A DNA stretch of 43,025 nt from Balneolaceae bacterium (GTDB lineage Bacteria > Bacteroidota > Rhodothermia > Balneolales > Balneolaceae): assembly GCA_020832225.1 (NCBI GenBank), contig JAFIFA010000044.1, positions 1-43,025 on the forward strand, written 5' to 3'. The position numbers were made by a program, and so were the translations under genes. Under the pieces are notes generated by a model that did not search any database, was not told where the DNA came from, and was given only the letters and a program-made list of their open reading frames with translations. Below, one piece after another: positions 1 to 43,025 of the stretch (position 1 is its first letter; every line of letters begins with the position of its first letter).

Positions 1-54
1 AAACAGGTTTCATATCACACCACGATTTTATGGAAGGTTGTGGTTTATGAGAAA

Positions 55-866
55 ATTTGAGGGTTACGGGTTGCGTGGTTTCGAGTTGCGGGTTTTCCTG
101 TGGCGATGTCCATCCTGTCGTTCTTATTTAGCCCATTTCAAGAAAGTTGACCCCGATTGGTCTGGACTACGCAAATGACCGCAGCAATTGGCAGTTGACA
201 GTAAACAACCGCGAATCCGGGATCCAGCACCGAAGCGTAGCGGAGGATCTTGCATTGTCGATCTTAAGGTTACAAGTTGCGGATTTGGTAGAGCTCAAAG
301 CTCAAAGCTGAAAGGAATGAGTTGGAGCTATGCACCAATTTTTAGCGTAGAAACTGAAAAACAGGGCTTTTGGGAACATCTGACTGTTGGATCGTTTACA
401 TTTTTGGGACAGTTTTTACCGCCGCGGTCGCCGAGTAGGCGCAGCTAACGCAGAGGAGAATAATCTCAAACTTGTCCTAATCCCTGCCCTGAAAGGGCGC
501 ACCAACTCAACTCGGAGCAACAGTTGTGTAATATGAAGGCCATTTGTCCCGTCAGGGACAACACATGGGTAGAAAAAGAACGTGCAAGCTACCCCCGCGC
601 CGAGGAGTGAATTTTAAAAAGGAACGGGGTTTTCCGAGGCGCAGTGGGAAGGTTTATGGGTAAAGGCTCTATGTCTCGCCCTCACGAACACACCTCCCGA
701 GTGGATCGGGACGTCGCTATGTTCCGCTTGTCTGTTTCGCTGAACGCTCCGTAGCCTGCCCCCTCTCCCCGACGTCTCGAGGGCAGGCAAGAGGGGAATT
801 TCAACCCCTCAACTAAATTCGAGCTAGCCTCCGGCTTCAAGCTCCTCAACGATTCAAACCGGCCTC
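55..866 (+). repeat. Composite intergenic repeat island, copy 1
   Basis: No credible gene is seen in the first 866 bases; the short open frames here have no recognisable product and cross repeat modules. In order the stretch holds GGGTTACGGGTTGCG-type repeats (about 60-105), a GCCCTGAAAGGGCGC hairpin followed by an AACTC..CGGAGCAAC block (about 485-524), a TGTCCC-GTCA-GGGACA hairpin (545-560), a GCGCCGAGGAG..CCGAGGCGCAGTGGGAAGG block (about 597-650), a CCCGAG/ATCGGGACGTCGC plus CCCCTCTCCCCGAC block (about 697-795) and a CAACGATTCAA tail (about 825-858). The tail ends just before the stop codon of the minus-strand lipoprotein gene. The same modules recur in the same order at 17755-18318, 34000-34665 (inverted) and 42440-42900. 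This is a dispersed repeat family of unknown name. Confidence 0.7.
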
Positions 867-1979
867 TTATATCGAACCGCTCTTCGTTTGCCTTACCCCG
901 ATCAGATTCAGCCGAAAATCATTCGGTTCGTCGTTCATCAGGGTAATCAGATATCCCTCTTTTGTAACTCCGAGCGGAGCACCTTCAACCGGAATCTCCC
1001 CCATAAAGGTGAAATCATCTGCATTCCACGCCGCTATGAAGTGATCTCTGTCCGTGAAATTGCGGGTTTCATAAAAAGCTTCCGTGTCGTTTCTGAACAC
1101 CAGGAGAATCAGCTCTTCAGTGAATGCAGGAAACAGGGATACGCTCTGCTCTTCGATCAAAAATTCAAAATACTCAGATTGATTTTGCACCTCGTCAATA
1201 AACTGATCGGATAGCTTGAATGAAGGCGGCAGATCTTCTATACGGGCTATTTTACTACCATCATTTAAATCAAATATTTGGATAAAGGGAATTTTGAGAT
1301 GAGTGGAGTAGACCCGGTTTTGAGAGCAGTCTACGGCGATCACCGGATCCTGAAGAATCGATCTGTTTCCGGCCAGAAACGGGTCAGCCTGACCGAATGG
1401 TTCTATCAGCCGAAACTCATCATCAAACCGGCCCGCAATTGTACTTGTATCAGAGATTGCATATTCAAAATGGTTGATGGAAAGAATCCAGTGATCTTCA
1501 CACTGGCGAAGGTCACGGGAGGTGATATCGATATCCTGATCAATCAAAGTTTGGTGAGATTTAACCTCACCGTTATTTCTGTCGAACGTTTTGATGAGAC
1601 CCTGTGCCTTGTCATTGATGACGATATTATCGGAAACATCAAGCCCGATATAACGGGCACTGAGAACCTCTTCAGGTCCCCTTCCTTCAGAACCTGCCCG
1701 ATCGATGAACTGCCCATCAAAGTCGATCAATGTTACGCCAACGGGTTGACGCAAATTTGCCAATGCTATTACCTCATTCTCTGTTGATGATGAGGCGATA
1801 GGGTAGATAGAGTGAAGGGATTCAGCCGCCTGCTTATCAACATGAATTTCATGATGGATGATGATTTCAAGAGAGGCTGGCATTCTGTCTTCGGATTGAT
1901 TGCAACTGCTAATGAGAAGCAGAACTGCCAGTAGGTTAAAACACCCTATAATTGAAGAATCACTAAGTGGTTTATTCAC
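867..1979 (-). CDS. 6-bladed beta-propeller lipoprotein
   Basis: A 370-residue protein with a lipoprotein signal peptide: a hydrophobic stretch ends in a lipobox with Cys26 (ISSC), so it is probably anchored in the outer membrane facing the periplasm or surface. The remainder fits the 6-bladed beta-propeller family common in Bacteroidota and relatives: repeated blade-like stretches, an early DFDGQFI strand followed by a GSEGRGPEE motif, and the FDRNNGEV strand. These proteins often sit in polysaccharide or peptide-sensing loci, but no partner gene lies next to this one, so its ligand is unknown. The gene is monocistronic and converges with repeat copy 1. Family assignment is by overall pattern rather than by a catalytic motif. 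Confidence 0.75.
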   Translation of the reverse strand: MNKPLSDSSIIGCFNLLAVLLLISSCNQSEDRMPASLEIIIHHEIHVDKQAAESLHSIYPIASSSTENEVIALANLRQPVGVTLIDFDGQFIDRAGSEGRGPEEVLSARYIGLDVSDNIVINDKAQGLIKTFDRNNGEVKSHQTLIDQDIDITSRDLRQCEDHWILSINHFEYAISDTSTIAGRFDDEFRLIEPFGQADPFLAGNRSILQDPVIAVDCSQNRVYSTHLKIPFIQIFDLNDGSKIARIEDLPPSFKLSDQFIDEVQNQSEYFEFLIEEQSVSLFPAFTEELILLVFRNDTEAFYETRNFTDRDHFIAAWNADDFTFMGEIPVEGAPLGVTKEGYLITLMNDEPNDFRLNLIGVRQTKSGSI

Positions 1980-2069
1980 AAGCTTAAAAAGAATGATTTT
2001 GAAAGATGGGGCATCTCCAGTTTCTCAAATATCTTACAGATTGGTGCGTTTTTCGGAACAACTAAATTA

Positions 2070-2082
2070 CACGAAAATCGTG
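2070..2082 (+). promoter_or_regulatory. Inverted repeat upstream of the vapB-like gene
   Basis: CACGA-AAA-TCGTG is a perfect 5-bp dyad with a 3-base centre, ending 4 bases before the antitoxin start codon. Type II antitoxins commonly repress their own promoter by binding a short dyad at this position. Its use as an operator is inferred; short dyads also occur by chance. Confidence 0.35.
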
Positions 2083-2086
2083 CATC

Positions 2087-2305
2087 ATGAAAAATATTAC
2101 ATTTACGGCCAACAAATCTCTGATTGAGAAAGCAAGATTGAAAGCCAAGATGGAGAACACGTCCCTGAATAAAAAATTCAGGGAGTGGTTGGAGCAGTAT
2201 GCTGCAAAAGGAGGAGAAAACCATCAATTCAATCAAGTCATGAATAAATTGAATTATACGCGTTCGGGTAAATCATTTACCAGAGATGAGATGAATGAGC
2301 GATAG
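2087..2305 (+). CDS. vapB: VapB-like type II antitoxin
   Basis: A 72-residue protein beginning MKNITFTANKSLIEKARLKA, the usual opening of the antitoxins that pair with PIN-domain VapC toxins (a short beta strand, then a helix that binds DNA as a ribbon-helix-helix dimer). The C-terminus GKSFTRDEMNER matches the toxin-neutralising tail of this group, which normally overlaps the toxin start. Here the overlapping toxin frame starts at 2295 but stops after 11 codons, so the antitoxin appears to be an orphan. A small dyad lies just before the start. It could retain only autoregulation or cross-neutralise another VapC elsewhere in the genome. Confidence 0.8.
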   Translation: MKNITFTANKSLIEKARLKAKMENTSLNKKFREWLEQYAAKGGENHQFNQVMNKLNYTRSGKSFTRDEMNER

Positions 2306-2330
2306 ATACTTTCTTGACACACTTTTCTAG
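2295..2330 (+). pseudogene. vapC: Truncated VapC (PIN-domain) toxin remnant
   Basis: An ATG at 2295, inside the last codons of the antitoxin gene, opens a frame reading M-S-D-R-Y-F-L-D-T-L-F and then a TAG at 2328-2330. MSDRYFLDT is the typical start of a PIN-domain toxin in this arrangement, where it normally continues into the N-V strand after the first catalytic Asp (Asp8 here). Everything after residue 9 has been lost and replaced by dispersed-repeat sequence. The remaining stub has one of the acidic active-site residues and cannot form a nuclease. The 11-base overlap with the antitoxin is the normal vapBC architecture, which supports a decayed pair over a chance frame. Confidence 0.72.
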
Positions 2331-2425
2331 ACACTCTCCGAACCTAAACGACTACCCGCTTGCGCCTTCAAGCCCCCTCAACGATTCAACAGTTCAACAG
2401 CCTTTGAGCTTTCAGCTCAACCCTT
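2331..2425 (+). repeat. Short copy of the CAACGATTCAACAG / TTTGAGCTTTCAGC repeat module
   Basis: The 95 bases between the broken toxin and the stop of the next minus-strand gene contain CAACGATTCAACAGTTCAAC and TTTGAGCTTTCAGCTCAACC. The same module ends the large repeat islands at 18186-18315 and, inverted, at 34002-34090. As in those islands, it abuts the stop codon of a convergent gene. Confidence 0.65.
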
Positions 2426-2911
2426 TCAGCTCTTCCCATCCCTATAATCCACCGCCGAAATTTCCCCATCTTTAACCATGTTGGTCTCCTTGCCGGGTAC
2501 AATATCGGTGTTCTGTGCGGCAACGCAGATCCAGCTGTTGTCCTCTTTTTTTCTGACTACAAAGGTGAAGATGTTGAACCGCATCTCCGGTTTGTCTGCC
2601 TGTTTCCGTTTCGACTGACCCTTCAGCCGCATTCTTGCATGAACCACAGCGGTATCATCCGATAGCTGACGCACTTTGGTTTTCGTCACCTTCAGGTTCG
2701 ATTCATTGAATATCACGCGCAGTCCATAGTCATGCGCCTTTCGGATATCTTCACGGTTCTCCCACCAGATCCCTACCACATTCACAAAATCGGCATCCTT
2801 ATCAAACAGGGCGGCGATATCGCCGGCACTGCGGCGGTTCCAGGCACCGGCAAACAGGGCCGGAATATCTTCGGGTGATTGAGGCTTATCTCTGTTCTCA
2901 TTCATAACCAT
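2426..2911 (-). CDS. SgcJ/EcaC-like (SnoaL/NTF2-fold) protein
   Basis: A 161-residue cytoplasmic protein with the NTF2/SnoaL-like pattern: an N-terminal helix leading into WNRRSAGDIAALFDKDADFV, then VGIWWENREDIRKAH, an acidic TKVRQLSDDTAVVHARM strand pair, and a final FTFVVRKKEDNSWICVAAQNT strand. This is the layout of the SgcJ/EcaC family. Family members are annotated as oxidoreductases or isomerases, but the substrate is generally unknown and cannot be inferred here. The start at 2911 has AGG seven bases upstream; Met3 is an alternative start. The gene stands alone, back to back with the aldo/keto reductase. Confidence 0.7.
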   Translation of the reverse strand: MVMNENRDKPQSPEDIPALFAGAWNRRSAGDIAALFDKDADFVNVVGIWWENREDIRKAHDYGLRVIFNESNLKVTKTKVRQLSDDTAVVHARMRLKGQSKRKQADKPEMRFNIFTFVVRKKEDNSWICVAAQNTDIVPGKETNMVKDGEISAVDYRDGKS

Positions 2912-3019
2912 ATAACCTATTGCAGTTCAGCATCTTTTAAATATCATGGAACCGTGAGTCGGCCATTTTCATTCTTTAGATAAACATACTACAACCTGAA
3001 AACGATCCGGTTACAAACA

Positions 3020-3973
3020 ATGAAGAAACTGACCTTTCGTGATGGCGACAAAATTCCTGCAATCGGGCTTGGTACCTGGAAATCGGATCCCGGGAAAGTA
3101 GGCGATGCCGTATCAGCCGCGCTTGAAACGGGCTACCGGCATATTGACTGCGCCGCCATCTACGGCAATGAAGCAGAAATTGGCGAAGCACTGCAGAAAT
3201 CATACAGTGATTTGGGAATCAGCCGTAAGGATGTCTGGCTCACCTCCAAGCTTTGGAACAGAGAACATAAACGGGAAGATGTCATCCCGGCCCTTAAACA
3301 GACATTAAGCGACCTTCAAACAGACTACCTCGATCTCTACCTGATCCACTGGCCGGTTGCATTTCGTCCAGACCTCGAAGGATTTCCCCGCAGCGACGAT
3401 GACTATCTACCCCTGAGTGAAGTGCCGCTTACAGAGACATGGGATGCGATGCTCGAAGCAAAAAAGCAGGGTTTGATTCGTCACGCCGGTGTCTCAAATT
3501 TCAGCATTAAAAAACTCAAGGAGCTGATCCGTCACCTGGGTGAAGACCCCGAGATGAATCAGGTTGAGCTGCACCCCTACCTTCAGCAGAAAGAACTGCT
3601 CAAATTTTGCAAGGAGAAAGGCATTCTGCTCACCTCCTACTCCCCGCTCGGCAGCGGCGACAGACCCGAACGCCTGAAAAAGGAGGGTGAGCCCACGCTT
3701 CTCGATAACGAGGTAATTCTCTCAATTGCTGAGAAACAGGAAGCAACTCCAGCTCAGGTTCTCATTCAGTGGGCGGTTGCCAGAGGCACCTGTGTGATTC
3801 CAAAATCCACCAATCCGGGCAGAATCGACGAGAACTTCAACAGCAAGGAGGTTGATCTCGATGAGGAGGATATGGAGCAGATCGAAAGCCTCGACATCCA
3901 CTTCAGATATCTCGATGGCACCGTTTTTGAGACTGAGAGTGAGATGTATAGGGATATATTTGATGAGGGGTGA
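3020..3973 (+). CDS. Aldo/keto reductase
   Basis: A 317-residue NADPH-dependent aldo/keto reductase with a full-length TIM barrel. The catalytic tetrad sits at the canonical positions: Asp43 and Tyr48 (in HIDCAAIYGN), Lys77 (LTSKLW) and His110 (LIHWP). The HAGVSNF strand and the NADPH-binding IPKSTNPGRI loop near the C-terminus are present. It resembles the eukaryotic-type AKR1 aldehyde reductases more than the short bacterial 2,5-diketogluconate reductases, because of its long loop around 115-140 and its C-terminal RYLDG tail. It likely reduces aldehydes to alcohols in the cytoplasm; the physiological substrate is unknown. It has no operon partners. Confidence 0.9.
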   Translation: MKKLTFRDGDKIPAIGLGTWKSDPGKVGDAVSAALETGYRHIDCAAIYGNEAEIGEALQKSYSDLGISRKDVWLTSKLWNREHKREDVIPALKQTLSDLQTDYLDLYLIHWPVAFRPDLEGFPRSDDDYLPLSEVPLTETWDAMLEAKKQGLIRHAGVSNFSIKKLKELIRHLGEDPEMNQVELHPYLQQKELLKFCKEKGILLTSYSPLGSGDRPERLKKEGEPTLLDNEVILSIAEKQEATPAQVLIQWAVARGTCVIPKSTNPGRIDENFNSKEVDLDEEDMEQIESLDIHFRYLDGTVFETESEMYRDIFDEG

Positions 3974-4080
3974 AGTGGAGACGTGAGATGTTCAGCCGTG
4001 AGAAGGGATAGCATGGAGTAGGTTAGTAGATGCTAGATGGTTTACGTTGCGCATCGCGCGGAGCGTTTTTTTCTCGTGCT
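3974..4080 (+). repeat. Dispersed repeat related to the 40388-40480 element
   Basis: This stretch holds GAGACGTGAGATG, GTTAGTAGATG, GATGGTTTACGTTGCGCA and CGCGGAGCG. These correspond in order to GAGACGTGAGA, GTTAGCAGATG, GATGGTTTGCGTAGCGCA and TGCGGAGGG at 40394-40470. It is therefore a second, diverged copy without the right-hand inverted arm. It leads straight into the 168-bp tandem repeat. Confidence 0.5.
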
Positions 4081-4430
4081 TCGTCAGTCGAGGGGGGCGT
4101 AGCTCGTCTGACGACTCTGCTCTGTTTCCAAACATGAGAACCAAACTCTCAGTCGTCTGACGAGTCCCTGGGGTTTGGCGCAGCCCTGGCCCTCAAGAAC
4201 TCGACAGACGAGTGATCTTCCCAAGCTTTTCGTTACAAACCGGTATACTCGTCAGTCGAGGAGGGCGTAGCTCGTCTGACGACTCTGCTCTGTTCCTAAA
4301 CATGAGAACAAGACTCTCAGTCGTCTGACGAGTCCCTGGGGTTTGGCGCAGTCCCCGCCTTCAATAACTCGACAGACGAGTGAACTATCCAAGCTTTTGG
4401 TTACGGGGTAAAATACTCGTCAGTCGAGGG
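4081..4430 (+). repeat. 168-bp tandem direct repeat of nested near-palindromes
   Basis: The 13-mer TCGTCAGTCGAGG begins at 4081, 4249 and 4417, giving two full 168-bp units and the start of a third. Each unit carries four 13-bp motifs of the form CTCG-N5-CGAG or a close variant: A = CTCGTCAGTCGAG, B = CTCGTCTGACGAC, C = GTCGTCTGACGAG and D = CTCGACAGACGAG. D is nearly the reverse complement of A, and C of B, so the unit can fold as a nested hairpin A-B...C-D. The stretch lies between the convergent aldo/keto reductase and gamma-glutamyltransferase genes. It resembles REP/BIME-type palindromic repeats mobilised by RAYT (IS200-like) transposases, though no such transposase is present here. Confidence 0.85.
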
Positions 4431-4437
4431 GCACAAC

Positions 4438-6177
4438 TCAAAACCCCGCAGCCTGGCCGTCTACTCTCGATTCGGATGCTCCGATCCAGACGTTGTGATC
4501 GTGATCGCGCAGTATTCCCTGATAGCGACCGAAGAAACTCTCACCGATACGTACGGTATGTCCGCGACTGCGGAGACCGCGCACTACCTGGTAGTCGATA
4601 CCTGATTCGAAGTGGACCGTTCCCCTACCCCCTTCAATCTCGTCCAGATCTTGTACCGGTTCGGTTGAGCCGTTGTGCATCCAGCGCAGGGCGTCACCCG
4701 CCTCCTGAATGTTCATTCCGAAATCGATCACGTTGGTCAGGATACTGAGATGACCCACCGGCTGATAGGCGCCACCCATATTCCCGTAGCTGAACCACGG
4801 CTTGCCATCCTTCATCGCGAATCCGGGGATGATGGTATGAAACGGACGTTTGCCGGGCTCATAGACGTTGGGGTGAGCAGGATCAAGCGAAAAGAGCTCG
4901 CCTCGATTCTGGAAACTAAATCCGGTTCCCGGAACCACAAACCCGGTGCCCATTCCCCGGAAGTTGCTCTGAATAAGAGAGACAATGTTCCCTTCAGAGT
5001 CGGCCGTGGTGAGGTAGATCGTATCGCCATCCTCCATCACATCTACGCCGGTTGAGACGTCCTGCATGGCCCTTTCACCAATCAGCTCACGTCGCTCTGC
5101 TGCATACTCCTTGGAGAGGAGACGATCGAGAGGCTGATCATAGAAATCGGGATCAACATAGTGCTTCGCACGGTCTTCGTAAGCCAGTTTTTTCGCTTCA
5201 ATCATCAGGTGCATCGTCTCTTCGCTGGCAAAACCCTTTTCAGCCAGGTCGTAACCTTCCAGAATGTTGAGCATCTGCAGCACGGCCGTCCCCTGGTTGT
5301 TCCCGCCAATCTGATAGATATCATAGCCGCGATAGTTTACCGTCTGGGGCTCCACCCATTCAGAGTTGTGATTGTCAAAATCCTCGTAACGTAGGTATCC
5401 CCCGTTTTCCCTCATCCATTCATCAATCTTCTCTGCAATTTCGCCGCGATAGAACGCATCCACACCCTGCTCGGCTATCAGTCGAAAGGTATTGCCGAGA
5501 TCGGGATTTCTGAACACTTCGCCCTTTTCCGGTCCGCGGCCATCGATGGTGAAGGTCTCTTCAAATGCACCAGGTTGATTGCTCAGAAAGCCTGCGCTCC
5601 GCTGCCACGCACCAGCAATCGCTTCACTCACGGGAAACCCTTCTTCAGCGTAGTAGATCGGCTCATCCAGAATCTGATCCATTGGCATGGAGCCAAACCG
5701 GTCGTGCATCTCAAACCAGCCATCAATGGCGCCCGGTACTGAAACGGAGAGCAGATCGTAGGCGGGAATGGCGTCGTCACCCTGCTCTTCCAGAATCTCC
5801 ATCAGTTCGTCGTAAGACAGATTAAGCGGGGAGCGTCCGCTTGCGTTGAGGGCGTAGACCTCGCCACTCTCCTCGTGCCAGATCAGCGCAAAGAGATCGC
5901 CTCCAATGCCGTTTCCGGTGGGCTCCATCAGCCCCATCGCCGCATTTGCAGCGATTGCGGCATCAATTGCGTTGCCTCCCCTTCGGAGTACATCGAGCCC
6001 AACTTGTGTAGCCAGCGGCTGACTGGTTGCCACCATTCCGCGCTGGGCGATCACTTCAGACCGGGTTGCAAATGGCTCGCCCGATTCACGGTCGATTTGG
6101 GCATACAGATTATCAATTGAGATAAATGAAATTAACATCAGCACAGCGGCTGATGTTGAAAACTTGGAAGAGATCAT
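4438..6177 (-). CDS. ggt: Gamma-glutamyltransferase precursor
   Basis: A 579-residue precursor of the N-terminal nucleophile gamma-glutamyltranspeptidase family, which cleaves or transfers the gamma-glutamyl group of glutathione and related peptides in the periplasm. A signal peptide (about 1-26, ending YAQ) is followed by the large-subunit motifs GNAIDAAIAANAAMGLMEP (69-86) and GNGIGGDLFALIW. Self-cleavage is expected before Thr386 in the GDTIYLTTAD stretch, which aligns with the catalytic Thr of the Escherichia coli enzyme; the small subunit then runs to the C-terminus and includes GNMGGAYQPVGH. The gene is full length and solitary. It ends 8 bases from the nested-palindrome repeat. Confidence 0.92.
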   Translation of the reverse strand: MISSKFSTSAAVLMLISFISIDNLYAQIDRESGEPFATRSEVIAQRGMVATSQPLATQVGLDVLRRGGNAIDAAIAANAAMGLMEPTGNGIGGDLFALIWHEESGEVYALNASGRSPLNLSYDELMEILEEQGDDAIPAYDLLSVSVPGAIDGWFEMHDRFGSMPMDQILDEPIYYAEEGFPVSEAIAGAWQRSAGFLSNQPGAFEETFTIDGRGPEKGEVFRNPDLGNTFRLIAEQGVDAFYRGEIAEKIDEWMRENGGYLRYEDFDNHNSEWVEPQTVNYRGYDIYQIGGNNQGTAVLQMLNILEGYDLAEKGFASEETMHLMIEAKKLAYEDRAKHYVDPDFYDQPLDRLLSKEYAAERRELIGERAMQDVSTGVDVMEDGDTIYLTTADSEGNIVSLIQSNFRGMGTGFVVPGTGFSFQNRGELFSLDPAHPNVYEPGKRPFHTIIPGFAMKDGKPWFSYGNMGGAYQPVGHLSILTNVIDFGMNIQEAGDALRWMHNGSTEPVQDLDEIEGGRGTVHFESGIDYQVVRGLRSRGHTVRIGESFFGRYQGILRDHDHNVWIGASESRVDGQAAGF

Positions 6178-6467
6178 AGTGAAGTCAGATTTATATCAAA
6201 TTTCCTCACTATACAATTGAAAATGAGTAGTTGCAAGATTTTGATAAGTATCAGGGGTTAGTTGAAGCGACAGACTTTCAGTAAAAAACCATTTTGAGAG
6301 TGAAAGGGATTCCCAAAAATTGGTTCATACCTATTGGGTAGTGGGACTTTCGCTGGTCAATACCTACAAATGCTGAATTTGATATTTTATCAGGATTATG
6401 ATGTCTACCCTAAGCGGGTATGGCGTGCATCAACAACATGTTTTAATCAACGTAAACCTTGAAGTTA
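6178..6467. other. Intergenic region, no gene seen
   Basis: About 290 AT-rich bases separate the divergent ggt and small membrane protein genes and must carry promoters for both. No strong dyad, RNA element or repeat was recognised. Confidence 0.5.
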
Positions 6468-6692
6468 ATGTCTCTAGAAAAATATAAGCTATTAATACCA
6501 TTAGCTTTTGCCATTTTGATTGGCTTGGCTGTGGCCTTTTTTGGCATCTCATCAAGAATTTCCAAAACCGGATGGGAGAAATTTCCTGCCACACCCTTGG
6601 ACTGGCTCTCAATAGCCGGCAGCGCAGGAATTGTTGTGGGATTAATTCTATTTTTGATCTATTACTTCAGAAGAAGAAAAAGTTACGCTTAA
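6468..6692 (+). CDS. Small two-span membrane protein
   Basis: A 74-residue hydrophobic protein of unrecognised family. It has two predicted membrane segments, roughly residues 7-26 (LLIPLAFAILIGLAVAFFGI) and 46-67 (WLSIAGSAGIVVGLILFLIYYF), with a short loop between them and a basic RRRKSYA tail that should face the cytoplasm. The ATG at 6468 is preferred; a TTG three codons upstream is the only extension. It stands before the GroES-like gene with a 120-base gap, so an operon is possible but not clear. No function can be assigned. Confidence 0.55.
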   Translation: MSLEKYKLLIPLAFAILIGLAVAFFGISSRISKTGWEKFPATPLDWLSIAGSAGIVVGLILFLIYYFRRRKSYA

Positions 6693-6812
6693 CGTGGCCG
6701 GCAGAAAACCCTTTTGAACGGAAAGCTGTAAGTACACTGTTCATTGGAAATGTGATTCCCGTATATTTCAACACTAATTAAAACCAGTTTAATCACCCAA
6801 GCAAACCCTAAG

Positions 6813-7190
6813 ATGATCCAGGAATACCTCAACTCTGTTGACAAATTTATCATTATTGGCGACCGTGTTCTCATTAAACCAAGAGAGATGGAGACCCACA
6901 CAAAGAGCGGACTCGTTCTACCCGCTACCGTCAAAGAGAAAGAGGAGATTCAGAGCGGGTACATCATCAAAACCGGTCCGGGTTATCCGATTCCATCACA
7001 GGAGAGTGACGAACCATGGAAACCGGAGGGATCTGATACCAAGTATATGGGCATGCAGGCCAAAGAGGGCGACCTGGCCATCTTCCTGAAACGGAACGCC
7101 CATGAAATTGAGTTTGAAAACGAGAAGTTTCTGATTGTACCACACGCATCCATCCTCCTGCTGATCCGGGATGACCATCAGCTGGAGTAA
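6813..7190 (+). CDS. GroES-like (Cpn10) co-chaperonin homologue
   Basis: A 125-residue protein with the Cpn10 fold signature: GDRVLIKPREMETHTKSGLVLP near the N-terminus (the mobile-loop region of GroES) and EGDLAIFLKRNAHEIEFENE followed by FLIVPHASILLLI at the C-terminus. It is about 30 residues longer than GroES; the extra length is an N-terminal MIQEYLNSVDKFI extension and an insertion around residues 60-80 (ESDEPWKPEGSDTKYMG). No groEL lies nearby, so this is probably a paralogue of the main groES. It could cap a GroEL ring under special conditions or have another role. The MBL-fold gene starts 24 bases downstream on the same strand. Confidence 0.8.
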   Translation: MIQEYLNSVDKFIIIGDRVLIKPREMETHTKSGLVLPATVKEKEEIQSGYIIKTGPGYPIPSQESDEPWKPEGSDTKYMGMQAKEGDLAIFLKRNAHEIEFENEKFLIVPHASILLLIRDDHQLE

Positions 7191-7214
7191 CAACCCTGCA
7201 CCAACCCGAACGCC

Positions 7215-8108
7215 ATGAAACGATCCGAATTCCTGAAACAGCTTGCCCTCATCAGTACGGGCACATTGATTCTGCCAAGATTCAGCTACAAAACTGACTC
7301 TCCATTCAGGGAGCTCAGAAACGGAGTCGGAACCTTTTCCATGCGAGGCGGAACTATTGGGTGGTATGCGGGTGGCGATTCAATTGCCGTGGTCGATTCG
7401 CAGTATGAAGACACCGCATCTCAGTTTCTAAACGGCATTACGGACTATGGTGACGGAACCGGCTTGACCCTCATCAACTCACACCACCATGGTGATCACA
7501 CCTCCGGTAACCCCATATTCAGGGATGCAGGGTACCGGATTGTGGCTCATGAGGAGGTACCAAGACTCCAGCAGCAGTCTGTCGGTGATGGCGCAAATGC
7601 GGTAACCGCTCAGGAGACCTACAGCGAGAGCCTTGATATCGACCTTGGACATGAACAGATTCGTCTGCGTTATCACGGCAGGGCCCATACATCGGGCGAT
7701 TCCGTGATTCGCTTCAACAACGCCAACAACATCCACATGGGTGATCTCGTCTTCAACCGACTCTACCCTTTTATCGATATCGATGGCGGTGCCTCCATTG
7801 CCGGCTGGATCGAGCTCCTTGAAACGGTTGCAAACGGTGCTGATTCCGATACTATTTTTATCTTCGGCCATGGAAACCCTGAATTTGGCGTAACCGGAGA
7901 TTACAGTGACCTTCTCCATATGCGCGATTTTCTCACCAAAGTGCTCGAACATACACAGGAAGGGATCGATGCGGGCAAGAGTCGGGAAGAGATTACGGAG
8001 GTTCATTCGTTTGATGAATTTCCCGATTTTGTCAGTCCGTCCGATTTTCTCTCACTCCCAAGAAACCTCAACGCCGCCTATCGCGATCTGACTGAAAACA
8101 GTGACTAA
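7215..8108 (+). CDS. MBL-fold metallo-hydrolase, exported
   Basis: A 297-residue metallo-beta-lactamase-fold hydrolase. The metal-binding set is visible: His90-x-His92-x-Asp94-His95 in SHHHGDH, His158 in RAHTSGD, Asp177 in HMGD and His219 in FGHG. This gives a complete binuclear zinc site. The N-terminus KRSEFLKQLALISTGTLILPRF looks like a degenerate Tat-type or Sec signal (no twin Arg), so a periplasmic location is likely. The substrate is not inferable: the fold serves beta-lactamases, glyoxalase II-like enzymes and many others. The gene overlaps by 8 bases with the zinc-ribbon gene that follows. Confidence 0.85.
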   Translation: MKRSEFLKQLALISTGTLILPRFSYKTDSPFRELRNGVGTFSMRGGTIGWYAGGDSIAVVDSQYEDTASQFLNGITDYGDGTGLTLINSHHHGDHTSGNPIFRDAGYRIVAHEEVPRLQQQSVGDGANAVTAQETYSESLDIDLGHEQIRLRYHGRAHTSGDSVIRFNNANNIHMGDLVFNRLYPFIDIDGGASIAGWIELLETVANGADSDTIFIFGHGNPEFGVTGDYSDLLHMRDFLTKVLEHTQEGIDAGKSREEITEVHSFDEFPDFVSPSDFLSLPRNLNAAYRDLTENSD

Positions 8109-8298
8109 AAAATCAACCGATCATAACACCCCAAGGTGCCTCTACTGTGGACAGCAGGCGGGAATTGTCTGGGTTCACGGGCACGGACAGTGCGCAGCCT
8201 GCGGAGTCAATACAGAAGAGTGCTGTAGCGGAGAGAGATGTCAGACTCAAGAGCCAAATGAAATGACTTTTGAAAGAGGTGTTGACCCATTTGGTTGA
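8101..8298 (+). CDS. Mini zinc-ribbon protein
   Basis: A 65-residue protein starting at GTG inside the end of the MBL-fold gene (GTGACTAA overlap), which implies translational coupling. It contains two metal-binding knuckles, CLYCGQQAG and CAACGVN, with the spacing of a zinc ribbon, followed by a Cys-rich TEECCSGERCQT stretch and an acidic tail. The family is not recognised. Its tight coupling suggests that it works with or downstream of the hydrolase, but that is inference. Balneolota and Bacteroidota genomes often have comparable very short zinc-ribbon proteins. Confidence 0.65.
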   Translation: MTKKSTDHNTPRCLYCGQQAGIVWVHGHGQCAACGVNTEECCSGERCQTQEPNEMTFERGVDPFG

Positions 8299-8473
8299 CA
8301 CCCGACATAGTAAATACCACCCCTTCAATCACCTCCCGGTTTACATAGCATTTTCCCGTGATTCTGCCTACAAAGGAGAACACCCTCCATTTTTTAAACA
8401 ATTGGCAGAAAGTTGAATAGCATTCAATCTTCAAATTTCGTTAGTTACTTAATTAATTCGATAAGAAGTGGCC

Positions 8474-8692
8474 ATGGATACTAAAAGCGCAAAAATAGAA
8501 CTTGCAAAACTAATTCTTGAAATTGAGGATCCATCTCTCATTAATAAAATTCACCAGCTTCTTATGGATGAAGCCAGCACATTCAGGAAAAGCTTGACCA
8601 TCAACGAACAAGAGGAAATTGAACTCGGACTTGAACAGCTGGACCGGGGAGATCGCATTGCTTTTGAAGATTTCCTGAAAATAGTCTCCTGA
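8474..8692 (+). CDS. Orphan antitoxin-like protein (addiction module component)
   Basis: A 72-residue protein with the layout of small antitoxins paired with RelE/ParE toxins: an N-terminal helical region (SAKIELAKLILEIEDPSLINKIHQLL) and the typical tail EEIELGLEQLDRGDRIAFEDFLK. The ATG at 8474 is chosen over the GTG at 8468 because an AAGAAG stretch lies about 6 bases upstream. No toxin gene follows: only a 20-codon frame (8697-8759) lies between it and the convergent PAP2 gene. It is therefore a second antitoxin-like gene in the window without a partner. Confidence 0.6.
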   Translation: MDTKSAKIELAKLILEIEDPSLINKIHQLLMDEASTFRKSLTINEQEEIELGLEQLDRGDRIAFEDFLKIVS

Positions 8693-8783
8693 TCCGGTGA
8701 AATTCTATCAGAATCCTGATAGAATTAAAAAAGAGATCAATAAGCGATTTCAAAAGTAGTTCAAAGATATCGGAGAAGACAGA

Positions 8784-9863
8784 TCAAAAATTCAGGCTCA
8801 GGCTTACTCCGCTGCCATCTCCCCCAACCCATGGCGCAACCGCTACGGATGATCGCTCTGTTTGACTCTGCCTGCGCTCTCCCCTCATCTCACCATTACG
8901 GTGAAACCGTCTGAAGTAGGAGACTCCGGCTATCGTGAGTCCGGCCGCTGCACCTACGATCGTATCGGAGACGAAGTGTCTGCCGTCTGACACCCTGGAT
9001 GCAGAGATGTAGGTGGCGTATGAGAGTGCTCCGGCCTGAAGGGTAATTCCCGTAATCCTGGATCGCCTTGTTGCATCTTCTCCCCAGACATACCTACCGC
9101 CGATCGCCATTGCGGTGTACCCGAAAAGAGCAAACGAGTTAGAGCTGTGCCCCGAATAGAAACTCTTTCGGCCATCGTCCAGAAGGTCTTGTGCTTCAGA
9201 GGGGTCATCGGCAAGCGGCCTGTCCCGGAAATCGCTGCAGAACGGCTCAAACTCCTCTCCTGTCAGATCCGGACAGTGGAAGCGGAGTGCCCGTTCCCTA
9301 AAGTCGGGGCGAAGCCGGGCAAAGACCGGTTTAAGGAGCTCCGTTATCGCAGCATTTACCGCAACCGCTTCAGCATATCCCACAAAGGTTTGATGGATCC
9401 GTTGAGATGACCCCCTCCCGTTTCTCTGCTCCATCCACTCCATACCAATCAGGAAACCGCCACTAACCGCAATCGACCTGTGAATAAGGTACTCCGGCAC
9501 CGATTCACCTACATCCTGCTCAAGGTAGGTTCTGTTCAGTTTGTCTGAATCGAAGAGATCCAGCAGGTTTTCCGGATCATAGGTGGGGCCGATCATCGAG
9601 TTGCTTCGCGGTTCAAGATCTTTCCCGATCAGATATCCGGTAAACCCGGCAGTGACAATGGCGTAATCGAGAAGGTATCTGCGGGTCCACCAGCCTGAGT
9701 CACCCCGGTCGAATGCAATATCGGCTGCATCAAATTCGCTGAAATTGGCATCTATTGCGAGTTTGTTCCCCGAGTGAAAGCCATTCAGATTCTGCGCGTG
9801 TGATGCAGTAGCGATCATCATCAAAAGAAAAACTAATGTAGCTCCTGTGGTTAAACGACTCAT
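8784..9863 (-). CDS. PAP2-family phosphatase, exported or membrane-bound
   Basis: A 359-residue type 2 phosphatidic acid phosphatase family protein with all three signature motifs: Lys178-x6-Arg185-Pro186 (KPVFARLRP), Ser237-Gly238-His239 (FYSGHSS) and Ser289-Arg290-x5-His296-x3-Asp300 (SRVSDGRHFVSD). An N-terminal signal peptide ends SHAQ at residue 24. Hydrophobic stretches surround the motifs. It likely dephosphorylates a lipid phosphate or pyrophosphate (undecaprenyl pyrophosphate or phosphatidic acid) at the periplasmic face. The final NGEMRGERRQSQTERSSVAV to LSLNF stretch resembles a short outer-membrane-type end, as in other signal-peptide PAP2 proteins of this group. Confidence 0.85.
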   Translation of the reverse strand: MSRLTTGATLVFLLMMIATASHAQNLNGFHSGNKLAIDANFSEFDAADIAFDRGDSGWWTRRYLLDYAIVTAGFTGYLIGKDLEPRSNSMIGPTYDPENLLDLFDSDKLNRTYLEQDVGESVPEYLIHRSIAVSGGFLIGMEWMEQRNGRGSSQRIHQTFVGYAEAVAVNAAITELLKPVFARLRPDFRERALRFHCPDLTGEEFEPFCSDFRDRPLADDPSEAQDLLDDGRKSFYSGHSSNSFALFGYTAMAIGGRYVWGEDATRRSRITGITLQAGALSYATYISASRVSDGRHFVSDTIVGAAAGLTIAGVSYFRRFHRNGEMRGERRQSQTERSSVAVAPWVGGDGSGVSLSLNF

Positions 9864-10174
9864 TATTCTTTATTGGTTATAATTTCGTAAAGCATATAAT
9901 TATTAAACTGCTAATGTATTGGAAAATATCAAATCGATTGCAGAATGTTGTCTATTGGTACTTTTCTTCAAGCTGATTGATCACTTTGCGCTTCAACATT
10001 CTACGATGTCAGTTTTTCAGAAACCACTAACTACCAATTTTGCCAGAGTAGGTTCAGCGCGTATAAAAAAGACCTTTTCTGTTCCACAGGACTCATCAAT
10101 ATGAGGATCTCATTTTCCGATTGCTATTCTCCTCTTTTTTAAGAAATATATTTCAGCAAGAATGGACAGAGATT
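9864..10174. other. Intergenic region between divergent genes, no gene seen
   Basis: About 310 AT-rich bases between the PAP2 gene and the membrane protein gene. A 61-codon TTG-start frame here has no recognisable features and is not called. No repeat module or hairpin was recognised; promoters for both flanking genes are presumed. Confidence 0.5.
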
Positions 10175-10639
10175 ATGATAAATAGTGAATTCAGATTAAC
10201 ACCGAAGCTGTTATTGATTAGATTCTGGAATGGGGCTTTGGGGATCCTTCTTTTCATCGTTTTATGCTACCACCTTTTCAGATTTACACATTATTCCATC
10301 GAAATACTTTACTTAATTTACGCCACCGTTTTTGGATTTTTCGCTATAGAAAGTATCGGCAAGGCAGTCGGGTTATTCAATCTCACCTATCCTGTTTTGA
10401 CGATTGACAACAGCGGTATCGCAACCGATGGAACCCTTTGGAGAGAGAACGTCCAGTGGGATGAGGTAGAGTCCGTGAAGCTGGGTAGAAAAAAGATTTT
10501 GTTCGAATTATCCGGAAGTATCAAGAGTAAACAGATGGATATTCCGAGGCAGCTAAGAAAATTTTCTCCACAACTGCACAGTGAACTTTCCCGTCGAAGC
10601 CGTGAACAAGGGTTTGAATACAGACAGCTTCAGTCATAA
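10175..10639 (+). CDS. Two-span membrane protein of unknown function
   Basis: A 154-residue protein with two hydrophobic segments near the N-terminus (about 15-35, GALGILLFIVLCYHLF, and about 42-62, EILYLIYATVFGFFAIES). A soluble C-terminal half follows (LTIDNSGIATDGTLWRENV, WDEVESVKL) that resembles the PH-like domains of small bacterial membrane proteins. The ATG at 10175 is preferred over a TTG 18 codons upstream. No partner or function is recognised. It is followed by the P1 peptidase gene after a gap of 125 bases. Confidence 0.55.
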   Translation: MINSEFRLTPKLLLIRFWNGALGILLFIVLCYHLFRFTHYSIEILYLIYATVFGFFAIESIGKAVGLFNLTYPVLTIDNSGIATDGTLWRENVQWDEVESVKLGRKKILFELSGSIKSKQMDIPRQLRKFSPQLHSELSRRSREQGFEYRQLQS

Positions 10640-10764
10640 CAGTCAACTAAAAATGGGTATTTCGAATGTTGGACAAAACAACCGTTCAGAAATATGTTGA
10701 AGAAGAGATTGAGGGGAGTAAAAGGCTCTTATTCTTAAAATTCAGTTATCACAACAGTTTAACT

Positions 10765-11949
10765 ATGAAACAGATTCTACTCCTTTTCATCTTTGTTTTC
10801 ACATCAACAACCTTCACTTTTGCCCAAGACCGCGAACGTGTCCGCGATCTCGGCATCAATCCCGGTATTCTCACCCCGGGTTCACTGAACGCCATCACGG
10901 ATGTTGATGGCGTGAAGGTGGGCCACAAAACGGTGATTGAGGGTGACAACATACGGACCGGCGTCACAGCTATTCTGCCTCATGATGGCAATCTCTTTCG
11001 CAGCCGCGTTCCTGCAGCGGTCTATGTTGGCAATGGATTTGGCAAGGCGCTCGGTTTCACTCAGGTACAGGAGCTGGGTGAGCTGGAGACACCCCTTGCC
11101 CTCACCAACACCCTAAGCATTTTCAACGCGGCACACGGAGTAGCCGATTATGTACTGAACCTTCCGGGAAATGAGAATGTGCGGTCGGTGAATCCCGTAG
11201 TTGGCGAAACGAATGACGGCTACCTGAACGACATCCGGGCTCGCGTCATCACCATTGAGGATGTCCATGAAGCGATAGAGCAGGCTGCAAGCGGACCGGT
11301 TGCCGAGGGAAATGTGGGAGCCGGAACCGGAACCCGCGCTCTTGGCTTTAAAGCCGGTATCGGAACCTCCTCGCGCGTACTACCGTCCGATCGCGGAGGC
11401 TATACCGTAGGCGTTCTGGTACAATCAAACTTCGGGGGCATCCTCACCATTAATGGTGCCCCGGTGGGTGAAGAGCTTGGTAATCACTTTATGGCCGGTG
11501 AGGTGCCCTACGAGCTGGCGATGAATTCCGGCACTACAGATTCCGAAGAGTACGATTTTGACGTTGACGGCTCCATCATGATTGTGGTAGCTACAGACGC
11601 ACCGGCAACCTCACGAAACCTGGAGCGCCTCGCCAAACGGGCGTTCATGTCGCTTTCCAAAGTGGGCGGCTTCGCCTCCAACGGCAGCGGCGACTATGTA
11701 ATCGCATTCTCCACCCATCCCGATGTGCGCAGAGACCTCGATGATGGCGGGGATATCGAATCAAAGCGTGAACTGAGCAATGCCGCAATGACCCCACTCT
11801 TTCTCGCAGCGGTTGAAGCGACCGAAGAAGCGATTCTCAACTCCATATTCATGGCCGAAACGATGCAGGGCGACCGTGGAAACGAGATGGAGGGAATTCC
11901 CGTGGATGAGGTGATGGAGATTCTCAGGAAATATAATGCGATCAGGTAG
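10765..11949 (+). CDS. P1 (DmpA-type) aminopeptidase family protein
   Basis: A 394-residue protein of the S58/P1 family (DmpA L-aminopeptidase D-Ala-esterase/amidase, BapA). These are self-processing enzymes that split between Gly and Ser to give a new N-terminal nucleophile. The likely processing site is Gly269-Ser270 in VDGSIMIVVATDAP, as in DmpA. Upstream motifs DLGINPGILTPGSLNAITDV, GVTAILPHDG and GNVGAGTGTRALGFKAGIGT are all typical. A clear signal peptide (FTFAQ, residues 1-21) starting at the ATG at 10765 argues for this start and against a 33-codon upstream extension. It likely removes D- or beta-residues from small peptides in the periplasm. Confidence 0.88.
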   Translation: MKQILLLFIFVFTSTTFTFAQDRERVRDLGINPGILTPGSLNAITDVDGVKVGHKTVIEGDNIRTGVTAILPHDGNLFRSRVPAAVYVGNGFGKALGFTQVQELGELETPLALTNTLSIFNAAHGVADYVLNLPGNENVRSVNPVVGETNDGYLNDIRARVITIEDVHEAIEQAASGPVAEGNVGAGTGTRALGFKAGIGTSSRVLPSDRGGYTVGVLVQSNFGGILTINGAPVGEELGNHFMAGEVPYELAMNSGTTDSEEYDFDVDGSIMIVVATDAPATSRNLERLAKRAFMSLSKVGGFASNGSGDYVIAFSTHPDVRRDLDDGGDIESKRELSNAAMTPLFLAAVEATEEAILNSIFMAETMQGDRGNEMEGIPVDEVMEILRKYNAIR

Positions 11950-12169
11950 GGACTCACCCCCTGTCCCCCTCTCTGCGCGCTTGCCTCGTTCGCTGGACGC
12001 GAACTGGCAAACTCGCAAAGAGGGGGAACTCCTTGGCAAAATTTTAGGCTTATAAAGATCTTTATGCCAGTATGGATTTAGTTTCGAAGTTCCCCCTCTA
12101 TACAAGGTTGTTCACACGCCGTTCAGGCGTGTAGAACGGCCACGTAGAGAGGGGGACAGGGGGTGAGTA
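11950..12169. mobile_element. MITE-like element with 24/25 terminal inverted repeats
   Basis: A roughly 220-base stretch is bounded by inverted repeats: GGACTCACCCCCTGTCCCC... at 11950-11974 and the complementary ...GGGGACAGGGGGTGAGTAC at 12146-12169. The arms match at about 24 of 25 positions. Inside lie further hairpins: TTGCC-TC-GTTCGC-TGGAC-GCGAAC-TGGCAA near the left end and ACACGCC-GTTCA-GGCGTGT near the right. No coding capacity is seen. It fills the gap between the convergent P1 peptidase and GNAT genes, leaving only the stop codons outside. Terminal arms, internal hairpins and lack of genes fit a non-autonomous element; target-site duplications were not resolved. Confidence 0.6.
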
Positions 12170-12173
12170 CCCC

Positions 12174-12629
12174 TCAAATCTCCTCAAAAATCTTATAATA
12201 AGTCTCCGACATCCCCAGGCTGGTGTAAGTTTTCTGGGCGACGCGGTTCTCTTTCTCCACATAGAGTCGGAATCCGCAGACATCGGGTTTCTCTTCCGCC
12301 ATCTCTTTGATGGCCCGATACATCTTTCGGTAAACGCCCTTTCTCCGAAACTCCTTTACCACGTAGACGCTCTGAATCCACCAGATCAAACCGTTTCGCC
12401 AATCGCTCCACTCGAAAGTGATCATCAGGGTGGCGATTACTTCCTCACCTGATTCTGCAACGATATAGAAGCCATACTCAGGTTTTGAAAAGAGAGATTT
12501 CACGCCCGGTTCAATCTCTTCGCGTTTCAGCCTCTTCCCTTCCGTCTCCATCGCCATCGCGATGTTGAAATCAGCAATCTTGGATGCATCATCCGGAATG
12601 GCTTTTCGAACCTTGATCGGCTTATCCAT
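12174..12629 (-). CDS. GNAT family N-acetyltransferase
   Basis: A 151-residue acetyltransferase of the GNAT fold, which transfers an acetyl group from acetyl-CoA to an amine. The acetyl-CoA loop is visible as VVKEFRRKGVYRKMYRAIKE (about 90-109), preceded by the WWIQSVYV strand and followed by GFRLYVEKENRVAQKTYTSLGM, a typical C-terminal half. The substrate is unknown. It lies 16 bases after the UppP-like gene on the same strand, so the two are probably cotranscribed. The downstream side is the MITE-like element. Confidence 0.85.
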   Translation of the reverse strand: MDKPIKVRKAIPDDASKIADFNIAMAMETEGKRLKREEIEPGVKSLFSKPEYGFYIVAESGEEVIATLMITFEWSDWRNGLIWWIQSVYVVKEFRRKGVYRKMYRAIKEMAEEKPDVCGFRLYVEKENRVAQKTYTSLGMSETYYKIFEEI

Positions 12630-12645
12630 ATATCAATATGTTTAG

Positions 12646-13509
12646 TTACAGAATGCCCTGCAGCGATGCCACCGCGACAACAATGGCCAGCAGCCAGAGA
12701 TAGTAGGAGAATACCCGGAAGTTGGCGCGATAGAGAAGGTGGATCACAACTTTGAGGGCAAAGATCCCCACCACAGCTGAGACAACAAAACCGGTAAATA
12801 TTGCACCCCACCCGAGGGTGATGGTGCCTCCATAGCCAAACACCTCAATCGCCTGAAGAAGGGTTGCACCCAAAATGGTTGGGAAGGCGATAAAGAAGCT
12901 GTATTCAGCCGCCCAGCGTCGCTGCATCCCTGCAAAGAGGGCAAATGCGATCGTCATACCGCTGCGGCTCAATCCGGGCATGAGGGCAAGCGCCTGACCA
13001 ACACCAATAATAATGGCGATCCAAATGCCGATCTGCCGAAGTCCGACTTTTCGGGGCGGCAGGATATCGGTCCACCAAAGAATAATTCCCGTGATGGTGA
13101 GTGTACCGCTCATAATCAGCGGATTTGCGAACACCCCTTCAAACATCGCCTTGAGCGGAAACCCGATAGCTCCGGTAACAAATACGGAGAGCAGGCCGTA
13201 AAAAGTGAGCCGGCGGTAGAGGTCACCTTTAGGGGTTTTCTCTCCCGTTTTCCACTCCCAGAAGCCGAGAATGGTATTGCGGATGTAGGCTGTAAGGCTG
13301 TCTTTAAAGACATATGCGATGGAGATCAGAGTCCCGACATGCACAACGAGATCGAAGAGAATCATCTCCGGTGAATCGGGGTCAGGAATTACAATTCCCT
13401 GACTGATCAGAAAGTGCTGCATCAGTGCAAGGTGGCTTGTTGAGCTCACCGGAAAAAACATAAAGATTCCCTGGATAATACCCAGCAGAATCGCAACCCA
13501 TATCGCCAT
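12646..13509 (-). CDS. uppP: Divergent undecaprenyl-diphosphate phosphatase (UppP/BacA) homologue
   Basis: A 287-residue polytopic membrane protein of the UppP (BacA) family, which recycles the undecaprenyl carrier for peptidoglycan and related polymers. PVSSTSH (Ser23 and His26, equivalent to Ser27 and His30 of Escherichia coli) and the second motif PGLSRSGMT are intact. In the first motif the usual (E/Q)xxxE reads Q13-G-I-F-M17, so the second acidic residue (Glu21 in E. coli) is Met. That residue matters for activity in E. coli, so this protein may be a divergent subfamily with altered chemistry or substrate. The gene probably forms an operon with the GNAT gene. Confidence 0.85.
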   Translation of the reverse strand: MAIWVAILLGIIQGIFMFFPVSSTSHLALMQHFLISQGIVIPDPDSPEMILFDLVVHVGTLISIAYVFKDSLTAYIRNTILGFWEWKTGEKTPKGDLYRRLTFYGLLSVFVTGAIGFPLKAMFEGVFANPLIMSGTLTITGIILWWTDILPPRKVGLRQIGIWIAIIIGVGQALALMPGLSRSGMTIAFALFAGMQRRWAAEYSFFIAFPTILGATLLQAIEVFGYGGTITLGWGAIFTGFVVSAVVGIFALKVVIHLLYRANFRVFSYYLWLLAIVVAVASLQGIL

Positions 13510-13612
13510 GAAGCTAATCTCTTAATTCAACAGCACTTTATGCTGTCTTTGTCAATTTGAAGCCTCAATGATAAGGAATAAATCACTCACTCCATGAAGT
13601 TGAGTATAAATT

Positions 13613-13978
13613 CTACTCAGTCGGCTCCAAATCCTCAAGCTGCTCCTCAGTAAACATCTTCGATTTAATCATAAATCGTACTCCAAGCGGAATCTCAATC
13701 GAGAAACTGGAACCACGTCCCGGTTTTACATCCAGAGTGAGCTGCATATGCTTCCAATACTCAAACTGGTCTTTGGCCATATAGAAAGGTGCCCCGTAAA
13801 CTTCACCCAGTTTTACATCGCTCTTCCCCACACGAAACTGCCCTGCTTTGTAACACATGGGCGATGAACCGTCACAACAACCTCCGCTTTGGTGAAACAT
13901 TAACTCACCATGCTTTTCACGCAGCTCATCCATTACTTTTTTAGCGTCGTCGGTAATTAAGACTCTTTTAACAGACAT
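13613..13978 (-). CDS. DUF779-family protein
   Basis: A 121-residue soluble protein of the DUF779 family, recognised by HQSGGCCDGSSPMCY (Cys34, Cys35, Cys42) and the central GEVYGAPFYMAKDQFEYWKH region followed by an IEIPLGVRFMIKSKMF strand. DUF779 genes typically sit beside aldehyde dehydrogenases of the ExaC/AldB type, as here. The function of the family is not established; the Cys cluster suggests metal or redox chemistry. It lies downstream of adh on the same strand after a 78-base gap that contains a hairpin, so it may be expressed at a different level. Confidence 0.88.
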   Translation of the reverse strand: MSVKRVLITDDAKKVMDELREKHGELMFHQSGGCCDGSSPMCYKAGQFRVGKSDVKLGEVYGAPFYMAKDQFEYWKHMQLTLDVKPGRGSSFSIEIPLGVRFMIKSKMFTEEQLEDLEPTE

Positions 13979-14014
13979 GAGATCACAAATTTATTCGTCA
14001 TTTCGTATGAAACA

Positions 14015-14038
14015 TGGCCCGATACGGTGATCGGGCCA
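14015..14038 (-). terminator. Hairpin between adh and the DUF779 gene
   Basis: TGGCCCGAT-N6-ATCGGGCCA forms a perfect 9-bp stem with a 6-base loop. Transcripts reading leftward through adh meet TGTTTC after it, a weak U-tract. It may act as a partial terminator or processing site between adh and the downstream DUF779 gene. Confidence 0.6.
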
Positions 14039-14056
14039 CATTTTTCATTCATCTTC

Positions 14057-15085
14057 CTATGCTATTTCAAGAACCATTCGTCCCTCAATTTTATTGGCTC
14101 TCATTTCATCAATCACACCATTGATATCATTGATTTTTGCAGAGTGAATATTTGACTTCACTTTTCCTTCTGTGGCAAAATCAATCGACTCCTGCAGATC
14201 CTTGCGCGTTCCAACTATCGATCCGCGAATTGTGATTCTGTTCAGTACAGCGTTGAAAATATCCAGTTCAAAGCTGCCGGGTGGCAAACCATTCATGGCG
14301 AGTGTACCTTTGCGCCTAAGCGTTGAGAGTGCTTGCTGAAACGCCTGAGGAGCCACGGCAGTCACCAGGGCTCCATGCATTCCGCCGGTCTCTTTTTTCA
14401 AATATTCTCCGGGATCTTCTTCCATTGCGTTTACGGTCAGGTCGGCTCCAAGTCGCTTTGCAAGGTTCAGTTTGTCGTCTGCAATATCGATTGCTGCAAC
14501 ATGCATCCCCATCGCTTTAGCATATTGAACGGCCAGATGCCCTAACCCACCAATTCCTGAAATAGCAACCCATTCACCTGGTTTAGTTTCAGTCTCTTTC
14601 AACCCCTTATATACGGTAACACCAGCACATAAGATCGGTGCCATCTCCATGAAGTTTACATTGGATGGAAGGTGGCCAACATATCTGGGGTCGGCTAGTA
14701 CATACTCTGCATAACCTCCGTCTACACTATAACCGGCATTCTCCTGATCTTCACAGAGAGTCTCCCAGCCTGTTATGCAGTGATCGCATGTTCCGCAGGC
14801 AGAATAGAGCCACGGGACCCCAACGGCATCTCCCTCTTTTACGTTTTTAACGTTTTTGCCCTTTGCCGCCACATACCCAACACCTTCGTGACCGGGAATA
14901 AGGGGTAGTTTCGGTTTTACCGGCCAGTCTCCGTCAATAGCGTGAAGGTCTGTATGGCAGACACCGCTCGCTTTCACCTTGACCAGAATTTCATTTTCAC
15001 CCGGCTCTTTCACGGGCATCTCCTCAATTTGCAGCGGTTTGCCAAACTCTCTTGCAACAGCTGCTTTCATCGTTTTTGGTAACAT
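14057..15085 (-). CDS. adhP: Zinc-dependent alcohol dehydrogenase (AdhP-like)
   Basis: A 342-residue medium-chain dehydrogenase of the AdhP type, converting primary alcohols such as ethanol to aldehydes with NAD. The catalytic zinc ligands Cys43 (GVCHTD), His66-Glu67 (GHEGVG) and Cys153, the structural zinc Cys97, Cys100, Cys103 and Cys111 (CGTCDHC..), and the dinucleotide-binding GIGGLG (177-182) are all visible. The start at 15085 has GAGGTG about 6 bases upstream; a frame starting 14 codons earlier is less likely. It forms a block with the aldehyde dehydrogenase upstream and DUF779 downstream, separated by hairpins. The product of this step is the substrate of the aldehyde dehydrogenase. 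Confidence 0.92.
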
Positions 15086-15110
15086 AGTCACACCTCGATT
15101 TTTGTATTTA

Positions 15111-15141
15111 AAAGAATCCCCGGCCAAACTGCACCGGGGAT
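15111..15141 (-). terminator. Rho-independent terminator after the aldehyde dehydrogenase
   Basis: On the minus strand ATCCCCGG-N10-CCGGGGAT forms an 8-bp stem followed by TCTTTT, between the stop of the aldehyde dehydrogenase gene and adh. It would separate the two genes into partly independent transcripts. Confidence 0.7.
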
Positions 15142-15155
15142 GGATTTGGGGCTCT

Positions 15156-16658
15156 TTAGAAGAATCCTAATGCTTTCTTATCGTATGAGATCAGCATGTT
15201 CTTCGTCTGCTGGTAGTGATCCAGCATCATCTTATGATTCTCACGACCAAATCCGGACTTCTTATAGCCTCCGAAGGCTGCATGCGCCGGATAGGCGTGA
15301 TAACAGTTCACCCATACGCGCCCTGCTTTAATCGCACGCGGAACCTGATAGAGTTGATGGGCATCTCGTGTCCATACACCGGCTCCAAGGCCATAGAGCG
15401 TGTCATTGGAGATTGAAATCGCTTCATCCACATCCTTGAATGTGGTTAATGATGAAACGGGGCCAAAAATCTCCTCCTGAAATACCCGCATCTTGTTGTT
15501 ACCTGTAAAAATGGTTGGCTGTACATAATATCCGCCAGAGATACCGTTTGCTCCCATATCGGCGCGATCACCGCCAACCAGAACCTTGGCTCCCTCTTCA
15601 CGTCCAACCTCAAAATAGTTCAGAATCTTCTCAAACTGATCGCTGGAGGCCTGTGCGCCAACCATCGTCTCCGTATCGAGGGGGTGTCCCATTTTGATCT
15701 TCTTCACACGTTCAACCACCTTTTCGGTGAACTCCTCGGCAATAGACTCCTGTACCAGGATTCTTGAAGGACAGGTGCAGACTTCACCCTGATTCAGGGC
15801 AAACATTGCGGCACCTTCCAGCACTTTGTCGAAGTACTCATCATCGGCATCCATTACGCTTTCAAAGAAGACATTCGGACTCTTGCCGCCCAGTTCCAGC
15901 GTAACCGGAATAATATTCTCGGATGCGTACTGCATGATCAATCGTCCGGTAGTAGTCTCTCCGGTGAATGCCAGCTTACCGATTCGTTCGGAGGTTGCCA
16001 GTGCCTGACCCGCTTCTGGGCCAAAACCGTTTACAACATTGAGTACACCCGGTGGCAGCACATCGGCAATCAGTTCCATCATCACCATAATACTCGTTGG
16101 CGTCTGTTCGGCAGGTTTTACTATGGTGCAGTTTCCGGCAGCCAGTGCAGGGGCAATTTTCCATGTTGCCATCAGCAGCGGGAAATTCCATGGTATGATC
16201 TGTCCCACTACACCGATTGGCTCCGGCAGGTTGATGCTGACGGTATGGGCATCATGTTCAGATATACCTCCCTCCTGCGTACGTATTGCCGCTGCGAAAT
16301 AGCGATAGTGATCAACGGCCAGCGGAAGATCGGCATTCAGGGTTTCGCGGATTGGCTTACCATTTTCGATCGTCTCCACCCTGGCCAGATACTCCAGATT
16401 CTCCTCCATGATGTCGGCAATCTTCAGAAGCATCGAACTGCGCTCAGCAGCTGAAGAGCTGTTCCATGATGGTGCTGCTTTGTGGGCTGCATCAAGCGCT
16501 TTGTTGATATCAGCCTCACCTGATCTTGCTACTTTGGTGAATGGTTTACCATCAACGGGTGAAATGTTGTCGAAATACTCTCCGTCAACCGGCGGTACAA
16601 ATTTGCCGCCGATAAAGTTGTCATATTTACTTTTGAATTCAGGGCGTTCATGTAACAT
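15156..16658 (-). CDS. NAD-dependent aldehyde dehydrogenase (ExaC/AldB type)
   Basis: A 500-residue aldehyde dehydrogenase that oxidises aldehydes to carboxylic acids with NAD(P). The catalytic Glu255 ([11 protein letters not shown]) and nucleophile Cys294 ([11 protein letters not shown]) are present, with [21 protein letters not shown] and [11 protein letters not shown] for cofactor binding. GEVCTCPSR and the C-terminal YDKKALGFF match the ExaC/AldB acetaldehyde dehydrogenase group. An AAGGAG ribosome site lies 9 bases before the start. It is divergent from the araC gene, and DUF779 and adhP follow downstream. Together these suggest growth on, or detoxification of, ethanol or similar short alcohols. 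Confidence 0.94.
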
Positions 16659-16683
16659 TTGAGACTCCTTCTTTTAATGTTGA

Positions 16684-16698
16684 ATTGATACAATCAAT
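16684..16698. promoter_or_regulatory. Dyad in the aldehyde dehydrogenase-araC divergent promoter region
   Basis: ATTGAT-ACA-ATCAAT is a perfect 6-bp dyad with a 3-base centre, 26 bases upstream of the aldehyde dehydrogenase start and 143 bases before the araC start. A regulator binding here could control both genes. AraC-type proteins more often bind direct repeats, so the dyad may belong to another factor or be chance. Confidence 0.35.
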
Positions 16699-16841
16699 CT
16701 GTTATTAAAAGCGCTTCCAATCTCGTCTTCTATTCTCAAAAAATTGCTCTATCCTATCAATTTTGAAATAGTGACGCCGTTAACTATAATGAATAGCGGA
16801 CTGTAGCTTTCCCGCTTTTGCCAAAAACTTCATTAAAAGCC

Positions 16842-17747
16842 ATGCAGACAGCATTAGCAGGCCACCAGCCCAAACCGGAAAAATTAGTTGAAAACCGAAC
16901 CAGCTATGCTGGAAAAGAGGCCGTTTTTTCGGTTTATGATACCTACCAGGAGGCACGCCGTGTTGAACTTCATGCATCCAGTCCGATGTACTGCGGAATG
17001 ATATCCGGCAAAAAGGTGATCCACTCCGGTAATGAAGAGGCGTTTGATTTCGTACCAAGCGAATCCCTGGTACTCCCACCCGACAAGACGATTCACATCG
17101 ATTTTCCCGATGCAAAAATGGATGAACCCACAAAGTGCATCACCGTTGAGCTACCCCTCTCCAGAATCAACGACATTGTGGATCGCATGAATGAGATAAT
17201 GCCGCGAAGCCGCTACTCTGGTGAATGGGAGTATGATTCGGTTACGTCGGTTCATTTCAAGAATACCGGCTCTGTGGATCTTCTTATTCGCAAGCTCTTT
17301 CAGGTATTCACCGAAGAGCATATGCAGCGAGACCTTCTTGTAGATATGAACACTTCAGAGCTTATCGTGCATATGCTTCAGACCGAATCGAGAGAGCTAC
17401 TGCTTAAGAACTATCGCGATCACGTAACCCGCCACGGCATCGCTGCTGCTGTCGACTATATCCACAAAAATCTGCACCGATCCATTACTGTAAATCAGCT
17501 ATCTGAGGTTTCCTGTATGAGTCAGGCCTCATTCTATCGCTACTTCAAAAACGAGTTTGGGATGAGCCCTATTGAGTATATCAACAGGGAACGGATCAAG
17601 AAAGCGTGTTCACTTCTGAAAAAGAGACGGATGAATGTAACCGATGTCTGCTATGAACTGGGATTCTCCAGTATCAGCCACTTCATTAAGCTATTCCGGG
17701 AGCAGACCGGGCAGACTCCAAAACAGTTCCAGCTGTCGAAAGGGTGA
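16842..17747 (+). CDS. AraC-family transcriptional regulator
   Basis: A 301-residue regulator. The C-terminal half is a full AraC-type double helix-turn-helix: AAAVDYIHKNLHRSITVNQL then SCMSQASFYRYFKNEFGMSP, and a second unit NVTDVCYELGFSSISHFIKL ending FREQTGQTPKQFQ. The N-terminal half is a cupin-like sensing domain. The ATG at 16842 is chosen over a TTG eight codons upstream. It is divergent from the aldehyde dehydrogenase operon and is the obvious candidate activator of those genes in response to an alcohol or aldehyde. The link is contextual. Confidence 0.85.
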   Translation: MQTALAGHQPKPEKLVENRTSYAGKEAVFSVYDTYQEARRVELHASSPMYCGMISGKKVIHSGNEEAFDFVPSESLVLPPDKTIHIDFPDAKMDEPTKCITVELPLSRINDIVDRMNEIMPRSRYSGEWEYDSVTSVHFKNTGSVDLLIRKLFQVFTEEHMQRDLLVDMNTSELIVHMLQTESRELLLKNYRDHVTRHGIAAAVDYIHKNLHRSITVNQLSEVSCMSQASFYRYFKNEFGMSPIEYINRERIKKACSLLKKRRMNVTDVCYELGFSSISHFIKLFREQTGQTPKQFQLSKG

Positions 17748-17754
17748 GGATGGT

Positions 17755-18318
17755 TTAACAACAAAAGGCGCAAAGGGGGGATTGTGTGAAACCTAGCCCT
17801 GATTTGAGCTTCTCATCGGGTTACGGGTTACGAGTTTTCGTGTTGCGGGTTGTTTAACCGCAAAGGACGCTTAGAAGGTGAGGTGAGGAAAACATCTTAA
17901 CTATTACCCCAATCCCCAGCCCTGAAAGGGCGCTACAACTCAGCCCGGAGCAACGTTCCGGGTCTATAAAGGCGAAGCCAAATCCGCGCCGAGGAGTGAT
18001 TTTTGAAAAAGAACGGGGTTTATCGAGGCGGAGTGGGAAGGTGTTTGAGAAAGAACATTCCTTTAAAGACACTTTTCTTGAATGAAATAAAGTGCCCCTA
18101 AAAACCCCCCCTGTGTCCCCTCCCGACGGTTCGGGACAGGCTCTTGAGAAGGGGGGAATTCTACCAAGAATCAAAAACTTACCTGCTTCGGGCTTCTTGT
18201 CCTCCGAAGCTTTAGCGAAGGTGGATCAGCTTCCAACTTCTGGCTATCAAACAGTTCAACGATTCAACAGTTCTACACCCTTTGAGCTTTCAGCTTCCCG
18301 CTTTGAGCTCCAAAGAGC
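17755..18318 (+). repeat. Composite intergenic repeat island, copy 2
   Basis: This gap of about 570 bases between araC (+) and the tonB-like gene (-) has no credible gene. It contains, in order, GGGTTACGGGTTACGAG (17816-17850), AACCGCAAAGGACGC (17859-17885), the GCCCTGAAAGGGCGC block (17912-17965, with the CCCGGAGCAACGTTCCGGG hairpin), the GCGCCGAGGAG..CGAGGCGGAGTGGGAAGG block (17982-18038), CCCCTCCCGACGGTTCGGGA (18096-18165) and the CAACGATTCAACAG/TTTGAGCTTTCAGC tail (18186-18315). The order equals that of copies 1 and 4. The tail ends at the stop of the minus-strand gene. Confidence 0.7.
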
Positions 18319-19152
18319 CTAATCCAGTACAAACCTAAACGTAATGGTTCCCACTTGATTTTCCTGAGGGACTCCGGATGGCAGGGGCGAAAACCTCCAG
18401 TTCCGTAGAGTGTTCATCACTTCACGCTCGAGCTCAGGGTTCATCCTGATAATCGGTCTTATCCCTACAATATTACCTCGCGGATCTACCTCAATTCGGA
18501 CTCTGATCGTGGCCTCTTGATTGGTAAGATTACGAGGTTCAGGCTGTGCCAATGGATCTCGATTAAGATCGCCTTCCCACTGCAGATCGTATGGAGCGGA
18601 GTGATCCGGATCGTTGCCGGTTCCCTGGTCAACATCAACCTCACCGCGGGTTCCGCGTTCGTCACCGCTTTCTGCAACTCCTTCCTGAATCTGCTCATCC
18701 TCAATTGTCTGTGGAGGCACTTCCTCTTCCACAACATCTTCAATCGGTTCAAGCACTTCAGGATCGATTACATCTGTTTCCGGAGTCTCTACAACTTCAT
18801 CACTAACGATCTCTTCAATCTCATCGGGCAGATCTACCGGACGGGCAGTCTCCTCTTCGGGCTGTTGAGGCTCATCAACAGGCTGGGTTATCTCAGGATC
18901 GGGATCTTCGGGCTGGGTTTCGGCAGGGTTTGGTCGAGTTGCGACCTCTTCGCGCTGCACCTCTGCCTGTTCGGCAGCGGTTCCTGAACGAAACTCACCG
19001 AGAGTTACATCGATATAGGCTGGACGGTTATCGATATCAAAGCTGACCATATAGAAGAGCGCAATGAGCAAAATGATCAGATGCAGAATCCCCGTTACGC
19101 TCAGGCCGAATCGGTCTTCCTTGTTGATATTTTTCTTAAACCAGTCGAGCAT
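18319..19152 (-). CDS. tonB: TonB-family energy transducer
   Basis: A 277-residue TonB-like protein. It has a short cytoplasmic N-terminus, one membrane span (about 21-38), and an extended Pro/Glu/Asp-rich periplasmic region (60-190) with many PEE, PVDE and PEP elements. A C-terminal TonB-type domain follows (about 210-277: TIRVRIEVDPRGNIVGI, LRNWRFSP, TITFRFVLD). TonB couples the proton gradient, through ExbB/ExbD, to outer-membrane proteins. The linker is acidic rather than Pro-Lys rich, as expected for a salt-adapted proteome. It is the last gene of the six-gene operon starting at 23647 and lies 4 bases after exbD. Confidence 0.85.
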   Translation of the reverse strand: MLDWFKKNINKEDRFGLSVTGILHLIILLIALFYMVSFDIDNRPAYIDVTLGEFRSGTAAEQAEVQREEVATRPNPAETQPEDPDPEITQPVDEPQQPEEETARPVDLPDEIEEIVSDEVVETPETDVIDPEVLEPIEDVVEEEVPPQTIEDEQIQEGVAESGDERGTRGEVDVDQGTGNDPDHSAPYDLQWEGDLNRDPLAQPEPRNLTNQEATIRVRIEVDPRGNIVGIRPIIRMNPELEREVMNTLRNWRFSPLPSGVPQENQVGTITFRFVLD

Positions 19153-19156
19153 TAAG

Positions 19157-19561
19157 TTAGTTGCGCTCCGTAGCCATTACCATATTCATATTAAGGGACT
19201 GACCGATATTCATGACGCGTACAGCATCTTCGATCTTTGCATCTCGGTCTGCCCTCACTACTAACGTAGCATTAGGCGAATTCTGATATGCTTCTCTGAT
19301 TGAGGCAGGAAGATTGGCTCTTGCCACCTGTTCTCCGTTCACAAAAAAGTCACCTTCCGGGGTAATCGCGACCGATATCTGCTGCGCCTCTGTAGTCACA
19401 GACGACTCTGCCTGGGGTACATTCACGCGAATACCGAAATTGGTCACGAAAGAGGAAGTGAGCAGGAAAAAGATCAACAGAAGCAGGATAATATCCGTCA
19501 GTGACGATTGTGAAAACATCGTCAAGGGTTCCATTTTCTGTCTGTCTTTGCGAAAGTCCAT
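19157..19561 (-). CDS. exbD: ExbD/TolR-family protein
   Basis: A 134-residue ExbD/TolR protein, a proton-channel subunit that works with ExbB in the inner membrane. The single span (about 20-38, SLTDIILLLLIFFLLTSSFV) has the functionally essential Asp at position 23, followed by a periplasmic domain with VAITPEGDFFVNGEQV and ATLVVRADRDAKI. A strong AGGAGG site lies 8 bases before the ATG, inside the exbB end. It is 2 bases after exbB and 4 bases before tonB. The final NMVMATERN tail is typical of the family. Confidence 0.9.
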   Translation of the reverse strand: MDFRKDRQKMEPLTMFSQSSLTDIILLLLIFFLLTSSFVTNFGIRVNVPQAESSVTTEAQQISVAITPEGDFFVNGEQVARANLPASIREAYQNSPNATLVVRADRDAKIEDAVRVMNIGQSLNMNMVMATERN

Positions 19562-19563
19562 TC

Positions 19564-20283
19564 TCAGACCTCCTGTTTCTTCTTAGGTGATGGTGCCTGG
19601 AGCAGATCAACAAAATCGGCTGATGCGTTCTCCAGTTCAAAAATCATGCGGTTGATCTTCCCTGAAAGGAAGTTGTAAAAACCGTAGGCGATAATTCCAA
19701 CAATCAGTCCGGTAGCGGTGGTTATCAACGCTTCCCAGATACCGCCTGCAAGTACGCTTGGGTTTACATTACCCTGCAGCGCCTGGATATCCATAAATGC
19801 CCGAATCATACCGGTTACGGTACCGGTAAAACCGATCAGTGGTGCCACACCAGCGATGGTTGCAAGCCAGTCCATTCGTTTTTCCAGACGATAGATCTCT
19901 TTTTTTCCGGCGTTATGGATCGCTTCTTCAATATCGCGAATCGGTCTGCCGAGGCGACGAATACCCGCTTTTAGAATTCTTGCAAGTGGTTTATCAAACT
20001 CTTCGCAGTACTGAATGGCACGAGGCTGGCTTCCACTCTTCAGAAGCGACTCAATGTTGTTCAGCATACTGTTAACATCCATCTTGGAGTTCTCCAGTGT
20101 TCTCCACCGTTCTGCAATCACATAGATCGCCAAAATCGAGAGGAGAAAGAGCGGAATCATCAACAACCCACCCTGAGACAAAATTTCAAAAAATGACATT
20201 GAGGACTCTTCATGAAGCATTTCAGCAAGGGTATCTGACTCGGCAGCTTCGGCCTGAAGGAGTAATAGCGGGAAGATGTTCAT
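19564..20283 (-). CDS. exbB: ExbB/TolQ/MotA-family proton channel protein
   Basis: A 239-residue ExbB/TolQ homologue. It has an N-terminal hydrophobic start, a first span (about 36-56, QGGLLMIPLFLLSILAIYVI), a cytoplasmic helical region, and a pair of spans in the C-terminal half around APLIGFTGTVTGMIRAF and ALITTATGLIVGIIAYGFYNFL, with the conserved Gly/Thr pattern of the channel. With ExbD it forms the inner-membrane stator that powers TonB-type or Tol-type proteins. It starts 6 bases after the HU-SPOR gene and ends 2 bases before exbD. Confidence 0.92.
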   Translation of the reverse strand: MNIFPLLLLQAEAAESDTLAEMLHEESSMSFFEILSQGGLLMIPLFLLSILAIYVIAERWRTLENSKMDVNSMLNNIESLLKSGSQPRAIQYCEEFDKPLARILKAGIRRLGRPIRDIEEAIHNAGKKEIYRLEKRMDWLATIAGVAPLIGFTGTVTGMIRAFMDIQALQGNVNPSVLAGGIWEALITTATGLIVGIIAYGFYNFLSGKINRMIFELENASADFVDLLQAPSPKKKQEV

Positions 20284-20289
20284 TATGGT

Positions 20290-21720
20290 TTAATTGGTCT
20301 GGATTCTTTGGATAAAGTTATTGGTGTTATATGGTGATGGCAGATCGGTAGCCCCTGTCTGGGCATCAGCGATTGATTCAAACTGTCCTACGCTAACGCG
20401 CCATACTGTTTCGCCGTCAACAGTTCTGGAGTTCACGATTACGCGGTAGCCATCCTCAGAGAGGTTTGCAGCCTGGTCTCTTGCGCGCTCTTCCTGTCTC
20501 AATGAAAACAGCACAATTGAGAAGCCGTCATTAGCCTGATCAACGATTTCGCCGGTCAAACCGTATATGGGTTGATCAGAATCTTCAGCAGCTTCTATTT
20601 CATCAGCCATCTCTTCTGTTACTTCAGCATCGGCTTCAGGTTCCAGTGGAACAAGAACATCCTGTGCATCGGCTATATCCTCATCGACTGCCGGTTGCTG
20701 CGGAGCCGTTGCAGGAACCTGGTTCTGATCCGGATCTGGCCCATCCATCAGGCTTGGAATAATCACAAATGCGGAGCCAATCAGAACCAGTGCAAGTATC
20801 ACGCCAAGCACCATCATTATTGGATCCCGCTCTTTCTTCTTCGGTTTCGGTGCAGGGCGACGTGCAGATGCGGCCACAGGTTCTGGTTCCGGTGTTTTCT
20901 TCTCTGCCGACTCTTCGGGCAGCTCTACAGGTTCATCATCATCGAGATCATCCAGATCGTCGAGGCCTGCAAATATATCCTCATCAATTTCATCTTTGTC
21001 GTCTGAGCTCGTTGCAACCGGATCGGCTTCAACAAACTCCTCTTCAGGTTCAACTGCTTCTTCCTCCTCTTTGCTCTCCTCTTCCTCAGCCAGTTTTCTT
21101 TTGGCCTCTTCAGAGAGCAGACTCATTTCAAAGCCGGATGGTTCGCCTTTCTGCATCTTGGATGAAGCATCACCTAACAGTCCGGCAAAGGGGTCCTCTT
21201 CACGCTCTTTGGGTTCACCCTCCTCATACTCAAAATCGTACTCATCATCAGCAAGCTCCGGTCTGTCTGTGGCCTTTTTCTCTTCATCATCTTTATCACT
21301 CTTCTTCTGAGTGCCTCCAGCACCGATTCCAAAAACATCATCGGCGTCATCGTCACCTTGATCTTTGGCTTTTTCCTCATCTGCAGCAGTCTCTTCCTTT
21401 TTGGCTGAAGCCGCCTCAGTATCCTCCTCTTCATCCTCCTGCTTGTTTGCAGACTCTCGCGCCGGCTTCAGCTCCACAGGCTCCATACCGGCATATTTGA
21501 AGTTAACCTCCGTACTGAGCTCTTTGGCAGCATCAAAGCGAAGCTCTCCTCCCTCGTCAAAGTAGAACATCCCGAACTCTTTGATCTCAAGCGCTTTCCC
21601 CCGCTCGGCTGCATCCACAATTCGTTTAATTAGCTGCTGAAGCTGTTCTTCCACTTCAACCTTCTCCATCCCCGTCTTCTCAATCAGAAGCCCGATCAGC
21701 TTCTCTTTATCAATCTTCAT
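20290..21720 (-). CDS. HU-like domain-TM-SPOR membrane protein
   Basis: A 476-residue modular protein. Residues 1-85 form an HU/IHF-like domain of the CCDC81 type (KEKLIGLLIEKTGMEK, KALEIKEFGMFYF). A very acidic low-complexity linker follows (about 93-285), then a basic patch RRPAPKPKKKER (287-298), one membrane span (301-322), a Pro/acidic periplasmic linker and a C-terminal SPOR domain (398-472) that would bind glycan strands denuded of stem peptides at division septa. HU-like domains fused to TM and SPOR domains are described in Bacteroidota. An apparent GAGGAG site is about 6 bases before the ATG. It overlaps the mini-HU gene by 11 bases and precedes exbB by 6. This layout would link nucleoid or cytoplasm to the septal wall. 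Confidence 0.85.
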   Translation of the reverse strand: MKIDKEKLIGLLIEKTGMEKVEVEEQLQQLIKRIVDAAERGKALEIKEFGMFYFDEGGELRFDAAKELSTEVNFKYAGMEPVELKPARESANKQEDEEEDTEAASAKKEETAADEEKAKDQGDDDADDVFGIGAGGTQKKSDKDDEEKKATDRPELADDEYDFEYEEGEPKEREEDPFAGLLGDASSKMQKGEPSGFEMSLLSEEAKRKLAEEEESKEEEEAVEPEEEFVEADPVATSSDDKDEIDEDIFAGLDDLDDLDDDEPVELPEESAEKKTPEPEPVAASARRPAPKPKKKERDPIMMVLGVILALVLIGSAFVIIPSLMDGPDPDQNQVPATAPQQPAVDEDIADAQDVLVPLEPEADAEVTEEMADEIEAAEDSDQPIYGLTGEIVDQANDGFSIVLFSLRQEERARDQAANLSEDGYRVIVNSRTVDGETVWRVSVGQFESIADAQTGATDLPSPYNTNNFIQRIQTN

Positions 21721-21919
21721 TCGAGCTCCTCACTTTCGATTCGAATTCAACCACGTCTGCAGGGGGTACCATTACAACCCGTCCGCTTTTATACTTCTTC
21801 TGATGCTGCTTCTGGTGAACTACCTTAAACAGGCCAAGACCGTCAATCTCCACCTTGTTCTTGTCCAGTATCTGATCTCTCAATACTTCTTTGAAAGCCT
21901 TGATAAATTTAGATTTCAT
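21710..21919 (-). CDS. Short HU-like DNA-binding protein
   Basis: A 69-residue protein matching the HU/IHF fold from the second helix onward: FIKAFKEVLRDQILDKNKVEIDGLGLFKV, then a basic HQKQHQKKYKSGRVVMVPPADVVEFESKV. HU proteins are about 90 residues, so roughly the first helix is missing; an in-frame TAA (the stop of the barrel gene) one codon upstream rules out a longer start. Lys/His-rich residues in the arm region suggest nucleic-acid binding. No ribosome site is seen, and initiation likely depends on translation of the barrel gene ending 3 bases before. It overlaps the HU-SPOR gene by 11 bases. Confidence 0.75.
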   Translation of the reverse strand: MKSKFIKAFKEVLRDQILDKNKVEIDGLGLFKVVHQKQHQKKYKSGRVVMVPPADVVEFESKVRSSNED

Positions 21920-21922
21920 AGT

Positions 21923-23647
21923 TTAGAATAGGTATGTGATTCCAACGTAACCCTGGAAGCCGCGCTCAGGATAACCCCGCCACAACTCATACTCCTCATC
22001 CAGAATGTTCAGTATTTTGCCGTAAACACCCAGTCGCTCCGTCACAGAAATTTCAAACCGGCTTCCCATTACAATGTATGATGAGAGTGATTGCCCGAAA
22101 GAGTCCTCACGATTTCCGGCATATTCGGCCCAGCCTTCAACAACCAGCTGCCCTACCGGCCTGAAAGAGGCTGTTCCCTTAAGTGCAAATGTCTCCGTAA
22201 AGGGGATTTTATCATTTCCTGTCAACCTTGGCCGCTGCCAGTGTCCGTCAGCTTTGATCCAAAGCACATCGGGACGAAGATCCTGCGAGAAGCTACCATA
22301 GACCCTGAAGATGTTTGCATCGTTGAATGTGGGGGTGAAGTACTGTTCGGTAAGTCCGGTTCCCGCAATCTCATTGCTGTTCTGCGTGAAGTAGAGGTGA
22401 TTAAAAATATTCTGATAAGAGACGCCACCCGTTAGTCTCGAGCCACGGAAGGGTTCAAGTACAGCTTCCGCTTTCGCTTCCCATGTAAACTGATGCTCAA
22501 ATGGTGTAGTGAAGTCGATAAAGCGGTTCATATTGTGAACACGATTCAGCGAGTTGTGTGAGGGCGTACCACGAACCTGTCCCCTAAGTTCAATTCCCTG
22601 CAGGAGGGTGTGCGAAATCTGTACATCAGGAGCTACATGGAAAGTAAACCCATTAACTGCGTCGGTAACACCCGCCAGACCCATCGACGCTTTCACCTCT
22701 GTTTGATAGTTAAAAAGTCTTTCATAATGAGCCGACACCCTGGTTACCGACCATCCACCCATGCCGTTATCGAGAGTCTCTATACCGCCGGCTTCTGATG
22801 CTACGCGAACACGGTGTACCTCCTCAACATTACTTCCGAGGCGTGAATACTCTGCCCTTCCACGAAAACCCCACTCATTAACATCACCAACATAGTTATC
22901 GAGGTTGGATGTGAGGTCATAGCGATAGGCGTATCCGCTAACCCCAAAGTCTACACCGCTGATGGATGTTCGAGCTACGGTTAGGTCCGTTCCACCACGG
23001 AAACCGGCCTGCTCAACCCGTGTGTTCAGGTCCGTTGGGCCCTCATCATCGGTAACAAGTCCAGGATAGTGGTTAAAGTTCGATTTAAAACCAAAGTGGC
23101 TGCGAAGCTTGGTTCTCTTTGAAAAGGAGTTGAACAGATTGAAGTTCGCATCGAAATCCCTGTATGAGCTGGTAGCATCTTCAACGTGCCCGTCTGTGGA
23201 CAGATGGCGCACATTTCCGGAAACCCAGTTTCCGTCTCGAATTCTGGCAATTGCGTAGATATCAGCCTCGGGGGTGAAGTAGCTACCTACACCGACACGG
23301 GCAAAACCATTTCTCGGATTGGCATATCCAAGCGGCATGTAGACCGGTGCTTCCGGGCGATCTAGCTGACCCAGCGGCAAGTTCGCCATCACCGTCTCCT
23401 CATCTTCAATGAAGGGCTGTCGATCGGGATCGATCTGAAAAACTCTCGGTCGCGGATTAAACCCCAAAATGGGCTGGCGACGTAGTCCCGGAAACCGTGC
23501 CTGAAACTGGCTTCTGATCTCTATATCCTGAGGATCAATTTCCGGCAGCAGTGTTTGATCGCTCGCACCGGCATCCTGAGCAGTGAGGGTTGCTGCAAAC
23601 AGGAGTGAAACAAAGCACAAAAAGAGTATCGTGGTGACTTTTTGCAT
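21923..23647 (-). CDS. Plugless TonB-receptor-like outer-membrane barrel
   Basis: A 574-residue outer-membrane protein with a signal peptide (ending LTAQ at about 24), an N-terminal region without a recognisable plug domain, and a long series of amphipathic strands. Aromatic-rich strand ends are visible, such as GVGSYFTPEADIYAIARI, SGYAYRYDLTSNLDNY, WAEYAGNREDSFGQSL and the last GFQGYVGITYLF, which ends in aromatic Phe as outer-membrane barrels do. It resembles the C-terminal barrel of TonB-dependent receptors. It opens the operon with HU, HU-SPOR and ExbB/ExbD/TonB, so it may be a dedicated outer-membrane partner of that TonB system. The cargo is unknown. Confidence 0.8.
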   Translation of the reverse strand: MQKVTTILFLCFVSLLFAATLTAQDAGASDQTLLPEIDPQDIEIRSQFQARFPGLRRQPILGFNPRPRVFQIDPDRQPFIEDEETVMANLPLGQLDRPEAPVYMPLGYANPRNGFARVGVGSYFTPEADIYAIARIRDGNWVSGNVRHLSTDGHVEDATSSYRDFDANFNLFNSFSKRTKLRSHFGFKSNFNHYPGLVTDDEGPTDLNTRVEQAGFRGGTDLTVARTSISGVDFGVSGYAYRYDLTSNLDNYVGDVNEWGFRGRAEYSRLGSNVEEVHRVRVASEAGGIETLDNGMGGWSVTRVSAHYERLFNYQTEVKASMGLAGVTDAVNGFTFHVAPDVQISHTLLQGIELRGQVRGTPSHNSLNRVHNMNRFIDFTTPFEHQFTWEAKAEAVLEPFRGSRLTGGVSYQNIFNHLYFTQNSNEIAGTGLTEQYFTPTFNDANIFRVYGSFSQDLRPDVLWIKADGHWQRPRLTGNDKIPFTETFALKGTASFRPVGQLVVEGWAEYAGNREDSFGQSLSSYIVMGSRFEISVTERLGVYGKILNILDEEYELWRGYPERGFQGYVGITYLF

Positions 23648-23756
23648 AGATGAAATTTATTGAAGCTTAAAAGTAAACATAATTTGCGGGGAATTGCAGT
23701 GCTCTTTTGTAAAGAATATGACCAATAAAAGCCGATCACCGAAAATCATCCGTACG

Positions 23757-24764
23757 TTAACGGCTGTCGGCGCTGTTGAGTGTGTAATATTTATCCCACC
23801 AGAGCGCCAGCGGACCGAACAGAAAGACAGACAGAACCGTGGCTCCGTGAGCTACCGTTGCGTATGTAAGTGCCTTAACCAGTGGAACATCGTAGAGACC
23901 CCACATGCTCTGCTGAATAAGCAGATGGTAGGATCCAATACCTGCCGGCGTCGGTATACTTACACCAATCGATGAAACCATCGTGAGTACCACCGCATCT
24001 GCCATGGTTAACCCATACAGATCCTGCATGCTCATCATGAAAAACGGCAGGTAGGCCATCAGCACATAACCAAACCAGATACCCGCAGTGAGCAGAATGA
24101 ATCCACCCCAGTTCTGAACGTGGCGAATCGATAGAATCCCTTCACTGAACGAGCGCGCTTTTTCAACAATTTTCAGCAGCACCGGGCTCTCTATACCACT
24201 TCTGTTCTCCAATGCCGTAAGCATACGATAAACAAGCCAGGTGCCTCCAATTGCAAGGATGAAAAAGAGTGGCATCAACAGATAGACATACCAAGACCAA
24301 TCTTCCGTCCCAAACAGCTTCTGTACCGCCGCTACATCACTTACGAGCCAAATAAGGGCGAATAGTATCAGAAACATCATCGTGAGCAGATCGATCAACC
24401 GCTCGATTACGATGGTCCCAATTAGGTTACTCGAGCTCAGGTTATGCTGTTTTGCAACATAAACAGGCCTGGTAACCTCACCCAATCTTGGTACAAGATT
24501 ATTGAAGAAATATCCCATCATCACGCCTGCAAACAGCGTGGAGCGCCGCAGGTTCCCATTCTCTTTAGACAATAGAAGCCTCCATCGCTCCGCCCGCAGA
24601 TAATGACTGATGAGCAGCACCACCAGAAAAAATGGTAGCCACCAGTAGCTTACAGACCAGATCTCCCTCCACAATTCACCGAGTTCAACATTACGTATCG
24701 CAAACCAGATAAAGAGTCCGGCAACTATCAGCGAAACGACAATGTTCAGAACTCTTCGGTTCAT
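23757..24764 (-). CDS. YbhN/LPG synthase TM-domain (UPF0104) membrane protein
   Basis: A 335-residue polytopic inner-membrane protein with about eight spans. It shows family features: HYLRAERWRLLL near the N-terminus, GVMMGYFFNNLVPRLGEVTRPVYVAK, and the later VSSIGVSIPTPAGIGSYHLLIQ motif. It matches the lysylphosphatidylglycerol synthase transmembrane-domain family (YbhN, AglD), which includes putative lipid flippases. It overlaps the end of lolA by 4 bases (ATGA), so it is translationally coupled to lolA. A role in moving or sorting membrane lipids or lipoproteins is plausible from position but not shown. Confidence 0.85.
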   Translation of the reverse strand: MNRRVLNIVVSLIVAGLFIWFAIRNVELGELWREIWSVSYWWLPFFLVVLLISHYLRAERWRLLLSKENGNLRRSTLFAGVMMGYFFNNLVPRLGEVTRPVYVAKQHNLSSSNLIGTIVIERLIDLLTMMFLILFALIWLVSDVAAVQKLFGTEDWSWYVYLLMPLFFILAIGGTWLVYRMLTALENRSGIESPVLLKIVEKARSFSEGILSIRHVQNWGGFILLTAGIWFGYVLMAYLPFFMMSMQDLYGLTMADAVVLTMVSSIGVSIPTPAGIGSYHLLIQQSMWGLYDVPLVKALTYATVAHGATVLSVFLFGPLALWWDKYYTLNSADSR

Positions 24765-25423
24765 CGTGTTTCTTGACGAAGATCGATCTGTTCCGCGTTG
24801 CCCGGTACCTCAAGCTGAAAAATTTCTGCAGGATCACCGGTTATAAACTCTCCGGTTCCAAATCGGGTAATCAACTCATTCTCCACCTGATCCAGTGCCT
24901 CTATTCGAACGGGGTTTCCATCACTATCGGCATAGATAAATACTTCAATAAAGACAGAGAATGGATCGTCTGAGACAAGTCTAATCCGGGTCTCCCCATT
25001 TTCGCCGGGCTCCTCGCTCACTTCATAGCTATCGTCCACTCCCTGCAACATTCGCGAAGGTGCAAAATCATCCTCTTCTTCGATGTAATCGCTGATGATC
25101 ACACGGTTTTTCGATCCATCAAAAACGGTTGAGGTTCTCCCATCCACCATCATACGCTGGTTGTTCCCCTCAATTTTGTACATCTCCTTTCCGATCCAGA
25201 TGTTGCCCTCTGTGCGCTGCTGCTCTCCGGTAAAGGAGTCATTATACTCGTGGCTGAACTCCGCCGTGAAAATCTGCCCCTCTTCAAACAGCGACTTCAT
25301 CCGGTCAAAAACTGGCGTGCTGTTCTGAGCAACAATCTGCTGAACCGGCAGTGCACCAATGATCAAAACGACTGCTGTTGTGAGCAGCGATCTCTTAAAT
25401 ACCAAGTTCTTCAAAGATTTCAT
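24761..25423 (-). CDS. lolA: Outer-membrane lipoprotein carrier protein LolA
   Basis: A 220-residue LolA-family protein, a periplasmic carrier that shuttles lipoproteins from the inner to the outer membrane. A signal peptide (ending IVAQ) is followed by the open beta-barrel pattern: FDRMKSLFEEGQIFTAEFSH, EGNIWIGKEMYKIEGNNQRM, DGRTSTVFDGSKNRVIISDY, VFIEVFIYADSDGNPVRIEAL. The ATG at 25423 has GAGGAGG about 6 bases upstream, making it the start; an ATG at 25444 would be possible. It starts 29 bases inside ftsK and overlaps the next gene by 4 bases. The lolA-after-ftsK layout recurs in many bacteria. Confidence 0.88.
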   Translation of the reverse strand: MKSLKNLVFKRSLLTTAVVLIIGALPVQQIVAQNSTPVFDRMKSLFEEGQIFTAEFSHEYNDSFTGEQQRTEGNIWIGKEMYKIEGNNQRMMVDGRTSTVFDGSKNRVIISDYIEEEDDFAPSRMLQGVDDSYEVSEEPGENGETRIRLVSDDPFSVFIEVFIYADSDGNPVRIEALDQVENELITRFGTGEFITGDPAEIFQLEVPGNAEQIDLRQETR

Positions 25424-27881
25424 CGAGTTCCTCCTCATGTTCAATTTTCACGTCTCTGGCCGTACTTCCCTGGTAGGCTCCCACCACGCCGGCATTAAAG
25501 AGCTGGTCGATAATGCGTCCTGCGCGGTTATAGCCGATTTTCAGCTTTCGCTGAAGCAGCGATACCGACCCCTGCTGGTGAAGAACCACGATTTTAGCCG
25601 CATCCTTGAACAGATCGTCGATGTCATCAAGCGGGTCCGGAATGCCGGACTCTTCATCTTCAACGACCGGAAGCTCGAAAGGTTTCTTGAAGCCTCTCTG
25701 CTCGCCAATAAACGAGGTGATCCGCTCCACTTCATCTGTATCTACAAACGCATTTTGTATCCGCGTCATACCCGCACCATTTGTAAAAAGCATATCGCCT
25801 CTTCCCACCAGCTGGTCGGCACCACCGGTATCGAGAATGGTTCTCGAATCCACTTTAGATGCTACCTGGTAGGCAATACGCGCCGGGAAGTTAGCCTTGA
25901 TGGTACCCGTAATCACATTAACGGATGGCCTCTGTGTGGCCACTACCAGATGAATCCCGATTGCGCGTGCAAGCTGGGCCAGACGGGCAATCGGCTCCTC
26001 AATCTGTTTACCGGCCGTCATCATAAGATCAGCAAGCTCATCAATAATCACCACAATGTAGGGCAGGTGTCTGTGGCCGAGCTCATCATCAAGCTCTCCG
26101 GTTTTATATTTTTCGTTGTACGACTTGATATCCCGCACCATCGCCATCTTCAGCAGGTCGTAGCGCTCATCCATCTCCTTGGTTACGCTCTCAAGTGTTT
26201 CCAGGGCCCGTGAAGTATCGGTTACAATCGGTTCATCTGCGCCCGGCAACACGGCCAGGTAGTGGTTCTGAATATTTCGGTATAGAGAGAGCTCAATCTT
26301 TTTCGGATCGATCAAAACAAACTTGAGGTCATCCGGATGACACTTATAGAGCAGGCAGGTGATGATCGTATTGATACCCACCGATTTACCCGAACCTGTT
26401 GCACCTGCAATCAGCATGTGAGGCATCCGTGTGAGATCCACCATAAACACCTCGTTCTCGATCGTCTTACCAAAAGCCACCGGAAGCTCAAATTCGGTCT
26501 CCACGAACTTTTTGGTATTAATCACAGACTTGATATAGACCGTCTCACGGGTGCTGTTTGGCACTTCAATACCAACGGCAGAGCGGCCGGGAATCGGAGC
26601 AATGATCCGAAGACCATGGGCGGCCGTAGCCATCTTGAGGTCGTTCGCATAGCTCTCAATCTTGCTGATCTTTACATCGGGTGAAGGCTCCAGCTCATAA
26701 AGCGTAACGGTGGGACCCACAATCGCATTGATACTGAGAATTTCAATCTTGTGGCGCCTCAGCTTATCAAGAATGATTCGCTTATTGTTCTTGATCTCCT
26801 CTAAGTCCACCTCATTGCCTTCATTCGGTGGTGCATTCAGCAGGTCGATACCCGGGAATTTATACTTGATAACCGGAATCTCTTTCGCCTTGTCTTTATT
26901 GACGCGATCCAGCTCTTTGTCGCTGGCCTCTTCGTCCCCTTCACCAACAAATACTGAGATCTCTACATCGTCGTCATCACTCTCTGTTTCGTCGGGTTTC
27001 TCAAGAATTGCCCTTGGCGGACGACCTTCCAGTTCGGCACTTTCCTTCTGCTTCTCCTTAATTCGCTCCAGATCCTTCTCCTGTGAGCGTTCAACAATGT
27101 CGTCAATATCATTCTTGCCGGTTGCCGGCCCTGTATCAGCCGCTCTCTTTTCTTCTCTGCGTACCCTCTCAGCTTCTTTTTTCTCTTTTGCTTCCGCCTT
27201 TTGCTGTTTTCGGATGGCGGCTTTCTCCTCCTTCTTTCTTTGACGCTCCTCCCGGGTTTCATCAAGATTCTCCCTCACATTACCCATCCAGCCACGAAAG
27301 GTGTCGATCGTTTTCTGGAGGTCGCGATCCACGAGAACCAGCAGCGACACAAAAAGCAGAACAAACAGAATAATCACGGATCCAACACCAGTCACGTTTT
27401 GCATGATGGATGCTATTGATATCCCCGAACTTCCGCTCCAGGCCATCGAATAGGCTTCATATCGATTGTAGAACCAGCCGATGGTTGCCGAGAGCAGTAC
27501 CATCATCCAGATTCCATAAGCCAGTGGCCAGCCGAGTTCGCTGAGTTCATTCTGACGGAACACATACCAGCCGATTGAGGCGATCAGGATCGGGACAATG
27601 ATGCTGACATACCCGAACAGTTGGTGTACAAAGAGGTAGGAGATCCACGCACCGATAATTCCCAGCCAGTTGCTGATTCGAAGAGCGGGCCCCTGATCCA
27701 CCTGAAAAATGGAGCTGGAGGAGATCGATTTCAGCACCCCATAGTCGTTGGGATTGTAGGATGCAATACTCAGCAGAAGAAGAACTGCCACCGACATTAT
27801 GAGAATGCCGGCAACCTCCATCTTCCGGGTGTAATCGAATGAGCTGAGAAAGTTATTCGTTGTCTTCTTTTTTTTAGCCAT
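25395..27881 (-). CDS. ftsK: DNA translocase FtsK
   Basis: An 828-residue septal DNA translocase that pumps DNA and clears chromosome termini during division. The N-terminal part has four or five membrane spans (about 22-184), followed by a charged Lys/Arg/Glu linker (200-330). The motor domain has Walker A GATGSGKS (493-500) and Walker B VVIIDELADLM (610-620). The C-terminal winged-helix gamma domain (LLQRKLKIGYNRAGRIIDQL) is present, so it should recognise orienting DNA sequences. Met at 27881 is chosen because the upstream 37 codons have no membrane or family features. It overlaps comB by 8 bases at its start and lolA by 29 bases at its end. Confidence 0.95.
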   Translation of the reverse strand: MAKKKKTTNNFLSSFDYTRKMEVAGILIMSVAVLLLLSIASYNPNDYGVLKSISSSSIFQVDQGPALRISNWLGIIGAWISYLFVHQLFGYVSIIVPILIASIGWYVFRQNELSELGWPLAYGIWMMVLLSATIGWFYNRYEAYSMAWSGSSGISIASIMQNVTGVGSVIILFVLLFVSLLVLVDRDLQKTIDTFRGWMGNVRENLDETREERQRKKEEKAAIRKQQKAEAKEKKEAERVRREEKRAADTGPATGKNDIDDIVERSQEKDLERIKEKQKESAELEGRPPRAILEKPDETESDDDDVEISVFVGEGDEEASDKELDRVNKDKAKEIPVIKYKFPGIDLLNAPPNEGNEVDLEEIKNNKRIILDKLRRHKIEILSINAIVGPTVTLYELEPSPDVKISKIESYANDLKMATAAHGLRIIAPIPGRSAVGIEVPNSTRETVYIKSVINTKKFVETEFELPVAFGKTIENEVFMVDLTRMPHMLIAGATGSGKSVGINTIITCLLYKCHPDDLKFVLIDPKKIELSLYRNIQNHYLAVLPGADEPIVTDTSRALETLESVTKEMDERYDLLKMAMVRDIKSYNEKYKTGELDDELGHRHLPYIVVIIDELADLMMTAGKQIEEPIARLAQLARAIGIHLVVATQRPSVNVITGTIKANFPARIAYQVASKVDSRTILDTGGADQLVGRGDMLFTNGAGMTRIQNAFVDTDEVERITSFIGEQRGFKKPFELPVVEDEESGIPDPLDDIDDLFKDAAKIVVLHQQGSVSLLQRKLKIGYNRAGRIIDQLFNAGVVGAYQGSTARDVKIEHEEELDEIFEELGI

Positions 27882-28608
27882 GCTTAACTGAGATGATTCC
27901 GTCGTGCAATATGGGCAGATGATCGGTAATATCAACCTGGCTGCAGTAGTAAAGATCGTCGGTACCAACCAGGTTTTTGAGCCTGATTGCATGATTAGAC
28001 TGCCGAATTACTGTACCGATATCATCACCATACTTTTCATAAATACCGAAGGCAACCTTTGCGCCATCTCTGGCATTTTCAGGCAGTGTGCCACCACACG
28101 ATTTATGGATAATGGAGCCGGCCAACAGTGAATCTTCCATGGCCAGCCGTCCTTTCCAGCCTGCACAAACCAGAACCACATCCCTTTTTTCATTTCTGAG
28201 AGCCTCAACCACAGCGTTTTCATTGAGAAATGAAGCTATGTAGACGACTGCCGATCCAAGTGACTTCTTTATCGCCTTGGTACCGTTGGTGGTGTTAAAA
28301 ATAAGAGTTTTCCCGGAAACCTCTTCATTGGTGTACTCCAGCGGTGAGTTTCCGAGATTGTAACCTTCAATCTTCATACCATCCTTTTCACCGCAGAGGA
28401 GATAGTTATCGGAGTCCACATTCTGGGCAATTTTACTCGCTTCGCCCATATCTTCCACGGGTATAACACCGCGCGCGACATTCATCAGGGCGGTTACAAT
28501 CGTTGAAGTGGCCCGAAGAACATCAATAATAACTACGGCCTTGTCGCGCAACTCATCTTCTCTGAAGGAGTGCGCGGAAAAGAAAACATCCATTTCCTGC
28601 TGATTCAT
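27874..28608 (-). CDS. comB: 2-phosphosulfolactate phosphatase family protein (ComB)
   Basis: A 244-residue ComB-family enzyme, known for dephosphorylating 2-phosphosulfolactate in the coenzyme M pathway of methanogens. The VVIIDVLRATSTIVTAL motif contains the metal-binding Asp and Arg, GYNLGNSPLEYT and NTTNGTKAI are intact, and the C-terminal half contains VCAGWKGRLAMEDSLLAGSII. No coenzyme M or sulfolactate genes are nearby. The enzyme may act on sulfolactate in another pathway or have a different role in this group. It starts 13 bases after gcvT and overlaps the ftsK start by 8 bases. Confidence 0.85.
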   Translation of the reverse strand: MNQQEMDVFFSAHSFREDELRDKAVVIIDVLRATSTIVTALMNVARGVIPVEDMGEASKIAQNVDSDNYLLCGEKDGMKIEGYNLGNSPLEYTNEEVSGKTLIFNTTNGTKAIKKSLGSAVVYIASFLNENAVVEALRNEKRDVVLVCAGWKGRLAMEDSLLAGSIIHKSCGGTLPENARDGAKVAFGIYEKYGDDIGTVIRQSNHAIRLKNLVGTDDLYYCSQVDITDHLPILHDGIISVKHG

Positions 28609-28621
28609 AATGGGGGGAACT

Positions 28622-29719
28622 CTACTTTTTATAAAATGGCGGTTTTACAACTGTTGCTTCTGTTCGAAATTTGCGGATCTGGACATAGACTGTTTCACCT
28701 TCCGCGGCTTTTTCGGATGAAATATAACCCATTCCTATCCCTTTATTCAGGGATACAGACTGTGTTCCGCTCGTCACAAATCCGATTTCGTTATCATCGG
28801 CGTCGAAAATGAGGTATCCGGAGCGTGGAATTTTTCTCGGCTCATCAATTTCAAATCCCATCAGCTTGCGGTTTAGCCCGGCCTCTTTCTTTTGAATAAG
28901 TGCTTCACGGCCAACAAAGTCGCCTTTGTCGGTCTTTGTGAGCCAACCCATTCTCGCCTCATAGGGGTGGGTATCCTTTGTAATATCGTTGCCGTAGAGA
29001 GCATATCCCATTTCCAGACGGAGTGTATCGCGTGCGCCGAGCCCTGCAGGCTCAAGGCCATCTTCTTTCCCGGCCTTCATCAATTCATCCCAGATTTTCG
29101 CCGCGTTGGCCTTATCTGTATCAATATAAAGTTCAAATCCGGTTTCACCTGTATAGCCAGTGGCGGAGATAATGACACCCTCTTCTCCTGCAATGGTTCC
29201 CGTTTCGAACGTATAAAATTTGATACCTGCAACATCGCTATCGGTCAGCTTTTGCAGAATTGCCACCGATTTTGGCCCCTGAAGCGCCAGAAGCGCCATC
29301 GATTCCGATCTGTTCTCAAGATCTGCATTCATGCTGTTTTGTGATGAGATCCACTCCCAGTCTTTCTCGATGTTGGATGCATTCACTACAAGCATATAGC
29401 TCTCTTCATCCAGCATATAGACAAGCAGATCATCCACAATACCGCCATCCTCATAGCACATCGCCGTATACTGCGCTTTTCCGGGGGTCAATTTTGACGC
29501 ATCATTGATGGTCACTTTCTGAATCAGATTGAGCGCTTCGGGCCCGTTCACAAAAAACTCACCCATGTGGGAGACATCAAAAAGACCCGCTTTTTCCCTC
29601 ACGGCCATATGCTCCTGGCGAATCCCTGCATACTGAACCGGCATCTCAAATCCGCCAAAATCGATCAGTTTTGCATTTAGCTTCTGGTGTTGCTCATAAA
29701 ACGGGGTTCGTTTCGACAT
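28622..29719 (-). CDS. gcvT: Glycine cleavage system T protein
   Basis: A 365-residue aminomethyltransferase that transfers the methylene of glycine to tetrahydrofolate in the glycine cleavage complex. Typical elements are FGGFEMPVQYAGIRQEHMAVREKAGLFDVSHMGEF, GEEGVIISATGYTGETGFELYI and GLGARDTLRLEMGYALYGNDI, plus the C-terminal barrel ending with VYVQIRKFRTEATVVKPPF. It is full length. No gcvH or gcvP lies nearby; these are presumably elsewhere. It is the first gene of the operon that runs through comB, ftsK and lolA, and its start is 72 bases from the 28-bp dyad shared with mrp. Confidence 0.94.
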   Translation of the reverse strand: MSKRTPFYEQHQKLNAKLIDFGGFEMPVQYAGIRQEHMAVREKAGLFDVSHMGEFFVNGPEALNLIQKVTINDASKLTPGKAQYTAMCYEDGGIVDDLLVYMLDEESYMLVVNASNIEKDWEWISSQNSMNADLENRSESMALLALQGPKSVAILQKLTDSDVAGIKFYTFETGTIAGEEGVIISATGYTGETGFELYIDTDKANAAKIWDELMKAGKEDGLEPAGLGARDTLRLEMGYALYGNDITKDTHPYEARMGWLTKTDKGDFVGREALIQKKEAGLNRKLMGFEIDEPRKIPRSGYLIFDADDNEIGFVTSGTQSVSLNKGIGMGYISSEKAAEGETVYVQIRKFRTEATVVKPPFYKK

Positions 29720-29798
29720 ATCGGGAGATCTGTTTCTTATTCAGGTTTGTTATTGATCCGCATTTCATAATCAATTTATGAAAGCAGTGTAGATTCGG

Positions 29799-29826
29799 AA
29801 CCTGAACAGTATGTACTGTTCAGGTT
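29799..29826. promoter_or_regulatory. 28-bp perfect dyad between divergent gcvT and mrp
   Basis: AACCTGAACAGTA-TG-TACTGTTCAGGTT has two perfect 13-bp arms with a 2-base centre. It lies in the 168-base gap between gcvT (start 29719, minus) and mrp (start 29888, plus), 62 bases before the mrp start. Because it sits between two starts it cannot be a terminator; a dimeric repressor or activator controlling both operons is the simplest reading. The regulator is not identified. A cruciform or 5' leader hairpin is an alternative. Confidence 0.65.
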
Positions 29827-29887
29827 TAGATTATCTTCATTTCTGATTATCTTTGAAAGGTAACAATTTCAAGCACGCAAAACATTT

Positions 29888-31027
29888 ATGTCTATCCACA
29901 AAGAACAGATTAAAAGCGCCCTGGCGCATGTGGTTCACCCCGTTTATGAAAAAGACCTCATCAGCCTCGATCTGATACAGGACCTCATTGTTCAGGACAA
30001 GTACGTTTCCTTCACCCTGGAGATGCCAAGAAAAGATGATGAACTAGCCAGCCTGTTACAAAAACAGTGCACTCAGGCTATTCACAAATTTGCCGATAAA
30101 GACGCCGTTCTCGATATCACCATCGGCATCAACATCTCAAGGCAGCGCGAACTGGAAGGCAAAGGTGACGCCCCGGAAAACCAGAAAAAAGCTCCTGAAC
30201 CTCAGGAGCAGATTCTATCCGGAGTTAAAAATGTGATTGCGGTCGCCTCCGGTAAGGGCGGGGTTGGCAAATCAACCGTGGCTGCAAACCTGGCAGTGGC
30301 ACTATCGCAAAGCGGCGCAAAAGTTGGCCTGCTCGACACCGATATCTATGGACCCAGCGTTCCCACGATGTTTAATGTAACTGAGCGCCCCGACATCACC
30401 ACCAAGAAAAAGCTGGTCCCGATTTTTAAGCATGGAGTACATTTGGTATCCATGGGCTTTCTGGTTGACACGGATCAGGCGATGATCTGGCGCGGGCCGA
30501 TGGTTACGAGCGCCGTAAAACAGTTTATGCAAGAGGTTGAGTGGGGCGAGCTCGACTATCTTATTCTCGACCTGCCCCCCGGAACGGGCGATATCCAGCT
30601 CACCATTGTCCAGACTGTTCCCTTAACCGGTGCTGTAATTGTATCGACACCACAGACGGTTGCCCTGGACGATGCCCGCAAAGGCGTGGCGATGTTCAGC
30701 AAGGTGAATGTGCCGGTACTCGGTATTGTGGAGAACATGTCTCACTTCATCCCGGATGATCAGCCCGAGAAGAAGTACTACATATTTGGCAAGCATGGAG
30801 CCAGAAACCTGGCACGTAAGCTTGAGGTGCCATTCCTTGGCGAGGTACCGCTCAGAGAGCAGATTCGCGAAACGAGCGACAGCGGAACTCCGATTGTAGC
30901 CGCCGATCCAACTTCACCTGCTGCAATAGGCCTGAAAGAGATTGCGAATCGTGTTCAGCAAACGGTTGATATTCAGAATCGCGACGGACAGTCGGGCGAA
31001 AAGATCGAGATCACCATTCGCCCCTAA
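29888..31027 (+). CDS. mrp: Mrp/ApbC-type iron-sulfur carrier ATPase
   Basis: A 379-residue P-loop ATPase of the Mrp/NBP35 family, which carries and transfers iron-sulfur clusters to target proteins. The N-terminus (about 1-90) is a DUF59/MIP18-like domain. The deviant Walker A SGKGGVGKST (121-130), then LLDTDIYGPSVPTMF and DYLILDLPPGTGDIQL, are conserved. The usual CxxC near the C-terminus is absent: the sequence reads ENMSHFIPDDQPEKKYYIFG, as in the Bacteroidota-type Mrp, so cluster binding would need other ligands. It is 10 bases upstream of the TlpA-like gene. Confidence 0.9.
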   Translation: MSIHKEQIKSALAHVVHPVYEKDLISLDLIQDLIVQDKYVSFTLEMPRKDDELASLLQKQCTQAIHKFADKDAVLDITIGINISRQRELEGKGDAPENQKKAPEPQEQILSGVKNVIAVASGKGGVGKSTVAANLAVALSQSGAKVGLLDTDIYGPSVPTMFNVTERPDITTKKKLVPIFKHGVHLVSMGFLVDTDQAMIWRGPMVTSAVKQFMQEVEWGELDYLILDLPPGTGDIQLTIVQTVPLTGAVIVSTPQTVALDDARKGVAMFSKVNVPVLGIVENMSHFIPDDQPEKKYYIFGKHGARNLARKLEVPFLGEVPLREQIRETSDSGTPIVAADPTSPAAIGLKEIANRVQQTVDIQNRDGQSGEKIEITIRP

Positions 31028-31037
31028 ACGAGATTGA

Positions 31038-31652
31038 ATGGCTGATAAATCACCCGAGGAGAAGAAGAAATCGAGGCGCCGTTCACTCATTGAGTGGGGC
31101 GCCATTCTCTCCGTTATAGGATTGCTCTACATTACCGGCCTCCACACCGAAGTGATTGGAACCCTCCAGAGGGGGCTTCTGGCCACGGGCCTGATAACAC
31201 CCGATGTACCGGAGTTAACTGAGGCTTTCCCCGAAGCGGGAGATGGCTTCTACTTCGCTGACCGAGATGGCACCGTTCGATCGATCGGGCAGTATGAGGG
31301 ATCTGTTCTCTTTGTGAATATCTGGGCCACCTGGTGTCCGCCCTGCATCGCCGAAATGCCATCGATCAAGGCTCTGTATGATGATTTGAGTGACCGAGAC
31401 GACATCACCTTCCTTCTTGTCTCGATGGATGAGGAGTTTGAACGGGCAGAACAGTTTATGAACCGGCGAAATATGGTTGATCTGCCCATCTATCACTTTC
31501 GATCCCGCGAGCCCGGAATATTTGAGAGCAGTTTGATTCCAACCACATACGTGATCACAAAAGATGGAAGGGTCGCCATGAAGAAAGAGGGGCTCGCAAA
31601 ATACGACACCCCTGAGTTCAAGGCGTTTTTAAAAGATCTTGCTGATCTCTGA
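31038..31652 (+). CDS. TlpA/ResA-like membrane-anchored thioredoxin
   Basis: A 204-residue protein with a basic N-terminus, one membrane span (about 18-36) and a periplasmic thioredoxin-fold domain. The active site is WATWCPPC (Cys100, Cys103), followed by AEMPSIKALYDDL and later the cis-Pro region SSLIPTTYVITKDG. This is the layout of ResA/TlpA-type thiol oxidoreductases that reduce disulfides in cytochrome c or copper-centre maturation. It follows mrp after 10 bases, so it is likely in the same operon. A joint role in metal or redox maturation is an inference. Confidence 0.9.
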   Translation: MADKSPEEKKKSRRRSLIEWGAILSVIGLLYITGLHTEVIGTLQRGLLATGLITPDVPELTEAFPEAGDGFYFADRDGTVRSIGQYEGSVLFVNIWATWCPPCIAEMPSIKALYDDLSDRDDITFLLVSMDEEFERAEQFMNRRNMVDLPIYHFRSREPGIFESSLIPTTYVITKDGRVAMKKEGLAKYDTPEFKAFLKDLADL

Positions 31653-31660
31653 TCCGAAGT

Positions 31661-33376
31661 TTATTTAACAAGCATCATCTTCTTGGAGTCGATAAAATCA
31701 TCCACAATCAGACGATAGATGTAAACGCCACTCGAAAGGTCAGATATATTGATCTCCAGTTCATACCGACCTTCACCCTGCTGTTCGTTTACAATTGTTC
31801 GAACCAGCTGTCCGCTGATATTGAACAGATCCAGCCTAACATTTGAGGTTTGAGGCAGAACATAGGGGATGGTTGTGCTTGGGTTGAACGGATTTGGGTA
31901 GTTGTCTTCCAGACGAGCTATCTCATCCCGCTGCAGTGCCTCACCACCAAGTGATATGTTGATCGGACTTGATGCATTCATGGCGTTATGAGAGAGCCGG
32001 ATCTGACCGGTGTGGATGCGGTCGTTGTTCGGGTTGTATCGGATTGTAATTTCCGTGCTTTCGCCAGGTTGCAGGCTGCCTGAAGCTGCGGCAGATGGCG
32101 TAACTGAAAAGTTGTCGCTATCGATCTGAATGTTGTAGCTCAACGGGTCTTCGGCAGATTCGTCGTTGGAAATTTCGAAAGTACGCTCAACCGGACTGCC
32201 CACATTGGTAACCCCAAAATCGAGATCACTCTCACTTACAGCAATGATCGCTTCTGCACCAACCAGCTCCAGACAAGATGCCCCAAGCGGCCAACCCCAG
32301 TCTGAAAGCATGCCACAAAAAATAGGCCCCGGTGAATGCATCGCAAATGCCTGCTCGATCTGCGGACGCATTAGAGCATTTTCGGTTTGTGTGAAGGTTG
32401 CCTGATCTACATGGGAGTAGCTGGAACCGCTGCTCCATTCAGAAGGAGCAAAAAGAGGTACAGGCTGAGCAGCATTTACACCTATTGCTTCATTTCCGGT
32501 AAAAAAGACCCCGCCCCGCTGTCCTGTAAGAGCCTGATAGAGATTTTGCGATGGGTTTTGATAGGTTCCGGTATTGAGCAGCGCAACTCCGTCTCCATCT
32601 TCAGTAAATCGATCATAGATAATCGGGTCGTTATTCTCACCAAAACCGTAACCGCCATTTTGGTTGTCATCATTTGCGCTCATGCTTCCAATAAAGCCGA
32701 TTCCGTGGCCCACTTCATGTAGCACTACCGTCACAAAATCGATCTGCCCGGAGGGAGTGTTCGCATCCAGCCCGTAATACCAGTTGGCAAAGTTACAGTT
32801 CATGTTGATATTTATATCGTGGCTCAGATCAAACTCCTGAACCAGGTCCTGACCGGTCATAGCAGCTGCCTGTGCAATTGTATACCACGTGTTGGGCTCT
32901 GCTCCCTGAAGCTGAAAAATCTGTGTAGGACCTGCGCTTCCAAGTGTATTCCCTTCCTGTTCAACCCAGTTTGCCCGAATCCTGATTGGCACACTTGAGT
33001 CGAGGTGCGACTCCCAGATGCTGAGCGCATATTCAAATGCCTGTCGAGCCTGCTGCGGCCATACCTGATCCCCACAATTGTTCACATAGTCGATCTCAAA
33101 TTCCGAGCTTCTTACCTCCGACATCCACTTGGCCGTAAGATCGTGACGCTTTACATGATAGTGCGCATCGGTATCCAGATGATCGAGGGTGCATATCTCA
33201 CCCATATCAGGCGCCGGGGCCATTATCATCCCATTACGCTCCACGATCTGAGATTCATCAATTTTTAAAATTTGTGCATCAACGGTGGTTGCTGAAAGGA
33301 GAAAAAGAATAAAAACAGTTAATACCGATGTCGCAGATTTAACCGGAAAAGAGTGGGAATTGTAACGTTTTCTCAT
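31661..33376 (-). CDS. Secreted zincin-like metalloprotease with T9SS sorting tail
   Basis: A 571-residue secreted protein with a signal peptide (ending TTVDAQ at 35). The zincin motif HEVGHGIGFIG has His220, Glu221 and His224, but the usual third ligand at position 230 is Gly, so the third metal ligand must be elsewhere or the enzyme is atypical. An ASH/DUF1573-like Ig domain follows (around 365-465, LDFGVTNVGSPVERTFEIS). The C-terminal 80 residues (NYPNPFNPSTTIPY.. to SGVYIYRLI..KKMMLVK) are a type A type IX secretion sorting domain. Secretion to the cell surface or medium for protein digestion is expected. It ends 9 bases from the TlpA-like gene. Confidence 0.85.
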   Translation of the reverse strand: MRKRYNSHSFPVKSATSVLTVFILFLLSATTVDAQILKIDESQIVERNGMIMAPAPDMGEICTLDHLDTDAHYHVKRHDLTAKWMSEVRSSEFEIDYVNNCGDQVWPQQARQAFEYALSIWESHLDSSVPIRIRANWVEQEGNTLGSAGPTQIFQLQGAEPNTWYTIAQAAAMTGQDLVQEFDLSHDININMNCNFANWYYGLDANTPSGQIDFVTVVLHEVGHGIGFIGSMSANDDNQNGGYGFGENNDPIIYDRFTEDGDGVALLNTGTYQNPSQNLYQALTGQRGGVFFTGNEAIGVNAAQPVPLFAPSEWSSGSSYSHVDQATFTQTENALMRPQIEQAFAMHSPGPIFCGMLSDWGWPLGASCLELVGAEAIIAVSESDLDFGVTNVGSPVERTFEISNDESAEDPLSYNIQIDSDNFSVTPSAAASGSLQPGESTEITIRYNPNNDRIHTGQIRLSHNAMNASSPINISLGGEALQRDEIARLEDNYPNPFNPSTTIPYVLPQTSNVRLDLFNISGQLVRTIVNEQQGEGRYELEINISDLSSGVYIYRLIVDDFIDSKKMMLVK

Positions 33377-33501
33377 ACTTTATGATTTTGAATCAATCTA
33401 TGGGTGGATCGGGGTAAGTTTAAGCAAAACATATGAAAATCACTGAAATGATTTATTGAAATACACCGTTTTGCTAATTACAAATTTTGGATATTAATGC
33501 C

Positions 33502-33996
33502 ATGGAACGTATTACAAGAAAAGCGTCGGTTCAAGTTGCTGGCCTGATTGCCTGGGTAGGGCTTTGCTATTTTGTAGCTTGGACCGGTGCGCAGGTATCA
33601 CCGGGCATAGCCCCTGCCGATTGGTATCAATCACTTAACAAGCCTGACTGGAATCCACCCGCATGGCTATTCGGCCCCGTTTGGTCTACCCTCTATACCA
33701 TGATGGGCATTGCCGCATGGCTTGTATGGAGACGAAGCGGATTTCGTTACGCCGGAAGCGCTCTATATGTATTCCTTGGTCATCTGGTTCTTAACGGGCT
33801 GTGGTCCCAACTCTTTTTTGGCATGCAGGAAGTGGGCTGGGCATTTGCTGAAATCATCCTGCTCCTGATCTCAATCATAGCCACAACCTGGTTCTTCTTC
33901 CGGCACAACAAAGCAGCCGGATGGTTGATGGTTCCCTATATACTGTGGGTGGGCTTTGCTACGGTTCTGAACGGCACTATTTGGGTGATGAACTGA
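33502..33996 (+). CDS. tspO: TspO/MBR family protein
   Basis: A 164-residue five-span membrane protein of the TspO/peripheral benzodiazepine receptor family, which binds tetrapyrroles and related ligands and is linked to oxidative or light stress. Hallmarks are SLNKPDWNPPAWLFGPVWSTLYTMMGIAAWLVW near the first loop and the second and later spans GHLVLNGLWSQLFFGMQ and LMVPYILWVGFATVLNGTIW. The ATG at 33502 is preferred over a TTG five codons upstream. The gene is alone, divergent from the protease, and ends at repeat copy 3. Confidence 0.93.
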   Translation: MERITRKASVQVAGLIAWVGLCYFVAWTGAQVSPGIAPADWYQSLNKPDWNPPAWLFGPVWSTLYTMMGIAAWLVWRRSGFRYAGSALYVFLGHLVLNGLWSQLFFGMQEVGWAFAEIILLLISIIATTWFFFRHNKAAGWLMVPYILWVGFATVLNGTIWVMN

Positions 33997-33999
33997 GTT

Positions 34000-34665
34000 T
34001 GTTAGAGCTCAAAGGGGTAAGCTGAAAGCTCAAAGGGAGGTTGTTGAACTGTTGAATCGTAGGGAAGCCGGAAGTCCGAAGCGGGTAAGGTTTTGGATTC
34101 GAGTAGAACTCCCCTCCTTTCCAAGAGCCTGCCCCGAACCGTCGGGGAGGGGATACAGGCGGAGCATCGCGACGTCCCGACCCACTCGGGAGGTGGTTGG
34201 GTTAGGCCCATCATCTATTTAATTGCCACCTTTTTTAGGAGAGTTGGTTAATCTGTGACAATAACATGTGTGGTCAAGAGGTATTCTTTCACCCGAAAAC
34301 CTCTTTTCCAAAACCTTCCCACTGCGCCTCGGTAAATTCCGTTCCTTTTCAAAAATCTCTCCTCGGCGCGGGATGGTGGTTCTCATTGTTTTTCTACCCA
34401 TATGTTGTCCCTAACGGGACAAATACCTTCATCAATCCTGGTTGCTCCGGGCTAAGTTGAAACGCCCCGAAACACTTTACACCTCTGTAGTCAAACTTTC
34501 ACCAGAAACCGTAACGATAGTATTTGAAAGGAGTTGGGAATTAGAGGCATTATACAGTGCTGCCAATACGCCAGCTATTGGATCAAGAATTGAAAAAGCG
34601 TAAAAAGCATTACTTTAGATTTACGCCCGAACCTGCAACCTGTAACCCGAAACCTGCAACTTCAG
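34000..34665 (-). repeat. Composite intergenic repeat island, copy 3 (inverted)
   Basis: The gap of about 670 bases between tspO (+) and prfC (-) carries the same modules as copies 1, 2 and 4 but in reverse: GAGCTCAAAGG..GCTGAAAGCTCAAAGG and TTGAACTGTTGAATCG (34002-34090), TCGGGGAGGGG..CCCACTCGGGAGG (34105-34200), CTTCCCACTGCGCCTCGG..CTCCTCGGCGCGG (34295-34372), the TTGTCCC-TAAC-GGGACAA hairpin (34405-34422), GTTGCTCCGGGCTAAGTTG (about 34436-34470) and CCTGCAACCTGTAACCCGAAACC (34623-34665). The stretch 34480-34610 shows no module and no convincing gene. Its inverted orientation shows that the element is a unit. Confidence 0.7.
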
Positions 34666-34673
34666 GATCGACA

Positions 34674-36290
34674 TCAATCCTGCTTATACTTAAACAGATT
34701 CTCCGCACCCACTTTCTCTTCGGCCTGACTGAGGGCGTAGGCACTTTCAAACATAACGATGGGGTTCTCATCCATATCGCGGGTGATGTGAGTGGAGTAG
34801 CTGTTTTCGAGTTTTGCGATGATCTCCTCGCTTTCGTTGGGAAGCCACCGTGCCGCGTGATAGCTAACCGGCTGCATATGAAGCTCCACATTGTACTCGG
34901 CCGCCATTCTGTGCTGCACAACTTCAAACTGAAGAACACCAACAGTTCCCAAAAGCAGCTCGTTACCTACACCATTCGGCACCTCAAACACATGTACCAC
35001 ACCCTCTTCAGATAGCTGCTTCAGACCTTCCCGAAGCTGTTTCCTTTTGAATGGATCTTTGGTCGAGACCTTCATGAAGTGCTCCGGAGTAAAGAGTGGG
35101 ATCACATTAAAACGTACGGGATCATCCGCATGAAGCGTGGACCCGATCCGGAAAAAACCCGGGTTAAAGATCGAGATAATATCGCCCGGATAGGCCTCCT
35201 CCATGATGTTCCGCTCATCGCCCATTAGCGTGTGAGGGGTTGACATCCTTACTTTTTTGCCCGTTCCGGCATGCGTCACTTCCAGTCCGCGCTCAAATTT
35301 ACCGGAGGTTACCCGGATAAACGCGGCACAGTCCCGGTGATCGGGATTCATGTTGGCCTGAAGCTTAAATACAAAACCACTGAACGACTTATCCAGGTCT
35401 CGTTTACCGCCCTCGGCATCTTCATAATATTGTGGTGCCGGAGCCAGCTGGGAGAAGTATTTCAGAAAAATATCGAGACCAAAGTTATTGAGAGCGGAGC
35501 CAAAGAATACCGGCGATACAGTTCCCTTTTTAAACCCTTCCCGATCCATCTCGCTGAACATATCTTCGATCAGCATCACCTCTTCGGCTAGCTGCTCCCT
35601 TTCCGATTCCGAAAGGGATGAGTTCTCAAGTCCCTCCTCAAGATCAAACACTTCCGTTTCAGCTATTTTCGCACCATGGTCGCTCTTTCGATAGAGATGT
35701 AGCTCTTTTCCGATCAGGTCGTAGATTCCCTGAAATTTCTGACCATAACCAACCGGCCAGCTTGCGGGAATCGCCTCAATTCCGAGCCGGTTCTCCACAT
35801 TGCTCAGCACTTCCAGCGGCTCCATACCGGGTCGGTCACACTTATTCACAAATGTGATAACGGGGACCTGCCTAAGCTTACAGACCTCAAACAGCTTCTC
35901 AGTTTGATCCTCAACTCCCTTTGCAACGTCAATAACCATCAAACCGCTGTCTGCAGCCACAAGAGTACGAAGCGTGTCTTCAGAGAAGTCCTTGTGACCC
36001 GGAGTATCGAGCAGATTGTACTTCACACCATCCTTTTCAAACCGGAGAACCGAAGAGGTAACCGAAATTCCACGCTCTTTTTCGATCGACATCCAGTCGG
36101 ATGCAGCATGCCTTGATGCCTTACGCGCGCGAATAGAGCCTGCTTCATGAAGCGCCCCGCCATAAAGAAGCAGCTTCTCCGTAAGCGTTGTTTTACCGGC
36201 ATCCGGGTGAGAGATGATTGCAAACGTGCGCCGTTTTTCCGCCTCTTTCTTGATGAGGGGGTTCTCTGTGATGGTTTCCTGTTTCGACAT
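34674..36290 (-). CDS. prfC: Peptide chain release factor 3
   Basis: A 538-residue translational GTPase that recycles RF1 and RF2 from the ribosome. The G1 motif is ISHPDAGKTT (26-35), G3 is DTPGH (95-99), and G4 is NKCD (149-152). The RF3-specific SDWMSIEKERGISVTSSVLRF stretch and the later AAFIRVTSGKFERGLEV and LLGTVGVLQFEVVQHRM regions are present. Length is standard. It is monocistronic and convergent with tspO across repeat copy 3. Nothing odd is seen in the motifs. Confidence 0.95.
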   Translation of the reverse strand: MSKQETITENPLIKKEAEKRRTFAIISHPDAGKTTLTEKLLLYGGALHEAGSIRARKASRHAASDWMSIEKERGISVTSSVLRFEKDGVKYNLLDTPGHKDFSEDTLRTLVAADSGLMVIDVAKGVEDQTEKLFEVCKLRQVPVITFVNKCDRPGMEPLEVLSNVENRLGIEAIPASWPVGYGQKFQGIYDLIGKELHLYRKSDHGAKIAETEVFDLEEGLENSSLSESEREQLAEEVMLIEDMFSEMDREGFKKGTVSPVFFGSALNNFGLDIFLKYFSQLAPAPQYYEDAEGGKRDLDKSFSGFVFKLQANMNPDHRDCAAFIRVTSGKFERGLEVTHAGTGKKVRMSTPHTLMGDERNIMEEAYPGDIISIFNPGFFRIGSTLHADDPVRFNVIPLFTPEHFMKVSTKDPFKRKQLREGLKQLSEEGVVHVFEVPNGVGNELLLGTVGVLQFEVVQHRMAAEYNVELHMQPVSYHAARWLPNESEEIIAKLENSYSTHITRDMDENPIVMFESAYALSQAEEKVGAENLFKYKQD

Positions 36291-36617
36291 GATTGCTGAC
36301 TGAAAATTTTGAAAGACTTATAAAATACAAATTCTCTCGCTTTTCTTCATCACCAGTAGATATGAATATATAGACCCAAAAAATGGCTCTTTATCACTCA
36401 AATCGTAACATGATTCATGAAAGTTACCTTGTATCACTGTTTTACACTTTAACCATACAGCTACTCAGACCCTTTTTTTCGGGATCTTTATTTAAAATAG
36501 TGTAAATATATCAGCATTATCGGCATAAGACACAATAAATCTTAATGCTTCGGGGAACAAAAAGGTCTGCTCCGTTGTGTAAAAGGTTGAACTCTTAACC
36601 AAAACACAGGAGAAATC
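36291..36617. other. Intergenic region upstream of the first FAS1 gene
   Basis: About 327 AT-rich bases lie between the divergent prfC and FAS1 starts. No gene, repeat or clear hairpin is seen. A strong AGGAG ribosome site occurs just before the FAS1 start (CACAGGAGAAATC). Promoters for both genes are presumed but were not pinpointed. Confidence 0.5.
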
Positions 36618-37034
36618 ATGTTTTCGATTAAAAAACTATCCGCTGTCTTTTCGACCATTATTGCACTTGTACTTGTCGCAGGTATTAATGTATCGATGGC
36701 GCAGGGAAGTGTTGTTGACGTTATTAATGATAGTGAGGATCACACCATTTTTGCTCAACTGCTTGCTGATACCGAAATGGACAATATCATTTCAGAGCAG
36801 GGGCCATTTACAGTAATTGCGCCAACCGATGACGCTTTTAATGCACTTGGAGACGAGCTTGAGCAGATTCAGGCCGACCCTGAACGTGCACAGAATATTG
36901 TTGTAAGTCATCTTTTCCAGGGTGAGGTACCATCTGAAGATGTAGAGCCCGCACTCGGAATTGAAGTTGCCAGCGGAGACATTGGGGCTGACAACGGTCT
37001 GGTACATGTTGTTGATGAAGTCATCATGAACTAA
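36618..37034 (+). CDS. Secreted fasciclin (FAS1)-domain protein, copy 1
   Basis: A 138-residue exported protein with a signal peptide (LVLVAGINVSMAQ, cut near residue 29) and one FAS1 domain: HTIFAQLLADTEMDNIISE, GPFTVIAPTDDAFNAL, ERAQNIVVSHLFQGEV and DNGLVHVVDEVIM. FAS1 domains mediate adhesion or bind small ligands at cell surfaces. At about 110 residues after the signal it is slightly shorter than standard. The mature protein is strongly acidic. It is followed by a terminator and then by a close paralogue. Confidence 0.9.
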   Translation: MFSIKKLSAVFSTIIALVLVAGINVSMAQGSVVDVINDSEDHTIFAQLLADTEMDNIISEQGPFTVIAPTDDAFNALGDELEQIQADPERAQNIVVSHLFQGEVPSEDVEPALGIEVASGDIGADNGLVHVVDEVIMN

Positions 37035-37399
37035 CCAACGTATTGAAAATCAGCTTTACCAGCTGAATCCAAGCCACTCTGTTAATTCAGGGTGGCTTTT
37101 CTTTTTGACAGATACTCTCCCTTCTACTACTTCCCCCCTGCTTCAGATCTCATTCTTGATATCCACAAAACTACCTTAAACGCTCTCGAGAATGGATGCT
37201 TCAGGCAATCTTAAATGGGTTTAACACAATACCTCATCATGCCATCTGAAGCATCCTGAAACGGACTGAAATTTTAATTCGTGTAAAATTATCAATGAAA
37301 AGCGCGTTAGATCAATGATTACATATATATGAGGGGAACAAAGCCCCGGTTAACCCTGTATATAATACTGAACATTTAATTGAAACACGGAGAAACATT
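37035..37399. other. Intergenic region between the two FAS1 genes
   Basis: About 365 bases. It holds the terminator of the first FAS1 gene (37071-37106) and then about 290 bases with no gene or repeat module. The last part must carry the promoter of the second FAS1 gene, which has a CACGGAG ribosome site just before its start. Confidence 0.5.
37071..37106 (+). terminator. Rho-independent terminator after FAS1 copy 1
   Basis: AGCCACTCTG-TTAATT-CAGGGTGGCT forms a 10-bp stem (one G-T pair) followed by TTTCTTTTT. It directly follows the FAS1 gene and separates the two paralogues into individual transcripts. Confidence 0.8.
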
Positions 37400-37819
37400 A
37401 TGTTATCAATGAAGAAATTATCAACCATTTTTTCTGCAGTTATTGCACTGGTACTTGTAGCGGGGATCAATATCTCTGTGGCACAATCAGGTGATGTTGT
37501 AGATATCATCAATGATAGTGATGACCATGCCATCTTTTCTGAATTACTTGAAATGACCGAAATGGATCAGGTAATTTCGGAGCAAGGACCTTTTACCGTT
37601 ATTGCTCCAACTGATGATGCTTTTGAAGCACTGGGCGGCGAGCTTGACGATGTCATGACCGACCCTGAAAGAGCTCAAAATGTAGTTGTTGGGCATCTTT
37701 TCCAAGGTGAAGTTCCAGCTACGGATGTAGAACCTGCACTTGATATAGCAGTAGAAGATGGAGACATAGCTGCCGACAATGGCCTCATCCACTCAGTTGG
37801 TGAAGTGATCATTAATTAA
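37400..37819 (+). CDS. Secreted fasciclin (FAS1)-domain protein, copy 2
   Basis: A 139-residue paralogue of the previous FAS1 protein and closely similar along its full length. It has a signal peptide (LVLVAGINISVAQ) and a FAS1 domain with HAIFSELLEMTEMDQVISE, GPFTVIAPTDDAFEAL, ERAQNVVVGHLFQGEV and DNGLIHSVGEVII. The two genes arose by tandem duplication; each has its own ribosome site and terminator. The N-terminal half and the PFTVIAPTDDAF core are most conserved. The role is likely surface adhesion or matrix; the ligand is unknown. Confidence 0.9.
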   Translation: MLSMKKLSTIFSAVIALVLVAGINISVAQSGDVVDIINDSDDHAIFSELLEMTEMDQVISEQGPFTVIAPTDDAFEALGGELDDVMTDPERAQNVVVGHLFQGEVPATDVEPALDIAVEDGDIAADNGLIHSVGEVIIN

Positions 37820-37852
37820 GTCATCAAAATTCAGATCATTTTTGATCCCACA

Positions 37853-37890
37853 GAGCCGTTCTCCTTAGTCGGGGGCGGCTTTTATTTTTT
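37853..37890 (+). terminator. Terminator after FAS1 copy 2
   Basis: GAGCCGTTCTC followed by a short loop and GGGGGCGGCT forms a stem of about 10 bp with several G-T pairs, followed by TTTATTTTTTT. It lies between the convergent FAS1 and DUF72 genes. Confidence 0.7.
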
Positions 37891-37947
37891 TATACACACC
37901 CACTCTCCCACTCTAACATCTATTCTATTCACACTAACTCCTCTTCC

Positions 37948-38814
37948 TCAGAACAATCCCAGCTGTTCATCTTCCCTGTCGCACGGCCACACGGGCATAG
38001 GCTTCAGATCGATCAGTGCGGCAAGTTCCTTATGAAAGAACCGGGCCAGGGAAGGCGCGTGCAGTGTATCCGGTGCATGAACGAAAAAATAGGGGTGCTT
38101 CCCCTCCCGGATCCAGTCGGCAACGATAATTGCCCACTCCTTCAGGTATGTCTCGTTGTTTAATACATCATTCGCCCCCACATAGCGGATAAAAGGTTTG
38201 CTTCCCGTTGAGTTGAATCGAACCGGCGTTTGCGGCTTTTTCTCCTGCGCTTCTCTCACCGAGGGCTCATTGTTCTTGAGGGCGTGTAGCCGACGCGTAT
38301 CGAATACAACCCGGTCAATTCCGTAGCTCTTCAGCAGATCGGTAAATCTCTTCTCTTTACGGCCCTTATCATAAAAATCGGGATGGCGCACTTCTATGGC
38401 GTAGTGCAGGTGAACCGGCAGTATCTCAACAACCCGTTCCAGCTTCTCCATCTCGTTGTAGGAGAACTGTGAACTGAGCTGAATATGGAAAGGACCCAGT
38501 TTTTTTCGGATAGGGTCAAACAGCTCCAGAAAAGAGAGCACATCATCCTCAACACCGTTCAGTCGGCGGTAGTGGGTGATCCCCTGCGGAAATTTAAAAC
38601 AGAACTTGAATCCATCCGGAACCTGATCTCCCCACTTCTTCACCGTCTCCGGATCGGGTACGCGGTAGAACGTGGTATTTCCCTCCACGGAGTTGAAAAC
38701 GGTAGCGTACTGCCTTAAAAATTCGGAGGGTTTTGCACTGCTGCTCAGAAATTCTCCCTTCCAATCTTTGTACCCCCACTGGGTTAGTCCAAGGTGATAT
38801 TTTTTGATCGACAT
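37948..38814 (-). CDS. DUF72-domain protein
   Basis: A 288-residue protein of the DUF72 family, a TIM-barrel fold of unknown catalytic function related to sugar isomerase-type folds. Features are LGLTQWGYKDWKGEFLSS at the N-terminus, EGNTTFYRVPDPETVKKWGDQVPDGFKFCFKFPQ, AIEVRHPDFYD, and the late YVGANDVLN and HPYFFVHAPDT stretches. Length is standard. It converges with the FAS1 gene and is divergent from the M28 peptidase gene. No operon partner gives a clue to the substrate. Confidence 0.92.
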   Translation of the reverse strand: MSIKKYHLGLTQWGYKDWKGEFLSSSAKPSEFLRQYATVFNSVEGNTTFYRVPDPETVKKWGDQVPDGFKFCFKFPQGITHYRRLNGVEDDVLSFLELFDPIRKKLGPFHIQLSSQFSYNEMEKLERVVEILPVHLHYAIEVRHPDFYDKGRKEKRFTDLLKSYGIDRVVFDTRRLHALKNNEPSVREAQEKKPQTPVRFNSTGSKPFIRYVGANDVLNNETYLKEWAIIVADWIREGKHPYFFVHAPDTLHAPSLARFFHKELAALIDLKPMPVWPCDREDEQLGLF

Positions 38815-38995
38815 CCGGGTAAAATCAATGGATTAAGCGGCCGAAAGATCCGGACGCATTGCTCTTTAGCGAATAAGAAACAAAAAAAATAATCAAAATG
38901 ATCGGGCACTGCACGCAAACCATTTTCAAGATAGATTTGATTAAATGGGTTTGATACCGCAATATAGGGCAGCCAATATCCAACCAATTTCTCTT

Positions 38996-40387
38996 ATGAA
39001 AGCATTGACATCTACGCTCCTCTTTATCTTTGTTGCCACTCTTATCCACGCCTGCAGTTCTCCACCTGCAAATGACGAAAACAATCGACTTACACTCGAC
39101 GATCTCGACCCTGAAATAAGCGAGATGCTTGGTCAGATCTCTGCCGACACTCTTGAAAAGAATATCTATCGCCTTGCCGATTTCGGTACACGCCACACTC
39201 TCTCCGAAACGGAAGATGATCAGTTTGGCATCGGTGCTGCCCGAAGATGGATCAAGGCAGAAATGGAGCGATATAGCTCGGAGACCGGCGGTCGACTCGA
39301 AGTTGAGTTTCATAGCTATATGCAGGAAGCGACCAACCGGATTCCCGAAGAGGTTGAGATTGTAAATGTGATTGGCACCCTGCCCGGATCTGATCCTGAT
39401 GACGACCGCATTTTTGTAGTTAGCGGACATTACGACTCTCGCGCCACCGGTGTGATGGATGCTGAAAGCGAAGCCCCCGGCGCCAATGATGATGCTTCGG
39501 GTACCGCCGCGGTGATGGAGATGGCACGTGTGATGTCGGCCTATCAGTTTCCGGCCACCATCGTCTTTATGGCGGTTGCCGGTGAAGAGCAAGGGCTGCT
39601 GGGTGCGCGCCGCTGGGCCGAAGAGGCACACGAGCAGGGACTCAACATTGCAGGGATGATTACGAACGACATTATTGGCAACCATGCCGCAGAGGATGGC
39701 GCCCTCACTGATCCAAATCGGGTCCGCCTTTTTGCGCAGGGTATCCCGGTCACACAAGAGCCTGACCGCGAACTGCTCCGTTACATTCAAACCGGAGGAG
39801 AAAACGACCTACCCACGCGTCAGCTTGCACGCACCATCAAAGAGGTTTCTGAAAGCTACCTGCCCGATATGGAGGTCTGGATGATCTACCGTGCCGATCG
39901 CTATCTGCGCGGCGGCGACCACATGCCGTTTCTTGATTTGGGCTACCCGGCCGTCCGCTTTTCCGAACCGCATGAAGAGTTCAAACATCAGCATCAGGAT
40001 ATCCGCGAAGAGGATGGTGTTCAGTATGGTGATCTTCCCGAATTTGTGGACTACCCCTATGTTGCCAGGGTTACTCACGTGAACCTCGCTGCGCTCGCCA
40101 ATCTGGCCCGTGCCCCGCAGGAACCCCGTGATGTAGGCATGAACATCTCAAGGCTGGAAAACGACACCCGTCTGAGGTGGGAAGCTTCTCCATCAGCTCA
40201 CGTTGCAGGCTATGAAGTTCTCTGGCGTGAAACCACCTCTCCGGTATGGCAGCACAAAGATTTCACCACCGACACCTCCTACACCGCCGAACTTCTCTCG
40301 AAGGATAACTACCTGTTTGGTGTTCGTGCCGTCAGCGAAGGCGGACACGTAAGCAGCACGGTATATCCGTTTCCGTTTAGGGAGTGA
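38996..40387 (+). CDS. M28-family metallopeptidase lipoprotein
   Basis: A 463-residue lipoprotein; the signal ends at the lipobox IHAC with Cys20. The M28 zinc-peptidase domain has His145 (SGHYDSR), bridging Asp165 (GANDDASG), Glu197-Glu198 (AGEEQG) and the NDIIGN region, with the late RGGDHMPFLDLGYPAVRF containing the last His ligand. A C-terminal fibronectin type III-like domain follows (NISRLENDTRLRWEASPSAH.. to VSSTVYP). The ATG at 38996 is preferred because the signal begins there. It is probably an aminopeptidase at the outer membrane. Confidence 0.9.
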   Translation: MKALTSTLLFIFVATLIHACSSPPANDENNRLTLDDLDPEISEMLGQISADTLEKNIYRLADFGTRHTLSETEDDQFGIGAARRWIKAEMERYSSETGGRLEVEFHSYMQEATNRIPEEVEIVNVIGTLPGSDPDDDRIFVVSGHYDSRATGVMDAESEAPGANDDASGTAAVMEMARVMSAYQFPATIVFMAVAGEEQGLLGARRWAEEAHEQGLNIAGMITNDIIGNHAAEDGALTDPNRVRLFAQGIPVTQEPDRELLRYIQTGGENDLPTRQLARTIKEVSESYLPDMEVWMIYRADRYLRGGDHMPFLDLGYPAVRFSEPHEEFKHQHQDIREEDGVQYGDLPEFVDYPYVARVTHVNLAALANLARAPQEPRDVGMNISRLENDTRLRWEASPSAHVAGYEVLWRETTSPVWQHKDFTTDTSYTAELLSKDNYLFGVRAVSEGGHVSSTVYPFPFRE

Positions 40388-40394
40388 TTTGGGA

Positions 40395-40551
40395 GTGAGA
40401 CGTGAGAGGGTAGACGTGAGATGAAGTTAGCAGATGGTTTGCGTAGCGCAATGTGCGGAGGGCTGAGCGGTTTTGAGTCGTGAGTTGCTCCTGTCATAGG
40501 GTGCAGAACGTTTCGCATCTTTCGTCTCACGTCTACCCTCTCACGTCTCAC
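40395..40551. repeat. 27-bp perfect inverted repeat element
   Basis: GTGAGACGTGAGAGGGTAGA.. at 40395-40421 and its exact reverse complement ..TCTACCCTCTCACGTCTCAC at 40525-40551 flank about 103 bases that include GTTAGCAGATGGTTTGCGTAGCGCA. A diverged relative lacking the right arm lies at 3974-4080. It separates the M28 peptidase and the symporter gene on the same strand. It could form a cruciform or be a small non-autonomous element. No coding capacity is seen. Confidence 0.75.
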
Positions 40552-40637
40552 CTCTGACTTTTCACTCCTCCAATTTGCTTTTCCCCGCGCATCTGCTAAC
40601 TTCGCTGTGAACAAATTCGAACCAAGCAACAGACCGG

Positions 40638-42389
40638 ATGCCCTTTAACTGGCTCGATCTCACCGTCATCGCAGGCTACATTGTCCTGATGGTGATTGTT
40701 GGCTATTACGCCCAAAAACGCGGACAAGACACCCTCGAAGATTATTTTACCGGAAGTAAAAATCTGCCGTGGTGGCTCGTCGGGATCTCGATGGTGGCCA
40801 CCACCTTTGCGGCCGATACCCCGCTCGCCGTAACCGGAATCATTGCCGCCGAAGGTGTGGCCGGGAACTGGATCTGGTGGAACTTCATGTTCTCCGGACT
40901 TTTCACCGTTTTTCTCTACGCCAAACTCTGGAAACGCGCCGATGTAATTACCGACGTGGAGTTCATCTCCATCCGATACACAGGTAAGCCGGCCCGAATT
41001 CTCCGCGGTTTCCGCTCCCTCTATCTCGCCTTCCCGATCAACTGTATTATTCTTGGATGGGTCACCGTTGGGATGGCCAAAATCATCACCGTTCTTTTTG
41101 AAGCTCAGAATCTGATCGTAACCGTAGGCCCGTTCAACCTGGCCGGTGAGTGGGTCATCATCCTGATTATGTATCTCTTTATCGGGATCTACATCGCTTT
41201 TTCCGGTCTATGGGGCGTGATTATCACCGATTTCATTCAGTTCATTATCGCCATGGGTGGTTCGATTCTGCTCGCCTGGTACGCGGTAGATCATATTGGC
41301 GGACTTGGAAACCTTCAGGCCGAGCTGAACGATATGTTTGGCACCGGACATCACATGCTCTCCATCAATCCGCTCACCAGCCCCGATATCGCCATTGCAA
41401 CGGCACTGGTCTGGGTCGGGATGATGTGGTGGGCCTCCTGGTATCCCGGATCGGAACCGGGTGGCGGTGGTTATATCGCTCAGCGGATGTTCTCTGCCAA
41501 GGATGAACGGAATGCCGTAGGCGGAACACTTCTCTTTAACGTGGCCCACTTCGCGCTGCGTCCCTGGCCATGGATTCTGGTGGCACTTGTAGCTCTTGTG
41601 GTCTATCCGGGGCTCGATGATCCTGAAACCGGCTACCCGCTGCTTATGCTCAAACTGCTGCCGGCCGGACTTCTTGGCCTGCTTGCCGTGGCGTTTCTGG
41701 CGGCTTTTGTCTCTACCGTATCGACCCACCTGAACTGGGGTGCATCATACGTGGTAAACGACTTCTACAAACCATTTCTAAAACCGGAATCGCGCTTCGC
41801 TACCAAAGAGGAGGCGCAAAAACACTATGTAAGGGTATCGAAGTGGACCACCCTGCTTATGATGGTATCCGCTGCCCTGGTCTCGCTAATGTTCGACACC
41901 GTTCGTGGCGGATGGGAGGCGATTCTCTCGATCGGGGCCGGTACGGGACTGGTCTACATGCTCCGGTGGTTCTGGTGGCGCATCAACGCCTGGAGTGAAA
42001 TTGCTGCCATGAGCGCCGCTGCAATCGGCTACGGACTCTCCATTTTAGTGGGGCTTGACGATTTTGCCCAGCAGATGATCTTCACCACCATCTTCTCCAC
42101 CACCGTTTGGTTGGCCGCCACCTTTATGACGAAACCGGATGATGAGCAGACCCTTCAGCGATTTTATGATCGCGTAAGACCGGGCGGCCCCGGCTGGAAA
42201 CGGTTTAACACAGAGGGTAAGCAGAGCGAATCCCTCATTCCCGGTATCATCAATGTGGCGATCAGTGGTACATCTATCGTGCTCCTCCTCTTCGGCATGG
42301 GCGAAATCTTCTTTGGTCCGATGTGGCTTGGTATCACCTGCTCAGCTATTGGAACCGGTGGGCTCTGGTTTGTGGTGAATAAGATTTAG
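40638..42389 (+). CDS. Sodium:solute symporter (SSS family)
   Basis: A 583-residue polytopic transporter of the sodium:solute symporter family, which uses the sodium gradient to import amino acids, sugars or other solutes. Features are DYFTGSKNLPWWLVGISMVATTFAADTPLAVTGIIA in the first spans, the SIRYTGKPARILRGFRSL loop and later the AVAFLAAFVSTVSTHLNWGASYVVNDFY motif characteristic of the family. At least 13 hydrophobic segments are visible. The substrate cannot be read from the sequence. It follows the M28 peptidase on the same strand across the inverted repeat; uptake of peptidase products is plausible but not shown. Confidence 0.92.
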   Translation: MPFNWLDLTVIAGYIVLMVIVGYYAQKRGQDTLEDYFTGSKNLPWWLVGISMVATTFAADTPLAVTGIIAAEGVAGNWIWWNFMFSGLFTVFLYAKLWKRADVITDVEFISIRYTGKPARILRGFRSLYLAFPINCIILGWVTVGMAKIITVLFEAQNLIVTVGPFNLAGEWVIILIMYLFIGIYIAFSGLWGVIITDFIQFIIAMGGSILLAWYAVDHIGGLGNLQAELNDMFGTGHHMLSINPLTSPDIAIATALVWVGMMWWASWYPGSEPGGGGYIAQRMFSAKDERNAVGGTLLFNVAHFALRPWPWILVALVALVVYPGLDDPETGYPLLMLKLLPAGLLGLLAVAFLAAFVSTVSTHLNWGASYVVNDFYKPFLKPESRFATKEEAQKHYVRVSKWTTLLMMVSAALVSLMFDTVRGGWEAILSIGAGTGLVYMLRWFWWRINAWSEIAAMSAAAIGYGLSILVGLDDFAQQMIFTTIFSTTVWLAATFMTKPDDEQTLQRFYDRVRPGGPGWKRFNTEGKQSESLIPGIINVAISGTSIVLLLFGMGEIFFGPMWLGITCSAIGTGGLWFVVNKI

Positions 42390-42439
42390 AAGAAAAGGTT
42401 TATTGATTCGATTAGACCTATCAGTAGCGAAGCTTTATG

Positions 42440-42900
42440 GAGGATCTGGAAGCGTCTCTTCGGGTTATTTGTTGCGGGTTGATTTAACCACAACGGACTC
42501 AAAGCATGAACAAAGAGCGCAATGGAAAATTATCTCAAAATCTACCCTCCTTTAAGCTTCTCATCGTGTTACGGGTTGTTTAACCGTAGAGGACGCAAGG
42601 GATGCACTGTGAGCGCTGAAGGAAATTATCTTCACATTGCCCCAATCCTAAGCCCTGAAGGGGCGCTCCAACTCAGCCCGTAGCAACGCTCCGGGTGGAG
42701 AAAAGGCGACGCCTTTTCCGCGCCGAGGAGAGGTTTTTGTAAAGGAACGTGGTTCACCGAGGCGCAGTGGGAAGGGGGTCGCAAAGGGGGTTACCGGGTG
42801 AAAACCCTATGCTCAGCCCCACAAACACACCCCTGTAATTCGAAAGCCGTGCTACGCACTCTTTCTCATCACGGTCCCCTCTCCAGAGGCTGTGAGAAAA
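42440..42900 (+). repeat. Composite intergenic repeat island, copy 4
   Basis: Downstream of the symporter, the stretch holds GGGTTACGGG-type repeats (42460-42482 and 42553-42580), AACCGTAGAGGACGC (42581-42605), GCCCTGAAGGGGCGC..AACTCAGCCCG..GCAACGCTCCGGG (42650-42700), GCGCCGAGGAGAGG..CCGAGGCGCAGTGGGAAGG (42717-42775) and CCCCTCTCCAGAGGCTGTGAG (about 42870-42900). The order equals copies 1 and 2; the CAACGATTCAACAG tail is missing. No gene is seen from 42390 to about 42965. Confidence 0.65.
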
Positions 42901-42965
42901 TGTTATTTCAATAGGGATCTTTATTTATTTGATTTTTTCTAAGCATACATGTTTTCCTCCAGACA

Positions 42966-43025
42966 TCATCCGGGTCGAAGTGAGGGAGTTGGATCCCATC
43001 CGATCACCTGCTCCATCAGTCCTTT
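42966..43025 (-). CDS. Possible C-terminus of a gene entering at the right edge
   Basis: On the minus strand the last 60 bases read as an open frame ending in TGA at 42966-42968: a 19-residue tail KGLMEQVIGWDPTPSLRPG. The start lies outside the window. It would converge with the symporter gene across repeat copy 4, the same layout as other repeat copies here, which mildly supports it. The product is not recognised, and another frame is also open, so this is tentative. Confidence 0.3.
   Translation of the reverse strand, partial: KGLMEQVIGWDPTPSLRPG

Follow-up and report, generated by a model that had tools for sequence, protein, structure and literature searches.

Tol-Pal (TolQ-TolR-TolA-TolB-Pal, with CpoB) and the Ton system (ExbB-ExbD-TonB and its receptors) are the closest described relatives of the locus analysed here. 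Bacteroidetes have been reported to be without identifiable tol-pal loci, Pal included (PMC12204202), and PorE, which would tether the outer membrane to the wall in Bacteroidetes and Rhodothermota, has been put forward as a replacement for Tol-Pal (PMC12204202). Bacteroidota also possess HU-CCDC81 SPOR proteins (PF18174/PF18175), in which tandem HU domains, a transmembrane helix, and a SPOR domain are encoded by one gene. A literature search, made mostly without subscription papers, found no description of HU-SPOR, CCDC81-SPOR, or TPR-TonB systems of Bacteroidota.

The window, meaning the whole stretch of 43,025 nucleotides that was analysed, comes from a member of the Balneolaceae. The host bacterium is salt-loving. 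Six genes on the minus strand form one operon, transcribed in the order barrel-HU-HU/TM/SPOR-ExbB-ExbD-TonB, and the coordinates, order, and near-zero spacing given in the original prediction hold. The barrel and short HU genes lie 3 bases apart, the two HU genes overlap by 11 bases, and gaps of 6, 2, and 4 bases follow down to TonB. The barrel gene is separated by 109 bases from the flippase gene (23757-24764) of an upstream minus-strand unit, GcvT-ComB-FtsK-LolA-flippase (23757-29719), which is a conserved neighbour in Balneolia but is missing from this position in most of the phylum. The 109-base gap yielded no sigma-70 promoter site, a result that is little informative for Bacteroidota.

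As in Tol-Pal, a TolQ/TolR-family motor and a TonB/TolA-like transducer occur together with a wall-binding component, and a TPR protein in which TPR_6 repeats abound is associated with them. Unlike Tol-Pal, there is no TolB in this genome, a plugless TonB-receptor barrel takes the place of a lipoprotein as partner in the outer membrane, the wall would be contacted through an inner-membrane SPOR protein, and the TPR protein is giant. TolB_N has no match in this genome and is absent in 112 of the 118 genomes sampled in the phylum. It was used in place of the full-length TolB model, whose only matches in this genome are propellers scoring under the cut-off and which is unfit for scoring presence or absence because beta-propellers cross-match. 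With the Ton system the operon shares the motor family, the TonB C-terminal domain, a 22-strand receptor-type barrel, and a TonB-box-like strand, while it differs in the missing plug, in a divergent, dedicated TonB, and in the linkage to SPOR and the giant TPR protein. PorE resembles it in having been proposed for the gap left by the missing Tol-Pal and in its TPR (CpoB-like) parts, but it combines CpoB-, TolB-, carboxypeptidase-, and Pal-like domains in a single lipoprotein, and no motor is encoded with it. Judged by domain content, none of the operon or TPR genes is PorE. The earlier proposal of PorE for this role was counted against the force machine favoured here. The reading we favour, to which we give about an even chance, is that a dedicated proton-driven force machine of the Ton/Tol type acts on a complex of the barrel and the TPR protein, and is guided to the septal wall by SPOR.

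The barrel protein (21923-23647, minus strand) has 574 aa and a signal peptide, and gives no Pfam match at all, plug domain included. An AlphaFold2 model displays 22 strands (residues 114-573, mean pLDDT 83), while residues 19-107 are disordered and no folded domain precedes strand 1, and the barrel is thus plugless. Its PDB matches are TonB-dependent receptors, the best Foldseek match being BtuB (1nqg, E 6e-18) and the best structural Z being 23.1, to FhuA. The C-terminal half also has sequence homology to solved receptors of this type (OprC, E 9e-9). The operon barrel shares the 22 strands of these receptors and lacks their plug, and the earlier description of it as plugless and receptor-like agrees with these results.

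Part of the disordered N-terminus is conserved (residues 33-101, LLPEIDPQDIEIRSQFQARFPGLRRQPILGF..., 23345-23551, minus strand, pLDDT <50) and holds 30 nearly invariant columns in the order-level alignment. Within it lies a TonB-box-like strand, QDIEIRS (residues 40-46, 23510-23530, minus strand), to which relatives reading EEIVVTTA, ETVTVTKA, and PEFVITG are aligned. Classical TonB-box cores are found in 10 of 66 barrel N-termini versus 1.5 expected (500 shuffles, maximum 6), and EIRG-type equivalents of the core in 35 of 38 Rhodothermia barrels. The core is degenerate in Balneolia, where Arg replaces Thr (DIEIR in this barrel), and this was counted against the force machine. The strand is a candidate TonB box by which TonB may contact the barrel.

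A further partner of the barrel, a periplasmic TPR protein of about 1000 residues in which TPR_6 repeats dominate, is encoded outside the window and was not part of the original prediction. The TPR gene is found directly upstream of the barrel in 46 of 67 barrel loci and, leaving Balneolia aside, in 30 of 31 families. In Balneolia it lies away from the barrel locus, and it is single-copy both in this genome (contig C30, 1483-4464) and in 11 other barrel-bearing genomes. Outer-membrane exporters usually combine TPRs with a barrel, Slam, BcsC, PelB, and AlgK-AlgE being the systems for comparison, and a plugless barrel could equally serve as an export channel. The operon might then encode an energised exporter, where the barrel is the outer-membrane pore for lipoproteins or glycans, the TPR protein is a periplasmic chaperone, TonB gates or drives the process, and SPOR only positions it. 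A plugless 22-strand barrel is indeed wide, the Slam TPR model matches the TPR protein (E 2e-12, amid TPR models that all cross-match), and the lipoprotein carrier LolA is encoded two genes upstream in Balneolia and also upstream at L313, a locus from another family. However, genes for a substrate or a synthase were not seen in the loci, the barrel belongs to the TonB-receptor type and not to the 14- or 16-strand exporter type, and the recurrent neighbours are SPOR and the motor, not LolA. Export is rather unlikely on this evidence.

The force machine draws on the conservation of the gene set, and the original prediction of a trans-envelope machine with its own ExbB, ExbD, and TonB is supported by this recurrence. 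In 80 named Balneolia loci the order is a uniform GcvT-ComB-FtsK-LolA-flippase-barrel-HU-HU/SPOR-ExbB-ExbD-TonB of 11 genes unless it is cut by a contig end; the separate short HU gene is missing in two of them. The 20 regions compared, drawn from five families of the order, all agree, the exceptions being contig ends, one region without ComB, and three without the separate short HU. Across the 67 barrel loci, which represent 36 GTDB families, SPOR is encoded downstream in 47, HU in 51, ExbB and ExbD in 45, and TonB in 37. The motor is retained jointly with the barrel in 22 families and SPOR in 26, spanning several classes. These presences were counted only from loci with neighbours checked; a broad barrel search gave 280 of 296 genomes, which is an overstatement because weak matches (e.g., in family f27) are probably ordinary receptors. 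The gene set is nearly phylum-wide in Bacteroidota and no local curiosity, and the neighbourhood comparison proposed beforehand showed an order kept far beyond this lineage, with no sign that the genes are adjacent in this lineage only. The placement of the operon by the septal DNA translocase FtsK fared less evenly; this adjacency extends throughout Balneolia, recurs in a single further family of those sampled (L313), and is missing in the rest. Coupling to FtsK is given less weight because the neighbours differ outside Balneolia.

Two observations from Bacteroidia were counted against the force machine, namely a lone TPR-barrel pair in some families (L296-L299, L315) and the lack of SPOR in others (L150-L152). 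The parts also come apart in families f13, f25, f28, f30, f33, and f35, as would be expected if TPR-barrel, HU-SPOR, and ExbB-ExbD-TonB were separate housekeeping modules sharing an operon without joint work. Family f13 keeps HU-SPOR without the barrel, the TPR protein, or an adjacent motor (no barrel in 15 sampled genomes, and the TPR protein missing in three of three tested). HU-SPOR is thus no obligate part of the machine, and its persistence in f13 was likewise counted against the force machine. Against separate modules stand the joint retention in several classes, the tight spacing in the operon, and the TonB-box-like motif carried by the barrel of the motor-bearing unit, and we consider this explanation unlikely.

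The two HU genes, like all features of the operon, are on the minus strand. The short HU-like protein (69 aa, 21710-21919) represents the first lobe of a tandem HU (HU-CCDC81_bac_1), according to Pfam and fused relatives. The overlapping gene (20290-21720) encodes 476 aa comprising an HU lobe, an acidic cytoplasmic linker, a transmembrane helix (residues 303-321, 20758-20814), an acidic periplasmic linker, and a SPOR domain (20338-20532, Pfam E 5e-10). Both genes contain a Pfam Bac_DNA_binding (HU) lobe (E 1e-7 and 5e-6), and the HU lobes in the window score below the Pfam cut-offs for CCDC81. The two lobes are fused in one gene at L050 and L052, in relatives from the same order. The short HU and HU-SPOR are a split form of the Bacteroidota tandem HU (CCDC81-like) protein, with the same layout as the HU-CCDC81 SPOR proteins but divided between two overlapping genes, a point that the original prediction missed.

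The HU folds, the FtsK gene just upstream in Balneolia, and the position of HU-SPOR near ParA-like and Maf-like genes in f13 (read from sequence) could point to a septal machine that senses DNA through HU bound to the nucleoid close to FtsK. Charge and fold led us to discard this role, which was part of the original prediction and is very improbable. The second HU lobe (residues 1-86, 21463-21720) is without a DNA-binding arm and has a net charge of -5, and the cytoplasmic linker carries a charge of -50 in this genome; the acidity of lobe and linker argues against DNA sensing. The arm of the short HU varies in charge from -3 to +6, and in fold comparison the fused tandem HU is closer to CCDC81-type scaffold proteins (Z 8.6-9.1) than to single-chain IHF (Z 6). 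The limited adjacency to FtsK also speaks against it.

ExbB (19564-20283, Pfam MotA_ExbB E 9e-32) and ExbD (19157-19561, Pfam ExbD E 1e-23) are family-level matches, as their best NCBIfam models, TolQ with 98 bits and TolR with 51 bits, remain below the cut-offs of 221 and 127. The transducer (277 aa, 18319-19152) consists of an N-terminal transmembrane helix with a motor-type His24, an acidic linker, and a TonB C-terminal domain (18328-18528, Pfam TonB_C E 2e-7); it scores over cut-off with the TonB model (36 bits) and under it with the TolA model (18 bits). The transmembrane Asp23 of ExbD and the channel Thr155 of ExbB are invariant in the order, and the TonB histidine is present in 18 of 21. 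The genome has six further TonB_C matches, four of which reach 77-79 bits, versus 34 bits for the operon TonB. Where no TonB gene adjoins that of ExbD, an orthologue of the operon TonB is encoded elsewhere (182-193 bits). The operon TonB is a divergent, dedicated single orthologue. Ordinary TonB-dependent nutrient uptake, with the barrel as receptor and the operon as a general Ton system, would fit the receptor fold and homology of the barrel and the ExbB, ExbD, and TonB genes alongside, but this alternative, already raised in the original prediction, is weakened to the point of being hardly credible and was rejected as the main reading, since the barrel has no plug to gate a substrate, the TonB is divergent, the genome has stronger TonB_C proteins and a second motor locus, ExbB-ExbD-ExbD, and the barrel across the 36 families is flanked by the same envelope genes and not by transport genes.

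The architecture of the proposed force machine is well supported. In the mechanism, ExbB-ExbD would power the operon's own TonB, whose C-terminal domain may pair with the barrel's TonB-box-like strand, part of its disordered N-terminus. The plugless 22-stranded barrel and the giant periplasmic TPR protein would together form an outer-membrane complex. The split tandem-HU/TM/SPOR protein would act as motor scaffold on the inner membrane and as a tether to denuded septal peptidoglycan, which would place the machine at the septum. Its likely task would be to link the energised inner membrane with the wall and the outer membrane while the dividing cell constricts, the work that Tol-Pal does in other diderm bacteria.

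Bacteroidota have no recognisable Tol-Pal, and the operon, with a motor of its own, is a concrete, near-phylum-wide candidate for the coupling of outer-membrane constriction to the energised inner membrane. It is possible, at somewhat less than an even chance, that a Bacteroidota-wide motor-driven envelope system, made up of the plugless barrel, the giant TPR protein, the dedicated TonB, and the SPOR scaffold, replaces Tol-Pal and arose from a Ton system whose barrel lost the plug. The unit would then represent a second, independent case of a TonB receptor that became a mechanical device.

All six minus-strand genes of the original prediction, encoding a plugless TonB-receptor-type barrel, a short HU protein, an HU-TM-SPOR protein (HU/SPOR), ExbB, ExbD, and TonB, were found as described, with gaps of 2-6 bases and one overlap of 11 bases. 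Pfam matches in the operon are to TonB_C, ExbD, MotA_ExbB, SPOR, and the HU lobes. The source genome belongs to Balneolaceae, with Rhodohalobacter among its nearest named relatives. Comparison of gene neighbourhoods established that the six-gene order is general in the taxonomic order, and that the barrel is found with partners also outside Balneolia. The series GcvT-ComB-FtsK-LolA-flippase-barrel-short HU-HU/SPOR-ExbB-ExbD-TonB is kept in 20 regions from five families of this order; the exceptions are contig ends, ComB, which was undetected in locus L049, and the separate short HU, missing in L048, L050, and L052. Both L050 and L052 encode the short HU and HU-SPOR as one fused protein. The gene order is never different among 80 named loci of the genome collection, where shorter loci end at contig ends and two are missing the separate short HU. 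Locus L053 displays the same order although its genes are hundreds of bases apart.

For the survey of the phylum, 67 loci with the barrel were taken from 36 anonymous GTDB families. Outside Balneolia a gene of about 1000-1090 codons is found immediately 5' of the barrel gene, and it encodes a secreted protein built of TPR_6-type repeats. This gene lies directly upstream of the barrel in 46 of the 67 loci; among the 31 non-Balneolia families, 30 have this arrangement. The remaining family (locus L131) has a 1164-codon frame in the TPR place, which was not counted because it overlaps an over-long barrel frame. HU (51 loci), SPOR (47), ExbB and ExbD (45), and TonB (37) follow the barrel. The distant classes have the series TPR-barrel-TM-SPOR-TonB, in which HU was not detected. 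In Balneolia the TPR gene has been relocated away from the barrel; the single copy of the source genome, on contig C30, has a CBS-domain-like gene on one side and, on the other side, an aroA-like gene one gene further away, both named from sequence reading. No barrel was found in 15 sampled genomes of family f13 of the same class, and the TPR protein was absent from all three tested, which ties the two proteins together. This family retains the short HU and HU-SPOR distant from any motor gene, and HU-SPOR thus has a task that is at least partly its own. In the f13 loci L321-L324, where the barrel and TPR genes are lost, they adjoin genes resembling SIS/ROK sugar genes, Maf, and ParA.

In one sampled non-Balneolia family (L313 of genome G200, 10708-19458) FtsK-LolA-flippase is found upstream of TPR-barrel-HU-SPOR on the same strand, with a DNA polymerase III delta gene and a DUF92 gene between the flippase side and TPR-barrel. 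This arrangement hints that the wider neighbourhood is old.

The barrel has no Pfam match, and only the C-terminal strands of TonB-dependent receptors are weakly matched in NCBIfam. An AlphaFold2 model based on 42 orthologues displays 22 strands from residue 114 onward with pLDDT mostly above 90. In fold it comes closest to TonB-dependent receptors, BtuB and FhuA among them, and the barrel profile finds OprC (E 9e-9). There is no plug domain; residues 19-107 form a disordered segment, which is the best conserved part of the barrel in the order (about 70 residues, 30 nearly invariant columns). In the phylum-wide alignment this segment starts with a TonB-box-like strand, REVEIRG or QDIEIRG in Rhodothermia and Balneolia, and ETVTVTKA, EEIVVTTA, RTVTVTSA, PEFVITG, or PEFIVTG in relatives. 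A strict TonB-box core is present in 10 of 66 N-termini (shuffled mean 1.5, maximum 6 in 500 shuffles), and the EIRG-type strand in 35 of 38 Rhodothermia. The strand is a putative TonB-binding site.

The ExbD membrane Asp and the ExbB channel Thr are kept by all members of the order, and the TonB His in 18 of 21. In family f22 (L148 and L153) the TonB beside the motor is without the histidine normally present at the motor contact. The source genome has seven TonB_C matches, and the operon TonB is divergent (34 bits, against 77-79 for four others). In two genomes of Rhodothermia, where no TonB gene adjoins ExbD, an orthologue is encoded elsewhere (182-193 bits by the operon TonB model). The operon thus carries a transducer dedicated to it. 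The second ExbB-ExbD locus in the source genome, ExbB-ExbD-ExbD on contig C218 (L164, 7598-9628), is flanked by rplI-like and ftsH-like genes and was not matched by the TonB model. On contig C154 (L166) a MotA/ExbB-family protein is encoded beside genes resembling those of FHA, PP2C, and Ser/Thr kinase proteins, and may represent another motor-coupled signalling system.

When it comes to the HU genes, Pfam HU-CCDC81_bac_1 selects precisely the short HU in genome G030, and tandem HU proteins come after the barrel in several Bacteroidia families. The fused HU module (L052:11106-11540) folds as a single pseudo-dimer. Doublet microtubules from sea urchin and Tetrahymena contain inner proteins that align with the module over its full length (Z 8.6 and 9.1); these chains are probably CCDC81. 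Full-length alignments were also obtained with a gliding-machine subunit of Mycoplasma mobile (9io5, Z 8.0) and with the single-chain form of IHF (Z 6). The microtubule and gliding-machine matches suggest that HU pseudo-dimers have repeatedly been used as mechanical scaffolds. The charge of the second HU lobe is -5 in the source genome (0 to -14 across the order), and that of the cytoplasmic linker -50 (-93 to +3). The fold matches and these charges favour a protein scaffold over DNA binding, and thus speak against the DNA sensing originally suggested.

The operon is not itself a Tol-Pal system, since TolB_N is absent from the source genome; it was found in six of 118 sampled phylum genomes, four of them from one family. 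Passages of a 2025 study state that tol-pal loci are absent in Bacteroidetes, propose PorE as a tether, and expect further systems (PMC12204202); the barrel-motor unit is not described in those passages. The main rival explanation is that the operon encodes an energised exporter. The most economical reading is a Ton-derived, proton-driven device that would be functionally like Tol-Pal: its motor would pull on the barrel-TPR complex in the outer membrane, while SPOR would position it on the septal wall.
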